Assembly: GCA_902594235.1 (NCBI GenBank)
Contig: CACJLJ010000001.1
Span: 186,001 to 250,000 of the forward strand
Length of the DNA stretch: 64,000 nt
Source of the DNA: an uncultured Pelagibacteraceae bacterium
GTDB lineage: Bacteria > Pseudomonadota > Alphaproteobacteria > Pelagibacterales > Pelagibacteraceae
Reading direction: 5' to 3'
Below, piece by piece: positions 1 to 64,000 of this stretch. The notes beneath the pieces are model-generated. The model saw nothing but the letters and a program-made list of their open reading frames with translations. It ran no database searches and was not told the DNA's origin. The position numbers and the translations under genes are program-made. Within the stretch, counting starts at the first letter, position 1. The number at the start of each line of letters is the position of its first letter.

Positions 1-233
1 TGTCAGGTCTTATTTTTGTAAACAATGCAAATGAGTCCGAGGATTTAGGAACTGATTTTTATAATGAAAAATTAGAAAAAGTTAAAACTGTTCCATTTAA
101 GCATAATTATGGTTACTTATTTACAAGTGGTCCTAATACATGGCATGGAATGGAGAAAAAAAAAATTGTAATTGAAAGAAGATGTATTCAAGTAAACTAT
201 GTAACATTCCCAACAGATTGGAAAGTTGAATAG
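1..233 (+). CDS. C-terminal fragment of a probable 2OG-Fe(II) oxygenase
   Basis: An open frame enters from the left edge (first whole codon at 3) and stops at a TAG at 231-233, so only the last 76 residues are visible. The fragment contains TSGPNTWHGMEKK followed by an Arg-rich strand and VNYVTFPTDW. A His in a loop after a beta strand followed by a basic residue 10 or so positions later resembles the distal His and 2-oxoglutarate-binding basic residue of Fe(II)/2OG-dependent oxygenases. That family call rests on this short pattern alone. The gene starts outside the window, so its full length and substrate cannot be judged. Confidence 0.5.
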   Translation, partial: SGLIFVNNANESEDLGTDFYNEKLEKVKTVPFKHNYGYLFTSGPNTWHGMEKKKIVIERRCIQVNYVTFPTDWKVE

Positions 234-238
234 TCTAA

Positions 239-415
239 TTAAATTGATGTGAAATGTGCAAATAAACCTATTATAAGAAATATTCCAAAAGTAATACAAA
301 TACCAGTTATAGCTTTGATCTGATCATCGTCTTCGAGTTTCCAAGGTTTATAATTATTTTTTTCTTTATTTTTTTTTATTAGATTTTCAAAATATGTGTA
401 GATTTCTGAGCTCAT
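239..415 (-). CDS. Small single-pass membrane protein, 58 aa, unknown function
   Basis: A 58-residue frame runs on the minus strand from ATG at 415 to TAA at 239, ending 5 bases from the stop of the convergent upstream fragment. It has a charged N-terminal half (SSEIYTYFENLIKKNKEKNN, then KPWKLEDDDQ) and one clear transmembrane segment near residues 35-57 (ITGICITFGIFLIIGLFAHF). The charged head and C-terminal helix resemble the layout of short respiratory-complex accessory subunits, but no family is recognised. No clear Shine-Dalgarno is visible. It fills an otherwise empty gap, and its composition is protein-like with a sharp polar/hydrophobic division, so I treat it as a probable real small gene. 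Confidence 0.55.
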   Translation of the reverse strand: MSSEIYTYFENLIKKNKEKNNYKPWKLEDDDQIKAITGICITFGIFLIIGLFAHFTSI

Positions 416-501
416 AATTTTGAGAATTTAATATTATTTAAATGTTAATAACAATAAACCTGCTATTCAATTTGGGTTCAACTTAAAATTGAGTCAATCA
501 T

Positions 502-3500
502 TTAACTTATATCTTGGAGAGAATTTACCTCTAATTTTTTTGTTTTAAGTGATTTTATTGCTTCTAAGCATGCGTAAGCTGTAGACATATTTGTGCAGTA
601 AGGCACTTTATTTTTTAGAGTTGCTCTTCTAAGAGCTATTGCATCGTTTAGTCTATGCTCGCTATTTCCACCACCAGTATTTATTACAAGTGCAATTTTT
701 TTAGAGTCCAAAACATTAACTATATGAGGAGAACCACTACTAACTTTATTAATAATTTTACATTTCATCCCGTGTTTTCTTATATACTCTGCTGTTCCCT
801 TAGTGGCGCTAAGAGTAAAATTAAGTTTTATCAAATCCTTAGCTAAAATAATTCCTTCATCTTTATGAGAGTTTTTTAAAGATATAAAAGCAAGACCTTG
901 TTTTGGCAAAGAGTTTGCAGCTGCAATTTGACTTTTTGCAAATGCCATACCAAAATTTTTATCAAATCCCATAACTTCACCTGTCGATTTCATCTCTGGT
1001 CCTAAAATTAAGTCACTATTTGGAAATTTATTAAATGGGAATACTGCTTCTTTAACAGCATACATTCCTTTCGATTTATCTTTTAAATTAAATTTAGATA
1101 ACTTTTCACCAGCCATGACTCTTGAGGCTATTTTCGCGAGTGAAAGGCCTTTAGCTTTTGATACGAAAGGCACCGTTCTACTGGCTCTAGGATTTACCTC
1201 AATAACATAAATCACGTCTTTTTTGATTGCAAATTGAATATTCATAAAACCTTTTACTTTTAAAGCTAGGGCGAGTTTTTTAGTTTGATTTTCTATTTCT
1301 TTGACGAGGTATGGTTTAATAGAAATAGGTGGAAGACTACATGCCGAGTCTCCTGAATGAATTCCAGCTTCCTCAATATGTTGCATAATACCTGCAACAT
1401 GGACTTGTGTCCCGTCAGAAATAGCGTCAACGTCCACTTCCATTGCATGGTCAATAAATTTATCGATTAGAATTGGGTTTTTTTCTGCAGCTTTAAATGC
1501 TTCATTTACAAAATTTTTAAGTTGACCTTTTTCATAAACAATCTCCATTGCTCTTCCTCCTAAAACATATGAAGGTCTAACAATGAGAGGCAGACCAATT
1601 TTTTCTGAAATTTGAATTGCTTGTTTAAATGTTTTAGCAATTCCACTCTTAGCTTGTTTAAGTTTTAACTTATTTAATAAACCTCTAAATCTGTCTCTGT
1701 CCTCAGCCAAATCAATAGATGTATATTGAGTGCCTAATATTGGAAGTTTATTATCATGTAAAAACTTTGCAAGTTTAATTGGTGTTTGACCACCAAACTG
1801 AGCTATAACACCAACTAAATTTCCTTTTTCTTTTTCCTTTTTAATAATATTAAATACATATTCTTCTTTTAATGGTTCAAAATATAACCTGTCACTAGTG
1901 TCGTAATCTGTAGAAACAGTCTCGGGATTACAATTGATCATTATAGTTTCAAAACCCGCCTCTTTTAATGAAAAACTTGCCTGACAACAGCAATAATCAA
2001 ACTCTATTCCTTGACCAATTCTATTAGGTCCACCCCCAAGAATTATAATTTTTTTCTTATTAGTGGGTTCTGCCTCACACTCAGAATTTATCGAAAAACT
2101 TCTTTGATATGTTGAATACATATATGGTGTGAACGATCTAAATTCAGCAGCGCAAGTATCAACCTTTTTAAATACAGGTAATATTTTTAAAGATTGTCGT
2201 TTTTTTCTTACAACATCTTCAGAGATTTTAGTTAATTCTGATAGTTTTTTATCTGAAAAGCCAATAGATTTTATTCTATTAAATTCTTCAAAATTTTTTG
2301 GAAGCCCTTGTTTTGTAATTTGTATTTCACAATCTACAATTTGTTTTAATTGACTTAAAAACCATGGATCTATTTTTGATAACTTGAATATTTTATTTAA
2401 ACTGATTTTCTTTCTGATTGCCTCAGCAACTAATAAAATTTTATTTGGAACGTTTTCTTTTAATTTTTTTTTAATTTGAACTTTGTTTAGATTAAATATT
2501 CTATCTAATCCCGAAAACCCCGTCTCAAGAGACACTAAAGCTTTTTGAAGAGATTCTTTGAAATTTCTTCCTATAGCCATAGCTTCACCAACTGATTTCA
2601 TTGATGTACCAAGTATTGCTGGAGAAGTTGAAAATTTTTCAAAAGTGAATCTGGGAATTTTGGTTACAACATAATCTATACTTGGTTCAAATGAAGCTGG
2701 AGTAACTTTCGTAATTTCGTTTTTAAGCTCATCCAAGGTATAGCCAATAGCTAACTTTGCAGCTACTTTTGCAATAGGAAATCCAGTAGCTTTGGAAGCC
2801 AACGCTGAGGATCTAGATACACGAGGATTCATTTCAATTATAACCATACGACCATTCTTAGGATTGATAGCGAACTGAACGTTAGATCCACCTGTTTCAA
2901 CTCCAATCTTTCTTAAACATGCAATAGAAGCATTTCGCATTACTTGATATTCTTTATCGGTCAGTGTAAGTGCAGGGGCAACTGTAACTGAGTCGCCTGT
3001 GTGTATTCCCATAGGATCGATATTTTCAATTGAGCAAATAATTATACAATTATCTTTTTTATCCCTTACTACTTCCATCTCAAATTCCTTCCATCCTTCC
3101 AGGCATTCTTCAACCAAAACTTGGCCAACAGGCGACTCCTGTAATCCGTTTTTTAAAATTTTAAGATAATCTTTTTTTGTCTTTGCAATTCCACCTCCGA
3201 GTCCCCCTAGTGTGAACGCAGGTCTGATGATTGCAGGTAGGCCAATCTTTTTTAAAACCTTTTTAGCTTGATTGTTATTATTAACAATTTCAGACTTTGG
3301 TAAATCTAAACCAATATCAATCATATTTTTTCTAAATTTCTTTCTATCCTCTGCATTTGAAATAGCCTTGGAATTAGCTCCGATAAGCTCTATTTTATAT
3401 TTTTTTAAAATTCCTTTTTTTTCTGCTTCCATTGCTAGATTTAAAGCAGTTTGGCCACCCATTGTTGGTAGAATTGCGTCTGGTTTTTCTTTTTTAAGAA

Positions 3501-3729
3501 TTTTTTCTAAAACTTGAATTGTAATTGGTTCTATGTAAGTTTTGTCAGCAACATCAGGATCTGTCATAATTGTTGCTGGATTAGAATTAATTAAAATTAC
3601 TTTATAACCCTCGTCTTTAAGAGCTTTGCATGCCTGTGTACCAGAATAGTCAAACTCGCATGCTTGGCCAATTATGATTGGACCCGCTCCCACAACTAAT
3701 ATTTTTTTAAGATCTTTTCTTTTTGGCAT
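502..3729 (-). CDS. carB: Carbamoyl-phosphate synthase large subunit
   Basis: CarB makes carbamoyl phosphate from bicarbonate, two ATP and ammonia delivered by CarA, feeding pyrimidine and arginine synthesis in the cytoplasm. The 1075-residue length matches the family. The N-terminal half has [19 protein letters not shown] and the first ATP-grasp domain ([14 protein letters not shown] near residue 170); the second half repeats this as [17 protein letters not shown] and [15 protein letters not shown] near residue 720. The last 130 or so residues form the MGS-like allosteric domain ([28 protein letters not shown]). The ATG at 3729 lies 23 bases inside the end of carA, so the two are probably translated together from one message. 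Confidence 0.97.
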
Positions 3730-4903
3730 TTTTTTTTATGTTATTAATAAATTGCTTAAATAAATAAACACTATCCTGGGGTCCAGGATTTGACTCAGGA
3801 TGATATTGGACTGAAAACACTGGCTTATCCTTTAATCTTATTCCCTCAATGCTATTATCAAATAAAGATTCATGGGTAACTTGAACATTTTTCGGCAAAG
3901 TTTCTTTAACTACTTCAAATCCATGATTTTGACTGGTTATTTCTACATTATCATGAATGAGATTTTTAACTGGATGATTTGCACCTCTATGACCTAATTT
4001 CATTTTTTTCGTTTTTCCACCTACTGCTAAAGCTAGAATTTGATGCCCTAAACAAATTCCAAATATTGGTAAGTTTCTTTTAATTAAGTTTTTAATTATC
4101 TTGATTGCATATTTTCCAGTAGCAGCAGGATCACCAGGGCCATTTGATAAAAATATACCATTCGGTTTAAGGCTTAATATCTGTTCAGCCGAAGTTTTGC
4201 AAGAAACCACTGTAACTTTGCAATTGAAATCAGAAAAGTATCTTAAAATATTTTTTTTAATTCCATAATCTATTGCAACAATATGATAAGAATTTTTTTT
4301 ATTTTTTAAAAAACCACTTTCTTTTTTCCAAGTTTTAAATCCTTTCCAAATATATTTTTTCGATGTCGTAACTTTTTCTGCTAAATCTAAGTTTTTTAAA
4401 CCGCTCCATTTTATTGTTGTATTAATTAATTTTTTTATATTAAATCGTCCTTTTTTTGAGTAACTAATAGTTCCTTTTGGAGCACCTTTGTCTCTGATAA
4501 AGTTTGTAAGATTCCTAGTGTCTAGACCAATAATTCCAACAATTTTATTTTCTTTAAGCCACGTGTCTAAATGTAAAAATGATCTATAATTTGAAGGGTC
4601 AGTTATTTCTGAATTAAAAATAACACCTCTAGTCCAAATTTTATCAGACTCATGGTCTTCTTTATTAGTTCCAACATTGCCTATGTGAGGAAAAGTGAAA
4701 TTGATAATTTGGCCTGCATACGATGGATCAGATATTATTTCTTGATATCCAGTTAAGGAGGTATTAAAACATATTTCTCCAGTTGCAGTCCCTTGATAAC
4801 CAATCCCAATGCCTTTGAAAATTTTCTTGTTTTCAAGAACTAAAATGCCTGTTTGAATTTGTGAAATTTTTTTTGAGTTAGTTTTTTTTGCTTTTTTGAT
4901 CAA
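3707..4903 (-). CDS. carA: Carbamoyl-phosphate synthase small (glutamine amidotransferase) subunit
   Basis: CarA hydrolyses glutamine and channels ammonia to CarB. The 398-residue protein has the N-terminal CPSase_sm domain ([20 protein letters not shown], residues 33-52) and a class I glutamine amidotransferase domain. The nucleophile motif is [12 protein letters not shown] (near residue 277), and the His/Glu of the triad lie in [13 protein letters not shown] near the C-terminus. It is the first gene of the carAB pair and is divergent from yqeY across 129 bases of very AT-rich DNA, where both promoters must lie. I see no recognisable attenuator or operator there. Confidence 0.97.
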
Positions 4904-5032
4904 TTACAACTCATAAGTTAAAGGTTAATACAATAATTGGTTTATTATCGCAACAGAGATCTATTATAAAATTGTAAAAAAACAATTTTTCTTTTGAAGA
5001 ATTTTTTGTTTAAAGTAGATTAAAAAAAAGTA

Positions 5033-5494
5033 ATGTCTTTAAAAGAAACAATTGAAACTGAATATAAAAATGCTTTAAAATCAAAAGATAAAGGCAAAAT
5101 CTCAACTTATAGGTTAATTTTATCCTCTATAAAGGATTTGGATATTTCTAATAGATCTGGACCGAATAAAAAAGAGACAGATGATAATGATATAAAAAAA
5201 TTATTTAAAAAAATGGCTAAACAAAGAGCCGAATCAATAGATATTTACAAAAAGAATAATCGTTCTGATCTTTTAGAAATTGAGCAGAATGAATTCAATA
5301 TTATTACTAGTTTTTTACCTAAACAACTTGGAGATGAGGATACAAAAAAAATTTGTGAAGAGATCATTTCCAATTTAGGAGCCAGTTCTATGAAAGATAT
5401 GGGTAAAGTTATGGGTGAATTAAAAAAAAAATATGCAGATGAAATAGATTTTGCGAAAGCTGGAGTATTGTTAAAACAATTATTAAACAAGTAA
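5033..5494 (+). CDS. yqeY: GatB/YqeY-domain protein
   Basis: A 153-residue protein of the YqeY family, related to the tail domain of the GatB amidotransferase subunit, which contacts tRNA. The typical features are MSLKETIETEYKNALKSKDK at the start, TYRLILSSIKDLDI, a middle region with EIEQNEFNIITSFLPKQL, and the end DMGKVMGELKKKYADEID. The family commonly sits just upstream of dnaG-rpoD in Alphaproteobacteria, as here. Its last base overlaps the first base of dnaG (TAATG), so the two are likely co-translated. The exact molecular role of free-standing YqeY proteins is not settled. Confidence 0.93.
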   Translation: MSLKETIETEYKNALKSKDKGKISTYRLILSSIKDLDISNRSGPNKKETDDNDIKKLFKKMAKQRAESIDIYKKNNRSDLLEIEQNEFNIITSFLPKQLGDEDTKKICEEIISNLGASSMKDMGKVMGELKKKYADEIDFAKAGVLLKQLLNK

Positions 5495-7269
5495 TGAAAT
5501 ATCCAAAAGAATATTTAGATGAGATTAAAAATAGATTAAAAGTTTCAACAGTTGTTTCAAAAGTTGTAAGTTTAAAAAAAAGAGGAAAAGAATATGTGGG
5601 TCTCTCACCATTTAAGAATGAAAAAACACCCTCATTTACTGTTAATGATGAAAAAGAATTTTACCATTGTTTTGCAACTTCTGAACATGGAAATATTTTT
5701 GATTTTGTAATGAGAACCCAAAACTTGAGATTTGGAGAAGCTGTAAAACTGCTTGCAAATCTTGCTGGTATGCAGCCATATATTTTTTCCAAACAAGATG
5801 AGGAAAGAGAGAAAAAATGGAAAATTTATTCCTCAATTTTTAATATTTATGTAGATTTTTATCACAATGAATTAATTAAAAATGAAAAATATTTTTTTGT
5901 TAGAGATTATTTAAAAGATAGATCACTTGATAAAGATTTAGTAAAAAAATTTAAAATTGGATATATTGAAAAAAATCCAAATTTTTTCGAAAAATTAAAA
6001 AAAGACTTTAAAATTGAGGATTTGTTAGAAACTGGATTATTTTATCTAGATGAGAAAAAGAAAATTTATGTTGAAAGATTTAAAGGGCGTTTAATTTTTC
6101 CAATAAATAATATTTCCGGTCAACCAATTGCATTAGGAGGAAGAATAATTGAAAAAAGTGATTTTCTTGCAAAATATATTAATTCTCCTGAAACTCTTTT
6201 TTTTAAAAAAGGATCAAATTTATATAATTTAGACTCAGCTAGGAAGTTATCTAATAAGTTAGATGATGTTTTTTTAGTAGAGGGGTATATGGATGTAATT
6301 GGGTTAAATAAAAATAAAATTGAAAATGCTGTAGCTAATTTGGGAACATCTCTGACAGATAAGCAAATATTTTCTTTAAATCAGTTTTATAATAATATCG
6401 TTATATGTTTTGATGGCGATGAAAGTGGGTATAAGGCTGCTTTAAGAGCTGCAGAAAATTCTTTAAAAGATTTAAAACCTGAAAAGCAAATTTTATTTTT
6501 ATTTTTACCAGATAAAGAGGATCCAGATAGTTTTGTGAATAAAAATGGAAAAGATTATTTTATTGATTTTTCAAATAAGAATAAGATATCCATACATAAA
6601 TTCATATTTAATCACTATAACAAAGAGGCTGAAAATAATCCATCCTCTATGGCAATCTTTGAAAAAAAATTAAGATCTTTAGCTAATTCAATAAAGGATA
6701 GCTACATTAAAAAATATGTTTTAGAATATTTTTTAGAAAAAATTTCTGAATTAACTCCACATACAAATCATAATAAAAAAAATTATTATTATAAAAATAC
6801 GAAATCATTAGAAACAACAAAAAAACATTTTAATGAAAGTAAATTTTTGAGTGGTGTAGAGTTAAAAGAATTTTCATTGATTTATTTAATTTTAAATAAT
6901 CTAGATTTAATTAAAGAAAATATTCATTTAATTGAAAACATAAAACTATTTACTGAAGTTAATAAACAAATTTTCGAAAAGATTATCCTAAATTTAAAAA
7001 CTAGTGAAAAGCTTTCAATAAAAAATTTAGATATTGATGATCAATTAATTGATAAAATAATCAAATTTGCTCCAATCAAACACATTTTGAAGAACAAATC
7101 TAACAGTGACTATCAGATATTAGAATTATTAGATGATGTAAGAAGGGATTTAAACAATTATGATTTAGAGTTAAGAATTCAAGAGTTAGAATCACGATTT
7201 TCAAAAGATTTGAGCGAGACCACATTTAATGAGCTAAAAGAGCTCAAAAAAAAGCAAAATATCAATTAA
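5494..7269 (+). CDS. dnaG: DNA primase with a degenerate zinc-binding domain
   Basis: Primase makes the RNA primers for replication. The 591-residue protein has the N-terminal CHC2-type domain (GLSPFKNEKTPSFTVNDEK, residues about 33-51), the TOPRIM core (VFLVEGYMDVIGL near residue 258, FDGDESGYKAA near 304) and a DnaB-interacting helical C-terminus. In the usual zinc site the ligands come from CPFH and HCFGC; here these read SPFK and HCFAT, so three of the four normal ligands appear replaced while the fold sequence around them is kept. I recall similar Ser/Lys substitutions in some other alphaproteobacterial primases, but this needs an alignment. The gene is followed after 68 bases by rpoD. 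Confidence 0.97.
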   Translation: MKYPKEYLDEIKNRLKVSTVVSKVVSLKKRGKEYVGLSPFKNEKTPSFTVNDEKEFYHCFATSEHGNIFDFVMRTQNLRFGEAVKLLANLAGMQPYIFSKQDEEREKKWKIYSSIFNIYVDFYHNELIKNEKYFFVRDYLKDRSLDKDLVKKFKIGYIEKNPNFFEKLKKDFKIEDLLETGLFYLDEKKKIYVERFKGRLIFPINNISGQPIALGGRIIEKSDFLAKYINSPETLFFKKGSNLYNLDSARKLSNKLDDVFLVEGYMDVIGLNKNKIENAVANLGTSLTDKQIFSLNQFYNNIVICFDGDESGYKAALRAAENSLKDLKPEKQILFLFLPDKEDPDSFVNKNGKDYFIDFSNKNKISIHKFIFNHYNKEAENNPSSMAIFEKKLRSLANSIKDSYIKKYVLEYFLEKISELTPHTNHNKKNYYYKNTKSLETTKKHFNESKFLSGVELKEFSLIYLILNNLDLIKENIHLIENIKLFTEVNKQIFEKIILNLKTSEKLSIKNLDIDDQLIDKIIKFAPIKHILKNKSNSDYQILELLDDVRRDLNNYDLELRIQELESRFSKDLSETTFNELKELKKKQNIN

Positions 7270-7337
7270 TTATTGCAAATTATTAATGGATTTTTGTTAA
7301 TTTAACATTATATAAGACTTTCCAAAAATTTATAGCA

Positions 7338-9164
7338 GTGGAAAAAATTATAACAAAATCTTTCGCAAGGTTAATGGGTAGAGGTACTCATAGAGGATTT
7401 ATAACTTACGAAGAATTAAGCAAATCCTTGGGTAAGAGAAATCTATCAAGTGAAAATCTTGCTCAAGCATTTATTCATATCTTAAATGATAAAGTATCAC
7501 TTGTAGAAAAGAAGTCCGATTTTAAAGTTTTAAGAAAAAAAGAAGGTTCTTCAAAAGACGAAGGCAAAACAATTGAAAAAAGTGATGATCCTATAAGAAT
7601 GTATCTTAGAGAAATGGGCGGTGTAGAACTTCTGTCTCGAGAAGGAGAAATTGCGATTGCTAAAAGGATTGAGGCAGGTAAAGATGTAATGCTTATAGCT
7701 TTATCGCAAAGTCCAATTACAGCACAACAATTTTTCGATTGGAATGAAAAACTTCAAAAAGATGAAATTTTAGTTAGGGAGATAATTGATATTGATACTA
7801 ATTACATGGAAGACGAGTCCACCGGACCAAGTGCAAAACAAAAAAATTCAGGAGAAACTGATAAAGATGAGACTTCAAATGATGAAAATGAGGATGATTT
7901 CAATCCAACACTTGCCGCGATGGAGACTGAAATTAAACCTAAAGTTCTAAAAACTGTTAATAATTTAACTAAAGAATACAATAAATTAATTCGTTATCAG
8001 AAAGAAAAACTAGATTGTGTCTTAAGTTCTAAATCTTTTTCTCCAGCTAAAGAAAAAAGTTATGAAAAAATTGTAAATGATATCTTAGAAAACATTAAAT
8101 CTTTACAGTTGTCACCCTCAGTCTTGGAGGATTTAGTTCAAAAACACTATGTTGAAAGTAAAAAAATCTTATCATTAGAAGGAAATCTTCTTAGATTAGC
8201 AATGGACAATAAAATTTCTAGAGATGAATTTATAAAATTTTATGTTGGTAATGAAATTAATCCTAATTTTAAAAAATTTTTAGATACAAATTCGTTATGG
8301 AAAAGCTTTTTTATAAAAAATAAAGTTGCTTTTAAGGATATAAGAGACAGGCTTATTGAGATTAGTCAAAAATTAGGAATGTCTGTCACAGATTTTAAAA
8401 AATTAGTCAGTAGAATTCAAAAAGGTGAAAAGGAATCAAGAATTGCTAAAAAAGAGATGGTTGAGGCTAATTTAAGATTAGTTATATCAATTGCAAAAAA
8501 ATATACTAATAGAGGTCTACAGTTTTTAGATTTAATCCAAGAGGGAAATATTGGATTAATGAAGGCAGTTGATAAATTTGAATATCGAAGAGGTTATAAA
8601 TTTTCTACTTATGCGACTTGGTGGATTAGACAAGCAATAACAAGATCAATCGCTGATCAAGCAAGAACTATTAGAATACCTGTTCATATGATAGAGACAA
8701 TAAATAAAATTGTAAGAACACAAAGATTAATATTGAGTGAATTTGGAAGAGAGGCAACACCAGAAGAATTAGCAAAAAAACTTAGAATGCCACTTGATAA
8801 AGTAAGAAAAGTTTTAAAAATTTCTAAAGAACCTGTATCGCTTGAAAAACCAGTTGGTGATGAAGAAGATAGTAGTTTAGGTGATTTTATAGAAGATACA
8901 AAAGCACTAGCTCCCCTTGAGCAAGCCATTAAATCAAATTTAGGAGAGGCTACAACAAAAATTTTATCTACATTAACTCCTCGAGAGGAAAGAGTTTTAA
9001 GAATGCGATTTGGGGTTGGGATGAATACTGATCATACTTTAGAAGAAGTTGGTCTCCAATTTTCTGTTACAAGAGAGCGAATAAGACAGATTGAAGCAAA
9101 GGCATTAAGAAAATTGAAACACCCAAGTAGATCAAAGCAACTTAAAAGTTTTTTAGAAAGTTAA
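7338..9164 (+). CDS. rpoD: Housekeeping RNA polymerase sigma factor (sigma-70)
   Basis: The 608-residue primary sigma factor. It shows region 1.2 ([20 protein letters not shown] near residue 83), a long acidic non-conserved region (about residues 150-350), and region 2 with [20 protein letters not shown] and [20 protein letters not shown] for core binding and -10 recognition. Region 3 follows, and region 4 has [14 protein letters not shown] with the helix-turn-helix [20 protein letters not shown] for -35 recognition. The start chosen is GTG at 7338, which gives the expected alphaproteobacterial N-terminus; no ATG lies just upstream in frame. A tRNA gene follows only 14 bases after the stop. 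Confidence 0.97.
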
Positions 9165-9178
9165 AATAATTATAATCA

Positions 9179-9253
9179 GGGCCGTTAGCTCAATAGTAGA
9201 GTACTGCATTGACATTGCAGGGGTAGTTGGAGCGTAACCAACACGGCCCACCA
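9179..9253 (+). tRNA. tRNA-Val (GAC) with non-consensus D and T loops
   Basis: A complete cloverleaf can be folded: a perfect 7-bp acceptor stem (GGGCCGT with ACGGCCC), a 4-bp D stem, a perfect 5-bp anticodon stem (CTGCA/TGCAG) with loop TTGACAT (anticodon GAC), a perfect 5-bp T stem (GTTGG/CCAAC) and an encoded CCA at 9251-9253. The loops are odd: the T loop reads AGCGTAA instead of TTCRANT, and the D loop AATAGTA lacks the paired guanosines that normally contact the T loop. The stems are intact, so decay alone is a poor explanation. It lies 14 bases after rpoD and is probably co-transcribed with it. Confidence 0.8.
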
Positions 9254-9297
9254 TTTTTTATTCACTACATTTTCTTTTTTTTAATTTATAAAGTTGT

Positions 9298-10194
9298 ATG
9301 AACATAAAAGATTTAAAAGTTGTTTTTGCTGGATGTGCTAGGGACTGCGAGCCTCATATTCATCAAACTATAAAAAATTTAAATTTATATTCATCTCTTT
9401 TTTCAGAAACCTATAAAATTATAATTGAAAATGGATCAAAAGATAAAACTAAAGAAATTTTAAAACAAAATGAAGATAAAAATAATTTTTTTTTATTTAA
9501 AGAGGAATTTACCTCACTTCGATACAGAGGTGAAAGGTTAGAAAGAGCTAGGAATTTAATTATTGAAACTATAAGAAAAAACTCAACGTTAAAAAATTGC
9601 GATTTATTTGTAATGGTGGATTTAGATGATACTGGAACTTTCAGAATAAGTGATAATGATATCATAAACTCCATAAAATTTCTGTATTCTGAAGAAAGTA
9701 TCGCCGCAGTTTTTGCAAATCAGTTAGGAACTTATTATGATATGTGGACACTAAGAGACAGTAAATATTGTAAAAAAGATTTTTGGGTAGAGATATTACA
9801 AAATTTAATGAAGAATAAAAATTTTTCAGAAGATATATCAAAAAATAATATATTAAATGTTAAGAAAGAAATTGAGCAGCATAAAACATTTTCTTTTGAA
9901 AAAAATCACCCCCCAATTCCTGTTGACTCAGCATTTGGTGGTTTTGGAATTTATAAAATGAAACATGTTTTGAATAATAAAAAAAGATATAAAGGAGAAC
10001 AAATTATTGATTTGATCAGTAAAGATAAAAAACAAGTTAGAGTAAAATATCAACAGTGTGAGCACGTAAACTTTAATCTTGGACTTATAGAGCAAAATTT
10101 AAAACTTTTTATTTTACCAAATTTGATAAATAGAAATTTTTTAAAATTGAATTTTGATCCTCTTATCTCATTGAAATTGATAAAAAAGGATTAA
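9298..10194 (+). CDS. Glycosyltransferase-like protein, accessory region
   Basis: A 298-residue protein that opens with VVFAGCARDCEPHI and a strand/turn IIIENGSKDKTKEIL typical of GT-A nucleotide-sugar enzymes. The acidic VMVDLDDTG near residue 108 is in the place of the metal-binding DxD motif. A later block, LGTYYDMWTLRDSKYC (near residue 142), resembles the signature of mannosyltransferase-like proteins of the CAP59 type, but I hold that only loosely. It begins 44 bases after tRNA-Val and is followed by a GT4 enzyme 8 bases on. It probably helps build a surface glycan; the substrate is unknown. Confidence 0.7.
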   Translation: MNIKDLKVVFAGCARDCEPHIHQTIKNLNLYSSLFSETYKIIIENGSKDKTKEILKQNEDKNNFFLFKEEFTSLRYRGERLERARNLIIETIRKNSTLKNCDLFVMVDLDDTGTFRISDNDIINSIKFLYSEESIAAVFANQLGTYYDMWTLRDSKYCKKDFWVEILQNLMKNKNFSEDISKNNILNVKKEIEQHKTFSFEKNHPPIPVDSAFGGFGIYKMKHVLNNKKRYKGEQIIDLISKDKKQVRVKYQQCEHVNFNLGLIEQNLKLFILPNLINRNFLKLNFDPLISLKLIKKD

Positions 10195-10202
10195 TTAATA
10201 TA

Positions 10203-11333
10203 ATGAAAAATTCTAAGCTTAAAATAATTTTAGATGGAACAGTACTAGCCATGGCTGCAGAAAACAATTTAGCTAGAACAGGTATTTTTTTCGTAATAAA
10301 AAATTTATGTGATAGTTTATTATTAAGAGATGATATTAATCTTAAAATAATTACCTCAGTCGAAATGAAAGACAAGATGTCGTCATTTTATTCAAATCAT
10401 CCTTATAAAGATTGTCTGGACTTACAAGATGTTGCTTTTGGACAAGAAAAGTTAAATTTTATAATGCCATTTCATCCAGCAAGTCATGATATTTACAAAA
10501 TTTCTAACTCAAATATCTTTCAAATTATTTATGATTTCTCATTTCATTTTTGCCCAGAATTAAAAGATGGAAATATCAAATTCGAAAAAAGTATTTTAAG
10601 ATCATTAAATTCAAAAAGTCATGCATTATGTATATCAAAAAAAACCAGGAATGATCTTTTATCAATTTCCGATATTGAACCAAGGAAGGTGGGTGTTTTT
10701 TACCCTGGTTTAAGGGATGATTTAATAAGTGATCGAGAAAAAAAGATAGACAAAAAAGATTTTAGTGTAAAAAAGTTTCTAAAAATACCAGAGGACTCAA
10801 AATATGTTTTGTGTTTATCTACTCTTGAACCAAGAAAAAATTTAGAAACATCTTTAAAGATTTTTGAAAATCTAATTTCTAAGTTTAAATTAAAAAAATT
10901 ATATTTAGTACTTACTGGCGCTAAAGGATGGGGTAAATCAGAGGAATTTATAAAGATGCTTCCTTATGAAATAAGGAAAAAGATTATACTTACCGGTTAT
11001 GTTGATGACAAGATTGTTTACAGTCTTTATAAGTCATGTCTCTGTTTTTTATACCCTTCTTTTTATGAAGGATTTGGTTTACCTCCCTTGGAGTCTATGG
11101 CGAGAGGAACTCCAGTAGTAATTTCTGATAGGGGTTCACTTCCTGAAATATTTGGAAGTGTAACAAAAGTATTTGATCCCTATGATATTAATGGAATGTC
11201 CTCAATAATTTCTTATTGGTATGAAAATCCAGAGAAAAAAAACTTAGAAAGTCAAAAATTGAAAAATTTTGCAAAATCATTTTCTTGGAAAAAATCCACT
11301 AAAGAAATAATCGATTTTATTAATAAATTTTAG
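10203..11333 (+). CDS. Glycosyltransferase family 4 (GT-B) enzyme
   Basis: The 376-residue protein has the C-terminal GT-B nucleotide-sugar domain of GT4 enzymes: YVLCLSTLEPRKNLETSLKI near residue 200, ILTGYVDDKIVYSLYK near 262, and the diagnostic FYEGFGLPPLESMARGTPVV near 284, whose glutamates bind the donor sugar. The N-terminal half (residues 1-190) is the more variable acceptor domain. It follows the preceding glycosyltransferase by 8 bases and precedes a methyltransferase-like gene by 57, so the three probably act on one surface polysaccharide. No membrane segments are seen; the enzyme should be cytoplasmic. Confidence 0.87.
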   Translation: MKNSKLKIILDGTVLAMAAENNLARTGIFFVIKNLCDSLLLRDDINLKIITSVEMKDKMSSFYSNHPYKDCLDLQDVAFGQEKLNFIMPFHPASHDIYKISNSNIFQIIYDFSFHFCPELKDGNIKFEKSILRSLNSKSHALCISKKTRNDLLSISDIEPRKVGVFYPGLRDDLISDREKKIDKKDFSVKKFLKIPEDSKYVLCLSTLEPRKNLETSLKIFENLISKFKLKKLYLVLTGAKGWGKSEEFIKMLPYEIRKKIILTGYVDDKIVYSLYKSCLCFLYPSFYEGFGLPPLESMARGTPVVISDRGSLPEIFGSVTKVFDPYDINGMSSIISYWYENPEKKNLESQKLKNFAKSFSWKKSTKEIIDFINKF

Positions 11334-11390
11334 TCAATGGGCAAAATTATATTGATTGAACTATTAAACTATAAATTATAATACTTTTTA

Positions 11391-12068
11391 ATGAAACATT
11401 CAGATTTTTATAATTGGTTTGATACAATTTCCTCAAAATTAGGAGTTAGAAAAGATTCATTTTATCAAATCTTTAAATATCTTGATGATATGCCCGATCC
11501 AATAATTATCGTAGAAACTGGTTGCTTGAGAATAAAAGATAATTTTTCTGGCGATGGTCAAAGTACTTTATTATTTGATAGGTATACACAATTTAGAAAT
11601 AAAAATTCAAAAGTCTATACAGTAGATATTGACCCAAATGCAACAAAGACCTGTTCTGAAATTGTAAGTAAAAATGTTTCAATTAATACCGGTGATAGTG
11701 TTAAATATTTAAATGATCTAACTGAGAATTTTATTGAGAACAATGTAAGTGTTTCACTATTTTATCTTGATAGTTTTGATTGTAATTGGAAATCGCCTGA
11801 ACAATCGTCTCAACATCATTTAAAGGAATTGGTAAGTATAAAAAAAATTTTAAAAAAGGAAACCTTAGTTGTCGTAGATGACTCACCAATAATAGGATAT
11901 TTGCAACAATCAAAAATTAAAAAAGAAAACCTTGAATTAATTAAGCCAGGATTGGTTCCTGGACCCACTATTGCTGGTAAAGGAAATTTAGTTCATGAAT
12001 ACGCGGTTCATGTTGGGGCAAAGATTTTATTTTCAAATTATCAAACAGCCTGGATTGGATTTAATTAA
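11391..12068 (+). CDS. Class I SAM-dependent methyltransferase-like protein
   Basis: A 225-residue protein with a Rossmann-like pattern: IIIVETGCLRI near residue 37 in the position of the SAM-binding motif I, then VYTVDIDPNA near residue 79 with an acidic residue ending strand 2, and VSLFYLDSFD near 120 in place of motif IV. A late VVVDDSP supports a Methyltransf_24-like domain. The usual GxGxG is not intact, so binding of SAM is inferred. It closes the glycosyltransferase patch and may modify a glycan sugar. It ends 76 bases before the half-tRNA that marks the next island. Confidence 0.6.
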   Translation: MKHSDFYNWFDTISSKLGVRKDSFYQIFKYLDDMPDPIIIVETGCLRIKDNFSGDGQSTLLFDRYTQFRNKNSKVYTVDIDPNATKTCSEIVSKNVSINTGDSVKYLNDLTENFIENNVSVSLFYLDSFDCNWKSPEQSSQHHLKELVSIKKILKKETLVVVDDSPIIGYLQQSKIKKENLELIKPGLVPGPTIAGKGNLVHEYAVHVGAKILFSNYQTAWIGFN

Positions 12069-12098
12069 TTCATTTCAATTGAAATACAAAAGAGAAAC

Positions 12099-12126
12099 TT
12101 GCCAGAATTAAAAAAAGTATTATAAG
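12099..12126 (+). promoter_or_regulatory. Probable sigma-70 promoter of the interrupted tRNA gene
   Basis: TTGCCA (12099-12104), a 16-base spacer and TATAAG (12121-12126) fit the sigma-70 consensus and lie 18 bases before the first base of the half-tRNA. I infer that this was the original promoter of the CAT-anticodon tRNA. It now reads into the restriction-modification island and could drive the methyltransferase genes that start at 12348. Confidence 0.55.
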
Positions 12127-12143
12127 TAAAGAGACAATTTTAA

Positions 12144-12183
12144 GGGCCTGTAGCTCAGTTGGTTAGAGCAGTACACTCATAAT
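12144..12183 (+). pseudogene. 5' half of a CAT-anticodon tRNA (left island junction)
   Basis: These 40 bases are identical to the first 40 of the complete tRNA at 16320: acceptor 5' strand, D arm and anticodon loop through CATAAT. The sequence then diverges (TTACGACTC instead of GTATTGGTC). No T arm or 3' acceptor strand follows, so it cannot be a functional tRNA. It marks the left crossover region of the island. Confidence 0.88.
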
Positions 12184-12258
12184 TTACGACTCAAAAAAAT
12201 ATCTCAAATTAGTATTTAAAATCAACCTCCATTAGAGGATTTGTTTTTCTATAAAAAT

Positions 12259-12288
12259 TTACCAACTATTTACCAACGAATGCAATTA
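12259..12288 (+). repeat. Left copy of island direct repeat (TTACCAAC doublet)
   Basis: TTACCAAC occurs at 12259-12266 and 12270-12277 and is followed by GAATGCAATTA. The 21 bases at 12268-12288 are identical to 16217-16237 near the other end of the island, in the same orientation. Spaced short direct repeats just inside an att junction resemble arm-type integrase or directionality-factor sites, which is my inference. Confidence 0.65.
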
Positions 12289-12294
12289 TCCACA
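12286..12294 (+). promoter_or_regulatory. Consensus DnaA box
   Basis: TTATCCACA, a perfect consensus DnaA-binding 9-mer, directly adjoins the left island repeat. A lone box may be chance or may serve the element; no cluster that would suggest an origin is seen. Confidence 0.35.
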
Positions 12295-12347
12295 CAATTT
12301 AAATGTTTTACATTTTGGTTTTTTTTATGCGAGATGTATAAGAGATT

Positions 12348-13376
12348 ATGCTTTCAGTTAACGATTTTTTTTCAGGTTGTGGTGGTCTCTCACAAGGATT
12401 TAAGGAAGCAGGATTTAAAATTCAAGTTGCTGTGGATAAAGAAGAAGCATTTTTAAAAACTTTTTCACATAATTTTAAAGATTCTCAAACCAAAAATTTA
12501 GATTTGGGTGATAGCAATACTCTTAACGATATTCCTAAATCAGATATTATTATTGCCGGTCCGCCTTGCCAAGGATTTTCAATTACTGGGCCAAGGAATA
12601 TTGATGATCCAAGAAATAAATTATATTTATCAGTTTTTGAAACTTTAAAATTAACAAATCCAAAAGCTTTTGTAGTTGAGAATGTGAGGGGTTTAAAAAC
12701 CATGTGGGGAGGAAATGTTTTTAAGGAGATAATTAAAAAATTTGAAAGTGCAGGATATATAGTTACTGAAAGTTTATTAAATTCAGCTGATTATGGAGTT
12801 CCGCAAATTAGACATAGAGTGTTTATTGTAGGTATAAAAAAAGAACTTAATAAAAAATTTGAATTTCCTAAACCAGAATTTGATAAAGATGATTATATCA
12901 CATGTGGTGAGGCTATAGGTAATCTACCAAGTCTTGAGAATGGAGAATTAAAAAGTAATGATTATAACGAAAAACCAACAACAAACTATCAAAGGTATGT
13001 AATGGATAGTAATAAAATTTATAATCATGAAGCTACATTGCACAAACAATTTGTAAAAGACACAATAGCTTTAGTCCCAGAAGGTGGTAATTATAAAGAT
13101 CTACCAAAAGGAGTAGGCGATAGTAGAAAGTTTAATGAGGCGTGGACCAGATATCATAGTAAAAAACCCTCAAGAACAATAGATACAGGTCACAGAAATC
13201 ATTTTCATTACAAATGGAATAGAGTGCCAACAATAAGAGAAAATGCTAGACTCCAATCCTTTAAGGATAGTTTTGAATTTTTAGGAACAAAAACTTCTCA
13301 AAATGTTCAGGTGGGAAATGCTGTGCCACCTTTATTAGCATTTAAAATTGCGAAAGAACTTAAGAAATTTCTTTAA
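12348..13376 (+). CDS. C5-cytosine DNA methyltransferase 1 of the island
   Basis: This enzyme transfers a methyl group to C5 of cytosine in a specific DNA sequence. The 342-residue protein has the ordered family motifs: motif I DFFSGCGGLSQGF (residues 5-17), motif IV with catalytic Cys in GPPCQGFS (about 72-79), motif VI ENVRG (about 111), motif VIII QIRHRVFIVG (about 154), and motifs IX/X RENARLQSF and QVGNAVPP at the end. The target-recognition region between VIII and IX is short (about 120 residues). Its stop overlaps the start of the second methyltransferase by one base (TAATG), which ties the two to one operon. It probably protects host DNA from the convergent nuclease. Confidence 0.95.
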   Translation: MLSVNDFFSGCGGLSQGFKEAGFKIQVAVDKEEAFLKTFSHNFKDSQTKNLDLGDSNTLNDIPKSDIIIAGPPCQGFSITGPRNIDDPRNKLYLSVFETLKLTNPKAFVVENVRGLKTMWGGNVFKEIIKKFESAGYIVTESLLNSADYGVPQIRHRVFIVGIKKELNKKFEFPKPEFDKDDYITCGEAIGNLPSLENGELKSNDYNEKPTTNYQRYVMDSNKIYNHEATLHKQFVKDTIALVPEGGNYKDLPKGVGDSRKFNEAWTRYHSKKPSRTIDTGHRNHFHYKWNRVPTIRENARLQSFKDSFEFLGTKTSQNVQVGNAVPPLLAFKIAKELKKFL

Positions 13377-14521
13377 TGAGTATTAAATTTATAGATTTAT
13401 TTTCAGGTTGTGGTGGTTTAACGGAGGCCTTTTTAAACAATAAAAAATTCTCTCCAATAAAAATTATTGATAATGATAAATTTTGCTACGACACTACAAT
13501 TCATAGACTTAAAAAACTTAAGTTTAAAAATCCTGACAAAATTGCGCAACTAAAGGATATTTCAAGCAATAAAACAATTAATGATTTCAAAAACATTAAG
13601 TCAGATATTGTGATTGGAGGGCCTCCATGTCAGGCTTATTCAGTTGCAGGCAGAATTAGAGATAAGCATGGTATGAAAAAAGATTATAGAAATTACCTTT
13701 TTGAGTCATTTCTAAAGATTATTAATTACAGCCAACCGAAGTTCTTTGTAATGGAGAATGTTCCAGGAATGCTAAGTGCAAAACCAGGAAATATCAAAGT
13801 TACAGTTAGAATTAAAAAAGAAACTGATAAAATCAAATATTATATCCCTGAAAATTTATCTGAATGTGTATTTGATTTATCTAAATACGGCGTACCTCAG
13901 AAAAGGAAAAGAGTGATTATATTTGGAGTAAATAAAAAATTAAAAAACTTCAAATCAATATCAAAGAAATTTTACGAAATATTAAGATCCCAGGAACTAA
14001 AAAAAATAATTACTGTAAAACAAGCTATTGGAGATTTGGATAAATTTTACCCTTTAAACAAAATTATAAAGATTAAAGGAAGAAAATTTTCCCACAAATC
14101 AAATTCAAAAAAACCAGATCATTCTCCGAGATTTCATAATGAGAGAGATATAAAGATTTTTAAACTTTTAGCTGAAGATATAGAGAAAAAGAAATTCAAG
14201 TATAAAACGATAAAAGAATTACAAAAACTTTATACAAGAATTGTTGGAAAAAAATCTAATATTCATAAATATTATGTACTTAGAAAAGATGAGCCAAGTA
14301 ATTTAATACCTTCGCATTTATACAAAGATGGCTTGAGACATATTCATTACGACTCAAAACAAGCACGATCAATTACGGTAAGGGAAGCGGCGAGACTTCA
14401 ATCATTTCCAGACAATTTTGAATTTATTGGACCAATGACTGAACAATACAAAATGATTGGAAATGCAGTTCCACCTAAATTTTCTAATTATTTATCTAAA
14501 GTAATTCTTAAATTAACTTGA
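13376..14521 (+). CDS. C5-cytosine DNA methyltransferase 2 of the island
   Basis: A second complete 5-methylcytosine enzyme, 381 residues: motif I DLFSGCGGLTEAF (residues 6-18), motif IV GPPCQAYS with the catalytic Cys (about 82-89), motif VI MENVPG (about 125), motif VIII PQKRKRVIIFG (about 174), motif IX TVREAARLQSF and motif X MIGNAVPPKF. It differs from its neighbour in the target-recognition region, so it is not a recent tandem copy. Two C5 enzymes side by side are common where the target is asymmetric and each strand needs its own enzyme; that is the reading I favour here. It converges on the nuclease gene with a 9-base overlap. Confidence 0.95.
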   Translation: MSIKFIDLFSGCGGLTEAFLNNKKFSPIKIIDNDKFCYDTTIHRLKKLKFKNPDKIAQLKDISSNKTINDFKNIKSDIVIGGPPCQAYSVAGRIRDKHGMKKDYRNYLFESFLKIINYSQPKFFVMENVPGMLSAKPGNIKVTVRIKKETDKIKYYIPENLSECVFDLSKYGVPQKRKRVIIFGVNKKLKNFKSISKKFYEILRSQELKKIITVKQAIGDLDKFYPLNKIIKIKGRKFSHKSNSKKPDHSPRFHNERDIKIFKLLAEDIEKKKFKYKTIKELQKLYTRIVGKKSNIHKYYVLRKDEPSNLIPSHLYKDGLRHIHYDSKQARSITVREAARLQSFPDNFEFIGPMTEQYKMIGNAVPPKFSNYLSKVILKLT

Positions 14522-15517
14522 TTTATTTTTCACACTGAAATCCGCAAAATACTGACCTTCACCTAAAAGAGTAAGATCTATTGTATCTCTTCCATATTTT
14601 TTAAAATCTGACTCTGTAAAAGGTTTTCCACTCTTAATATTCATTCGTTTACGTAAATATTCTCCGAGTAATTTATTAGGTTTAAATGATCTAAATCCTT
14701 TATAAATATGATAATTATTTATTTTTTTTCCTTTTTGTTCAAATGTAATCGCCATAACTTCACCATCATCAAACAAGAACTCCGCGTTAGATTTTGGTTT
14801 CTTTTTATTTCTCGTCCATCCAGTTCCAACCATTACATTAACACCTTGGTTTGGAAAAAGTTCCGGCAATTCCTCTATAATTGCAGGTCTTAAAGGTACA
14901 TAACAATCATTTATATGAACATGATGACCTTTAAGCTTTTCTTGACCTATATTGATTCCGCCTTTTAAACCTCCTTTGGAGTCTCTAAGAGATAATCTAG
15001 CAGCAGGTGGTGATCTAGATATAATTTGGTCCAAATAAAGATTTTTAATTGCTAATTTGTTTTTCTCAGTAGAAATAAATTTATGCTCTTTACATAGCAC
15101 GCTATCTTCAATTGCATCTTGAATATAATTTTCTGTATTTTCATGATCCTCATTTTTTATATTATATAAAACTTCTTGGTAATCATTTAGAAGACCTGAA
15201 ACGGAAAAATTTGCAGAACCAGATATAATCTCCACAATTTTCTTATCTTTTAACCAACAATATATTTTTGAGTGATTATAGTGTTTCTTATAATAAATTT
15301 TTAAATTTTTATACCTTTCTGATAATTCAACATATTTTTTATGGTAAGTCTCTTGTAGTGATTTAAGGATACCTAATATTACAGTAACATTAATATCCTC
15401 TTTAGAGATTTTTTCTATTGGGACTGGTCCAATATAACCACTTAGAACTAAAAGTTCATCTGCCTTATTATATTTATGTCTTTTTATAATAAGATTTTCT
15501 AAATCTTTTAAATGCAT
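14513..15517 (-). CDS. Phospholipase-D-type restriction endonuclease (NgoFVII-like)
   Basis: The 334-residue protein has an N-terminal PLD-type nuclease domain with the HxK motif in YNHSKIYCWLKDKK and the trailing GSANFSVSGL (residues about 98-126). Its C-terminal region (VPLRPAIIEELPELFPNQG, FLFDDGEVMAI, GEYLRKRM, FKKYGRDTIDL) resembles the DNA-binding half of NgoFVII/NgoAVII-family restriction enzymes. Members of that family cut DNA without ATP or a metal ion and, as far as I know, recognise GC-rich five-base sites. Placement next to two methyltransferases supports a restriction role. It follows the 112-residue ORF by 15 bases on the minus strand. Confidence 0.82.
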   Translation of the reverse strand: MHLKDLENLIIKRHKYNKADELLVLSGYIGPVPIEKISKEDINVTVILGILKSLQETYHKKYVELSERYKNLKIYYKKHYNHSKIYCWLKDKKIVEIISGSANFSVSGLLNDYQEVLYNIKNEDHENTENYIQDAIEDSVLCKEHKFISTEKNKLAIKNLYLDQIISRSPPAARLSLRDSKGGLKGGINIGQEKLKGHHVHINDCYVPLRPAIIEELPELFPNQGVNVMVGTGWTRNKKKPKSNAEFLFDDGEVMAITFEQKGKKINNYHIYKGFRSFKPNKLLGEYLRKRMNIKSGKPFTESDFKKYGRDTIDLTLLGEGQYFADFSVKNKSS

Positions 15518-15532
15518 TGACTTAATAAATTT

Positions 15533-15871
15533 TTATAGTTCTTCATTATGCCAGGTAAAGAGGTCTGCTTCAAAAGGAATATTCCTAAAATTCAATAGTT
15601 CTTTATATTTTTTAAGCCTGTCCTCTTTTTTAGCACTTTTTAAGTATGTGAGGATTTCATCGTATGTTAGTCCTTTCAAATTATTTTTTTTCACATCCAC
15701 ATACTCCTCATATTCCATACCTGCTATTGCATAGCCTTTATTAGGGTCTATGTGTTCTGCATAACTGATTGTATCTTCAGATTCTTTGAGAATATCGTAC
15801 CAATGAGCAACCTGATTTTTATTATCAAAAAGATAATCTTTTCTATAATCAAACAGTTCTAACTGTTGCAT
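15533..15871 (-). CDS. Unknown 112-residue protein of the island
   Basis: First gene of the minus-strand pair with the restriction enzyme, 15 bases upstream of it. The protein is acidic and aromatic-rich (QQLELFDYRKDYLFDNKN; AHWYDILKESEDTISYAEH), with a helical middle (YDEILTYLKSAKKEDRLKKY) and no signal peptide or membrane segment. I recognise no family. Being co-directional and upstream of the nuclease, it could be an accessory subunit, a specificity or stability factor, or a regulator; a helix-turn-helix is not evident, so the controller-protein idea is weak. Confidence 0.7.
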   Translation of the reverse strand: MQQLELFDYRKDYLFDNKNQVAHWYDILKESEDTISYAEHIDPNKGYAIAGMEYEEYVDVKKNNLKGLTYDEILTYLKSAKKEDRLKKYKELLNFRNIPFEADLFTWHNEEL

Positions 15872-15955
15872 TTTTTTGAAGTATTTAAATTGAGAAAATT
15901 AATTAACAATTAATAATATAATCTTTAATTATGTCTTAAGTATGATAAGATTAAT

Positions 15956-15994
15956 TAGTCCTGATTTAGAACATAACTCTACTTGCTAGGACTA
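15956..15994 (+). promoter_or_regulatory. Inverted repeat in the leader of the 57-aa ORF
   Basis: TAGTCCT (15956-15962) and AGGACTA (15988-15994) are perfect 7-base inverted repeats separated by 25 bases. They lie 24 bases before the ATG of the small ORF and inside the region shared by two divergent transcripts. They could form a leader hairpin or bind a regulator; no match to a known operator is recognised. Confidence 0.35.
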
Positions 15995-16018
15995 TAAACA
16001 AAACGCTAAAGGAGAAAC

Positions 16019-16192
16019 ATGAAAATAATAATACAATCAATAAGAGACTTTTTTAAATCAAAAGAAAAAAAAGGTTTAAAACCTATATTCTTTGAAAGCA
16101 TTGGAGATCAAAATACACCAAGAGATGAAAGGCTTAAGAAACTGATAAATGTTTTAGAAAAAAATGGATTTAAAATTAAAAATAAAAGATAA
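16019..16192 (+). CDS. Small basic protein of the island, 57 aa
   Basis: ATG at 16019 follows a strong ribosome-binding site (AAAGGAG at 16008-16014) and the frame runs to TAA at 16192. The 57 residues are basic (IRDFFKSKEKKGLKPIFF and RLKKLINVLEKNGFKIKNKR), with one probable amphipathic helix at the C-terminal half. No family is recognised. The good start signal supports a real gene. Small basic proteins beside att sites are sometimes recombination directionality factors, but there is no sequence proof here. It is divergent from the nuclease operon. Confidence 0.6.
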   Translation: MKIIIQSIRDFFKSKEKKGLKPIFFESIGDQNTPRDERLKKLINVLEKNGFKIKNKR

Positions 16193-16206
16193 GGTCTTGA
16201 ATTTAC

Positions 16207-16237
16207 TTACCAACGGATTTACCAACGAATGCAATTA
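16207..16237 (+). repeat. Right copy of island direct repeat (TTACCAAC doublet)
   Basis: TTACCAAC at 16207-16214 and 16219-16226, then GAATGCAATTA. Bases 16217-16237 are identical to 12268-12288 at the other end. The spacing between the two octamers is one base longer here (12 against 11). The repeat lies about 80 bases before the intact tRNA. Confidence 0.65.
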
Positions 16238-16319
16238 CAAAAGGAAATAAATAGAAACAAAACAAAAACATTGGAGCTTGATTAACTTTTAATTTGGTAT
16301 AAAACCTAGACTTATTGAA

Positions 16320-16396
16320 GGGCCTGTAGCTCAGTTGGTTAGAGCAGTACACTCATAATGTATTGGTCCCAGGTTCGAGTCCTGGCGGGCCCACCA
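16320..16396 (+). tRNA. tRNA with CAT anticodon (probable tRNA-Ile2, possibly Met)
   Basis: A 77-base canonical cloverleaf with encoded CCA: acceptor GGGCCTG/CGGGCCC (one T-G pair), D arm AGCTCAGTTGGTTAGAGC, anticodon stem GTACA/TGTAT with loop CTCATAA, and T arm CCAGG TTCGAGT CCTGG. The CAT anticodon fits elongator Met or the AUA-reading Ile2 whose C34 becomes lysidine. The CTCATAAT loop followed by TTGGTC and a GGGCC acceptor resembles bacterial Ile2 more closely, from memory. A TATAAA box at 16298-16303 inside the island would provide its -10 element, so the island appears to supply the promoter and 5' half. Confidence 0.93.
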
Positions 16397-16404
16397 AATA
16401 TCAT

Positions 16405-16995
16405 TCAGTTTTTAGCAAAGGTATCCAATGCTTGAAACAAAGAATTTATATCTCCATTATTCGTATTCAAGATTGAGGCAAATTCTTCTTTTTGAGTTCT
16501 AGCTAAACTTAATCCTTCTATAATAAGATCTCTAATTAAAGGACTATCTTTTTTTTTCGTATAAATTCTCCAGTCAATTTTAATATCTGGTCTTTGTCCA
16601 TCACTTTTTAGAATGCTATTAACTATTGTATAATTTTCATTTAAAACTTCTTTACTATTAACATCTATCTCTGGGTTTGAATATTCAGCCAACCTACTCG
16701 AAAAGCTTTTTAAAAAATATCTTTCAAACAACTTTGAATATTCGCTTTTTTGTGATCCATCTAATGTTTTTCTAACTGAACCTAAAGTATAAAACCCTAT
16801 ACCTTTTATATCTACAGTTTCTTTTGCAACAATTTTTAGTTTATCCATTTTTTCCTGTTTAGAGATGTTTTCATTTAATATCTCTGAAGCTCTATTAATT
16901 GTAGATTGAACAAAAACTTCAGCATCCATTGAATAAGCATTAGCGAATGTAGTGAAAAAAATTATTATTGAAATTAATGCTTTATTAAGTTTCAT
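16405..16995 (-). CDS. mlaC: Periplasmic phospholipid-binding protein MlaC
   Basis: MlaC shuttles phospholipid between the outer-membrane MlaA complex and the inner-membrane MlaFEDB transporter. The 196-residue protein starts with a signal peptide (LNKALISIIIFFTTFANAYS, cleavage near residue 21). It has the family pattern FVQSTINRASEIL, GIGFYTLGSVRKTLDGSQK, KLFERYFLKSFSSRLAEY and, at the end, IDWRIYTKK...IIEGLSLARTQKEEFASIL. It lies 15 bases downstream of mlaA in a two-gene minus-strand unit. The transporter genes mlaFEDB are not in this window. Confidence 0.92.
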   Translation of the reverse strand: MKLNKALISIIIFFTTFANAYSMDAEVFVQSTINRASEILNENISKQEKMDKLKIVAKETVDIKGIGFYTLGSVRKTLDGSQKSEYSKLFERYFLKSFSSRLAEYSNPEIDVNSKEVLNENYTIVNSILKSDGQRPDIKIDWRIYTKKKDSPLIRDLIIEGLSLARTQKEEFASILNTNNGDINSLFQALDTFAKN

Positions 16996-17010
16996 CAGTA
17001 TAAAAATGAT

Positions 17011-17805
17011 TTAATTATTATCAATTTCTTCCCAATCACTATCATCTTGGGTACTAATTATTTTTTTTGAATTAAGAATTTTTTGTTGTCTATCTTGTAG
17101 GTATAGACTTTTTACTGAAGCATAAAAGTCAACAGAGTTTTCTTTTAAATTTTCGATAGAATTATAATTTTTTGCTCTAAAATCAACTCCACCAGTAACT
17201 TTAGAAGCATAATAATCTTCATGACTAACATAATGAGTATCAGTTCTAACAGTAACATTATACCAGGGATCTCCTCCCAAGAAATTTAATGTAGAGGCTA
17301 CCGTATCTCTTGCGGTGCTAGGACCCAAAACCGGTAACACTATATAACATCCAGGACCCACTCCATGTTTAGCTAGAGATTGACCGTAATCTTCTTTTTC
17401 ATATTCTTCTAAACCCATATAAGTAGCAACGTCTACTAAACCAAATATTCCAATTGTAGAATTGAGTAGTAACCTTCCAGTATTAACTCCGGCTTTTTTA
17501 AATTCACCTTGAAGAATATTATTTGGAATTGTAACTAAATTAGATAGATTATCTAATGAATTACTAACCCCAGATCTTACTGGAGATGGCAATACCCTAT
17601 AGACACTAGCAACAGGTTTAAATAAAATACCATCTAAAGCATTATTAAACGCAAAAGTTGCTCTGTTTAATTTTTCAAAACAATCTTTGACTTCTGTAGG
17701 TTCATTTTTTTTTAATAATAATTCACCATCAGATGAAGCGCTCAAATTACTAGTTAGCGCAAAAGTTGTAATTAAAATTATTAACAATTTTTTATACATA
17801 GACAT
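17011..17805 (-). CDS. mlaA: Outer-membrane phospholipid-removal protein MlaA (VacJ family)
   Basis: MlaA takes misplaced phospholipid from the outer leaflet of the outer membrane and passes it to MlaC. The 264-residue protein has DCFEKLNRATFAFNNALDG, the core VRSGVSNSLDNLSNLVTIPN with LQGEFKKAGVNTGRLLLNST, the glycine-rich DYGQSLAKHGVGPGCYIVLP and LGPSTARD, all typical of the family. The N-terminal signal segment (LLIILITTFALTSNLSAS) has no cysteine at the cleavage region, so unlike the E. coli protein it does not look lipidated. It is the first gene of the mlaA-mlaC unit. Confidence 0.93.
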   Translation of the reverse strand: MSMYKKLLIILITTFALTSNLSASSDGELLLKKNEPTEVKDCFEKLNRATFAFNNALDGILFKPVASVYRVLPSPVRSGVSNSLDNLSNLVTIPNNILQGEFKKAGVNTGRLLLNSTIGIFGLVDVATYMGLEEYEKEDYGQSLAKHGVGPGCYIVLPVLGPSTARDTVASTLNFLGGDPWYNVTVRTDTHYVSHEDYYASKVTGGVDFRAKNYNSIENLKENSVDFYASVKSLYLQDRQQKILNSKKIISTQDDSDWEEIDNN

Positions 17806-17851
17806 TCTTATAATATACTCAAATATAATGTAAATTAAGTATTTATTTAAA

Positions 17852-18565
17852 ATGCGATTAAAAATGGGCCTAAATTTGACTAGAAAATACTCATATAATT
17901 TTAGTCTGCCTAAAAGAACTCAAAAAATTATAAAATTTATAGTCATTCACTATACTGGGATGAAAAATCAGAATGATGCAATTAAAAGATTGTGTGATCA
18001 AAAATCCAAGGTTAGTTCTCATTATTTTATAAAAGACAATGGAATTTTGTTAAATTTAGTGCCAGAATTATATGAGGCTTGGCACGCTGGTAAATCAAGT
18101 TGGAAAAAATATAAATCTTTAAACAAATACTCAATTGGAATAGAGATCAATAATCCTGGGCACTCTCATGGTTACAAATCATTTAACTCAAAACAAATAA
18201 AATCTCTTAAAAACCTATTAAAATATTTAGTCAAAAAATATAAAATATTGCCAGAGAATGTTTTGGGACATTCAGATATTTCCCCAGATCGTAAACAAGA
18301 TCCTGGTGAGAAATTCCCATGGAAATTATTAGCTAAACATAAATTATGTAAGTGGCATAAGTTGAAAGAAGAGAAAATAAAAAAATATAGAAATATTAGT
18401 TTAACAAAAAAAGACAAAATATTATTTTTAAAAAATTTACATAGAATTGGATATTCAAAAAAAAATCTAATTGTAAAAGCATTTCAAAGAAGATTTAGAC
18501 AAGAATTAGTAAATGGAAAATTAGACAAAGAGTGTTTTTTAATATCAAAAAGTCTTATAAAATAA
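17852..18565 (+). CDS. N-acetylmuramoyl-L-alanine amidase (Amidase_2 family)
   Basis: The enzyme cleaves the bond between muramic acid and L-Ala in peptidoglycan or its fragments. The 237-residue protein carries the Amidase_2 zinc-site pattern: IVIHYTG (first His, about residue 32), SSHYFI, EAWHAGKSSWK (about 74), SIGIEINNPG (about 93) and the late GHSDISPDRKQDPG (about 140) with the last His and catalytic residues. A C-terminal tail of about 70 residues is basic and may bind the wall. No signal peptide is seen, so it may act on recycled muropeptides in the cytoplasm, as AmpD does. Two ATGs (17852, 17864) are possible starts. Confidence 0.88.
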   Translation: MRLKMGLNLTRKYSYNFSLPKRTQKIIKFIVIHYTGMKNQNDAIKRLCDQKSKVSSHYFIKDNGILLNLVPELYEAWHAGKSSWKKYKSLNKYSIGIEINNPGHSHGYKSFNSKQIKSLKNLLKYLVKKYKILPENVLGHSDISPDRKQDPGEKFPWKLLAKHKLCKWHKLKEEKIKKYRNISLTKKDKILFLKNLHRIGYSKKNLIVKAFQRRFRQELVNGKLDKECFLISKSLIK

Positions 18566-18611
18566 TCACTTTTATCTCTTGAAATTTGTAAATTAAATTA
18601 TAAGTTGATTC

Positions 18612-18971
18612 TGCCAGATAAACGACTTATCGCTTTAAATTATTTGTTTAAAGAGGAAAGTCCGGACTCTACAAGGATACAGTGCCAGGTAACGCCTGGC
18701 GGGGGCAACCCTAGGGATAGTGCCACAGAAAATAGACCGCCATAACATGGCAAGGGTGAAAAGGTGTGGTAAGAGCACACCGGTTCTATTGGTAACAATG
18801 AACGCTGGAAAACCCCACTGGGAGCAAGACTAAGTAGAGATGACATTGTGTAAAAACTAAAAGCCATCCTTGGCTAGTCATCAGGGTTAGTTGCTTGAGC
18901 TCAAGAGTGATTTTGAGCCTAGACAAATGATAAGTTTAAATGACAGAACCCGGCTTATAGTTTATCTGGCA
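18612..18971 (+). ncRNA. rnpB: RNase P RNA (class A)
   Basis: The catalytic RNA that trims 5' leaders from pre-tRNAs. The conserved blocks are present: GAGGAAAGTCCGGACTC near 18653-18669 (CR-I), GGTAAGAGCACACCGG near 18768 and ACAGAACCCGGCTTAT near 18943-18958 (CR-V). The ends pair as the P1 helix: TGCCAGATAAAC at 18612-18623 with GTTTATCTGGCA at 18960-18971. A T-rich run follows at 18976-18986 and may serve as the terminator. The length of 360 bases is normal for bacterial type A RNA. Confidence 0.96.
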
Positions 18972-18998
18972 AATTTCTTTTTTTTTAAATCCACAATA

Positions 18999-19020
18999 AT
19001 GTTCACGTTTTGATTCACTT
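18999..19020 (+). promoter_or_regulatory. 22-bp motif shared with the umuDC upstream region
   Basis: The 22 bases contain GTTCACGTTTTGATTCAC and recur exactly, in reverse complement, at 62803-62824 upstream of umuDC. In both places the motif has the same orientation relative to the downstream genes. GTTC-N7-GATTC is close to the alphaproteobacterial LexA box GTTC-N7-GTTC, so a LexA-type SOS site is the leading idea. It is 44 bases upstream of the -35 of mraZ. Confidence 0.6.
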
Positions 19021-19063
19021 AATATTAGTCAATAAAAGTCAATTTAGACAAATATTGAAAGTA

Positions 19064-19092
19064 TTGACTCTTTTTTAAAAAACCCATATTAT
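19064..19092 (+). promoter_or_regulatory. mraZ promoter
   Basis: TTGACT (19064-19069), a 17-base spacer and TATTAT (19087-19092) give a near-consensus sigma-70 promoter about 44 bases before the mraZ start. The -10 element lies among the MraZ boxes, so autorepression would follow naturally. Confidence 0.7.
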
Positions 19093-19107
19093 CCCATATA
19101 TTCCCAT
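19083..19107 (+). promoter_or_regulatory. MraZ operator: three CCCAT repeats at 10-bp period
   Basis: CCCAT occurs at 19083, 19093 and 19103, an exact 10-base period. The complement is ATGGG, matching the spaced TGGGN direct repeats bound by MraZ in E. coli and other bacteria. The repeats overlap the -10 of the mraZ promoter. Confidence 0.75.
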
Positions 19108-19135
19108 TATTTGGGAATAAAGGAATTTATGGTTT

Positions 19136-19591
19136 ATGTTTTTATCAACCTACGAAAACAAATTGGACAAAAAAGGAAGGGTGTCGGTGCCAGCAAGCTT
19201 TAGATCATATTTATCTAATCTTGGATATAATGGGGTTGTTTGTTATCCGTCTTTTAATAATCAATCAATTGAAGCATGGCCACAAGACAGAATAGAAAAA
19301 ATTTCAAACGCAATAGATTCTCTTAATCCTTTTGAAGAAAAAAGGGATTTTTTTGCAACATCAATATTATCGGAAAGTACAAATTTACAATTTGATAGCG
19401 AGGGTAGAATTTTACTTACACCGAAATTATTAAAACATGCAAAAATAAAAAAAAGTATGATTTTTGTTGGTCAAGGAAAAACATTCCAAATATGGGAGCC
19501 AACAATTTTTGAAAAATTTAAGGCTAACGCTAGAAAAAAATCAAACTTAAATCGTGCAAGTCTTAAATGGGAGTATCAACTAAATAAATAA
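19136..19591 (+). CDS. mraZ: Transcriptional regulator MraZ
   Basis: MraZ is a ring-forming DNA-binding protein that represses its own division/cell-wall operon. The 151-residue protein has the two AbrB-like SpoVT half-domains: [20 protein letters not shown] (residues 5-24) and the second copy [20 protein letters not shown] (near residue 83). It opens the cluster, with its operator overlapping the promoter just upstream. It is followed by ftsZ after 16 bases, which is not the usual neighbour: in most bacteria rsmH comes next. Confidence 0.95.
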
Positions 19592-19607
19592 ATGGGGGAA
19601 TAATAAA

Positions 19608-21080
19608 ATGACAATAAACTTTAAAACACCTGAAATAAAAGAACTACAACCAAGACTTCTAGTAATGGGAGTGGGAGGTGCTGGAGGAAATGCAATTAAT
19701 GAAATGATTGATAGTGGAATGCAAGGAGTAGAATTCATTGCAGTCAACACTGATGCACAAGATCTAAAACATAGTAAAGCAAAATTAAAAGTCCAAATTG
19801 GCTTGAATCTTACAAAAGGTTTAGGTGCAGGTGCAAAACTTGATATTGGCCAAGCTGCTGCTGATGAGTCTTTAAATGATATAATTAATATACTGCAAGG
19901 TGCAAATATGGTTTTTATCGCCGCTGGAATGGGTGGTGGAACAGGAACAGGTGCAGCACATGTTATCGCAAGAGCAGCAAAAGAATTAAATATTTTAACA
20001 GTTGGAGTTGTTACTCTTCCTTTTTTATATGAAGGTCCTTCAAGAATGAGAAGAGCTCAAATTGGATTAGAAGAATTACGAAAACATGTAGATACTATAA
20101 TAGTAATTCCAAATCAAAATTTATTTAAAATTGCGAATGAGCAAACAACGTTTGAGGAGTCTTTTAATCTTTCAAATAATGTTTTAATGCATGGGGTTCA
20201 AAGTGTTACTGATTTAATGGTCAGACCTGGCATTATTAACTTAGATTTTGCTGATGTGGAGACTGTAATGGCTTCTATGGGCAAAGCTATGATGGGTACT
20301 GGAGAAGCTGAGGGAGAAGGACGATCAATGAAAGCGACTGAGCTAGCAATTAGCAATCCATTAATTGATGATTATACTTTAAAAGGTGCAAAGGGTCTTT
20401 TAGTTAATATTACTGGAGGAAAAGATCTAAAACTATTTGAAGTGGATGAGGTAGTAAATAAGATTAGATCTGAAGTTGAAGCAGATGCAGAAATAATTAT
20501 TGGAGCAATTACAGATCCACTATTGGATGGAAAAATTAGAGTCTCTATTGTAGCCACATCATTAGATGGTCAGCAGCCTGAAACAAAATCTGTTATTAAT
20601 ATGGTCCACAGAATTCAAAATAGAAATCCAGGTTATTCAGATTTTTCAACCACAGTTGCTACAGCCTCTTATGGATTATCACCATTATCAAATCCAGTAT
20701 CGCATGGTGCTAATGCTCTCAAGCTTGAGAATGAAGTAATTTCAGATAATAATAACCAAACTGTATCACAAGAGTCTAATTATGATGTAAATGATGAGTA
20801 TCATAAAGAATTTTTAAAAAATCAGGAAATTGAAAATATTGTTGCTAAAACCTCTGATGATAGTGAGGTTTCTTTCTCAGAGGAGGCAGTTGAGCCTACC
20901 CAAAATTTACAGGATGTTCCAAACGACCTAAAGGAATTTGGTGTTGATACTGATGAACCAGATTTATTTAGTTCTGAAAATGATAATTCAGCCTCTGAAG
21001 ATTTGTTAAGATCTTCTAGTGAAGAAAATGATGAGGATGATCTTGAAATACCTGCATTTTTAAGAAGACAAAAAAATTAA
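19608..21080 (+). CDS. ftsZ: Cell division GTPase FtsZ
   Basis: FtsZ polymerises into the cytokinetic ring. The 490-residue protein has the nucleotide-binding [15 protein letters not shown] (residues 21-35), the tubulin signature GGGTGTGAA (about 109-117), the NTDAQDL loop and the T7-type [15 protein letters not shown] long acidic linker (about residues 335-475) leads to the conserved C-terminal peptide EIPAFLRRQ that binds FtsA and other partners. A Shine-Dalgarno-like GGGGGAA lies just before the start. It lies second in the cluster, behind mraZ, instead of after ftsQ-ftsA near lpxC as in most Alphaproteobacteria. Confidence 0.97.
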
Positions 21081-21098
21081 TGGTCTTCGAAAAAATAA

Positions 21099-22109
21099 AT
21101 GGTAGCCACCATGTTATCGGATACATCAAAGCATTATCCGGTACTGCTAAATGAATTGATTAGCATTATTTCCCCTCAACATGGTGGCACATTTATTGAT
21201 TGTACATTTGGACAGGGCGGTTATTCAAAAGAAATTTTAAAATATAAAAATACTAAAGTAATTGCTTTAGACAGGGATGAAGATAGCTATAAAATAGCAC
21301 ATGATATTTTAGAAAAATATGAGAATAGATTTTTATTTAAAAATCAAAAGTTCAGTCAATTAGATAATCTTAAAATTAAAAACGAAAATATCAAAGCTAT
21401 TGTTTTTGATTTAGGTTTCTCTTATTCACAAATTAAAGATCCATCCAAAGGTTTATCTTTTAATTACACTGGTGATTTGAATATGTGCTTAGGTAAAAAT
21501 GAATTTTCAGCTAGAGATGTGATAAACAAGTTAGAGGTTAAAGAATTAGAGCAAATTTTTAAGTTTTTTGGTGACGAAAATGATGCAAAAAAAATTGCAA
21601 TAGAGATTGGAAAGGAAAGAAGAAAAACAGATATAAACACGAAAAAATTAGTTGAAATTATTGAAAAAACTAAAAAAAAGAAAAATTACAAAATTCACTC
21701 TGCTACAAAAGTTTTTCAAGCATTAAGAATCTTTGTTAACAAAGAAATAAGTGAACTAATATATGGTTTAATTGCTAGTACAAAAGTATTAAAAAAAAAT
21801 GGTGTATTGGCAGTTGTTACATTTCATTCTTTAGAGGATAAAATAGTAAAATATTTTTTTAAATCATTGTCAGAGAAAAAAAGTATTTCACGATATATGC
21901 CTCAGTTAAAACAACCAAAAACATTATTTAAATTAGTAGAAAGGAAACCAATTACACCAACAAAAAAAGAACTTAGTGAAAACTTATCATCAAGATCAGC
22001 TAAATTAAGATATGTTATAAAAAAAGATGATTTTTACAAATTTGATACAGATATTTTAGAAAAGTTTAAAAATTTAATTAAAATTGAAAATTTTAGCGTC
22101 AAATTATGA
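21099..22109 (+). CDS. rsmH: 16S rRNA m4C1402 methyltransferase RsmH (MraW)
   Basis: RsmH methylates N4 of C1402 in 16S rRNA. The 336-residue protein shows [29 protein letters not shown] (SAM motif I, about residues 32-47), [20 protein letters not shown] with the GLSF motif, [13 protein letters not shown] and [14 protein letters not shown], all characteristic. The chosen start is ATG at 21099; ATG at 21111 is an alternative. The final four bases overlap ftsL (ATGA). Confidence 0.96.
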
Positions 22110-22384
22110 AAAAATTTATAATTCTTTTGTTAATTTTTTCATTAATTTTCGTTACAGCATACGTAAAAAATTCAACAAAAAAACTTGAAGATGAGATATT
22201 CATCACAAAAGAAAATTTAAGAATTTTAAAAAAAGAATTTGAAAAAGTTAAATTAGAATTTGATTATTTAAGTTCTGCTGAAAAATTAATCGAATATCAA
22301 AATCTATATTTTGAAAATGAACTTATTCCAAAAAAGATTACAGAAATTAAGATATTAAATAAAAAAGTTTTTAATGAAAAGTAA
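22106..22384 (+). CDS. ftsL: FtsL-like cell division protein
   Basis: A 92-residue bitopic protein: a short cytoplasmic start, one membrane span ([17 protein letters not shown], residues 3-19), then a coiled-coil stretch ([20 protein letters not shown] onward) and a short tail. FtsL sequences diverge strongly, so the call rests on size, layout and position between rsmH and ftsI, where ftsL always lies. It should pair with FtsB and FtsQ in the divisome. Overlaps: 4 bases with rsmH and 11 with ftsI. Confidence 0.85.
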
Positions 22385-24068
22385 TAACTCTAGAATAATC
22401 TTAGAAGAACAAAAAAACGATTTTTTATATAAAGAGAATAAGTCTAATCTTAATATAACATTTAATAGAGTTGCATTTATTTTTTTTGTTTTTTTTATTA
22501 TTTCGTTTATTTATTCAATTCATCTTATTCACCTTGGTTCAAGAAAAGATAATACACAAATAAGGTATAATAATGATTTAATAAATAAAAAATTTTATAG
22601 GGCAGATATAGTAGACAGAAATAATGAATATTTAAGTAAAACGATAAGTTCAATAGATATAGGGATAAGCCCAAGTCAAATTATAGATAAAAAAAGATTA
22701 ATCTTTAATTTAAAATATATATTTCCGCAAAAAAATTATTCTGAAGTCGAAAAAAAAATTAATAAAGGAAAATTTTTTTATTTTGAAAAAAAAATTTCTG
22801 ATGAAAATTACGAAAAAATTATGAAACTTGGTGATAAATCAATTGAACCTAGAGAAAATATAATTAGGTTATATCCACAAAAAAATTTATTTAGTCATAT
22901 TATTGGACAAATCGATAATGATAATAATGGTATCTCAGGATTAGAAAAATCTTTAGATGAAAGACTAAAAACGGAGTCAAATCCGATAAAATTGACTGTA
23001 GACTCTAATATTCAATATTTGGTTAGAAATGATCTAGAAAAATTTAATAAAATATTTCGTACAAAAGGTAGTGCAGCAATTTTAATGAATATACATAATG
23101 GAGATATACTTTCGTTTGTTTCCTTGCCAGACTTTAATTTAAATGAAAGAAAAAATATTGATGATAAAAATTTTATAAATAGAGTTACTAAAGGAGTTTA
23201 TGAATTAGGTTCAGTTTTTAAGCCTTTTACATTTGCTGCAGCACTTAACTCGGAAACGATAAAGCCATCAACTAAATTTTTTGATTTACCAAAATCAATT
23301 ACATGTGCAGGTTATCCTATTAGAGAGTACGATAAGGAAATTCCTAAAGATTTAACTGCAGAACAAATATTAATTAGATCAGGAAATATTGGATCTGTTA
23401 GAATTGCTCAAAAAATTGGAGAAGAAAAGTTTAAAAGTTTTTTAAAAAAGATAGGAGTTATTGGTAATTTTGAATTTGATATAAATGAAATAGCTGTAAA
23501 TGAAGATTTCTCTATGGGAAAATGTAAATTAGCTACAGCATCCTTCGGTCATGGCGTAACCACAACTATATTACAGTTAGCCAAAGGATATTCAGTTTTA
23601 TCAAATGGAGGGTATAATATTAAACCAAAATTAATTTTAACAGATACTAAAAAGTCAGATAATCAAAAAGAGCTAATATTAAAAAACGGTGTGTCAGAAC
23701 AAGTTGTAAAAATTTTAAGGAAAGTTGTAACAGAAGAGGAGGGCACCGCTGGTCTTGCGAATGTAGAGGGTTATGAAGTAGCAGGTAAAACTGGAACAGC
23801 CGAACAAGCTTTTGATGGACAGTATTCAAATACAAAAATTAATACTTTTGCATCCGTTTTTCCTTCTTCAAAACCAGAATTCGTATTTATTGTAATGCTA
23901 GATTCACCCGTGGGATCACCAAGTTATGTTTATAATTATAGAAACAAAAAAGGAAGTTTTACAGGAACACCGTTTAATACAGCAGGATGGACTTCTGTTG
24001 AAGTAGCTGGTCAAATTTTAGAAAAAATTGGGCCTATTTTAGCCACAAAATATCAAGAAGTTTATTGA
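22374..24068 (+). CDS. ftsI: Peptidoglycan transpeptidase FtsI (PBP3)
   Basis: The division-specific class B penicillin-binding protein that cross-links septal peptidoglycan. The 564-residue protein has a cytoplasmic tail, one membrane span (AFIFFVFFIISFIYSIHLIH, about residues 34-53), the PBP dimerisation domain (RADIVDRNNEYLSKT, about 76) and the transpeptidase domain. The catalytic motifs are SVFK (about 282), SGN in IRSGNIGSV (about 340) and KTG in VAGKTGTAEQ (about 469). It works with FtsW, encoded four genes on. It overlaps murEF by 4 bases. Confidence 0.96.
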   Translation: MKSNNSRIILEEQKNDFLYKENKSNLNITFNRVAFIFFVFFIISFIYSIHLIHLGSRKDNTQIRYNNDLINKKFYRADIVDRNNEYLSKTISSIDIGISPSQIIDKKRLIFNLKYIFPQKNYSEVEKKINKGKFFYFEKKISDENYEKIMKLGDKSIEPRENIIRLYPQKNLFSHIIGQIDNDNNGISGLEKSLDERLKTESNPIKLTVDSNIQYLVRNDLEKFNKIFRTKGSAAILMNIHNGDILSFVSLPDFNLNERKNIDDKNFINRVTKGVYELGSVFKPFTFAAALNSETIKPSTKFFDLPKSITCAGYPIREYDKEIPKDLTAEQILIRSGNIGSVRIAQKIGEEKFKSFLKKIGVIGNFEFDINEIAVNEDFSMGKCKLATASFGHGVTTTILQLAKGYSVLSNGGYNIKPKLILTDTKKSDNQKELILKNGVSEQVVKILRKVVTEEEGTAGLANVEGYEVAGKTGTAEQAFDGQYSNTKINTFASVFPSSKPEFVFIVMLDSPVGSPSYVYNYRNKKGSFTGTPFNTAGWTSVEVAGQILEKIGPILATKYQEVY

Positions 24069-26932
24069 AAATGTACCTAAAAGATTATTTTTCAAGTGTT
24101 GAAAAAAAATATCAAAATTATTTTTTTTCAGATATTTCATTTGATAGTTCAAAAATAAAAAAAAATTTTATCTTTTTTGCCATAAAAGGTAATAAGTATG
24201 ATGGTAATGATTTTATAAATGATGCTATAAAAAAGGGTGCAAAAATAATTGTTCATGAAAAAAAATTTACTGGAATTAAAAATAACATTTTATTTATAAA
24301 ATCAAAAAATATTAGAAAACTACTTGCAGAAACAGCATTTAGAATAAGTGATTATAGACCAAAAAATTTAGTTTCTGTTACAGGAACTAATGGTAAGTCT
24401 TCTATAGCAGATTTTTATTTCCAAATATTAAGTCTTAATAAAAAAAAAGTAGCTTCAATTGGCACATTAGGAATAAAAACAAATAATTCATTTAGAAATT
24501 CATCTAATACTACAATTGATCCAATTCAATTAAGCAAAATATTAAAGAATTTAAAAAAACAAAAAATTGATAATGTTATAATGGAAGCTTCAAGTCATGG
24601 ATTAAAACAAAATAGATTGGATGGTATTCTTTTTAACATTGGTATTTTCACTAATCTTTCACATGATCATTTAGATTACCATAAAAACTTTCAGGATTAT
24701 TTAAACTCGAAATTATATTTATTTAAAAATTTGATAAAAAAAGAGGGATGTTTAATAACCGATAAAGATATTCCAGAATTTAGTAAAATAAAAAAAATTT
24801 CTAGGTATAAAAAACTAAAATTAGATTATATTTCGACAGATGATGAGAGACAAGGAATGTCAATTATCTCACATCGTTTTGAGAATGAAAAACAGATAGT
24901 GGAATTAAAATATAAAAAGTCAAGATTTAAGTTTAAAATTAATTTAATTGGCAAGATTCAGCTTAAGAATGTGTTGATGTCAGTAATTGCTGCGGAAAAG
25001 AGCGGCATTAAAATATCTAATATTATAAGCAATATTAGTAAATTAAGATCAATCAACGGAAGAATTGAAAAAATTGGTTTGCTCAAAAATAATGCTAAGG
25101 TAATTTTAGATTACGCACATACTCCTGCAGCTTTAAAAATTGTGTTAGAAAATTTAACAGAACAATTTCCTGAAAAAAGAATTTCTATAGTATTTGGATG
25201 TGGTGGAGATAGAGATCAATTGAAAAGAGTTCTAATGGGCAAGGTGGCAGACAAATTTTGCCAAAAGATTTATCTAACTGATGATAATCCTAGAAATGAA
25301 AACCCAAAATCTATTAGAAAAGAGATTAAAAAAGGTATTAAAAAAAATCTTTTAATTGAAATTCCTGATAGAAAATTGGCAATTAAAAGTGCAGTGTTAA
25401 GTCTTCAAACTTCTGAAATTTTGTTAGTAGCAGGAAAAGGACATGAGATGTCCCAAACTTATAAAAACAAAGTCAGATATTTTTCTGATAGAGAAATTAT
25501 TCTAAATTCGATAAAAAATAAAAATAAAAATTTATCTAATAATATAAAGTTAAATATTATCAAAGAAGTTTCAAATTCAAACTTATCTCTAAATAATATT
25601 AGAGTTAATTCAGCAGTTATAAATTCCAAAGAGGTATCAAAAGATGATATTTTTTTTACGATTAAAGGTAAAAAAAAAGATGCTCATAAATATCTATTTG
25701 AGGTTTTTAAAAAAAAAGCCTCTTTAGCAATTGTAAACAGGTTTTCTGAAAAATTAAAAAAAACAAGGCAATTAAAAGTTACTAATACACTCAAATTTTT
25801 AACTGATTGTGCGAGGATATATAGAAAAAATTTAGATACAAAAATTATTACGATAACAGGAAGTGCTGGAAAAACGTCATTAAAGGATATGCTGGGTTCA
25901 ACTTTAAAGAAATTTTATCCAACTTCTTATTCAAAAAAATCATTCAACAACAAATATGGAGTTCCTTTAAGTTTATTTAATATAGATATCAAAGACAATT
26001 TTGGAGTTCTTGAAGCTGGTATGGATAGAAAAGGTGAGATAAATTTCCTTTCAAATATTATTAAACCTGATGTTGGTGTAATAACCAACATAAGTTTTGC
26101 ACATATAAAAAATTTTAAGAGCCTTTTAGAAATCGCAAGAGCAAAAGGTGAGATTATAAATAATATTAAAGATTATGGTTCTTTAGTTTTAAATGCTGAT
26201 GATAAATTTTATAATTTTCATAAGAAAAAAGCTCTCCAGAAAAGATTAAAGGTTTTTTCGTTTTCATTAAATAAAAAAAATTCTTCAGTTTATATTGAAA
26301 AAATAATCAAAATAAAAAATAAGTTTAAAGTAATTTTTAAAATTAATGATAAAAAAAAATATTTTTATGTAAAAAGAAATTTTAATAATTTTTTATATAA
26401 TATATTAGCGACAATTACAGTAATGCAAATATTTATTGATATAACAAAATTAAACAAGAATTTATTTTTAGATTTTAAAATAACAGAAGGTAGAGGTGAT
26501 ATTTCAAAATTAAAAATCTCAAATAAAAAAATTTTTCTTATCGATGAAAGCTATAATTCTAACCCCTTATCTTTAAACTCAGCTTTACATAATTTTGATA
26601 AGATTAATGTATCTAAAACAAAAAAACACATAATTCTTGGAGACATGCTTGAATTAGGAAAACATTCAAAAAAATTACATATTTCTATGGCTCCTTTAAT
26701 AAATAAAATTTCTATTAATAAGGTTCATGTATTTGGTAAATATTTTAAAGAGACTTTTAAAAAAATTAATAAAAATAAAAGAGGTGTTGCTTTAAAAAAT
26801 GATTCGCAATTAAATGATCTTATCACTAAAAATTTAAACAATGGTGATTATTTGATGGTAAAAGGATCAAATTCTACGGGTTTATTTAATTTTATAAGTA
26901 AACTAAAAAAGGGAAATATTAATGCTTTATAA
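24065..26932 (+). CDS. murEF: MurE-MurF fusion: two Mur ligases in one protein
   Basis: A 955-residue protein joins two ligases that act one after the other in wall precursor synthesis. Residues 1 to about 485 are MurE: VSVTGTNGKSSIADFY (P-loop), MEASSHGLKQNRLDG, FTNLSHDHLDYH and the meso-diaminopimelate signature DDNPRNENP near residue 404. Residues about 490-955 are MurF, adding D-Ala-D-Ala: NSKEVSKDDIFFTIKG, ITITGSAGKTSLKDML (second P-loop; Ala replaces the usual Asn), EAGMDRKGEINFL, DESYNSNPLSLNSAL and ILGDMLELG. There is no internal stop, and each half is full size. The fusion suggests direct hand-off of the tripeptide intermediate. Confidence 0.95.
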   Translation: MKMYLKDYFSSVEKKYQNYFFSDISFDSSKIKKNFIFFAIKGNKYDGNDFINDAIKKGAKIIVHEKKFTGIKNNILFIKSKNIRKLLAETAFRISDYRPKNLVSVTGTNGKSSIADFYFQILSLNKKKVASIGTLGIKTNNSFRNSSNTTIDPIQLSKILKNLKKQKIDNVIMEASSHGLKQNRLDGILFNIGIFTNLSHDHLDYHKNFQDYLNSKLYLFKNLIKKEGCLITDKDIPEFSKIKKISRYKKLKLDYISTDDERQGMSIISHRFENEKQIVELKYKKSRFKFKINLIGKIQLKNVLMSVIAAEKSGIKISNIISNISKLRSINGRIEKIGLLKNNAKVILDYAHTPAALKIVLENLTEQFPEKRISIVFGCGGDRDQLKRVLMGKVADKFCQKIYLTDDNPRNENPKSIRKEIKKGIKKNLLIEIPDRKLAIKSAVLSLQTSEILLVAGKGHEMSQTYKNKVRYFSDREIILNSIKNKNKNLSNNIKLNIIKEVSNSNLSLNNIRVNSAVINSKEVSKDDIFFTIKGKKKDAHKYLFEVFKKKASLAIVNRFSEKLKKTRQLKVTNTLKFLTDCARIYRKNLDTKIITITGSAGKTSLKDMLGSTLKKFYPTSYSKKSFNNKYGVPLSLFNIDIKDNFGVLEAGMDRKGEINFLSNIIKPDVGVITNISFAHIKNFKSLLEIARAKGEIINNIKDYGSLVLNADDKFYNFHKKKALQKRLKVFSFSLNKKNSSVYIEKIIKIKNKFKVIFKINDKKKYFYVKRNFNNFLYNILATITVMQIFIDITKLNKNLFLDFKITEGRGDISKLKISNKKIFLIDESYNSNPLSLNSALHNFDKINVSKTKKHIILGDMLELGKHSKKLHISMAPLINKISINKVHVFGKYFKETFKKINKNKRGVALKNDSQLNDLITKNLNNGDYLMVKGSNSTGLFNFISKLKKGNINAL

Positions 26933-28007
26933 TTTTCTTTTAAACTTTGTTGATTTATTTTCTTTTTTGAATGTTTTCAAATATATAACTTTTAGGACTG
27001 GTTTAGCTGTATTTACATCATTGGTGATTGTTTTATTTATTGGAAGTCCATTCATTAAATTTTTCGCTAATAAAGCAATTACAAATCCCATTAGAGATGA
27101 CGGACCATCAGACCATATAATTAAAAAAATCGGCACACCAACTATGGGTGGATTGATTATATTAACTGGGCTTTTGATTTCTGTTTTAATGTGGGGTGAT
27201 TTAAAAAATGTTTATGTTATTTTTGCTTTATATATCGCTATATCATTTGGGTTACTTGGTGTGTATGACGATTATCAAAAGATAAAGTTTAAAAACTCAT
27301 CAGGCATTTCCTCAAAAATAAAAATTATAATTCAAATAATTTTAGCAGTTATTGGTCTACTATTTTTGAGTAAATTTGGAAATAATGATGAATTAACAAA
27401 TCTATTTTTTCCTTTTTTTAAAAATTTAGTTATTAACTTAGGTTGGTTTTTTATTCCTTTTGCGGTTTTTGTTATCGTTGGTTCATCAAATGCTGTAAAC
27501 CTAACAGATGGTTTAGATGGTTTAGCAACAGTTCCAGTTATTTTGGTTGCTGCATGTTTCGCATTTATTAGTTACGTAGCTGGAAATATAGTTTTTTCTG
27601 ATTATTTGCAAATTCCATATATTGAGGGAACGGGTGAGATATCAATATTTTGTGGGGCAATAATAGGGGCTTGTTTAGGATTTTTATGGTTTAACGCACC
27701 TCCCGCAAAAATATTTATGGGAGACACTGGATCTTTGTCTTTAGGAGGTTCTTTAGGAGCAGTAGGAATTATTACAAAACATGAGATAGTTTTGGCAATT
27801 ACTGGCGGATTGTTTGTTTTGGAGGCTGTGTCAGTAATGGTTCAGGTTATTTCTTTTAAGATCACAGGCAAAAGAATATTTAAAATGGCCCCAATCCATC
27901 ATCATTTTGAGAAAAAAGGATGGCCCGAGTCGACAGTCGTGATTAGATTTTGGATTATATCAATTATATTAGCAATGATTGGTCTAGCTACATTGAAGCT
28001 AAGATGA
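26922..28007 (+). CDS. mraY: Phospho-MurNAc-pentapeptide transferase MraY
   Basis: MraY attaches the MurNAc-pentapeptide to undecaprenyl phosphate, forming lipid I at the inner membrane. The 361-residue polytopic protein has the typical DDGPSDHIIKKIGTPTMGG (about residues 60-78), YDDYQKIKFKNSSGIS (about 115), NAVNLTDGLDGLA with the catalytic aspartates (about 190), MGDTGSLSLGG (about 266) and the carboxy-terminal APIHHHFEKKGWPE. It overlaps murEF by 11 bases and murD by 4. Confidence 0.97.
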   Translation: MLYNFLLNFVDLFSFLNVFKYITFRTGLAVFTSLVIVLFIGSPFIKFFANKAITNPIRDDGPSDHIIKKIGTPTMGGLIILTGLLISVLMWGDLKNVYVIFALYIAISFGLLGVYDDYQKIKFKNSSGISSKIKIIIQIILAVIGLLFLSKFGNNDELTNLFFPFFKNLVINLGWFFIPFAVFVIVGSSNAVNLTDGLDGLATVPVILVAACFAFISYVAGNIVFSDYLQIPYIEGTGEISIFCGAIIGACLGFLWFNAPPAKIFMGDTGSLSLGGSLGAVGIITKHEIVLAITGGLFVLEAVSVMVQVISFKITGKRIFKMAPIHHHFEKKGWPESTVVIRFWIISIILAMIGLATLKLR

Positions 28008-29320
28008 TGAATATAACTAAAAATATTTTTTTTAAAGAAAAAATATTGGTTTATGGCCTTGGTAAAAGTGGAATATCTGCTTTTAAATTTTTAAAAAAAA
28101 GAAATGATGTTTTTTTATATGATGATAGGCGAATTAAGATTAAAGATTTTAATTTAAAAAAAAAAATTATCTCTTATAAAAAAATCAAAAAATTAAGTTT
28201 TGACAGAATAATTTTAAGTCCAGGAATTAACATTAGTAAGTGTAAATTAGCAAAATTTTTAAAAAAATATAAAAAAAAGATTTATTCTGATTTAGATGTT
28301 TTCTATTCTTTTAATCAAAATGACTGCATAACTATTACAGGAACTAATGGTAAATCTACAACTTGCCAACTTCTTTACGAAATATTTTCAAAACAAAATT
28401 TTGACGTTAGATTGGTCGGAAATATTGGTAATCCAATTTTATCAGCTAAAAATATAAAAAAAAAAACAATTTTTGTAGTAGAGGCATCATCTTATCAATT
28501 AGAATATAGTAAAATCTTTCGTTCAAAATATGCTGCTATTTTGAATATAGCGCCCGACCATTTAGAAAGACATAAAACTTTAAGAGGATATGTAAAAGCA
28601 AAATTTAAATTATTCAAAAATCAACCTAAGAATTCCTTTAGTTTTTTTAAGAAAAATGACTCTTTAGTAAAGAATGAAATTAAATTAAATAAACTAAATA
28701 GTAAAATTATCAAAGTTTCATCAGATCAACTTGACAAATTCATAAAAAGAATTGGGAATGAATATTTCTTTAATGAAACAAATAAAGAAAATTTGTCATT
28801 TGTTTTAGCCATTTCAAAAAAATTTAAATTTAAAAAGAAGAATTTAATAAAAGTAATTCGAAATTTTAAGGGATTAAGATATCGGCAACAGGTCATATTT
28901 AAAAATTCAAATTTATTAATTATAAATGATTCAAAATCTACAAGTTTTTCATCTTCTAATGGGATTCTTAAATTAGATGGTAATATCTATTGGCTTTTAG
29001 GAGGTATTCCAAAAAAAGGGGATAAGTTTAATTTATCAAAAAAATACCATAGTAGAATCAAAGCATTTGTTTATGGAAAGAATTTAAAATTTTTTAATAA
29101 ATCTTTAAAAAATAAAATTAAATTTGAAAATTTTCCTAATTTAAGAATGGGTTTAAAAAAAATTTTTTCATTAATTCATAAAAAACAATCAAAAAATATT
29201 ATTTTGTTTAGTCCCAGCGCTGCATCATTTGATACTTTTAAAAATTTTGAGGATAGAGGTTCGTATTTTAATAAATTATTAAAAAACTATTTAAATGGAA
29301 AAAAAATTATTAATATTTAA
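28004..29320 (+). CDS. murD: UDP-N-acetylmuramoylalanine-D-glutamate ligase MurD
   Basis: MurD adds D-Glu to UDP-MurNAc-L-Ala. The N-terminal Rossmann start is ILVYGLGKSGISAFKFL, the ATP loop is ITITGTNGKSTTCQLLYE, and VVEASSYQLEY and NIAPDHLERH follow; the C-terminal domain has INDSKSTSFSSSNG. The open frame extends upstream to 27950, but that would overlap mraY by 58 bases. I chose ATG at 28004, which forms an ATGA overlap with the mraY stop and gives 438 residues, close to the family size. A second ATG follows directly at 28007. It overlaps ftsW by 26 bases. Confidence 0.95.
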   Translation: MMNITKNIFFKEKILVYGLGKSGISAFKFLKKRNDVFLYDDRRIKIKDFNLKKKIISYKKIKKLSFDRIILSPGINISKCKLAKFLKKYKKKIYSDLDVFYSFNQNDCITITGTNGKSTTCQLLYEIFSKQNFDVRLVGNIGNPILSAKNIKKKTIFVVEASSYQLEYSKIFRSKYAAILNIAPDHLERHKTLRGYVKAKFKLFKNQPKNSFSFFKKNDSLVKNEIKLNKLNSKIIKVSSDQLDKFIKRIGNEYFFNETNKENLSFVLAISKKFKFKKKNLIKVIRNFKGLRYRQQVIFKNSNLLIINDSKSTSFSSSNGILKLDGNIYWLLGGIPKKGDKFNLSKKYHSRIKAFVYGKNLKFFNKSLKNKIKFENFPNLRMGLKKIFSLIHKKQSKNIILFSPSAASFDTFKNFEDRGSYFNKLLKNYLNGKKIINI

Positions 29321-30419
29321 TTTTTATTATAAGTGGTGGAAAAATATAGATAAATTTATATTTTTTATAATTGTTCTTCTTTTTATCATTGGTCTTTTTT
29401 TTTCATTAGTGTCAACATCTCTAATTGTTTCAGATAAATTGAATACAAATGATTATTCTTTTTTTCTCAAACACCTTATTTTTATTTTTTTAGGTGTTAT
29501 TGTAATTTTTATTTTTTCCTCAATTGATAAAAAAAGCTTATTTAAATTTTCACTTTTACTTTTTTTTATTTCTTTATTTTTTTTAATTTTAGTACCTCTC
29601 ATCGGAATTGAGGTCAAAGGTTCAAAAAGATGGATAGATTTGTATTTATTACCAAGATTTCAACCAGTAGAATTAGTTAAACCATTCTTAATAATAGCTA
29701 TAAGTTTGATTTTAAGTAGTGAAAAATATTCTAATTTATTTTTGAAGTATTTCTTTTCTTTCTCAACAACTTTAATAGTAGTTTTGCTTTTAGCCCTCCA
29801 ACCAGATATAGGTCAAACACTTATAGTTTTTTTAAGTTGGTTAATATTAATTTTTTGTTCAGGTATAAGTATTACATTTCTTCTTATTTTATTTTTTATT
29901 TCTGTATTTATGCTTTCATATTTAATAATTTTTGTTCCAAAGTTTGAGTATATTAAAAATAGATTGCTATCTTTTTTTGATACAGAAAAGGGTACACATA
30001 ATTTTCAATCTGATAAGGCAATTGACTCAATTATAAGTGGCGGTTTTTTTGGAAAAGGAATTGGAGAGGGGACCTTAAAAAATAAAGTGCCCGAAGCTCA
30101 TACTGATTATATAATTTCTGTAATTTCCGAGGAGTTTGGTGTAGTTGCAATAATTTTAATATTAATATTATTTTTGATATTCATTTATACAGTTTTAAAA
30201 AAAGTTTATTCTGAGAGTGAGGAGAGAATAAAGTTGATTTTAGTAGGATGTATAAGTTTAATTTTGATGCAATCTATTATTCATATTGGAGTGAATATAA
30301 GGTTATTTCCAACTACAGGAATGACATTACCTTACATAAGTTATGGTGGTTCATCAATAATTAGTGTCTCAATTCTATCAGGAATAATACTTAATCTTAC
30401 AAAAAGAAAAATAGATTAA
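29295..30419 (+). CDS. ftsW: Septal peptidoglycan polymerase FtsW (SEDS family)
   Basis: FtsW polymerises lipid II into glycan strands at the septum together with FtsI. The 374-residue protein is a polytopic membrane protein with the SEDS signatures GSKRWIDLYLLPRFQPVELV (about residues 107-126), LALQPDIGQTLIV (about 165), GGFFGKGIGEGTLKNKVPEA with DYIISVISEEFG (about 250-280) and PTTGMTLPYISYGGSS (about 342). It shares one base with murG (TAATG). Confidence 0.95.
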   Translation: MEKKLLIFNFYYKWWKNIDKFIFFIIVLLFIIGLFFSLVSTSLIVSDKLNTNDYSFFLKHLIFIFLGVIVIFIFSSIDKKSLFKFSLLLFFISLFFLILVPLIGIEVKGSKRWIDLYLLPRFQPVELVKPFLIIAISLILSSEKYSNLFLKYFFSFSTTLIVVLLLALQPDIGQTLIVFLSWLILIFCSGISITFLLILFFISVFMLSYLIIFVPKFEYIKNRLLSFFDTEKGTHNFQSDKAIDSIISGGFFGKGIGEGTLKNKVPEAHTDYIISVISEEFGVVAIILILILFLIFIYTVLKKVYSESEERIKLILVGCISLILMQSIIHIGVNIRLFPTTGMTLPYISYGGSSIISVSILSGIILNLTKRKID

Positions 30420-31486
30420 TGAAAAAAAAAATTTTAATTTCAACTGGAGGTTCAGGCGGGCATATAATACCTGCACTTAGTATTTATAAACATTTGTCTA
30501 ACCAATTTGATATAATAATGACTTCAGATCTTAGAGGTATAAATTATATTGGTAAAGATATTTCTGAAGTAAAAATTATTAATACTCCAAAGTTAAATAA
30601 TTTTTTTCTTTTACCATTTAATTTACTTAAAGTTTTTTATTTAACCATTAAATCAATTATATTATTTAAAAATGAAAAAATTGATAAAATAATTTCTACT
30701 GGTGGATATATGTCTTTACCACTCTGTTTATCTGCTAAATTACTAAATTTAGATATATATTTGGTAGAGCCTAATATGGTTTTAGGGAGAGCAAACAAGT
30801 TTTTCTTGAAATTTTGTAAAAAAATTTTTTGTTATTCTGATGAAATTAAAAATTTTCCAAATTATTTAAAAGATAAAATTGTAGTGATTAAACCTTTAGT
30901 AAGAGAGGAATTTTACCAAAAACAATCAACTTTTTCTACTGGTAATAAAAAATTTAACTTATTAATTGTAGGTGGGAGCCAAGGAGCAGGTATTTTTGAT
31001 AGCTACTTCAAAAATACAATTTTAATGATATCAAAAAAAATTCCATTAAAAATAATTCAACAAACAAATTCAAGTAATAAAAAATATTTAAAATCATTAT
31101 ATGACAATAATCAGATTGAAAATTACATTTTTAGCTTTGAAGATAAATTTATTGAAATTCTTCAGCAAGTAGACGCATGCATCACACGAGCTGGTGCAAC
31201 TACTTTAGCTGAATTATCAATATTAAATATTCCATTTTTAGCTATACCTTTACCTACAGCGATGGATAATCATCAATTAGAAAATGCGAAATATTACGAA
31301 AAAAAAGGTTGTTCTTGGATCTTAGATCAAAATTCTTCGCAAGAAAAAATAGAGAAAATTCTCATAGAAATTATAGATAATAAAAATGATTTTAAAAGAA
31401 AGAAAGAAAATTTAAAAATTTTAAATTATGAAAATACATGGAATAATGTTAATCAAAAATTATTAGAAAATATAAATGAAAATTGA
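30419..31486 (+). CDS. murG: UDP-GlcNAc:lipid I N-acetylglucosaminyltransferase MurG
   Basis: MurG adds GlcNAc to lipid I at the cytoplasmic face, giving lipid II. The 355-residue GT-B protein has the N-terminal glycine-rich loop STGGSGGHIIPAL (residues 8-20), the second loop ISTGGYMSLP (about 92), the C-domain GGSQGAGIFD (about 185) and the donor-binding ITRAGATTLAELS (about 255) with LPTAMDNHQLENA. It is short by a few residues against E. coli but has all motifs. It overlaps murC by 11 bases. Confidence 0.96.
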   Translation: MKKKILISTGGSGGHIIPALSIYKHLSNQFDIIMTSDLRGINYIGKDISEVKIINTPKLNNFFLLPFNLLKVFYLTIKSIILFKNEKIDKIISTGGYMSLPLCLSAKLLNLDIYLVEPNMVLGRANKFFLKFCKKIFCYSDEIKNFPNYLKDKIVVIKPLVREEFYQKQSTFSTGNKKFNLLIVGGSQGAGIFDSYFKNTILMISKKIPLKIIQQTNSSNKKYLKSLYDNNQIENYIFSFEDKFIEILQQVDACITRAGATTLAELSILNIPFLAIPLPTAMDNHQLENAKYYEKKGCSWILDQNSSQEKIEKILIEIIDNKNDFKRKKENLKILNYENTWNNVNQKLLENINEN

Positions 31487-32870
31487 AATAGCAAAAAATG
31501 AAATCATCCACTTTATAGGAATAGGTGGTATCGGAATGAGTGGACTTTCTTTAATAATGAAAGGAAAGGGATTTAAAGTACAAGGTAGCGATATTTCATT
31601 TAATAAAAATATAGAAAGATTAAAAAGAGAAAAAATTAAAGTTTTTTTAAGACAAAAAAAACAAAATCTTAAGAATGCTACAATAGTAGTAATATCTTCT
31701 GCCATTAAAAATAATAATCCAGAATTAGTTGAGGCAAGAAGAAAAAATTTACCTATTATTAAAAGAGGAAGCATGTTGGCCCATATTGTATCTTTAATGA
31801 AAAATGTTGTGGTGGCAGGATCTCACGGCAAAACAACTACTACATCTTTGGTGGCGTCGATATTTCAAAAAACCAAAATTGATCCAACAATTATTAATGG
31901 CGGTGTGATAAATTCTATTAGAAATTCTGCAAAACTGGGAAAGAGTGAATGGTCAATTTTAGAAGCAGACGAGTCTGATGGAAGTTTTGTTCAAATACCA
32001 CCAACATATTCAATCATTACAAATATAGATAGAGAACATATGGATTTTTATAAGTCCATTGATGATTTAAAGAAGTATTTCAATCAATTTTTAGATAAAG
32101 TTCCCTCATTTGGTAAATCATTTATATGCTTAGATGATAAAATTAACGCTGATTTAATTAAAACTTTAAAAAATAAAAATTTTTATACTTATGGGACTAA
32201 TTTAAAATCAAATTTTCTAATTAAGAATATAAAACAAAATAAAAATCTTACTGAGTTTGATTTATTGGTAAAGCTTCCTAACAAACAAAAATTAGAAATT
32301 AAAAAAATTAAAATTCCGTTATTAGGTATTCATAATGTAAGAAATTCTGTTGGTGCCGCAGCAGTTGCTTTAACAGTTGGAATTTCAATTTCAGATATTA
32401 AAAAAGGATTACTTAATTTTAAAGGAGTTCAAAGAAGATTTAATAAAATCTTTACTTATAATAATATAGATTTTTATGATGATTATGCTCATCACCCAAC
32501 AGAAATAAAAGTTGTATTAGAAGGCGTGGATAGAGTTTACAAACATTACGAAAAAGTATGTGTGTTTCAACCACACCGCATATCAAGACTAAAAGATTTA
32601 AGAAAACAGTTTTCTACTGCTTTTAAAAAAGCTAACACAGTAATTTTATGCCCAATATATACAGCAGGAGAAAAAATGAAATTAGGATTTAGTTATATTA
32701 ATTTTGCGAAAGAAATTATTAAAGATTCAAATGTTAAACTCTTTATGATTAAAGATAATTTTCAACTTGCAAAATTTATAAAAAAAAACATGTATGGAAA
32801 AAAAATTGTAATTGGAATGGGTGCAGGCACTATATCTAATTGGATGAGAGAACTTCCAAAACTAATTTAA
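31476..32870 (+). CDS. murC: UDP-N-acetylmuramate-L-alanine ligase MurC
   Basis: MurC adds L-Ala, the first amino acid of the peptide stem. The 464-residue protein has HFIGIGGIGMSGLSLIM (about residues 12-28), the ATP loop VVAGSHGKTTTTSLVAS (about 111), EADESDGSF, NIDREHMDFY, and the late YDDYAHHPTEIK (about 334) and QPHRISRLKDL. The start ATG at 31476 lies within the murG 3' end. The stop shares its last base with the murB start. Confidence 0.97.
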   Translation: MKIEIAKNEIIHFIGIGGIGMSGLSLIMKGKGFKVQGSDISFNKNIERLKREKIKVFLRQKKQNLKNATIVVISSAIKNNNPELVEARRKNLPIIKRGSMLAHIVSLMKNVVVAGSHGKTTTTSLVASIFQKTKIDPTIINGGVINSIRNSAKLGKSEWSILEADESDGSFVQIPPTYSIITNIDREHMDFYKSIDDLKKYFNQFLDKVPSFGKSFICLDDKINADLIKTLKNKNFYTYGTNLKSNFLIKNIKQNKNLTEFDLLVKLPNKQKLEIKKIKIPLLGIHNVRNSVGAAAVALTVGISISDIKKGLLNFKGVQRRFNKIFTYNNIDFYDDYAHHPTEIKVVLEGVDRVYKHYEKVCVFQPHRISRLKDLRKQFSTAFKKANTVILCPIYTAGEKMKLGFSYINFAKEIIKDSNVKLFMIKDNFQLAKFIKKNMYGKKIVIGMGAGTISNWMRELPKLI

Positions 32871-33778
32871 TGAATACAAATCAATTAAAAAATCTGTTAA
32901 ATGAATTCGGCACAAATGTAAGATTTGAGCATGATTTAAAAAAAAAAAATTGGTTCAATATCGGTGGTAAATCTAAAGTTTTTTTTAAAGCAGATAATTT
33001 GAAAGAATTAGTTAACTTTATAAAGAAAATTAATAATAATGAAAAAATTTTTGTACTTGGTGCTGGCTCAAATACTTTAATAACTGATGGTTTATTCGAT
33101 GGTGTTGTAATTAAATTAGGTAAAAATTTTAATAATATTTCATTATTGGGTGACGATATAATAATTGCTGGTAGTGCGGTTAACGATAAAAATTTATCAA
33201 ATTTTGCAATAGATAATAGTATTAGTGGTTTTGAATTTTTATCCTGTATCCCAGGTACAATTGGTGGTGGCATAAAAATGAATGCTGGTTGTTTTGGAAA
33301 AGAGTTTAAGGATTTGTTAATTTCAGTCCAGGTAATTAATAAATTAGGAGATGTGATTAGTATTCCCAGTAAAGATATAAAATTTGAGTATAGATGCAAC
33401 AATTTACCAGATGATTTAATTTTTTTAAGCGCTTCTTTTAAAGGTGTGAAGGGTCAATCAATAAATATTAAAAATGAGACAATTAGACTTAAAAAAGAGA
33501 AAGAAAGAATTCAACCTTCAAAAATAAAAACAAGTGGAAGCACTTTTAAGAACCCAATTTTACAAACCAAGAGAAAAGTTTGGGAACTTATAAAAGATTC
33601 TGTTCCATTGAATATTAGTTTTGGAGATGCCTGTATTTCTGAAAAACATTGCAATTTTTTTGTAAACAAAGGTAATGCATCATATGAAGATATGATAAAA
33701 TTAATTGAGTTTGTATCAAGTAAAGTTTTGGAGAAAACCGGTATAAGCTTAGAAAAAGAAATAAAAATTTTGAAATAA
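32870..33778 (+). CDS. murB: UDP-N-acetylenolpyruvoylglucosamine reductase MurB
   Basis: MurB reduces the enolpyruvyl group with NADPH, giving UDP-MurNAc. It is a FAD protein with NWFNIGGKSKVFFKA near residue 23, FVLGAGSNTLITDG near 57, EFLSCIPGTIGGGIKMNAGC near 121 and SGSTFKNP near 220, where the catalytic Ser lies. The frame opens at 32840, but the ATG at 32870 overlaps the murC stop by one base (TAATG) and gives a family-like 302-residue protein beginning NTNQLKNLLNEFG. It is followed by ddl after one base. Confidence 0.95.
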   Translation: MNTNQLKNLLNEFGTNVRFEHDLKKKNWFNIGGKSKVFFKADNLKELVNFIKKINNNEKIFVLGAGSNTLITDGLFDGVVIKLGKNFNNISLLGDDIIIAGSAVNDKNLSNFAIDNSISGFEFLSCIPGTIGGGIKMNAGCFGKEFKDLLISVQVINKLGDVISIPSKDIKFEYRCNNLPDDLIFLSASFKGVKGQSINIKNETIRLKKEKERIQPSKIKTSGSTFKNPILQTKRKVWELIKDSVPLNISFGDACISEKHCNFFVNKGNASYEDMIKLIEFVSSKVLEKTGISLEKEIKILK

Positions 33779-33779
33779 A

Positions 33780-34694
33780 TTGAAAAAAAAGATTTTAATA
33801 ATTTCAGGCGGTATCTCTAAAGAGAGAATTATCAGTTTAGATACTGGTAAACAGGTAGCCAAGGAACTTAAAAAAAATGGTTATAAAATAAAAATATGTG
33901 AACCTGATTTTAATTTAACAAAAGTGATTAAATTGTTTAAACCAAACATAATTTTTAATGCTCTACATGGTCAATTTGGAGAAGATGGATATATACAAAC
34001 AATATTAGAGAGCACAAAGGTCCCCTATACTCATTCAGGGGTACTTTCATCAGCAATAGCTATGGATAAATTAATTTCTAAAAAAATTTTTACCAAGAAT
34101 AAAATTTTAACTCCAAAATTTATTGCTTATAATTTTGAAGAATCTAAAAAATTTTTAGTTAATATAGTGAATAAAAAATTAAATTTTCCTGTTGTAATAA
34201 AACCGATTAACGAGGGTTCTAGTGTTAATGTTTATATATGTCATAAGCATAATTTTCTAAAAAGATTGGAATTATTAAGATCTTATAAAAAAATAATAAT
34301 AGAGCAATTTATTGATGGAAGAGAAATTCAAGCTGCAATAATAAATAACAAAAAATTAGGTGCAATTGAGTTAAAGCCGAAAAGAAAATTTTATGACTAT
34401 CAAGCAAAATATAATCCTAAGGCTAGAACAAAACATTTAATACCAGTAGATCTATCCAAAAAAAGATATAACTTACTTATGAATTTAGCTTTAAGAGCTC
34501 ATAAGTTAATTGGATGTAGGGGTGTAACTAGATCAGATTTTAAATTTTATAAAGACAAATTTTATCTTTTAGAGATCAATACTCAGCCAGGGATGACTAA
34601 ACTTTCTTTAGTTCCAGAGATAGCCGCATATCATGGAATAAAATTCATTAATTTAATTGAATTGATTTTAAACGATGCGTCTACAAATAAGTAA
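33780..34694 (+). CDS. ddl: D-alanine-D-alanine ligase
   Basis: Ddl makes the D-Ala-D-Ala dipeptide used by MurF. The 304-residue ATP-grasp protein shows NALHGQFGEDGYIQTILES (about residues 60-78), the SGVLSSAIAMDKLISKKIF lid, FPVVIKPINEGSSVNV (about 137), DYQAKYNP and LLEINTQPGMTKLSLVP (about 264). The start is TTG at 33780, one base after the murB stop; the N-terminus (KKKILIISGGISKER) fits the family. It overlaps ftsQ by 20 bases. Confidence 0.94.
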   Translation: MKKKILIISGGISKERIISLDTGKQVAKELKKNGYKIKICEPDFNLTKVIKLFKPNIIFNALHGQFGEDGYIQTILESTKVPYTHSGVLSSAIAMDKLISKKIFTKNKILTPKFIAYNFEESKKFLVNIVNKKLNFPVVIKPINEGSSVNVYICHKHNFLKRLELLRSYKKIIIEQFIDGREIQAAIINNKKLGAIELKPKRKFYDYQAKYNPKARTKHLIPVDLSKKRYNLLMNLALRAHKLIGCRGVTRSDFKFYKDKFYLLEINTQPGMTKLSLVPEIAAYHGIKFINLIELILNDASTNK

Positions 34695-35346
34695 AAAAAT
34701 TTTAATTTATATTCTTCTATTAATTCTTTTTACAACACTTCATAATAAAAAAATTAGAACTAGTGAATTCTTGCAGATAAAGAAAATTGAGATTACTGGA
34801 CTTAGTGAAAAAGAAAATAAAAAGATTCTTAAAAATTTAAATTTTCTTTATTCTACAAATCTTTTATTTGTACCGAAAATAAAAGTTGAGAACCTACTTA
34901 GGTCAAATAATTTAATTGAAAAATACTCAATTTTCAAAAGATACCCGTCAACCTTAAGGATAAATCTTGAAAAAACAAATTTTTTAGCACGTATAAAGAA
35001 AGATGGTATAAGCTTTTATGTTGGTTCGAATGGTAAATTAATAAAATCTAGTGGTGAAATCTTAAATCTTCCTTTTATTTTTGGAAAAGTTGATATTAAG
35101 GAATTTTTACAACTTAGACTGATAATTGAAAATTCTGAACTTGATTATAATGAAATTAAAGATTTATATTATTTTCCATCAAAACGTTGGGATATTAAGA
35201 TGAATAATGGAATATTAGTAAGACTTCCCAAAGAAAAAATAAAAGATTCATTAAAATTGTTAATCTCAATATTTAATAACAAAAATTTCAAATCATTTAA
35301 AGTTATTGATTTGCGTCAAGAAAAACAGGTAATCATCGATGAATGA
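34675..35346 (+). CDS. ftsQ: Cell division protein FtsQ
   Basis: FtsQ is the bitopic divisome scaffold. The 223-residue protein has one N-terminal membrane span (ILIYILLLILFTTLH, residues 8-22), a POTRA-like domain (FLQIKKIEITGLSEKENKKI, residues 32-51; LIEKYSIFKRYPSTLRINLE) and the FtsQ beta domain ending KVIDLRQEKQVIIDE. It is shorter than most FtsQ proteins. It lies between ddl and the ftsA-like gene, the standard place, and overlaps the latter by 8 bases. Confidence 0.9.
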   Translation: MRLQISKKILIYILLLILFTTLHNKKIRTSEFLQIKKIEITGLSEKENKKILKNLNFLYSTNLLFVPKIKVENLLRSNNLIEKYSIFKRYPSTLRINLEKTNFLARIKKDGISFYVGSNGKLIKSSGEILNLPFIFGKVDIKEFLQLRLIIENSELDYNEIKDLYYFPSKRWDIKMNNGILVRLPKEKIKDSLKLLISIFNNKNFKSFKVIDLRQEKQVIIDE

Positions 35347-36043
35347 AGATGAGAATTTTGAAACATACTTATTTCTTAGTCTAAGAAAAATAGAAATATT
35401 TGTATGTAAAAAATTAGACAATAAAATTTTTTATAAAAATGAATTTTTGATAAAAGATGAATTACGAGAATTTAATTTTGAATTAATTGATAATTTTTTA
35501 AGCAACAATATTTTTAAAATTGAAAAATTAATTAAGGATTTTATCAAAAATATTTATGTTATAATTGATTATGATATTTTTTTTAAAGTTCAAATTACTC
35601 TAAAAAAATATTATTCAGGAAAAGTAGTTAATAGAAATAGTTTAAGCAATATATTGATTGATGCAAGAAATCAGTGTCATAAAACATTTCAAGGTAAAAA
35701 TATTATTCATATTTTTTTAGATAATTACAAAATAGATAATAAAGACTTTAAGTATTTACCAAAAGATTTAATATGTAACAACCTTTGCTTAGATATAACC
35801 TTTATATGTTTGCCTGAAACCTTCATTAAAAATTTAGAAAATATACTAAAAAGATATCAAATTACTTTAAATCGCTTTATAAGTGCTAATTACATGCGTG
35901 AGTTGTTTCCTAATAGTGATCTAGAATTAAATGAAATTGCAAAGCGAATTTTGGATGGTTGTAATGAAAATGAAGTGAAATTGGTAGCTAAAAGCCCAAA
36001 GAATAAGGGATTTTTCGAAAAATTTTTTCATTTTTTTAGTTAG
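35339..36043 (+). CDS. FtsA-derived mini protein lacking the ATPase half
   Basis: A 234-residue protein in the normal ftsA slot between ftsQ and lpxC. Its first 190 or so residues follow the layout of FtsA subdomains 1A-start and 1C: a degenerate LFLSLRKIEIFVCKK in place of the first phosphate strand, VVNRNSLSNILIDARN for the 'eIt..Dv..vl..A' segment, then NIIHIFLDNYKIDNKDF and LDITFICLPETFIKNLENIL. FtsA would continue with the 2A/2B ATPase domains (DiGgGtt), but these are missing. The chain goes to a linker and a terminal FFEKFFHFF helix like the FtsA membrane-targeting tail. FtsA origin is inferred from position and pattern; ATP binding looks impossible. Confidence 0.7.
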   Translation: MNEDENFETYLFLSLRKIEIFVCKKLDNKIFYKNEFLIKDELREFNFELIDNFLSNNIFKIEKLIKDFIKNIYVIIDYDIFFKVQITLKKYYSGKVVNRNSLSNILIDARNQCHKTFQGKNIIHIFLDNYKIDNKDFKYLPKDLICNNLCLDITFICLPETFIKNLENILKRYQITLNRFISANYMRELFPNSDLELNEIAKRILDGCNENEVKLVAKSPKNKGFFEKFFHFFS

Positions 36044-36104
36044 TTGTATTTTAATGTAACATTAGTTGTTTTGGGATTTCCTTATAAAAGTTTTAAGTTT
36101 CAGC

Positions 36105-37025
36105 GTGTCATATTTAAATCAAAAAACTTTAAACTCATCTGTAACATTTAAAGGTATAGGATTGCATTATGGTAAAAATGTAGAGCTACAAGTAAAGCCT
36201 GCTAGTCCTAATTCTGGTATTATTTTTAAAAGAACTGACTTGAAATTAAATAATTTAGTTTACCCTCATTTTTCAAACGTAACAAATACATCTTTAAATA
36301 CAACTATCTCCAATGAATACGGAGTTAAAGTTTCCACTATAGAACATCTTATGGGTGCTTTATTTGGATTGGGTATAGATAATGCATTGATAGAAATAAA
36401 TAATGAGGAAGTACCAATTTTAGATGGTTCTGCAAAAGTATTTGTTGATGAAATAAAAAAAGTTGGCATTAAATCCAGTGATGCTCCAATCAAGATTATT
36501 AAAATAGAAAAAAAAATTGAATTTAGAAATGGAGAAAGATTTATTTCAATTGAGCCCTCAAAACTGAGCTTGAATATAGATTTTGAACTTAAATACAAGA
36601 ATTCAATTATTGGCAATCAGAGAAATATGATTAAGGTTTATGAGGATGACCTTTCAGAAATTTATAATTCAAGAACATTTTGTTTGTATGAAGATATAGA
36701 AAAAATTAGGAAAATCGGTTTAGCTCAAGGAGGGAGTTTAGAGAATGCAGTCGTAGTAAAAGACGGTAAAATTTTAAATGAGCACGGATTAAGAAATGAT
36801 AATGAATTTGTGAATCATAAAATATTAGATTGTATTGGAGATTTATTTACTTGTGGTTTTAGAATGATTGCTGAAATAAAATGTTCACAGGGTGGACACT
36901 ATTTTACTAATGAATTATTAAGAAAAGTATTTAATAATCAAGATAACTTCAGAGTTTTGGAAATTAAAGAAAAAAGTCTTCCACATACCTTTATTCAAAA
37001 GAACCTGCTTAAATCAATAGCATAA
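36105..37025 (+). CDS. lpxC: UDP-3-O-acyl-N-acetylglucosamine deacetylase LpxC
   Basis: LpxC carries out the committed step of lipid A synthesis, so the cell makes lipopolysaccharide-type lipids. Zinc ligands are visible in TIEHLMGALFGLG and NHKILDCIGDLF; the GGSLENAVVV block is also typical. The frame opens with TTG at 36066, but GTG at 36105 gives SYLNQKTLNSSVTFKGIGLH, which aligns with the usual start and leaves 306 residues, the family size; TTG would add 13 residues. It follows the ftsA-like gene, as lpxC commonly follows ftsZ in Proteobacteria. Confidence 0.95.
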   Translation: MSYLNQKTLNSSVTFKGIGLHYGKNVELQVKPASPNSGIIFKRTDLKLNNLVYPHFSNVTNTSLNTTISNEYGVKVSTIEHLMGALFGLGIDNALIEINNEEVPILDGSAKVFVDEIKKVGIKSSDAPIKIIKIEKKIEFRNGERFISIEPSKLSLNIDFELKYKNSIIGNQRNMIKVYEDDLSEIYNSRTFCLYEDIEKIRKIGLAQGGSLENAVVVKDGKILNEHGLRNDNEFVNHKILDCIGDLFTCGFRMIAEIKCSQGGHYFTNELLRKVFNNQDNFRVLEIKEKSLPHTFIQKNLLKSIA

Positions 37026-37053
37026 TTTTTTTTTTTTATTAATATTATACAAT

Positions 37054-37893
37054 ATGAAATATTTTTTCATTTTGATAATTTTGTTATCTTTTTTACTCTC
37101 AGGTTGTGGAAGCGGAAAAAAAGAGAAAGAATTAGTTCTCGACAGCACTGATATAGAAGCACAAATGATTGAAGCTTACAAAAAAGGTCTTAAAGCTTTA
37201 GAAGAAGGTGATACTTTATTTGCTGCAAAAAATTTTAATACAGCTGAAAATATTTACCCTCAATCTATATGGGCCCCGAGGTCCGTTTTAATGGCAGCAT
37301 ATTCGTATTATGTAGATGATTATTATGGAGACGCAATTTTTGAACTTAAAAGATTTTTAAAAAATTATCCAAAAAATGAAAATTACCCTTATGCATATTT
37401 TCTTCTTGCTTCGTGTTACTATGAAACTATTGTGGATGAAAAAAAGGACTTAGCATCGATACAAAAATCTAAAGAGTATTTTACTATAATAATAAATGAT
37501 TATCCAAACACTGATTTTTCTTTAGATGCAAAATTTAAATTATTATTGATAGATAATATTCTTGCATCAAAAGAAGTTTATATAGGAAATTACTACTTAA
37601 GTAAAAAAAAATGGATTGCAGCAATGAATAGATTTAAAACTGTAATAAATGATTATGATGAAACAGAATATGTTCAAGAGGCCCTACATCGATTAGTTGA
37701 AATATATTATTTATTAGGATTAGAAAATGAAGCAAAAAAATATGCTGTTTTGTTAGGTTATAATTATGGAAGTAGTGATTGGTACAAAGAGTCTTATAAA
37801 GTTTTCAATAAAAAATATGAAGATCCGAGAAAAAAAATTAAGAAAGACAAGGGAAACATAATTATTAGAAAATTTAAGTCTCTTTTTGATTAA
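37054..37893 (+). CDS. bamD: Outer-membrane assembly lipoprotein BamD
   Basis: BamD is part of the complex that inserts beta-barrel proteins in the outer membrane. The 279-residue precursor has a lipoprotein signal with lipobox LLSGC (Cys at about residue 18), then TPR-like repeats: EAYKKGLKALEEGDTLFAAK, YYGDAIFELKRFLKNYPKNE, YAYFLLASCYYETIVDEKKD (with the family's YlrG-like block) and a C-terminal NRFKTVINDYDETEYVQEAL. It lies between lpxC and ligA; recN, which often lies between them in Alphaproteobacteria, is absent. Confidence 0.93.
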   Translation: MKYFFILIILLSFLLSGCGSGKKEKELVLDSTDIEAQMIEAYKKGLKALEEGDTLFAAKNFNTAENIYPQSIWAPRSVLMAAYSYYVDDYYGDAIFELKRFLKNYPKNENYPYAYFLLASCYYETIVDEKKDLASIQKSKEYFTIIINDYPNTDFSLDAKFKLLLIDNILASKEVYIGNYYLSKKKWIAAMNRFKTVINDYDETEYVQEALHRLVEIYYLLGLENEAKKYAVLLGYNYGSSDWYKESYKVFNKKYEDPRKKIKKDKGNIIIRKFKSLFD

Positions 37894-37894
37894 T

Positions 37895-39916
37895 ATGAAC
37901 CCTATAAAAATAAAGAAAGCATACCTAGATAAAATAAAACAGATCATAAAATATAATCAAAACTATTATGAGAAAAGTGATCCTTTAGTATCAGATCTTG
38001 AGTATGATAATCTTAAAAAAGAAATAATTGCTCTTGAAAAAAAATATAAGTTTTTGAGTCATCCCAATTCTCCAACAAAAATTGTTGGTTATAAACCTTC
38101 AAAAAATTTTAAAAAAATAAAACATCTTACTCCGATGTTGTCTTTATCTAATGCTTTTACTGAAAGCGATTTGATTAATTTTGAGAAAAGAATAATTAAT
38201 TTTCTTAATGAGAAAAATAATTTTGAAATCGAATATAGTGCTGAACCAAAGATTGATGGTATTTCAGCATCACTTTTCTATAAAAATGGAAAACTTATTA
38301 CTGGTTTATCAAGGGGAGATGGAAAAGAAGGTGAGGATATAACTGAAAATTTAAAAACGATTAAAGATATTCCTCATTTAATAAAAGTTAAAAATTTTCC
38401 AGAACAAATTGATATTAGGGGAGAAGTTTACATTCAAAATTCAGATTTTGAAAAATTATCAGATAAGTTTGCCAATCCAAGAAATGCAGCATCGGGATCA
38501 TTAAGACAAAAAAATCCTAAGGAAACAAAAAAAATTCCATTAAGATTTATTGCTTATACACATGGATTTGAAAAAAATATGCAAATCACCTCTCAAAGTG
38601 AATATCTTAAATATTTGAATGATTGGGGTTTTAATATCAATCCACTTAATAAAACCATAAAAGGTGTCAAAAATTTATTAAAGAATTATTTTGAAATTGA
38701 AAAAAAAAGAAATGAAATTGATTTTGATATTGATGGAATTGTCTATAAAGTCAATAATTTTCAACTTCAAAAAAGATTGGGCAATGTTGCAAATGCACCT
38801 AGATGGGCAATTGCACATAAGTTTTCTGCTACTAGCGGTACATCTAAAATTCAAGATATTGATATCCAAATTGGAAGAACAGGAGCCTTAACACCTGTAG
38901 CCAAAATTAAACCAACAAATATTGGTGGAGTAGTGGTATCAAATGCGACTTTACATAATGAAGATGAAATAATCAGAAAAGATATCAGAATTGGCGATAC
39001 AGTAGTTGTCGAAAGGGCTGGGGATGTAATTCCTCATATAGTTTCGGTAAATATAAAAAAAAGAGAAAAAAATTCGAAGAAATTTGTGTTTCCGTTAAAG
39101 TGTCCATCATGCGGTTCAAAAACTATAAAGGAATATAATTCTACTACAAAAAAAAAAGATGCAGTGCGCAGATGTTCAAGTGAAGGTTTTGAATGTGAAA
39201 AAATATCTATAGAAAAATTAAAACATTTTGTGTCTAAAGAAGCTTTAAATATTGAAGGTTTTGGAAAAAAAATTGTTGAAAATTTTTGGAATTTAAAATT
39301 GATTAAATTTCCACAAGATATATTTAATTTAGATTATGATAAAATTTTAAATCTTGATGGTTGGGGAAGACAATCAGTTTCAAATCTAAAATATTCTATC
39401 GACACGCGTAAAAAAATATCTTTTGAAAAATTAATCTTTGCTCTTGGTATAAGACATATTGGTTTAGAAAACGCAAAATTGATTGCTAAAAACTTAAAAT
39501 CATTTTCAAATTTTATAAATCTGTCAAAGTTAAATAGATTTGATGAATTACAAAATATTGATGGTATTGGAGAAACACAAATTAATTCTATAAAAAGCTT
39601 TTTTTTAAATAAAGATAACCTAAAAATTTTAAATGATCTCTCAAAAATATTATCTGTAAATCACAGTGTGGATGTAAAGAAAAATGGTCCCTTAAAAGAT
39701 AAAACGTTTATGCTAACAGGTAAATTGGAAAATATGAGTAGAGCAGAAGCAAAATCATTAATTGAAATTAATTCTGGTACAATTATCAGCAATATATCAA
39801 AAAAACTTGATTATTTGATTATCGGAAATAAACCAACCAAAAGAAAAGTTGACAGTGCTAAAGAGCTTAATGTTAAAGTTATATCCCAGTCAGATTGGTT
39901 AAAAATGTTAGATTAA
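37895..39916 (+). CDS. ligA: NAD-dependent DNA ligase LigA
   Basis: LigA seals nicks in replication and repair using NAD. The 673-residue protein has the NAD-binding start YYEKSDPLVSDLEYDNLKKE, the nucleotidyltransferase core with adenylated Lys in AEPKIDGISASLFY (about residue 115), an OB fold (GRTGALTPVAKIKP), a four-Cys zinc finger beginning CPSCGSK, helix-hairpin-helix repeats and a C-terminal BRCT domain (KTFMLTGKLENMSRAEAKSL). An upstream TTG at 37886 is in frame, but ATG at 37895 follows the bamD stop and is preferred. Confidence 0.97.
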   Translation: MNPIKIKKAYLDKIKQIIKYNQNYYEKSDPLVSDLEYDNLKKEIIALEKKYKFLSHPNSPTKIVGYKPSKNFKKIKHLTPMLSLSNAFTESDLINFEKRIINFLNEKNNFEIEYSAEPKIDGISASLFYKNGKLITGLSRGDGKEGEDITENLKTIKDIPHLIKVKNFPEQIDIRGEVYIQNSDFEKLSDKFANPRNAASGSLRQKNPKETKKIPLRFIAYTHGFEKNMQITSQSEYLKYLNDWGFNINPLNKTIKGVKNLLKNYFEIEKKRNEIDFDIDGIVYKVNNFQLQKRLGNVANAPRWAIAHKFSATSGTSKIQDIDIQIGRTGALTPVAKIKPTNIGGVVVSNATLHNEDEIIRKDIRIGDTVVVERAGDVIPHIVSVNIKKREKNSKKFVFPLKCPSCGSKTIKEYNSTTKKKDAVRRCSSEGFECEKISIEKLKHFVSKEALNIEGFGKKIVENFWNLKLIKFPQDIFNLDYDKILNLDGWGRQSVSNLKYSIDTRKKISFEKLIFALGIRHIGLENAKLIAKNLKSFSNFINLSKLNRFDELQNIDGIGETQINSIKSFFLNKDNLKILNDLSKILSVNHSVDVKKNGPLKDKTFMLTGKLENMSRAEAKSLIEINSGTIISNISKKLDYLIIGNKPTKRKVDSAKELNVKVISQSDWLKMLD

Positions 39917-41605
39917 ACTAGCTAACCATTTTTTTTCGTTCTTGTTTAGGAACTTTGATAATTGAGAATATATTTTGAGATGATATTTAAATAAATAATC
40001 CTTTTCGTTATTATTTAACATTTTAAAGTTAATTAAATCTTTTTCTATAGGAGCAAGGGTAAGATTTTCAAATGATAATTTTTTATCAGCTTGCTTTACG
40101 TAAATTAAATTTTCAATTCTGATACCGAATTTATTCTTTTTATAAAAACCTGGTTCGTTACTTAAAATCATACCTTTCTTTAATTTAACAGAATTATATT
40201 TGGATATTGCTTGAGGCCCTTCATGTACATTAAGAAAAAAACCAACTCCATGACCTGTTCCATGATTATAATCTAGACCACTTTTTTTTAAGTTTTTTCT
40301 TGCAAGGACATCAATAAGTTTACCATTAAAATATTTTTTAAGATTAGCAGTTACAACTGCAATATGGCCTTTTAGAACTTTTGTGAATATATTTTTGATA
40401 TTCTGTTTTTGTTTTGAAAAGCAAATTGTTCGAGTTACATCTGTAGTCCCATATTTATATTGTCCGCCTGAGTCACAGAGAAAAATATCTTTTTTATTGA
40501 TCATTTTAGCTGATTTTTTTTCGGCCCTATAATGTACGATTGCTCCATTCTTTCCAGACCCAGCTATAGTATTGAAGCTTGGGAAGAGATATTTTTTGTT
40601 TTTTTTCCTAAATTTTTCTAATTTTTTTTGAGCATCAAATTCAGTCATTTTTTTTTTATTAATTTTTTTTATCCAATATAGGAATTTAGTAAGTGCAACC
40701 CCATCTAAAATATGACTATTAATCATATGGTTTATTTCTTTTTTAGTTTTGATTGATTTTAAATAGTATATTGGATCAGAAATTTTTTTAATTTTGTTAT
40801 TTTGTTTAAGTAAATCTTCAAAATAAATAGAACAAGTATTTTTATCGATTAATATTTTCTCATTTTTAAAATCTTCTATAAAGTTTGTAAAACTTTTAGG
40901 TTCAATTATCTGGTTTTTTAAAATTTTTTTTTCTTTTATCAAATTTTTTGCTTTATAAAAATCGGTTAATATAAAAATTTTCTTTCTATCATTTATTAAT
41001 AATCTGCAATTAGGAATAGGACTACAAGGATTATCATAGCCTCTAATATTTAATATCCACGCTACATTCTCAGGTGCACTTACAAACAGATAATTTGAAT
41101 TATTTTTTTTTATGATCTCAACTATTTTGTTTATTTTAGATTTATGACTTTCCCCTGTAATATTGTTACTTATAGAATAATATAACTTTGATTTTATTTG
41201 TTGTTTATTAAAAATTAAGTCTACCAAATTACGATTAATATATTTAATTTTAGTGTGATTATTAAAATATTTTTTTATTTTTTCGGATGTAAAAACTTTT
41301 GGATCGACACCAAGTTTTAGATTTTTAAAAATTTTATTGTTTATTATTTTATCATAACCGATTATTTTATAATTTTTACCTGACTCAATTGCTGCTTGGA
41401 TCGTATATCTACCGTCAACAAATAAATAATTTTTTTTTTTTAGAATTATTGCACATCCAGCCGAACCGCTGAAATTAGATATAGTTTTTAATCTATCGTT
41501 AGAAGCATATTCGCCAAAAAATTCATCATTTTTTGGAATGATATATCCATCTATATTGAACAAATCTAATTTTTGTCTTAATGTATAAATCCTATTTTTG
41601 ATCAT
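39908..41605 (-). CDS. Xaa-Pro aminopeptidase (M24 family, long form)
   Basis: The enzyme removes N-terminal residues that precede proline. The 565-residue, three-domain protein begins RIYTLRQKLDLFNIDGYIIP with two creatinase-like N-domains, and has the M24 catalytic domain at the end. Metal ligands are visible in LCDSGGQYKYGTTDVTRTI, GTGHGVGFFLNVHEGPQ, SNEPGFYK and GIRIENLIYV. The length matches the eukaryotic-type aminopeptidase P found in many Alphaproteobacteria. It overlaps the helicase gene upstream by 4 bases and ends convergent on ligA. Confidence 0.93.
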   Translation of the reverse strand: MIKNRIYTLRQKLDLFNIDGYIIPKNDEFFGEYASNDRLKTISNFSGSAGCAIILKKKNYLFVDGRYTIQAAIESGKNYKIIGYDKIINNKIFKNLKLGVDPKVFTSEKIKKYFNNHTKIKYINRNLVDLIFNKQQIKSKLYYSISNNITGESHKSKINKIVEIIKKNNSNYLFVSAPENVAWILNIRGYDNPCSPIPNCRLLINDRKKIFILTDFYKAKNLIKEKKILKNQIIEPKSFTNFIEDFKNEKILIDKNTCSIYFEDLLKQNNKIKKISDPIYYLKSIKTKKEINHMINSHILDGVALTKFLYWIKKINKKKMTEFDAQKKLEKFRKKNKKYLFPSFNTIAGSGKNGAIVHYRAEKKSAKMINKKDIFLCDSGGQYKYGTTDVTRTICFSKQKQNIKNIFTKVLKGHIAVVTANLKKYFNGKLIDVLARKNLKKSGLDYNHGTGHGVGFFLNVHEGPQAISKYNSVKLKKGMILSNEPGFYKKNKFGIRIENLIYVKQADKKLSFENLTLAPIEKDLINFKMLNNNEKDYLFKYHLKIYSQLSKFLNKNEKKWLASLI

Positions 41606-43635
41606 TTAATTCTTTTTTGATATCTTATCCATCCTGGACTTCTAATATTGTCATTGTCGTCAAAATCTTGATTGAAATCAAAGTCATCTTCTACATTAAT
41701 TGTCTCATCAAAAAATGAGTTTTTTTCTAAGTAATCTTCTGGTAGCTCCTCAATAAATCTAGAAGCCATACTGTCAATCCAATCACCCTGATAGAATCTG
41801 TTCATAGAGAAAGAAATAATTGCTTTTTTTTTTGCTCTCGTAATTCCAACGTAGGCAAGTCTTCTTTCCTCCTCTAAACCATTTTGACCTTTTTCTTCAA
41901 TAGATTTTTGATGTGGAAATAGACCTTCCTCCCAACCAGGAAGAAAAACAACATCGAATTCCAACCCTTTTGCAGCATGCATAGTCATCATATTAACTTT
42001 TTGACCATCCCAATCTTGATCAACAGATGTTGCTAGAGCAACGTGTTCTAAAAAACTTTCCAAATTATCAAATTCTTTCATAGCACTTAATAATTCTTTT
42101 ATATTTTCAATCTTATTTTCATTATCGAGATCTTTTTTATTTTTTAGCATTGCAGAATATCCAGACTCATCAAGAATGGTTTGAAGTAGTTTTACGTGAT
42201 GAATTTTTTTATTAATTAAATCAAACCTCCATTTCTTTACTAATTCTAAAAAATTTATTAAGCCTATTTTAGCTTTTGGTTTAATTAAATTTTCTTCAAT
42301 CATTTTTTTTGCAGAAGTTTCCAAACAAATTGAATTAATTTTAGAATATTCATGTATAGATTTTATTGTACTTTCACCAATTGATCGTTTTGGATTATTT
42401 ATAATTCTTTCAAAAGCTAGATCATCCTTGCCTTGATAAACAAGTCTTAAATAAGCAACACTATCTTTTATTTCAGCTCTTTCATAAAATTTAATTCCAC
42501 CTAAAATTCTGTATGGTAATCCTATTTTTAAGAATCTTTCTTCAAATTCTCTAGTTTGAAAAATTGCTCTCACAAGAATAGAGATTTCATTTAATGAATA
42601 TTTGTTTTTGATTTTTTCAATTTCATCAGAAACTCCGATGGCCTCATCTTTTCCATTTTTAAAACAATTTAATTGTATTAAATCACCATCTTCCTTTGTT
42701 GATTTCAATGTTTTTCCAACTCGCTTTTGATTGTTTGATATTAAATTTGATGCAACATTCAAAATATTTTGTGTAGACCTATAATTTTGCTCTAATCTAA
42801 TAATTTTTGTATTTTTATATATTTGATCAAATTCTAAAAAATTTTTAATTTCTGCACCACGCCAACTGTAAATTGATTGATCGTCGTCACCTACACAACA
42901 AATATTTTTATTTTTTTCAGTAAGTAAGCTCAGCCATTTACTTTGTATAAAATTAGTATCCTGGTATTCATCAACAAGAATATATTTGAAATTTCTTGAA
43001 TAAATTTCCCTAATGTCTGAGTTTTTTTCTAAAACTTTGACAGCATGAAGGATTAAATCTCCAAAATCACATGAATTAAGATCAATTAATTTGCGTTGAT
43101 ATATTTTATAAATTGGCAGTATATTTTTTTCAAAAATATCTTTCTTATTAATAACAACTTCATTTGGGTAGAGCCCCTTATTTTTCCAACGATCGATTAT
43201 TGCAAGTATGTATCTTGGAGACAATTGTTTAACATCAACATTTTCAGCTTTACAAATATTCTTAATTAATCTTATTTGATCATCAGTATCTATAATTGTG
43301 AAATTTGAATTAAGTCCTGCAGCAGATGCATGTTTTCTTAAAATTTTCACACATGTTGAATGAAAGGTTCCTAGCCAAGATAATCCTGTCGCCTCAGAGC
43401 CCAGAATCTTGCTTACTCTTAATTGCATTTCTTTTGCGGCTTTGTTTGTAAAAGTTACCGCTAGTATTTGATTTGGATAAGCTTTTTTATTACTAATTAT
43501 ATTTGCAATTCTTGTGGTCAAAACTTTAGTTTTTCCAGATCCAGCGCCAGCCACAATTAAAAGTGGTCCATCCAAATACATTACGGCCTCTTTTTGGGCT
43601 TTATTTAAGTTTTTTAAATAATCAGAGTTTACCAT
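41602..43635 (-). CDS. uvrD: UvrD/PcrA-type DNA helicase II
   Basis: A superfamily 1A helicase acting in excision and mismatch repair. The 677-residue protein has motif I GAGSGKTKVLTTRIANI (about residues 30-46), motif Ia VTFTNKAAKEMQ, motif II VDEYQDTN, motif III GDDDQSIYSWRGAEI, motif IV RLEQNYRSTQNIL, motif V MMTMHAAKGLEFDVVFLPGW and motif VI LAYVGITRAKK. The C-terminal tail is acidic and ends SPGWIRYQKRIK. It is first in the two-gene minus-strand unit with aminopeptidase P. Confidence 0.95.
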   Translation of the reverse strand: MVNSDYLKNLNKAQKEAVMYLDGPLLIVAGAGSGKTKVLTTRIANIISNKKAYPNQILAVTFTNKAAKEMQLRVSKILGSEATGLSWLGTFHSTCVKILRKHASAAGLNSNFTIIDTDDQIRLIKNICKAENVDVKQLSPRYILAIIDRWKNKGLYPNEVVINKKDIFEKNILPIYKIYQRKLIDLNSCDFGDLILHAVKVLEKNSDIREIYSRNFKYILVDEYQDTNFIQSKWLSLLTEKNKNICCVGDDDQSIYSWRGAEIKNFLEFDQIYKNTKIIRLEQNYRSTQNILNVASNLISNNQKRVGKTLKSTKEDGDLIQLNCFKNGKDEAIGVSDEIEKIKNKYSLNEISILVRAIFQTREFEERFLKIGLPYRILGGIKFYERAEIKDSVAYLRLVYQGKDDLAFERIINNPKRSIGESTIKSIHEYSKINSICLETSAKKMIEENLIKPKAKIGLINFLELVKKWRFDLINKKIHHVKLLQTILDESGYSAMLKNKKDLDNENKIENIKELLSAMKEFDNLESFLEHVALATSVDQDWDGQKVNMMTMHAAKGLEFDVVFLPGWEEGLFPHQKSIEEKGQNGLEEERRLAYVGITRAKKKAIISFSMNRFYQGDWIDSMASRFIEELPEDYLEKNSFFDETINVEDDFDFNQDFDDNDNIRSPGWIRYQKRIK

Positions 43636-43669
43636 TTCAAATATTTAATTATAAATTGTTCAAAATTTT

Positions 43670-45160
43670 ATGTTTAAAGATAACCTAACATTTAAAAAAT
43701 TGAAGAAACAGATTCTAACTATAAATAGTTTTTTAGAAAGCAATTTTAGTAAACTAAAAGATTTAATTGTTAATATTCGAAAGGGAAAATTAAGTAATAG
43801 TAGCAGATTTTTTCTCATTTTTGCCGCACTATTCACTTTATCTTTAAGTTATTTATCAATACCAACATTTTATAATAAAAATTTAGTTCAGTCTGAAATA
43901 CAGAATCAAATTCTAAAAAAATATAATATCAAAATAAATTTTAACGAAAAATTAATTTATAGCTTGGTGCCGAGACCACATTTTGTATCTAAAAGATTAT
44001 CAATTATTAAAGATGAAAAAGAAATAGCGATTGTAGAAAATTTTAAAATATTCATATCCTTAAAAAACTTTTTATCTAAAAATAAAATTATAACAACAGA
44101 TCTTGTTTTGGATAAAGCAGATTTTAATATTTATAAAAAAGATATCGTATTTTTTAAAGATCTTCTTAAAACTGAACCAAATGAAAATAAGATAACAATA
44201 AAAAATAGTAATATTTTCTTCAAAAATAAAGATGATGAAGTTCTATTCATTAATAAGATTTTTAAAAGTGAGTTTTTTTATGACTCAAATAATCTTAAAA
44301 ATTCTCTTATCTCTAAAAATGAAATATTTAATATACCTTTCAAGTTAATAATTAAAAACGATAAATTTAATAAGATTGTATCTACAAAATTTAATTCAAA
44401 AAAAATTAGATTAAATCTCGAAAATGAAATTGATTATACAGAAAAAGATAAAAATGGTCTTTTAGATATCTTGTTCATAAATAAAAATACATCCTTTAAC
44501 TATCAGATTAAAAAAAATTCTCTAAAATTCAATTCAAATGATAATAAAAAGTCATATCAAGGAGCAATTGATTTTAAGCCTTTTTATTTATTTGCAAGTT
44601 TTGATTATGATGGATTAAGTTCTAAAAATTTATTTAAACATGACTCAATTTTACTTGATTTAATAAAATCTGAAATTTTTAAAAATGCCAATTTGAATGT
44701 AAATTTTGAATTTAATATAAAAGATATTACAAATATTGATGAACTGAATAATTTATTTCTTAAAATTGGAATAGATGAAGGAAATATTATTTTATCAAAT
44801 TCGAATATAATGTGGAAGGATGATCTGGATATAAATTTTGAAGATTGTATTGTGAGTTACGATAGAGAAAACATTAATTTAATTGGAACAATAAATATTA
44901 ATGTAAAAGATATTGATGATTTTTACAAATCATTTCAAGTAAAGAAAACTGATAGAAAAAAAATAAGAAAAATGAAATTTGATTTTAATTATGATTTGAA
45001 TCAAAGAGATGTAAAGTTTTCAAATATAAAAATAAATGATACTGTAAGTGAAAATGTTGAGAATTTTATTGATAATTTTAATTCTAGTCAAAAAAGAATT
45101 TTTAATAAAATAACTTTTAAAAATTTTATAAGTAAATTTTTTAGTGTTTATGCTGGGTAG
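43670..45160 (+). CDS. AsmA-like membrane-anchored protein
   Basis: A 496-residue protein with one membrane span near residues 47-67 ([20 protein letters not shown]), then a long periplasmic region of beta-strand character. The N-terminal block ([35 protein letters not shown]) follows the AsmA pattern of a span and a first strand set around a lipid-transport-like groove; AsmA-family proteins are thought to move phospholipid to the outer membrane. The sequence is rich in Lys and Asn and the match is distant. It is divergent from uvrD and converges on fumC, overlapping its 3' end by 13 bases. Confidence 0.62.
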
Positions 45161-46536
45161 ATCATTTTCTTTGGATCAACAATCTTATCATAATCTTTTT
45201 CTGTAATTAGTTGTGTTTTTAAAGCCTCTGATTTTAAAGTTGTTTTATTTTTTAATGCAGCTTTAGCAATCTTAGCTGCGTTATCGTAACCAATTTTTGG
45301 AGCCAAAGCAGTTACTAGCATTAAAGAATTGTCTAAGTAATCTTTAATTTTATTTTTGTCAGCCTTTAATCCTTTGACACAATAAATTGCAAAGTTTTTA
45401 GAACTATCTGCTAACAGATCTATTGATTGTAAAATATTATGGGCGATTAAAGGTTTGAAAACATTTAATTCAAAGTGGCCATGAGACCCCGCCATTGTAA
45501 TTCCATTATGATTTCCAATAACTTTGACGCAAACCATTGTAACTGCCTCAGATTGAGTTGGATTTACCTTGCCTGGCATAATGGATGAGCCAGGTTCATT
45601 AGCAGGTAAAATAAGTTCACCATATCCTGCTCTTGGACCTGATCCTAAAAATCTTATGTCGTTTGCAATTTTCATTAAACTTACAGCTGTAGTATTTAAA
45701 GTCCCTGAAAAGTTCACTATTTCGTCGTGAGCAGCTAAGGCTGCAAATTTATTTTTTGTTGTTTTAAAAGGAAGTTTAGTAATTTTTTTAATCTCACTGA
45801 TTATTTTTTTATCAAATCCTTTCTTACTATTTATTCCAGTACCAACGGCAGTTCCTCCTTGTGCTAATGAATAAATTTCATTTAAAGCATTTTTAATTCT
45901 TTGAATACAGTTTTCTAGTTGTGATTGATATCCTGAAAATTCTTGACCAAGGGACAAAGGCGTAGCATCTTGCAAATGAGTTCTTCCTACTTTTACAATT
46001 TTTTTAAACTTTCTTACCTTAATTTTTAATTCTTTATTTAATAACTCAAGTGATGGTAATAATTTGTTTTTAGTTTCAATCGCAATTGCTATATGCATTG
46101 CTGTTGGAAATACATCATTAGTAGATTGTGATTTGTTAACATGATCATTAGGATGAACAGGTTTTTTTGATCCTTTTTTTCCACCCAAAATTTCAATTGC
46201 TCTATTCGCTATCACCTCATTAACATTCATATTTGTTTGTGTTCCCGATCCTGTTTGCCAAACTTTTAATGGAAAATGATCGTTTAATTTGCCTGAAATA
46301 ACTTCGTTTGCAGATTTAATTATTGCTTTTGAAATATGAGGTAAAATTTGTTTTTCTCTTCCGTGTACAATTGCAGCTGCTTTTTTAATAATCGCTATAG
46401 ATTTAATTAATATTGGTCTTACTAAAAATTCTCCAATATCAAAATATTTTTTTGATCTTTGTGTTGAGGCGCCCCAATATTTGTCATTTGGAACACTGAT
46501 TTTTCCAATACTATCGAATTCTTTTCTTAATTTCAT
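45148..46536 (-). CDS. fumC: Class II fumarate hydratase
   Basis: Fumarase interconverts fumarate and malate in the TCA cycle. The 462-residue protein begins [20 protein letters not shown] and includes [36 protein letters not shown], the substrate loop [20 protein letters not shown] and the signature [17 protein letters not shown] (about residues 315-331). Aspartase and other members of the superfamily share the last motif, but the overall pattern fits fumarase C. It is divergent from the MazG-like gene. Confidence 0.96.
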
Positions 46537-46601
46537 GAATAAGTTTTTTAAAGTATATACAATAGATATATATTAATTTTATTTAAACTTATAGGAGCAA
46601 A

Positions 46602-46973
46602 ATGACAAATTTTGATAAAGTGGGAATTTTTATGAAAACTTTTGGTCAAGAAGTTAAAACAAAACCCTCATTTAGCACAGTTAAAATCAATAAACTTAGG
46701 TATGACCTAATAAAAGAGGAACTAGACGAGTTGAACGATGCACTCAATAAAAAAGACTTATTAGAAGTAGCTGATGCATTAACAGATATTCTTTATGTTA
46801 CTTATGGTGCAGGACATGCATTTGGAATAAATTTAGATAAATGTTTTGATGAAGTGCAAAATTCCAATATGAGTAAATTAGATAAACATGGAAAACCAAT
46901 TTACAATGAGTCTGGAAAAGTAATGAAAGGGCCAAATTATTTTAAACCAGATTTATCGAAGTTTTTAGTTTAA
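46602..46973 (+). CDS. MazG-like / PRA-PH-like nucleotide pyrophosphohydrolase
   Basis: A 123-residue all-alpha NTP pyrophosphatase-like protein. The metal-binding acidic residues lie in LIKEELDELNDAL (residues about 36-48) and EVADALTDILYVTYGAG (about 56-72), the EExxE and ExxD pattern of the MazG/HisE superfamily. The end with NYFKPDLSKF is typical of a phosphoribosyl-ATP pyrophosphohydrolase-like subfamily. The ribosome-binding site AGGAG lies 5 bases before the ATG. The physiological substrate cannot be deduced; it could clean up non-standard nucleotides. Confidence 0.85.
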   Translation: MTNFDKVGIFMKTFGQEVKTKPSFSTVKINKLRYDLIKEELDELNDALNKKDLLEVADALTDILYVTYGAGHAFGINLDKCFDEVQNSNMSKLDKHGKPIYNESGKVMKGPNYFKPDLSKFLV

Positions 46974-47875
46974 ATCTTTAGCCATGGTGGAATAAAAATT
47001 TTAAAAGTAGATCCTTCTATCTTATAAACAAAGTCTTTATCAAAATTTTTATCAAGGTATTTTATTAGTGCAAATGGATAATCATCGTTTATAAGAACCC
47101 TACCTATTTCAACATTGTCTTTATAAATTTTCTCATCTTCTTTTAATTTACCTTCAATTACTGTAATCGGTAACAGTCTTTTAGATAATTTATTTTTAAG
47201 TTTAATTCTTGCTGTATTTTCTTGACCAACATAACATCCTTTTTTAAAGTCAATTCCGTTGAGCTCTTCAAAATTACATTCAATACCAAATAATTTATTT
47301 TTTAATTTATTTAAGTTTTTTGGAACTATACCAAGTTTGTGGCTATGACTATGATATTTCTCAATTTTATCATTTTTTAAATCAAGTTTTTTTAAAGATA
47401 AATAAAGTTTTTCTAAATTAATTATTAATCTAGCACCTAAATATTTATTTCTAGGATCTAATAGAATTGGATCTTCTCTGTATTTAAAAGTAAAACCTAG
47501 AATATCTTTTGAACCTGCAATAGTTAAATATTTTTCATATCCAAAACTAGCAACCACAAATTCGTTACTTAAATTAAGTATTTCTATATTTGTTCTGATT
47601 TTATATAAATTTAGTTGTTTAAATATTTCTTCAGATTGAGATTTTTCACAATCAATAAAGTAACCAGTTTTATGTTTTACAACTATGAATTCATATAAAA
47701 ATTTACCCTGAGGTGTGAATAAAGAAGCAAAACAACTGGAACTATCAGAAACTTTATTTATGTCATTGCTAATTAGATTCTGAAGAAAATCTTTTGCATC
47801 TGGGCCATTGATATAAAGTATGGCTCTATCTTCTAATATATAAACACTATTATTCATATTTGATTGATACTTCAT
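46970..47875 (-). CDS. ygfZ: Folate-binding Fe-S cluster repair protein YgfZ
   Basis: YgfZ/IBA57 family protein that uses tetrahydrofolate and helps assemble or repair certain Fe-S enzymes. The signature KKGCYVGQENTARIK (the K-x-G-C-Y-x-G-Q-E box) is present near residue 215, along with the GcvT-like start ILYINGPDAKDFLQNLISND. The frame opens at 47920, but that would overlap the divergent dihydroorotase gene; ATG at 47875 or 47857 is more likely, and I give 47875 (301 residues). It ends 4 bases inside the MazG-like gene. Confidence 0.9.
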   Translation of the reverse strand: MKYQSNMNNSVYILEDRAILYINGPDAKDFLQNLISNDINKVSDSSSCFASLFTPQGKFLYEFIVVKHKTGYFIDCEKSQSEEIFKQLNLYKIRTNIEILNLSNEFVVASFGYEKYLTIAGSKDILGFTFKYREDPILLDPRNKYLGARLIINLEKLYLSLKKLDLKNDKIEKYHSHSHKLGIVPKNLNKLKNKLFGIECNFEELNGIDFKKGCYVGQENTARIKLKNKLSKRLLPITVIEGKLKEDEKIYKDNVEIGRVLINDDYPFALIKYLDKNFDKDFVYKIEGSTFKIFIPPWLKI

Positions 47876-47900
47876 TTTAATATAATAACTTTTCTCAAAA

Positions 47901-49208
47901 ATGTTAGATCTAATAATCAAAAACGGGCAATGTTATATTAATGGAAAGTTAGAGAATAAAGATATAGCAGTTAAAGATGGCAAGATATCAAAAATTGGTG
48001 AAGTATCAGAAGAAGCAAAAGAAGTTTATGATGCAAAAAACCAAACTGTTTTGCCAGGATGTATAGATACTCAAACTCATTTTAGAGAACCAGGCTCAAC
48101 GGACACTGAAGATCTTCATTCTGGAAGTAGAGCTGCTGTAGCAGGAGGTATAACTGCAGTATTTGAAATGCCAAATACTAATCCACCAACTTCAAACATA
48201 AAAGAATTTCAAAGAAAATTAGATCTTGCAAAAAATAGAATGTATTGCAATTACGCTTTTTATTTTGGTGCAACAGCAGATAACGTAAATCAATTAGCTG
48301 AATTAAAAGATTTACAAGGATGCTGTGGTATTAAATTATTTGCTGGTTCTTCAACTGGTAATCTTTTAGTAGCAGATGAAAAAGATATAGATAAGGTATT
48401 TGAAAATTGTTCAAAAGTTGTTGCAGTTCACTCAGAGGATGAGGAAGTTTTAAATAAGAATAAAAAATTAATCAAAAATGGAGATGTACATTCACATCCT
48501 ATTTGGAGAAGTGAAGAGTGTGCAATGTCTTCTACAAGAAGAATTGTTAGACTTGCTGAAAAACATAATAAGAAAGCTCATGTGCTTCACATTACAACAA
48601 AACAAGAAATTGATTTTTTATCTCAACATAAAGGAAATATTACTTTTGAAATCACACCACAACATTTAACAATTTATGCACCAGATTGTTATGATAAACT
48701 CGGAACGTATGCACAAATGAATCCTCCCATAAGAGATAAATCCCATTATGATAGATTGTGGTATGCTGTGAAAAATAACTTAAATGATACTATTGGATCA
48801 GATCATGCTCCACATTTAAAAGTAAATAAAGATAAAGAATATCCAAATTCTCCATCAGGTATGCCTGGTGTTCAAACATTAATGCCAGTGATGTTAAATC
48901 ATGTTAATGATGGAAAATTATCACTCACTCAATTGATGAACCTGGTGTGTGAAAATCCAATTAAAATTTTCGGCATCAAGAATAAAGGATTTATAAGAGA
49001 GGGTTATGATGCAGATTTTACGATTGTCGATATGAACAAAAAAATTGTTATTAAAAATGAGAATATCGAAAGTAAGTGCGGATGGTCACCTTTCAATGAC
49101 GTTGAATTTAAAGGAATACCAGTAGCAACTATAATTGCGGGCAAAATAAAAATGAAAGATGGTAAAATTTTAGGAGACCCTGAAGGTACCCCTTTAAAGT
49201 TTAATTAA
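47901..49208 (+). CDS. pyrC: Dihydroorotase-type amidohydrolase
   Basis: Predicted to close carbamoyl-aspartate to dihydroorotate in pyrimidine synthesis. The 435-residue TIM-barrel protein has VLPGCIDTQTHFREPG (residues about 51-66), FEMPNTNPPT, GIKLFAGSSTGNLLV with the Lys expected to be carbamylated, HVLHITTKQE, GSDHAPH with the catalytic Asp and NPIKIFG. The first metal motif reads QTH rather than HxH, so one zinc ligand appears exchanged; I recall a dihydroorotase-like alphaproteobacterial subfamily with Gln there. Function as the sole dihydroorotase is likely but not certain. Confidence 0.87.
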   Translation: MLDLIIKNGQCYINGKLENKDIAVKDGKISKIGEVSEEAKEVYDAKNQTVLPGCIDTQTHFREPGSTDTEDLHSGSRAAVAGGITAVFEMPNTNPPTSNIKEFQRKLDLAKNRMYCNYAFYFGATADNVNQLAELKDLQGCCGIKLFAGSSTGNLLVADEKDIDKVFENCSKVVAVHSEDEEVLNKNKKLIKNGDVHSHPIWRSEECAMSSTRRIVRLAEKHNKKAHVLHITTKQEIDFLSQHKGNITFEITPQHLTIYAPDCYDKLGTYAQMNPPIRDKSHYDRLWYAVKNNLNDTIGSDHAPHLKVNKDKEYPNSPSGMPGVQTLMPVMLNHVNDGKLSLTQLMNLVCENPIKIFGIKNKGFIREGYDADFTIVDMNKKIVIKNENIESKCGWSPFNDVEFKGIPVATIIAGKIKMKDGKILGDPEGTPLKFN

Positions 49209-49533
49209 TTTTTCCAGCAAAACTGTTTACAAGAATTACTCCAATAACGATTAAAAATAATCCCGCTATTGCTTGCCAAGCTAAAGTTTGTTTGAAAAAG
49301 AAATAACCAAGTATGGCTATTGTAAAAACACCTAATCCACTCCATGTTGCATACACAATCGCAATTGGAAGTTTATCCATTACAAAGGTCATTAAATAGA
49401 AAGATACAAGATAGAATGTTGTCAGACAAATTGTTGGAATAATTTTTGTAAAATTTTGCGATACTGGCAATAACATTGTACCAGCTACCTCGCAAAATAT
49501 AGCGATAAGTAAAAAAGAATATGTTTTAACCAT
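49201..49533 (-). CDS. Small multidrug resistance (SMR) family transporter
   Basis: A 110-residue protein with four membrane helices and the hallmark Glu in IAIFCEVAGTMLL (residue about 15), followed by YATWSGLGVF and the last helix ILVNSF. SMR proteins exchange protons for cationic compounds or guanidinium; the subtype cannot be fixed here. It overlaps the end of the propionyl-CoA synthetase gene by 8 bases and is therefore probably co-translated with it. The two are not obviously related in function. Confidence 0.9.
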   Translation of the reverse strand: MVKTYSFLLIAIFCEVAGTMLLPVSQNFTKIIPTICLTTFYLVSFYLMTFVMDKLPIAIVYATWSGLGVFTIAILGYFFFKQTLAWQAIAGLFLIVIGVILVNSFAGKIN

Positions 49534-51427
49534 TATTTAATATTTTATTATCAATTAGATCTTGTTTTATTTCATCAAGAATAGCGGGATCATCAATAGT
49601 TGGCGGCATTTTATATTCAACATTGTCTGCAATTTTTCTAATTGTTCCTCTTAAAATTTTACCTGATCTCGTTTTTGGAAGTCTCTTAATAACTATTGCA
49701 ACTTTAAAGGCAGCAACTGGACCAATTTTTTCTCTGACCATCTTAATACATTCCTTAGAAATTGTATCGTTATCTTTATCTACACCAGCTTTTAAAACAA
49801 TTAAGCCTATGGGTAATTGTCCTTTTAATTTATCAGCTATTCCTAGCACTGCACACTCAGCAACAGACTGATGTTCAGACAATACTTCTTCTATTGCACC
49901 AGTAGATAATCTATGACCTGCAACATTGATAATGTCATCAGTTCTAGACATGATCCAAATATATCCATCTTCATCAATGTGTCCTGCATCGTAAGTTTGG
50001 TAATAACCTTCATAATTAGACATGTAGTTTTCTTTGTATCTTTGATCTGCATTCCAAAGAGTTGGAAAAGTTCCAGGAGGTAGAGGTAGTTTAACAACTA
50101 TATCTCCCATTTCATTAGGTTTGGCTAAAGTTTGATCAGACTTAATAATTTTTACATCATATCCTGGCACTGCTTTACAAGCTGAGCCATATTTTGTTTT
50201 CATCATTTCAATACCTGTGCAATTTGAACTAATCGCCCAACTTGTTTCTGTTTGCCACCAGTGGTCAATTACTGGAACTTTTAATAAATTCTCTGCCCAC
50301 TTAATTGTATCTGGATCAGCTCGCTCCCCTGCAAGAAATAAACTTTCAAATTTACTCAAATCGTATTTTGAAAAAAACTTTCCTTCAGGATCTTCTTTTT
50401 TAATAGCTCTAAATGCTGTTGGTGCAGTGAATAAAGATTTTACTTTATAGTCAGAAATAATTTTCCAGAAAGCTCCTGCATCAGGTGTGCCCACTGGCTT
50501 ACCTTCGAACAATACAGTGGTGCATCCTTTAAATAATGGAGCGTAAACTATGTAAGAGTGCCCAACAATCCAACCAATATCACTCGCCGACCACCAAATA
50601 TCATCTTCATCAATGTTATAAATATTTTTCATTGTCCATTTTAATGCAACGATGTGACCACCAATGTCCCTTACGATACCTTTTGGTGTTCCTGTAGTGC
50701 CTGATGTGTAAAGTATGTAAGCAAATTCATTAGAATTCATTTCAACACAATCAGTATCTTTCGCATTGGCATGAGCTTCATCCCAACTTATCTCCATTGG
50801 CGCATTAAGTTTAACTTCATTACCTTTTCTTTGGAATAATATCATCTTGCTAATCTTATGTTGAGCTTGTTTTATTGCTTCATCTACAAGTGGTTTGTAT
50901 TCAACAGTTCTTCCTGGCTCGAAACCACATGAGGCAGTCACTAAAAGCTTAGCTTTACTATCATCAATCCTACTTGCAAGCTCGTTTGAAGCAAATCCAC
51001 CAAACACAACCGAATGTATTGCTCCAATTCTTGCACATGCTAGCATAGCAACAACAGCTTCTGGTATCATTGGCATGTAAATTATGACTCGGTCACCTTT
51101 TTTTACACCTTGGTCTTTAAGTGCACCTGCAAACTTTGATACTTTTGATCTTAATTCTTCATAAGTGAACTTACTTTTGTTTCCTGTAATAGGGCTATCG
51201 TAAATTAAAGCAGTTTTACCTCCTTTTCCTTCATCAATATGAATATCTAATGCATTGTAACATGTGTTTGTTACACCATTTTCATACCATTTGTAGAAAG
51301 GTGGGTTAGACTTATTTAAAATTTTAGTCGGTTTTTTAAACCAAAAAATATCTTGTGCAGCACTTTCCCAGAATTCTTCAGGATTGTTAATAGATTTTTG
51401 GTAAATATCATTGAATTGATCAGACAT
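49526..51427 (-). CDS. prpE: Propionyl-CoA synthetase (acyl-adenylate family)
   Basis: The enzyme activates propionate (or acetate) to its CoA ester through an adenylate. The 633-residue protein belongs to the acetyl-CoA synthetase class: GDRVIIYMPMIPEAVVAMLA, the phosphate loop YILYTSGTTGTPKGIV (about residues 237-252), VIDHWWQTETSWAISSN and the C-terminal KLPKTRSGKILRGTIRK-type block with the acetylatable Lys (RSGK). The PrpE features are KPTKILNKSNPPFYKWYENG at the start and HWWQTETSW where acetate enzymes have a TWWQTETGG pattern. It is divergent from proteorhodopsin. Confidence 0.9.
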   Translation of the reverse strand: MSDQFNDIYQKSINNPEEFWESAAQDIFWFKKPTKILNKSNPPFYKWYENGVTNTCYNALDIHIDEGKGGKTALIYDSPITGNKSKFTYEELRSKVSKFAGALKDQGVKKGDRVIIYMPMIPEAVVAMLACARIGAIHSVVFGGFASNELASRIDDSKAKLLVTASCGFEPGRTVEYKPLVDEAIKQAQHKISKMILFQRKGNEVKLNAPMEISWDEAHANAKDTDCVEMNSNEFAYILYTSGTTGTPKGIVRDIGGHIVALKWTMKNIYNIDEDDIWWSASDIGWIVGHSYIVYAPLFKGCTTVLFEGKPVGTPDAGAFWKIISDYKVKSLFTAPTAFRAIKKEDPEGKFFSKYDLSKFESLFLAGERADPDTIKWAENLLKVPVIDHWWQTETSWAISSNCTGIEMMKTKYGSACKAVPGYDVKIIKSDQTLAKPNEMGDIVVKLPLPPGTFPTLWNADQRYKENYMSNYEGYYQTYDAGHIDEDGYIWIMSRTDDIINVAGHRLSTGAIEEVLSEHQSVAECAVLGIADKLKGQLPIGLIVLKAGVDKDNDTISKECIKMVREKIGPVAAFKVAIVIKRLPKTRSGKILRGTIRKIADNVEYKMPPTIDDPAILDEIKQDLIDNKILNNG

Positions 51428-51574
51428 AGACTTTTTGATTCGATAGAGCCTTTTTATTAGATTTTTAAATTATAAATTGTATTTAATTTTAAAAAGTAAG
51501 TAAAATCAATGTAAATTAATGATAATTAAGTCTTCAATAATCTCAATATATTTGGTATTTAACGCTCAACTTTG

Positions 51575-51592
51575 GCTTAGGGAAGCCTAAGC
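51575..51592 (+). promoter_or_regulatory. Hairpin in the proteorhodopsin leader
   Basis: GCTTAGG (51575-51581), loop GAAG, CCTAAGC (51586-51592): a perfect 7-bp stem. It directly adjoins the 18-bp palindrome at 51593. It could be a protein-binding site or an RNA leader structure upstream of the proteorhodopsin gene. Confidence 0.55.
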
Positions 51593-51610
51593 TTAGTTTA
51601 TATAAACTAA
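51593..51610 (+). promoter_or_regulatory. 18-bp perfect palindrome before proteorhodopsin
   Basis: TTAGTTTATATAAACTAA is its own reverse complement over all 18 bases and ends 32 bases before the proteorhodopsin ATG. A perfect palindrome of this length looks like an operator for a dimeric regulator or a transcript hairpin. No matching known site is recognised. Confidence 0.55.
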
Positions 51611-51642
51611 ATAAGTAAAAACTAACTAAGAGGGAGTTTTTT

Positions 51643-52416
51643 ATGAAAAAACTTAAATTGTTTGCTCTTACCGTTGCAGCATTGATTGGTGTAACTGGTG
51701 TAGCAAACGCAGCTTCTGCTACTATGTTAGCTCAAGATGACTTTGTTGGAATATCTTTCTGGATAATTTCAATGGGTATGTTGGCTGCTACAGCGTTTTT
51801 CTTTATGGAGAGAAATACTGTTGCTCCTGGCTGGAAAACGTCAGTAACTGTTGCAGGGCTAGTAACTGGTATTGCATTCATCCACTACATGTACATGAGA
51901 GAAGTATGGGTGATGACTGGCGATTCACCAACAGTATATAGATATATTGACTGGTTAATTACTGTGCCATTACAGATGATAGAATTCTATTTAATTCTAG
52001 TAGCTGTAAGAAAAGCAAATTCTGGAATCTTCTGGAGATTGTTAATTGGTTCATTAGTAATGTTGATCGGTGGATATTTAGGAGAAGCAGGATACATCAA
52101 CGCTACACTTGGTTTCATAATCGGTATGGCTGGTTGGGTATACATTCTTTATGAAATATTCTCAGGTGAAGCTGGTAAAGCTGCTTCAAAAAGTGGAAAC
52201 AAGGCTCTTGTTACTGCTTTTGGTGCGATGAGAATGATTGTTACAGTAGGTTGGGCAATTTACCCATTAGGTTATGTATTTGGTTACCTAACAGGTGGTG
52301 TAGATGCTAACTCACTTAACGTTGTTTACAACTTAGCTGACTTTATAAACAAAATTGCATTTGGTCTAGTAATCTGGGCTGCTGCAGTAAGTTCAGCTGG
52401 TGCGAGAAGCAGATAA
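51643..52416 (+). CDS. Proteorhodopsin, blue-absorbing type
   Basis: A light-driven proton pump of 257 residues with a signal peptide (KLKLFALTVAALIGVTGVAN, cut near residue 23) and seven membrane helices. Key residues are His81 (FIHYMYMRE), counter-ion Asp103 in RYIDWLITVPL, proton donor Glu114 in QMIEFYL and the retinal-bound Lys237 in ADFINKIAFG. The spectral tuning residue after TVPL is Gln111 (equivalent to position 105), the blue-light form. A strong ribosome site AGGGAG (51631-51636) precedes the ATG. No retinal synthesis genes lie in this window. The gene has its own terminator before ferredoxin. Confidence 0.98.
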   Translation: MKKLKLFALTVAALIGVTGVANAASATMLAQDDFVGISFWIISMGMLAATAFFFMERNTVAPGWKTSVTVAGLVTGIAFIHYMYMREVWVMTGDSPTVYRYIDWLITVPLQMIEFYLILVAVRKANSGIFWRLLIGSLVMLIGGYLGEAGYINATLGFIIGMAGWVYILYEIFSGEAGKAASKSGNKALVTAFGAMRMIVTVGWAIYPLGYVFGYLTGGVDANSLNVVYNLADFINKIAFGLVIWAAAVSSAGARSR

Positions 52417-52437
52417 TTACTGTTTAAATTAAATTTT

Positions 52438-52477
52438 AGGGCGAGTATGTTTTTACATACTTGCCCTATTTTTTTTT
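52438..52477 (+). terminator. Rho-independent terminator after proteorhodopsin
   Basis: AGGGCGAGTATGT (52438-52450) pairs with ACATACTTGCCCT (52455-52467) through 13 base pairs (one G-T) around a TTTT loop and is followed by a run of T. It is by far the best terminator in the window and should separate most proteorhodopsin message from the ferredoxin genes. Confidence 0.93.
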
Positions 52478-52495
52478 GCACATATATATTAGTTT

Positions 52496-52816
52496 ATGCC
52501 AAAAATAATTTACGTTACTCATGATAATCAAAAACATTATATTGAAGTTGAAAATGGCTTAACCGTAATGGAGGGAGCAGTCCAGAATGATATCCCGGGT
52601 ATTGATGCTGATTGTGGTGGTGGTATGGCTTGTGCTACTTGCCATGTTTATGTCAAAGAAGAATGGTTAGATAAGCTTCCAAAAAAAGAAGATGGTGAAG
52701 AAGATATGTTAGATATGGCGTTTGAACCAAAAAAAAATAGCAGACTAAGTTGTCAACTTATAGTCTCAAATGAAATTGATGGACTGGAAGTTTATATTCC
52801 ATCTAAACAATCTTAA
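52496..52816 (+). CDS. [2Fe-2S] ferredoxin (adrenodoxin type)
   Basis: A 106-residue electron carrier. The four cluster cysteines are in [17 protein letters not shown] (Cys about 40, 46, 49) and SRLSCQLIV (Cys about 84), the adrenodoxin/ISC ferredoxin spacing. It has the family's late acidic partner-binding region ([14 protein letters not shown]). It lies between the proteorhodopsin terminator and the reductase gene, whose ATG follows its stop directly, so the two probably form one electron-transfer pair. Confidence 0.95.
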
Positions 52817-53836
52817 ATGAATAAAACTGATGCATTAATAATTGGAGCAGGACCCACAGGTCTTTTTACAGCTCACCAATTAAAATTAATTGGTCTTAAT
52901 TGTGAAATTGTAGATAACTTGGATAAAATTGGAGGTCAGTGTATTGAATTATACCCAGATAAGCCAATTTATGATATTCCAGCAGTACCAGAGTGCACAG
53001 GAGAAGAGCTAACAAATAATTTAATTAATCAATTAAAACCTTTTGATATTAAATTTCACTTAAGTGAGAGAGTGGATGAAGTAAAAAAAGATGGAGATAA
53101 CTGGGTTGTAAAAACAAATAATGGCAAAAAATTTTTAACTCCCAATGTAATTATAGCAGGTGGTGTTGGTTCTTTTGAACCAAGAAAATTTGCAGTAAAA
53201 GATTGTGAAAAATTTGAAAATCAATCAGTTTTTTATTCAATTAAAGATAAAAAAATGTTTGAAGGAAAAACTGTTTCTATCTTTGGTGGTGGGGATAGTG
53301 CTTTAGATTGGGCAGTTGAATTGTCAAAAAACTCAAAAGTAAATTTAGTTCATAGAAGAGATGATTTTAGGGGGGCACAGGCTACAGTAGATAAAGTAAA
53401 ACAGCTGTCTAATGAGGGAAAAATAAATCTTTTTACCAAATATCAAATGATTGCAATTAAGGGAGAAAACAAATTAGAAAGTATAGAGATTAAAAGTGAT
53501 GATAAAGATGTTAAAACTCTCAAAACTGATTATGTTTTAGGTTTTTTTGGTCTAATAATGCAACTTGGTCCTATAGCTAATTGGGGTCTTAATATTGATA
53601 AAAAAACTGTAGAAGTTGATACTGAGAAATTTGAGACTAATCAAAAAGGTATTTATGCAGTAGGTGACATCTGTAGTTATCCCGGAAAACTGAAATTAAT
53701 TCTCTCAGGTTTTCATGAAGGTGCATTAGCAGCTCGGGCTTGCTTTAAATTAGCAAGGCCAAATGAAAAATATCGATTTGAATTTACGACATCATCAAAA
53801 TCTATTAAAGAGCGCCTTGGTGTGAAAAGTGATTGA
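52817..53836 (+). CDS. Ferredoxin-NADP reductase, thioredoxin-reductase-like
   Basis: A 339-residue flavoprotein with FAD loop IIGAGPTGLFTAHQLKLIG (residues about 7-25), IGGQCIELYPDKPIYDIP, the NADPH loop FGGGDSALDWAVEL (about 157-170), HRRDDFRGAQ and GIYAVGDICSYPGKLKLILS (about 275). It lacks the CxxC pair of thioredoxin reductase, which identifies the ferredoxin-NADP reductase branch. It starts on the base after the ferredoxin stop, so it is the likely redox partner. It overlaps the next gene by 8 bases. Confidence 0.93.
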   Translation: MNKTDALIIGAGPTGLFTAHQLKLIGLNCEIVDNLDKIGGQCIELYPDKPIYDIPAVPECTGEELTNNLINQLKPFDIKFHLSERVDEVKKDGDNWVVKTNNGKKFLTPNVIIAGGVGSFEPRKFAVKDCEKFENQSVFYSIKDKKMFEGKTVSIFGGGDSALDWAVELSKNSKVNLVHRRDDFRGAQATVDKVKQLSNEGKINLFTKYQMIAIKGENKLESIEIKSDDKDVKTLKTDYVLGFFGLIMQLGPIANWGLNIDKKTVEVDTEKFETNQKGIYAVGDICSYPGKLKLILSGFHEGALAARACFKLARPNEKYRFEFTTSSKSIKERLGVKSD

Positions 53837-54455
53837 GCTTTTTTCAGCAAATACTCCTAACGGAAAAAAAATTAGTATTATGCTTGAAGAGATTGGTTAT
53901 GATTATAATGTGACCAAGGTTGATATTGGTAAGGGCGAACAGTTTAAAGAAAGTTTTGTTAAGATCAGTCCATTTAGCAAAATACCAGTAATCATCGATC
54001 ATAAAAATAACAAAACTATCTTCGAGTCTGGGGCAATTTTAATTTATTTGGCAGAGCAAAGTGGAAAATTTTACAATCAAGCTAATCGAACAGAAATTAA
54101 TCAATGGCTTATGGCACAGATGGGCTATATTGGACCAATGTTAGGTCAGCATCATCAGTTTCACCATTACAATCCTGGCAAAAGTAAATTTGGAGAGGAG
54201 AGGTATTTCAAAATTTCAAAAAGAATTTATCAAGAACTTGATTCAGTTTTATCAAAATCAAAATTTTTATCTGGTGGAGATTATACAATTGCAGATATAG
54301 GAACTTTTCCGTGGATTGCACGTCACGAGTGGCATGACATAGGATTAAAGAAATATAAAAATTTGAGTAGATGGTACATTGAAATATCAAAAAGAGATGC
54401 TGTAAAAAAAGGTTTTTCTTTTATGGATAAGGACGAAAGCCCTCCATTACCTTAA
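53829..54455 (+). CDS. Glutathione-transferase-like protein
   Basis: A 208-residue protein of the GST superfamily, similar to the YfcG/Nu class. The thioredoxin-fold domain has IELFSANTPNGKKISIMLEE (residues 2-21), FVKISPFSKIPVIID and FESGAILIYLAEQSGKF (the glutathione-binding ESGAIL). The helical domain follows with MAQMGYIGPMLGQ. The start is GTG at 53829, inside the reductase gene, which makes the pair translationally coupled. It probably uses glutathione to reduce peroxides or disulfides; the substrate is unknown. Confidence 0.9.
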   Translation: MIELFSANTPNGKKISIMLEEIGYDYNVTKVDIGKGEQFKESFVKISPFSKIPVIIDHKNNKTIFESGAILIYLAEQSGKFYNQANRTEINQWLMAQMGYIGPMLGQHHQFHHYNPGKSKFGEERYFKISKRIYQELDSVLSKSKFLSGGDYTIADIGTFPWIARHEWHDIGLKKYKNLSRWYIEISKRDAVKKGFSFMDKDESPPLP

Positions 54456-54560
54456 TCAACCCATAGAATTTAACAATCTAAACAAAGATGCAAAAATACC
54501 ATGACCTGATAGCTCAATTGCTATAATGGCTATGATTATTAAGATAAATTTTTTATTCAT
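54456..54560 (-). CDS. Mini membrane protein, 34 aa
   Basis: ATG at 54560 to TGA at 54456, right beside the convergent GST-like gene. The sequence is a positively charged start (NKKF), a strongly hydrophobic ILIIIAIIAIELSGHG and a short tail. The ATG overlaps the stop of the 41-residue ORF by four bases (ATGA), so the two would be coupled. No family is recognised. The tight coupling is the main evidence. Confidence 0.45.
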   Translation of the reverse strand: MNKKFILIIIAIIAIELSGHGIFASLFRLLNSMG

Positions 54561-54682
54561 CTACTAAATACGAATATTAACAGGAGTATCCAAAAAAAAG
54601 CGTAATAAAAATAAATATATTTTTTTGTAAAATTATAAGTAATTGGATTGTGTATTTTTTTATTTTTTCTTTTTTTAGTCAT
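54557..54682 (-). CDS. Mini membrane protein, 41 aa, behind dksA
   Basis: ATG at 54682 lies 8 bases inside the end of dksA (ATGACTAA), and the frame ends at 54557. The 41 residues are a very basic head (TKKRKNKKIHN), then YIYFYYAFFWILLLIFVF as one membrane span and a final Ser-Arg. It is coupled upstream to dksA and downstream to the 34-residue ORF. No function can be assigned. Confidence 0.5.
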   Translation of the reverse strand: MTKKRKNKKIHNPITYNFTKKYIYFYYAFFWILLLIFVFSR

Positions 54683-55205
54683 CTGCATGAACTTTTTCGT
54701 TCTTTTCATGTTTTTCCTGTGCAGCAATGGTATACTTTGCAACAGGTCTTGCCATTAGCCTTTTTAGCCCAATCGGCTCTGCTGTATCTAAGCAGTATCC
54801 ATAAGTATCTTCCCTGATTCTTGCTAGTGCTTTGTCAATTTCAGAAATCAATTTTATTTGTCTATTAATTGCTTTCATTTCTACATTTTTATCAGTATAT
54901 GAGCTAGCTTGGTCAACAATATCGGCTGATATGCTGTTATCATCCATGCTCCCATTATATAAAGCCTCATTATTAGATTTAATTAATTCTTTTTTCCATT
55001 CTTGAAGTTTCATTCTGAAGAATATTTTATGTTTTTCACACATATATTTTTCACTCTCTTTTGGAAGGTAAGTTTTTGAAATTTTTATTGGATTTTTATT
55101 AATCTCTTTAGATTTTACAGAGGGCTTTTTAGAAGGTTTAGATTTTACTTTATTTAAAGTTTTTGTCTTCACCACTTTTTTTTTAACTTTGCTCGTGTTA
55201 GGCAT
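54675..55205 (-). CDS. dksA: DksA-type RNA polymerase-binding regulator
   Basis: DksA works with ppGpp on RNA polymerase to adjust rRNA and amino-acid promoters. The 176-residue protein has a Lys-rich N-terminal extension (residues 1-45, with repeated KVKSKPSKK-type clusters), the coiled-coil core (KIFFRMKLQEWKKELIKSNN; acidic tip DIVDQAS) and the degenerate zinc-finger domain DTYGYCLDTAEPIGLKRLMA, with Cys replaced at most ligand positions, as in other alphaproteobacterial DksA proteins. It heads a unit with two very small ORFs. Confidence 0.93.
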   Translation of the reverse strand: MPNTSKVKKKVVKTKTLNKVKSKPSKKPSVKSKEINKNPIKISKTYLPKESEKYMCEKHKIFFRMKLQEWKKELIKSNNEALYNGSMDDNSISADIVDQASSYTDKNVEMKAINRQIKLISEIDKALARIREDTYGYCLDTAEPIGLKRLMARPVAKYTIAAQEKHEKNEKVHADD

Positions 55206-55283
55206 ATCTTTAAATGAATTCGAGGCAGTATATTCAGCAAATTAATGGTGTCAAGCAAGCTTAATTATTGTAAATAATTGATT

Positions 55284-56672
55284 ATGAATGTTTTTAACAC
55301 AAAAATAACCAATATTTTTTTTATTTTTTTATTTTCACATTTACTTATTTGGACACTTGTCCCAACAATTACAAATGTCAATTTACCATTAGATACTATA
55401 GAAGCACTAGCGTGGGGAAGTAATTTAGATTGGGGTTTTAACAAACATCCTCCAGGTAGTGCTTTTTTTCCTGAGGTTTTTTTTCAAATTTTTGGTGCAC
55501 AAGACTGGTCTTTTTATTTATTAAGTCAAATTTTTGTTATAACTGCTTTTTATTTTGTGTTTAAGTTTGCAAATGAAATACTATCCAATACAAAACTTAG
55601 CTTAATTTCAGTTTTACTATTAGAAACAATTTACTTTTATAATTTTACTACACCTGAATTTAATGTAAATGTTTGCCAGCTTCCATTTTGGTCTTTGGTT
55701 GTTTACTATTCATGGAAAATTTACAGCTCAGAACAAATTAATTTTAAAGATTGTTGTTTGATAGGATTATTTGGAGCAATTGGATTTTTATCAAAATACT
55801 TATTTGTATATTTGTTGCTATCTTTAGTATTAATGTTTTCTTATTTAATTCTTTTAAAAAAAAGTAAAAAATTTGATTTTAAATATTTAATAATATTTGA
55901 AGTATTTTTAATATTGTTAGTGCCACATTTAATATGGTTATTTGATAATGATTTTGTGACTTTAACTTATGGTTTAAAAAGAACCATTATAGAGGACTCA
56001 AGTATTTTAAATCATCTTAAATACCCAGGAATTTTTCTTTTAAAACAAATTGGAATTTTAGTTCCATTTATGTTTCTAGTGTGGCTTTTAATAAATAAAA
56101 TAAAATTTAAGATTAATTTAAAAGATAAAAAATTAATTTTTTTAATATCTATAAATTTTTTACCATTGATGCTGATTTTGATTACATCAGCTTTAATGGG
56201 TTCAAAAATTAGAACAATGTGGATGACACCATTTTATCTATTTTTTGGAGTATTCTTTATTTACATTTTTCAACAGCAAATAAATCTTAAGAAAATCAAT
56301 TCATTTTTATATGCTTTTTTATTTTTGTTTCTGTTATCGCCTTCAATTTATTCGTATATTTCCATTTCAGAAAAAAATAAAAGAACAGATTATCCTGGAA
56401 AAGAAATAGCAGAATTAGTTGAAAGAAGATGGAATAAAAATTTTTCAAATGAAATAAAATATGTAATTGGTGACGAGTGGTATGCAGGAAATTTATCTTA
56501 TCATATTTCATCAAGACCTAAGTGGTTTAATTCAATAAAGAACAAGTCAGATAAATTAGATATTGATGGAGGGGTGGTCTATACTGGCAATGCCAAAATT
56601 TTAAAGGAGGTGTGCCCAGGAGATTTTGGTAAGATAAGAAATCAGGGTTTCTGTATGATTGGAAACAGATAG
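55284..56672 (+). CDS. GT39-type membrane glycosyltransferase
   Basis: A 462-residue protein with about ten membrane helices and the periplasmic first-loop pattern of PMT/ArnT-like enzymes: LPLDTIEALAWGSNLDWGFN followed by KHPPGSAFF (residues about 33-62), where acidic residues bind the lipid-linked sugar. The C-terminal soluble region has VIGDEWYAGNLSYH and a Cys-containing end (EVCPGDFG). The frame opens at TTG 55278; ATG at 55284 is more likely. It is followed 3 bases later by a GT2-type enzyme, which could make the lipid-linked sugar it uses. Confidence 0.85.
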   Translation: MNVFNTKITNIFFIFLFSHLLIWTLVPTITNVNLPLDTIEALAWGSNLDWGFNKHPPGSAFFPEVFFQIFGAQDWSFYLLSQIFVITAFYFVFKFANEILSNTKLSLISVLLLETIYFYNFTTPEFNVNVCQLPFWSLVVYYSWKIYSSEQINFKDCCLIGLFGAIGFLSKYLFVYLLLSLVLMFSYLILLKKSKKFDFKYLIIFEVFLILLVPHLIWLFDNDFVTLTYGLKRTIIEDSSILNHLKYPGIFLLKQIGILVPFMFLVWLLINKIKFKINLKDKKLIFLISINFLPLMLILITSALMGSKIRTMWMTPFYLFFGVFFIYIFQQQINLKKINSFLYAFLFLFLLSPSIYSYISISEKNKRTDYPGKEIAELVERRWNKNFSNEIKYVIGDEWYAGNLSYHISSRPKWFNSIKNKSDKLDIDGGVVYTGNAKILKEVCPGDFGKIRNQGFCMIGNR

Positions 56673-56675
56673 GTA

Positions 56676-57545
56676 ATGAAAGTAAAAATTTTAATTCCTG
56701 TTTATAATGACTGGAAATCAGTTTCTAAGCTTATTGAAGAGATAAATAGTTTGTCTATCAATTCAAATATAGATGTATCAATAATTATTGTAAATGATGC
56801 GTCTACTCATGATCATAAAAATGAAGATAAAGATTATGAAAATTTAACGTCAATCAAGATATTAAATATGAAAATAAATCAAGGTCATGCCCGATGTATT
56901 GCGACTGGATTAAAATATATTTTTGAAAAAGAGGATTTTGATTATGTAATTCCAATGGATGGGGATGGCGAAGATCGACCTGAAGAGATTAAAGTATTTT
57001 TAGATAAAATTGATACTGTTGATAGTAAAGCCATTGTGGGGCAAAGAACAAAAAGATCTGAGGGACTAATTTTTAAAATTTGTTATGAAATACATAAATT
57101 AATAACTATAACTTTTACAGGTAAATCAATAAAATTTGGTAATTATACTTGTTTACCAAAATCCACCGTTCAAAAGTTGATCAATGATAAAGCTACTTGG
57201 AATAGTTTTTCTGGCTCATTAACAAAACTAGAAGATAATTTAGTAAAAATTTCATCTGAAAGAGGAAAAAGATATTTTGGTCCATCTAAAATGAGTTTTT
57301 TAAATTTACTAAAGCACTCACTATCAATTATAAGTGTATTCAGAAAAACTGTCTTAGTACGTTCGGCATTTTTTATAATTATTTATATTTTAATGATTAA
57401 GAGTAACGCCTCTATTATTACCTCAATACCACTAATATTTTTACTTATAATGATTTACTCAATTTCAAGTTTAGCTTTAAGAGAAAATATGGATGAATTT
57501 GATAAAGCTTTATCAAATATAAACGATATCACAAAAATTAAATGA
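56676..57545 (+). CDS. GT2 glycosyltransferase with membrane tail
   Basis: A 289-residue protein with a GT-A fold: KILIPVYNDWKSVSKLIEEI at the start, IIIVNDASTHDHK, GHARCIATGLKY and DYVIPMDGDGEDRPEEI (residues about 88-104), where DGDGED holds the metal. A C-terminal pair of membrane helices (FFIIIYILMIK and IPLIFLLIMIYS) resembles dolichyl-phosphate sugar synthases. It likely supplies a polyprenyl-phosphate sugar for the GT39-like neighbour. It overlaps ppc by 4 bases. Confidence 0.87.
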   Translation: MKVKILIPVYNDWKSVSKLIEEINSLSINSNIDVSIIIVNDASTHDHKNEDKDYENLTSIKILNMKINQGHARCIATGLKYIFEKEDFDYVIPMDGDGEDRPEEIKVFLDKIDTVDSKAIVGQRTKRSEGLIFKICYEIHKLITITFTGKSIKFGNYTCLPKSTVQKLINDKATWNSFSGSLTKLEDNLVKISSERGKRYFGPSKMSFLNLLKHSLSIISVFRKTVLVRSAFFIIIYILMIKSNASIITSIPLIFLLIMIYSISSLALRENMDEFDKALSNINDITKIK

Positions 57546-60229
57546 AAAAAAAAGATCTTTATTACGAAAGAATTCCAACCAAACTTTTTAGAGAAGATGT
57601 AAAATATTTAGGCAATATTTTAGGGAAGGTAATAAAATTACAAGAGGGTCAAAATTTTTTTAATTTAGTTGAAAAGGTTAGAAAATTATCAAAGGCAAAC
57701 AAAAAAAATCTTAATCAAAAAAAATCTAATCAAAAGGTTATAAATGCTATCAATAGTCTTAATCCAAAAGACACTTTTAAACTAACTAGAGCATTTTCGC
57801 ATTTTATGAATTTTATTAATTTGGCTGAATTAGTAGATGCATCTAGAAGTTTAAATCAATATGAAAATGATAGCAAAAAAGTAAAGAGAAACAATTTATT
57901 TATTGAAGAAATTTTTGAAAATCTTTTTAGAAATAAAAATATTTCTAACAATAAAATATATAATTTAGCAAAAAATTTAAATATAGGAATAGTTTTAACT
58001 GCACACCCAACAGAGGTTAAAAGAAGAACTTTAATTCAAAAATATCATAACATTATAGAAATTTTAGAGAAAAGAGATCTATTAAAAAATTTTCCATCAA
58101 AATTAAAAATATTGGACAAAAAGCTATATGATGAACTTACAATCATTTGGAATACTGACGATCTAAAAAGATTTAAACCCTCACCCTTTGATGAAGCCAG
58201 ATGGGGTTTGGCTATTATCGAGGATAGTTTATGGGATACTATTCCAAAAGTTTATCGAAGATTGAATTCAATTTTCGTTCAGAATATGAATAAGAATTTA
58301 CCTAAAAACTTTAATCCAATAGAGTTTGGATCATGGATGGGGGGAGATCGAGATGGAAATCCCAATGTAACAGCTAATGTTACCAAAAAAGTAATTTTAT
58401 TATCTAGATGGGAAGCCGCTAAATTATATGAGAAAGCTTTGACAAAAATAATTAGATCTTATTCAATGGAAAAATGTTCAAAAAAAATCCTTCGTAAAGT
58501 TGGTAATTCTTTTGAACCTTATAGAGTTTTTCTTAGACCTTTGAGAGATAAAATGAGAATTACTCATAGGTCAATTGAACAGTACTTAGTAAATAAAAAA
58601 CCTTTAAACCAAAAAATATTATTAAGCTCCAGAGAAGAAATATTAAAACCTTTAAGAATAGTAAGAGAGTCATTAGAGCAAAATCAAAATGAAAATATTG
58701 CTAGTGGAGAATTATTGGATTTAATGAGAAGAGCAAAATGCTTTGGTATAAATCTTGCAAGATTAGATATAAGACAAGAGTCATCAAGACATAGTAAATT
58801 GATAAGTGAATTTGTAAAAAAAAGATATAATCATGACTATTCAAAGTATAGTGAAAAGGAAAAAATTAGTTTTTTAAAAAATCAAATTAATTCAAAAAAA
58901 AATCAATTTAAAAATTTTAATTTTAGAAATAAGGAAAACAAAGAGGTTTGGTCAACATTTCGAATATTAGCCGATGAACCAGCTGAATGTTTAGGAGCTT
59001 ATGTTATATCAATGACAACATCAGCTTCTGATATTCTATCCGTATCATTATTGCAAAAAGAGGCAAATATTAAACACAAATTAAGAGTTGTTCCATTGTT
59101 TGAAACTTTAAGCGATTTAATAAATGCTAAAAATATTATGGAAAATTTATTCTCACAATCCTGGTACAGGAAAATGATTAAGAATACACAAGAGGTGATG
59201 ATTGGATATTCTGATTCAAGTAAAGATGCAGGTAAAATTTGTGCAAGCTGGCATCAATACAAAGCCCAGGAGGAAATTATTAAATTAGGAAAAAAATTTA
59301 ATATTAAAATTACTTTTTTTCATGGAAGGGGTGGTTCTGCAGGCAGAGGAGGTGGTCCGATTCAAGCAACATTAAGATCACAACCACCAAATTCAGTTAA
59401 CGGTAAAATTAGAATTACTGATCAAGGAGAAGTTATCCAACAAAAATATGGATATGAGCCTATGGCAAAATATAATTTATGTAGCTACATTGGAGCTGTA
59501 ACTGAAGCAACACTAAATCCTCCTCTAAATCCAAAAAAAGAATGGAGGGCTTTAATTGAAAAAATGTCTGAAATTTCAAAAAACTCTTATAGAAAAAATA
59601 TAAATCAAAGTTCCGATTTTATTAAGTATTTCAAAACGGTAACACCTCATAGGGCTCTTGAAAAACTTTCTATAGGTTCAAGACCTTCCAAAAGAAAAAA
59701 TGTAGATAATATAAAAAGTTTGAGGGCAATACCCTGGGTCTTTGCATGGACTCAGATAAGACTAATGCTCCCAGCTTGGTTAGGGAGTGCAGAAGCTCTG
59801 AGATATTCTTACATGAAGCAATTTAGAAAAACTTTGTATGATATGGAGAGAAATTGGCCATTTTTTAATTCAATGTTAGATATGTTAGATATGGTAATTT
59901 CAAAAGCTGATCCAGAAATATCAAAAATTTATGAAAATTATTTAGCTGATGAAAATTTAAAAAGAGTTGGAAAAAAACTTAGATTTCAATTTGATACTAT
60001 TAAAAAGCTTAACAAAAAAATTACTCCTAAAGAAATAGTTAATTCAAGAAAACTCTTTAGAACGTCTATAATAGCCAGAAATATATATTCAGAAGTTTTG
60101 AATATAATTCAGCCAATTGTTGTAAATAGATTAAAAAAAGATAAAAATGCTCAAAGTAAGAAATATCTAAATGATGCACTATTAACATCAATAGCTGGAA
60201 TTTCTGCTGCAATGAAAAATACTGGATAA
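57542..60229 (+). CDS. ppc: Phosphoenolpyruvate carboxylase
   Basis: The enzyme fixes bicarbonate onto PEP to give oxaloacetate for the TCA cycle. The 895-residue protein has the active-site VLTAHPTEVKRRTLIQK (residues about 151-167), GSWMGGDRDGNPNVTA (about 261), GYSDSSKDAGK (about 556), FFHGRGGSAGRGGGP (about 595) and the conserved C-terminus ending NTG. It overlaps the GT2 gene by 4 bases and the next gene by one, so it sits inside an envelope-linked operon, which is unusual company for a carbon enzyme. Confidence 0.97.
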   Translation: MKKKDLYYERIPTKLFREDVKYLGNILGKVIKLQEGQNFFNLVEKVRKLSKANKKNLNQKKSNQKVINAINSLNPKDTFKLTRAFSHFMNFINLAELVDASRSLNQYENDSKKVKRNNLFIEEIFENLFRNKNISNNKIYNLAKNLNIGIVLTAHPTEVKRRTLIQKYHNIIEILEKRDLLKNFPSKLKILDKKLYDELTIIWNTDDLKRFKPSPFDEARWGLAIIEDSLWDTIPKVYRRLNSIFVQNMNKNLPKNFNPIEFGSWMGGDRDGNPNVTANVTKKVILLSRWEAAKLYEKALTKIIRSYSMEKCSKKILRKVGNSFEPYRVFLRPLRDKMRITHRSIEQYLVNKKPLNQKILLSSREEILKPLRIVRESLEQNQNENIASGELLDLMRRAKCFGINLARLDIRQESSRHSKLISEFVKKRYNHDYSKYSEKEKISFLKNQINSKKNQFKNFNFRNKENKEVWSTFRILADEPAECLGAYVISMTTSASDILSVSLLQKEANIKHKLRVVPLFETLSDLINAKNIMENLFSQSWYRKMIKNTQEVMIGYSDSSKDAGKICASWHQYKAQEEIIKLGKKFNIKITFFHGRGGSAGRGGGPIQATLRSQPPNSVNGKIRITDQGEVIQQKYGYEPMAKYNLCSYIGAVTEATLNPPLNPKKEWRALIEKMSEISKNSYRKNINQSSDFIKYFKTVTPHRALEKLSIGSRPSKRKNVDNIKSLRAIPWVFAWTQIRLMLPAWLGSAEALRYSYMKQFRKTLYDMERNWPFFNSMLDMLDMVISKADPEISKIYENYLADENLKRVGKKLRFQFDTIKKLNKKITPKEIVNSRKLFRTSIIARNIYSEVLNIIQPIVVNRLKKDKNAQSKKYLNDALLTSIAGISAAMKNTG

Positions 60230-61065
60230 TGTTAAAAAAAATTTTCTATTTAATCTTCACAATTTTTTTATTTTCCACATCAGTTTTTTCAGACAATCAT
60301 AAAAGGAATTTCAAAGATATAAAAGGCTACAAGGAACAGTTTCTTTCCATGTCTGAAAAAAAAGTAAATAGAATAAAACAAGTAAAAGCTTCAGACGGTT
60401 TCCCAGTTTATGAGGGAAAAACTAGCATTCAGGTTACCGTTAATAGAGAAGATGCGGGCTGTGGAAAAGGTAAAGCGAAAACAACACAAATCCAATGTGA
60501 TGGTAGAGGCAATAGAAGCAGACAAGAAATCCACCTTGGAGATATGAGGTTGAAAAATAAAGAACATATTTTTGAGTATGCAGTTTACTTTGATGAAAGT
60601 TATAAACCCTTAGAAAAAGGTGCTGTAGTTATTATTGGTCAAATGCACACTGATAACAAAGCTAAAGGATGTCATAGCTGTTGTCACTTTTGGGCTCAAG
60701 ATTTTAAATATAAAGGTGAGCATTATTATAGTTGGGCAAGTAAAGCAGCTTATTCATCAGAACCTGTTATAATTGGAAAAATTGAGGACTTAAAAGGGAA
60801 GTGGACACATTTAAAATTTCATGTGCTTTGGAAACTTGATGAAACTGGAAGATTTAAAATTTTTAAAGATAATGAGGTTATAGCTGATCTTAAGAATATA
60901 AAAACCTTAGCTGATACTTGTACAGGGGGTTATATGAAATTTGGAATTTATAGACATCGAACTATTGGTTATTGGAATTCTGATTGGGAAAGCTTACCAG
61001 ATCAAAGAGTCTACTTAGATAGCATCGTATTTAGAAAACCAAAAAAAGAAGAAAAATTTAAATAA
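60229..61065 (+). CDS. Secreted polysaccharide-lyase-like protein, Cys-rich
   Basis: A 278-residue protein with a signal peptide (KKIFYLIFTIFLFSTSVFS, cut near residue 22). The body resembles the jelly-roll of the heparin-lyase I-like polysaccharide lyase family: SRQEIHLGDMRLKNKEHIFE, AVYFDESYKPLEKGAVVIIG, WTHLKFHVLWKLDETGRFKI, the late MKFGIYRHR and VYLDSIVFRK. It has five or six cysteines (DAGCGKGK, IQCDG, GCHSCCHF, DTCTGG), suggesting disulfides or metal. It is probably periplasmic or exported. Activity is not certain; it could be a binding protein. It starts at the last base of ppc. Confidence 0.65.
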   Translation: MLKKIFYLIFTIFLFSTSVFSDNHKRNFKDIKGYKEQFLSMSEKKVNRIKQVKASDGFPVYEGKTSIQVTVNREDAGCGKGKAKTTQIQCDGRGNRSRQEIHLGDMRLKNKEHIFEYAVYFDESYKPLEKGAVVIIGQMHTDNKAKGCHSCCHFWAQDFKYKGEHYYSWASKAAYSSEPVIIGKIEDLKGKWTHLKFHVLWKLDETGRFKIFKDNEVIADLKNIKTLADTCTGGYMKFGIYRHRTIGYWNSDWESLPDQRVYLDSIVFRKPKKEEKFK

Positions 61066-61072
61066 TAGAAGT

Positions 61073-62350
61073 CTAAATTTTTATTCTTGGCAACGAATAG
61101 AAATCAGCAGTATCTATTTTAGAAGAATATTGTCTTCGCATATTCCATCTTTTATGAACTCCAGCACTTGCAAGACTTAAAGTTGATCTGCCATATCTAT
61201 AATTAGTATTATCAATTGATCGCATTAAACTTTTTATTTTTTCATCTTTTTCAGATGAAAATAAATTTTTTTTTCCATCGTCATTACGTAATCCTGTGAG
61301 CATCACACCTGCTTTTTGATAACGATAACCATTTTTAAATATACTTTCTAGAATTGAAACTGCAGTTTTAACTGTTTCAATACTATTGTTTGTTGCAATT
61401 GGAAAGTCGATTGTTTTTGCATTTGAATAATAACCGTAATCTCTTTGAAAAGGACTAGTTCTAACAAATACCGTAATTGCTTTTGCAACTAAAGACTCTG
61501 ATCTAATTTTTTCAGATGCATTTAAACAATAGTTTGCAACTGCTTCTTTTAGTTCTTGAAACTTTTCAATTCTTTTACCGAAAGATCTTGAAACAACACA
61601 ACTTTTTCTTTTTGTTTGTGTGGTTTCTAAATTGATACAAGGAATGCCTCTAAGTTCCATTGCAGTTCTAGAACTTAAAACGTTAGAACACTTTTTGATC
61701 CATGTATTGGATTTATTTTTAAGTTGTTTTGCATTATAAATTCCATTTTTCTGATAAAATTTTGTAAGCTGCCTACCAACACCCCATATATCATTGATTT
61801 CAACTTTTTCTAAAATTGGATCTAAATTTTCTATGCCAATTAAGCTAACAACACCTGATTGTTTTTTCTTTGCAATATGATTTGCTACTTTGCTTAAAGT
61901 TTTAGTTCTAGCGATACCAATACTAGTTGGGATTCCAGTCCATTGTAGAACTGTTTCTCTAATTTCTCTTCCAACTTTTTCAACTTCAGAGTCTGGAAAA
62001 TTAGATAAATCTATAAATGCTTCATCAATTGAATACACTTCTATTGCTTCATTAAATCTTTTAAGAGTTCTCATTACTCTTCTAGATAGATCTCCATACA
62101 AAGAATAATTTGATGAAAAAACTTCTACTTTATTTTTAACAATAATATCTTTTGCTTTAAAATAGGGTTCACCCATTTTGATTCCCAATGCTTTAGCTTC
62201 ATTGGATCTTGAAATTATACAGCCATCATTGTTTGATAAAACTACAACCGGTTTTCTTCTTATTCTTGGATTAAATAATCTTTCACAAGAAACATAAAAA
62301 GAATTACAATCAACTAAAGCTAATTTTTTAGTACGTTGAATGGATGACAT
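61073..62350 (-). CDS. umuC: Error-prone DNA polymerase V subunit UmuC
   Basis: A Y-family polymerase for translesion synthesis, activated by cleaved UmuD. The 425-residue protein has the catalytic LALVDCNSFYVSCERLF (residues about 11-27), PVVVLSNNDGCIISRSNEAK, GEPYFKAKD and EVYSIDEAFIDLS (about 104-116) with the metal-binding acids, followed by the thumb with IWGVGRQLTK and the little-finger domain. The C-terminus (SLASAGVHKRWNMRR) has the usual UmuC tail. Its start lies 23 bases inside the end of umuD, so the two are coupled. Confidence 0.96.
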   Translation of the reverse strand: MSSIQRTKKLALVDCNSFYVSCERLFNPRIRRKPVVVLSNNDGCIISRSNEAKALGIKMGEPYFKAKDIIVKNKVEVFSSNYSLYGDLSRRVMRTLKRFNEAIEVYSIDEAFIDLSNFPDSEVEKVGREIRETVLQWTGIPTSIGIARTKTLSKVANHIAKKKQSGVVSLIGIENLDPILEKVEINDIWGVGRQLTKFYQKNGIYNAKQLKNKSNTWIKKCSNVLSSRTAMELRGIPCINLETTQTKRKSCVVSRSFGKRIEKFQELKEAVANYCLNASEKIRSESLVAKAITVFVRTSPFQRDYGYYSNAKTIDFPIATNNSIETVKTAVSILESIFKNGYRYQKAGVMLTGLRNDDGKKNLFSSEKDEKIKSLMRSIDNTNYRYGRSTLSLASAGVHKRWNMRRQYSSKIDTADFYSLPRIKI

Positions 62351-62723
62351 AAGTCACAACCCCCCAAATAAAAACATCTTCTTCTTCGTTAATTAAAATT
62401 CTATTTGAAAAATTTTTAGATCCAGATGTTAGAAATTTTTTATCTCTTTCTTGAACTAAAGTTTTAACTACAAGTTCATCATGAACATTTGCAATAACTG
62501 TTGAAAAGTTTTTTGGCTTTAAACTTTTATCGACAACTAATAAATCTCCATCATTAATTCCAACATCGACCATCGATTTTCCTTGAACTCTGATAATAAA
62601 AGTAGCTGGAACATTTTTGATTAAATGCATGTTCAGATCAATGTCTTCTTCGATATAATCAGTGGCAGGTGATGGAAAACCAGCGCCAGCTTTATGTAGA
62701 TAATAAGGGACAGTTAGTTTCAT
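62328..62723 (-). CDS. umuD: UmuD, self-cleaving subunit of DNA polymerase V
   Basis: The S24-type protein that RecA-ssDNA triggers to cut itself. The frame opens at 62753, but the -10 of a good promoter (62742-62747) lies downstream of that ATG, so I take ATG at 62723, giving 131 residues beginning KLTVPYYLHKAGAGFPSPA. Cleavage is expected in AGAGFPSPA near residue 13; the catalytic Ser is in VQGKSMVDVGINDGD (about residue 50) and the Lys in DELVVKTL (about 87). It is the first gene of umuDC and lies downstream of the shared 22-bp motif. Confidence 0.95.
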   Translation of the reverse strand: MKLTVPYYLHKAGAGFPSPATDYIEEDIDLNMHLIKNVPATFIIRVQGKSMVDVGINDGDLLVVDKSLKPKNFSTVIANVHDELVVKTLVQERDKKFLTSGSKNFSNRILINEEEDVFIWGVVTYVIHSTY

Positions 62724-62741
62724 GTTCTTGTTTTGTTCTAA

Positions 62742-62770
62742 TTTATAGCGCATTTATACAATGCATGCAA
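62742..62770 (-). promoter_or_regulatory. umuDC promoter
   Basis: On the minus strand TTGCAT (complement of 62765-62770), a 17-base spacer and TATAAA (complement of 62742-62747) form a good sigma-70 promoter, 18 bases before the preferred umuD start. The shared 22-bp motif lies 33 bp upstream of its -35. Confidence 0.6.
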
Positions 62771-62802
62771 GAGGTTGTATTTTGAGTCCGTAATTGAATC
62801 AA

Positions 62803-62824
62803 AAGTGAATCAAAACGTGAACAT
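62803..62824 (-). promoter_or_regulatory. 22-bp motif shared with the mraZ upstream region
   Basis: Read on the minus strand toward umuD, these 22 bases equal 18999-19020 read toward mraZ. Around it the plus strand has three GAAT/GAAC units (62795, 62806 and 62818) spaced 11 and 12 bases: TTGAATCAAAA, GTGAATCAAAA, CGTGAAC. The spacing is about one helix turn. SOS control by a LexA-type repressor is the best guess. Confidence 0.6.
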
Positions 62825-62845
62825 CAAAACTACATTTTGTATGCT

Positions 62846-62854
62846 TGTGGATAA
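62846..62854 (-). promoter_or_regulatory. Consensus DnaA box
   Basis: The minus strand reads TTATCCACA, a perfect consensus DnaA 9-mer, in the intergenic region between umuD and the GFA-like gene. It is single, so no origin is suggested; regulation by DnaA is only a possibility. Confidence 0.35.
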
Positions 62855-62883
62855 CTTCAACCAAGGATAGTTTAAAATATCAA

Positions 62884-63246
62884 ATGAAAAAACTAATTTG
62901 TCATTGTGGAGCTGTAGAAGCAGAAATTAATTTAGATGGAGATTTAGCTAAAGTAATAAAATGTAATTGTTCTATTTGTAAAAGAAAAGGTGCAATTATG
63001 TCGATGGTAAAAAATGAAGATTTTAAAATTGTTAAAGGAGAAGAAAAATTAAAACTTTATCAATTTCATTCAAAAGTAGCGAAACATTACTTTTGTTCTG
63101 ACTGTGGGATTTACACACATCACAATCCAAGGATTAATCCAGCAATGACAGGATTTAATGTTGGATGTATTGATGAAATAAATACTTTCGATATGAAAGA
63201 AGTTCCAGTAAATGATGGTCAAAATCATCCATTAGATAAAAAATAA
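62884..63246 (+). CDS. GFA/CENP-V family zinc protein
   Basis: A 120-residue protein with the zinc-binding pattern of the GFA (glutathione-dependent formaldehyde-activating enzyme-like) family: LICHCGAVEAEI (residues 3-14), KCNCSICKRKGAI (about 27-39) and HYFCSDCGIYTHHNPR (about 68-83). The frame opens at 62845 (MWITST), but ATG at 62884 puts CHCG in its usual place near the N-terminus. The family has few characterised members; a role with glutathione adducts of aldehydes is inferred only. It is divergent from umuDC. Confidence 0.88.
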   Translation: MKKLICHCGAVEAEINLDGDLAKVIKCNCSICKRKGAIMSMVKNEDFKIVKGEEKLKLYQFHSKVAKHYFCSDCGIYTHHNPRINPAMTGFNVGCIDEINTFDMKEVPVNDGQNHPLDKK

Positions 63247-63251
63247 TTTTC

Positions 63252-64000
63252 ATGCAACAATTCAGCTTATGCTTTGGTAAGGTAAAAAAAGATTGTTTAA
63301 AGTTTATTAAATCTCAAGAAACAAAAGCAGATAAATTTAAAAATAAAGAAAGAATGATAAAGTCTTTCTTAATTCCATTATGTTTTTGGATTAGTAAAAA
63401 AGCTGATAAAAAAAGACCTTATTTTGTAGGTTTAGCTGGAGGTCAAGGAACTGGCAAAACGACAATAAGTTCTTTAATAATGATTATTTTAACTAAATAC
63501 TTTAAATTAAATGTTTTTAGGATTTCAATAGATGACTTTTATAAAACAAGAAAAGAACGAATAAATTTATCAAGAAAAGTTCATCCTATGCTTTTAACAA
63601 GGGGGGTTCCAGGAACACATGACATTAATATGATGTTGAATTTTTTTAGAAAGTCAAAAAGTAAAAATTTCAAAAGATTAAAATTACCGACATTTAATAA
63701 AGCTATTGATGACAGGTTTAACAAAAAGAAATGGTATGACTTAAAGAAAAGACCAGATGTAATTATTTTTGAAGGGTGGTGTGTTGGTGCAAAATCAGAA
63801 AAAAATAATACTTTAAAGAAAACAATTAATTCATTGGAAAAAGCAAAAGATCAAAAACAGATTTGGAGAAAATATGTTAACAACCAATTAAAATCAAAAT
63901 ATAAAGATTTATATTCACAATTAAATTGTTTGGTTTATTTAAAAGCAAAAAATTTTAGCTTGTTACAAAAATGGAGATTAAAACAAGAACGAAAACTTTG
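63252..64000 (+). CDS. D-glycerate 3-kinase-like protein (partial at right edge)
   Basis: ATG at 63252, 5 bases after the preceding stop; the frame stays open for 249 codons to the window end. It has a P-loop, FVGLAGGQGTGKTTISSLI (residues about 58-76), RISIDDFYKTRKER (about 89), TRGVPGTHDINMM (about 117), LPTFNKAIDDR (about 143) and VIIFEGWCVGAK (about 168). This set (GxxGxGKTT, DDFY, RGxPGTHD, FEGWC) is that of plant/bacterial-type glycerate 3-kinases, which give 3-phosphoglycerate in the glycolate/serine route. The C-terminus is beyond the window. Confidence 0.88.
   Translation, partial: MQQFSLCFGKVKKDCLKFIKSQETKADKFKNKERMIKSFLIPLCFWISKKADKKRPYFVGLAGGQGTGKTTISSLIMIILTKYFKLNVFRISIDDFYKTRKERINLSRKVHPMLLTRGVPGTHDINMMLNFFRKSKSKNFKRLKLPTFNKAIDDRFNKKKWYDLKKRPDVIIFEGWCVGAKSEKNNTLKKTINSLEKAKDQKQIWRKYVNNQLKSKYKDLYSQLNCLVYLKAKNFSLLQKWRLKQERKL

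What the first reader, a model, noticed from the sequence alone, without database searches (positions are those of the whole stretch)
35339..36043. A miniature FtsA in the ftsA slot, without the ATPase half
The gene between ftsQ and lpxC encodes only 234 residues. Its N-terminal 190 follow FtsA subdomain 1A-start/1C patterning and its last residues (FFEKFFHFF) look like the FtsA amphipathic membrane tail, but the whole ATP-binding 2A/2B region is absent. FtsA normally needs ATP-linked filaments to tether FtsZ. A shortened version that keeps the partner-binding 1C domain and the membrane anchor suggests a simplified tether in a very small cell, or an intermediate in loss of FtsA.
Basis: partly seen in the sequence, partly recalled or inferred. 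Interest (0 to 1): 0.82.

Follow-up and report, generated by a model that had tools for sequence, protein, structure and literature searches.

The report
FtsA shortened to its recruiting half
In many SAR11 ocean bacteria the cell-division protein FtsA has lost the whole half that elsewhere binds ATP and the FtsZ ring, yet the remaining half is kept by selection, so the textbook account of how the division ring is attached may not hold for these cells.

Summary
Window 35339-36043 (+) encodes 234 residues in the ftsA slot. Profiles, synteny, full-length sister genes and an AlphaFold model (pLDDT 87.9; FtsA entries fill the top 19 Foldseek rows) show FtsA subdomains 1A and 1C plus the amphipathic tail, with 2A/2B missing. 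No 2A/2B match (PF14450) was found in this genome. Of 150 matches listed for the genus, 108 are mini-sized, 22 full-length and 20 partial. No complete mini was seen outside the genus. The first ATP motif (D/E-x-G) is present in 26 of 26 full-length congeners and 0 of 32 minis. dN/dS is 0.14-0.30.

The interpretation needs correcting. In known FtsAs the FtsZ site is in 2B, not 1C; 1C and the 1A-1C cleft take FtsN and form lateral contacts. So the mini lacks the known FtsZ site and the longitudinal filament contact, and keeps the partner cleft and membrane anchor. FtsZ's C-terminal peptide is unchanged. My best reading is a nucleotide-free membrane adaptor for late division proteins; an FtsZ tether through a remodelled surface is the main rival. 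Neighbour genes place the minis in about four lineages (parallel loss, or exchange of ftsA). My searches found nothing in print.

The parts
35339..36043 (+). mini-ftsA, 234 aa
35348..35578 (+). residues 4-80: first part of subdomain 1A (strands 7-14, 17-24, 30-37; helix 47-65; strand 71-77)
   Evidence: AlphaFold model and alignment to FtsA structures; boundaries approximate
35369..35395 (+). residues 11-19, where full-length congeners carry the first ATP (phosphate-1) motif D/E-x-G; here LFLSLRKIE
   Evidence: D/E-x-G in 0 of 32 minis, 26 of 26 full-length congeners
35582..35851 (+). residues 82-171: subdomain 1C (SHS2)
   Evidence: in other species the lateral-contact and FtsN-contacting domain (PMC7613929 passages); boundaries approximate
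35864..35905 (+). residues 176-189: return of 1A (strand 176-182, helix 183-189)
35906..35926 (+). residues 190-196: junction where about 130-160 residues of 2A/2B are missing
   Evidence: the aligner put the gap about 24 columns later
35927..35962 (+). residues 197-208: last helix of 1A, which lies after 2A in full-length FtsA
   Evidence: aligned FtsA chain ranges end at 371-392; best local match at the C-end of a full-length congener for 32 of 32 minis
36008..36040 (+). residues 224-234: amphipathic membrane tail GFFEKFFHFFS
   Evidence: (helix 225-233, pLDDT about 50)
34675..35346 (+). ftsQ, overlapping the mini-ftsA start
36066..37025 (+). lpxC
19608..21080 (+). ftsZ, the only Tubulin-family match in this genome, away from ftsA and next to an mraZ-like gene
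21039..21077 (+). FtsZ C-terminal peptide [13 protein letters not shown], shared by mini and full-length lineages

Best explanation
Shown: the gene descends from a full-length FtsA that lost subdomains 2A and 2B by an internal deletion, and the first ATP motif, in the retained half, is gone too. Inferred: the product is a nucleotide-free protein held on the membrane by its C-terminal amphipathic helix. It cannot form the longitudinal (2A-2B) filament and lacks the known FtsZ site (2B). It keeps the 1A-1C cleft, which in FtsA and PilM takes the cytoplasmic tail of a bitopic partner, and the 1C surface used for lateral pairing. I therefore think it works as a short, passive adaptor (monomer or 1C dimer) that gathers a late division protein at the membrane. 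On this reading FtsZ is attached mainly by something else.
For: Deletion and fold. No 2A lobe elsewhere in this genome: with control. ATP motif absent only in minis within the genus. Selection: (dN/dS 0.135-0.299 in 11 mini pairs; 0.120-0.198 in 5 full-length pairs). Tail: loose pattern in 32 of 32 minis, mean hydrophobic moment 0.546 against 0.314 for other 11-mers of the same proteins. Breadth: 108 mini-sized of 150 listed matches. Roles of 2A/2B, 1C and the cleft in other species: PMC8998562 (figure legend and passages), PMC7613929 (passages).
Against: The adaptor step is inference. FtsZ's C-terminal peptide did not drift after 2B was lost (EIPAFLR in 30 of 30 FtsZ tails read, 14 of them from mini genomes), which would fit continued binding by the mini. 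No other FtsZ anchor was identified: SepF in 0 of 24 genomes; PF02687 (FtsX) matches 22 of 24 genomes but not the window's, and within the genus the frames are 405-425, 459-460 or 842-865 codons, which I read as other permeases. FtsN, the known 1C partner, was not recognised: SPOR matches 6 of 24 genomes, each time a lipoprotein-like gene. In Neisseria gonorrhoeae the FtsN and FtsZ contacts were mapped to 2A/2B (PMC5727935 passages), so partner sites differ between species. The amphipathic character of the window's own tail is modest against shuffles (430 of 10000 reach it).
Confidence: 0.48

Rival explanations
1. Rewired tether: mini-FtsA still anchors FtsZ, binding its C-terminal peptide through a new or previously minor surface (for instance the 1A face exposed by loss of 2A), without ATP.
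For: FtsZ C-terminal peptide unchanged in mini lineages; membrane tail retained; FtsZ in 34 of 35 and ZapA in 23 of 24 genomes; SepF in 0 of 24 and no clear FtsX in the genus, so another anchor is not evident.
Against: The FtsZ site described for FtsA is in 2B, which is gone (PMC8998562). The peptide is equally conserved in full-length lineages, so its conservation may reflect other partners.
Confidence: 0.34
2. Relic: the gene is decaying on the way to loss of FtsA.
For: Fast divergence (24-46% identity of minis to the window's); dN/dS somewhat higher than in full-length pairs; two genomes have the frame broken (G078, G282).
Against: dN/dS 0.135-0.299; open frames of 220-248 codons and the tail kept in all 32. 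Of 25 genus genomes without a match I looked at 8: 6 lack lpxC as well, in G109 the contig starts 97 bases before lpxC, and G069 carries the end of a full-length ftsA cut by the contig end. So none was shown to have lost the gene. The two broken frames sit at homopolymer runs and may be sequencing errors.
Confidence: 0.07
3. The 2A/2B half is encoded as a separate gene elsewhere and joins the mini to rebuild FtsA.
For: The genome is 96.6% complete, so a gene could lie in a gap; a very degenerate lobe could escape PF14450 (weakest control E 0.0022).
Against: PF14450 finds nothing in this genome and TIGR01174 at E up to 10 finds only the mini and a 647-codon frame that I read as DnaK-like. The first ATP motif, in the retained half, is absent in 32 of 32 minis, which a rebuilt ATPase would not allow. 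Other mini genomes were not searched for a separate 2A/2B.
Confidence: 0.03

Closest known systems
FtsA (TIGR01174; PDB 7q6d, 1e4f, 4a2a, 3wqt, 7q6f/7q6i)
   Same: Gene slot after ftsQ, 1A/1C fold, last 1A helix, amphipathic C-terminal tail; full-length genes of the same genus lie in the same slot.
   Different: No 2A/2B, no phosphate-1 motif, no known FtsZ site, no longitudinal filament interface; 234 aa against 368-394 in full-length congeners.
PilM (type IV pilus; PDB 5eox, 2ych)
   Same: Related fold with a 1C-type subdomain; holds the cytoplasmic tail of a bitopic partner (PilN) in the 1A-1C cleft (PMC7613929 passages).
   Different: Solved with bound nucleotide (entry titles); weaker structural match (best Foldseek E 3.8e-7 against 6.6e-13); no pilus genes seen among the frames read at window 28000-42000 (named by eye except four).
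GspL/EpsL cytoplasmic domain (type II secretion; PDB 1w97, 1yf5, 4pht)
   Same: FtsA/PilM-like domain of similar size (226-238 residues; Z 10.0-10.6) in a membrane-linked adaptor (role recalled).
   Different: Aligned over fewer residues (148-157 of 234) than FtsA (190-203); different gene context.
Full-length SAR11 FtsA with degenerate ATP motifs
   Same: ATP-motif residues missing from a SAR11 FtsA.
   Different: 2A/2B lobe still present; other genera.

Membership tests
FtsA | Position in the division cluster (ftsQ-ftsA-...-lpxC) | tested here: met
   ddl-ftsQ-[ftsA]-lpxC-bamD-ligA in the syntenic loci read (lpxC missing on L134, cut by the contig end)
FtsA | 1A/1C sequence and fold | tested here: met
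   TIGR01174 E 9.9e-5 in the window, matched by 58 of 69 minis at E <= 0.1; PDB profile search; model and fold search
FtsA | 2A/2B lobe (PF14450) | tested here: not met
   No match in the protein or genome; six full-length relatives match, 4 over the cut-off
FtsA | Phosphate-1 nucleotide motif D/E-x-G | tested here: not met
   0 of 32 minis; 26 of 26 full-length congeners; 13 of 19 in other genera
FtsA | Curated NCBIfam cut-off for ftsA (175.85 bits) | tested here: not met
   21.6 bits; 5 of 6 full-length SAR11 FtsAs also miss it
FtsA | C-terminal amphipathic membrane helix | tested here: met
   Sequence and prediction only; membrane binding not tested
FtsA | Binding of the FtsZ C-terminal peptide | not testable with these tools
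   The domain that carries the known site is absent; the peptide is present in FtsZ
FtsA | ATP-dependent polymerisation | not testable with these tools
   The longitudinal 2A-2B interface is absent (PMC7613929 passages)
SHS2_FTSA domain (PF02491) | Gathering score 25.4 bits | tested here: not met
   16.8 bits in the window; 23 of 69 minis match at E <= 0.1, best 4.7e-7
PilM / GspL type adaptors | Best structural and sequence match to that family | tested here: not met
   FtsA entries rank above PilM and GspL in both fold searches

The most novel reading that the evidence does not exclude
In a widespread group of ocean bacteria the ATP-binding, polymerising and FtsZ-binding half of FtsA has been discarded, possibly several times in parallel. 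What remains is a passive membrane adaptor that only gathers late division proteins, and the Z-ring is attached by a route not yet described.
Probability: 0.3. Interest if true: 0.87.

Novelty: new variant of a known kind. Interest (0 to 1): 0.78.

Why it matters
FtsA is generally described as the ATP-dependent filament that ties FtsZ to the membrane and passes signals to the wall synthases. A conserved, selected FtsA without that half is a natural deletion experiment: it separates FtsA's recruiting function from tethering and polymerisation, and sister species with the complete protein serve as controls. If, as I recall from genome sizes, the cultured strains HTCC1062 (full) and HTCC7211 (mini) are among the genomes here, the comparison can be made in culture.

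Tried and rejected
Rejected: frameshift or assembly artefact (similar length in many genomes and in four single-contig ones); a different fold; a second FtsA in this genome; loss of ftsA in the 8 unmatched genus genomes that I looked at, of 25 (all explained by contig ends or missing stretches).

Place of the deletion. In one search the aligner put the gap before the last helix; (32 of 32 minis) it put it after, against the start of 2A. I took the first, aligned the C-terminal parts apart, and tested it with the tail left out: the best local match lies at the C-end of a full-length congener for 32 of 32 minis; over all 832 pairs 532 favour the C-end, 237 the 2A start, 63 tie.

Single or multiple origin, not resolved. 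A seven-gene neighbour tree (78 rows: 31 mini, 45 full, 2 broken, counted as mini) needs at least 4 changes; well-supported branches alone force 3. It rejects one mini clade (p-AU 0.006); upstream and downstream genes do so separately (p-AU 0.0005 and 0.0003, each again 4 changes). The ftsA tree on shared columns instead groups all 32 minis (bootstrap 72, SH-aLRT 98; 74% of 200 bootstrap trees), but does not reject three groupings drawn from the neighbour tree (p-AU 0.16-0.35). Parallel deletion at a domain edge and one deletion spread by exchange of ftsA both remain possible.

Led nowhere: SPOR search for FtsN, SepF, FtsX. ZipA, FzlC and others were not searched. The 'viral' fold library was not searched.

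Bias to note: the 80 named loci were found with a tail pattern ([KN]xGFFE[KR][FL]F), so tail conservation in alignment A3 (the window and 68 of the 80 loci) is not independent; the less biased count is (strict pattern 25 of 32 minis and 13 of 26 full-length; the loose pattern, written after I had seen the tails, 32 of 32 and 26 of 26). Its script stopped on an X residue before the third group, other genera. One search was limited to genomes at least 85% complete and lists only the first 150 matches; the counts 108/22/20 were typed from that listing, and weaker matches are missing. Ten of these that I read were all full-length (G043, G123, G148, G161, G195, G101, G131, G146, G179, G210). In full-length congeners the second ATP motif D-x-G is intact in only 21 of 26. 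dN/dS pairs with dS above about 0.7 are near saturation.

Full report
What is there. The frame 35339-36043 (+) encodes 234 residues between ftsQ, which it overlaps by eight bases, and lpxC. By itself the protein gives weak family matches: TIGR01174 ftsA at E 9.9e-5 over residues 94-183 and SHS2_FTSA at E 0.0088, both below curated cut-offs. A profile of 69 minis finds FtsA first among PDB sequences (7q6d, E 9.3e-4, residues 48-187), and a profile that includes full-length relatives finds it at E 2e-8 (7q6g). An AlphaFold2 model from the 69-sequence alignment has mean pLDDT 87.9 and pTM 0.81, with the tail and the linker before it low. Its first 19 Foldseek rows are FtsA entries, followed by PilM and GspL/EpsL, and the closer aligner puts 11 FtsA entries first, with 190-203 residues aligned, rmsd 3.1-4.4 and Z 10.7-14.1.

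What is missing. Against full-length FtsAs of the same genus, residues up to about 189 match 1A, 1C and the return of 1A, and residues from about 197 match the last helix of 1A, the linker and the tail. The aligner placed the gap differently in a larger set; a test without the tail puts the last helix at the C-end of a full-length congener for 32 of 32 minis, and the structural alignments reach FtsA residues 371-392. Everything between, 2A and 2B, is gone. PF14450 has no match in this genome; the same model does match six full-length SAR11 FtsAs, four over the cut-off, so the negative result carries weight, within a completeness of 96.6%. At E up to 10, TIGR01174 finds only this gene and a 647-codon frame that I read as DnaK-like.

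How widespread. In a family search 109 of 147 genomes match; in the genus, 192 of 217 genomes at least 85% complete. Of the 150 matches listed, 108 have mini-sized frames, 22 frames of 365 codons or more, and 20 are partial. Several partial ones start or end at a contig end by their coordinates (for example G143 and G088). In the order, the second family has 16 matching genomes of 18, all 16 with frames of 397-403 codons. No complete mini was seen outside the window's genus; short frames outside it lie at a contig start (G018, G019) or were not followed up (G053, G107, G111, G115). G026 (contig of 1,308,759 bases, full-length) and G035 (1,456,888 bases, mini) have the sizes that I recall for HTCC1062 and HTCC7211; no call names them.

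Signs of function. The phosphate-1 motif D/E-x-G is present in 26 of 26 full-length congeners and 0 of 32 minis. The genes are still under purifying selection: dN/dS 0.135-0.299 in 11 mini pairs against 0.120-0.198 in 5 full-length pairs. The tail fits one loose pattern in 32 of 32 minis and 26 of 26 full-length congeners, and is more amphipathic than other stretches of the same proteins. FtsZ is a single gene beside an mraZ-like gene, and EIPAFLR is present in 30 of 30 FtsZ tails read: 14 mini, 15 full-length, 1 broken (35 genomes searched, 34 with FtsZ).

How it most likely works. In other species 2B carries the FtsZ site and, with 1A and 2A, the nucleotide pocket, and 1C recruits FtsN (figure legend and passages of PMC8998562; a passage of PMC9426451 agrees on 1C and FtsN). 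Longitudinal filament contacts are 2A-2B, lateral ones are 1C, and FtsN's tail lies in the 1A-1C cleft, as PilN's does in PilM (passages of PMC7613929). In Neisseria gonorrhoeae, by contrast, FtsN and FtsZ contacts were mapped to 2A/2B (PMC5727935 passages). The deletion thus removes the known tethering site, nucleotide control and the longitudinal contact, and leaves the cleft, the lateral surface and the membrane anchor. I conclude that it most likely acts as a passive membrane adaptor for late division proteins. The partner is unknown: no FtsN was recognised in 24 genomes. The FtsZ anchor is unknown too: SepF is absent in 24 of 24 genomes, and of the PF02687 matches in 22 of 24 genomes none in the genus has the size I expect of FtsX; the window's genome has none at all. 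That, and the unchanged FtsZ peptide, keep the rewired-tether reading alive.

Origin. All 19 rows from other genera in the trees, two clades inside the genus and G235 are full-length, so I take the full form as ancestral. Neighbour genes need at least 4 changes and reject a single mini clade; the short ftsA alignment prefers one mini group but does not reject groupings in line with the neighbours. Parallel deletion and one deletion spread by exchange of ftsA both stand.

In print. Searches for SAR11 + FtsA (6 papers), Pelagibacter + FtsZ + cell division (16), FtsA + SHS2/streamlined (15 of 49 listed), Pelagibacter + FtsA (8), FtsA + 1C domain + FtsN + 2B domain (7 of 8 listed), truncated/short/lacking/-like FtsA (25 of 32 listed), Pelagibacterales + divisome (3) and SAR11 + HTCC7211 + cell division (11) listed no paper whose title or shown start of abstract describes this. 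Passages of PMC2877005, PMC10580974 and PMC10213515 were also seen; the rest I know from listings only. The library holds open-access papers only.

Noticed in passing
loci L136 (G008), L141 (G001), L142 (G049), L146 (G027), L135 (G064), L151 (G060b): In other SAR11 genera, 6 of 19 full-length FtsAs lack the D/E-x-G phosphate-1 and the D-x-G phosphate-2 motif while keeping the 2A/2B lobe: apparently a second, separate loss of ATP binding by FtsA.
   Followed up: partly
window 19136-21080: ftsZ lies directly after an mraZ-like gene and before an rsmH-like gene (named by eye), about 14 kb from ftsA, not between ftsA and lpxC; the ftsA slot runs straight into lpxC in the related loci read.
   Followed up: partly
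loci L092 (G078) and L093 (G282): Two mini-ftsA genes have the frame broken at a homopolymer run about a quarter to a third of the way in; sequencing error and real slippage cannot be told apart.
   Followed up: partly
G143:C12, G088:C6, G199:C14, G173:C11, G269:C4, G294:C6: At least six contigs start or stop inside the mini-ftsA gene, and others near it; this may point to high variation or a repeated assembly problem at this locus.
   Followed up: no
window 24065-26932: One 955-codon frame appears to hold both MurE-like and MurF-like sequence, i.e. a fused enzyme (read by eye; no family search made).
   Followed up: no
window 13376-15871: A C5 cytosine methyltransferase-like gene beside a possible restriction gene on the other strand (read by eye, motifs recalled; no search made).
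   Followed up: no
loci L261-L266: The SPOR-family matches in 6 of 24 SAR11 genomes are one 249-284-codon lipoprotein-like gene in a conserved neighbourhood; no FtsN was recognised.
   Followed up: partly
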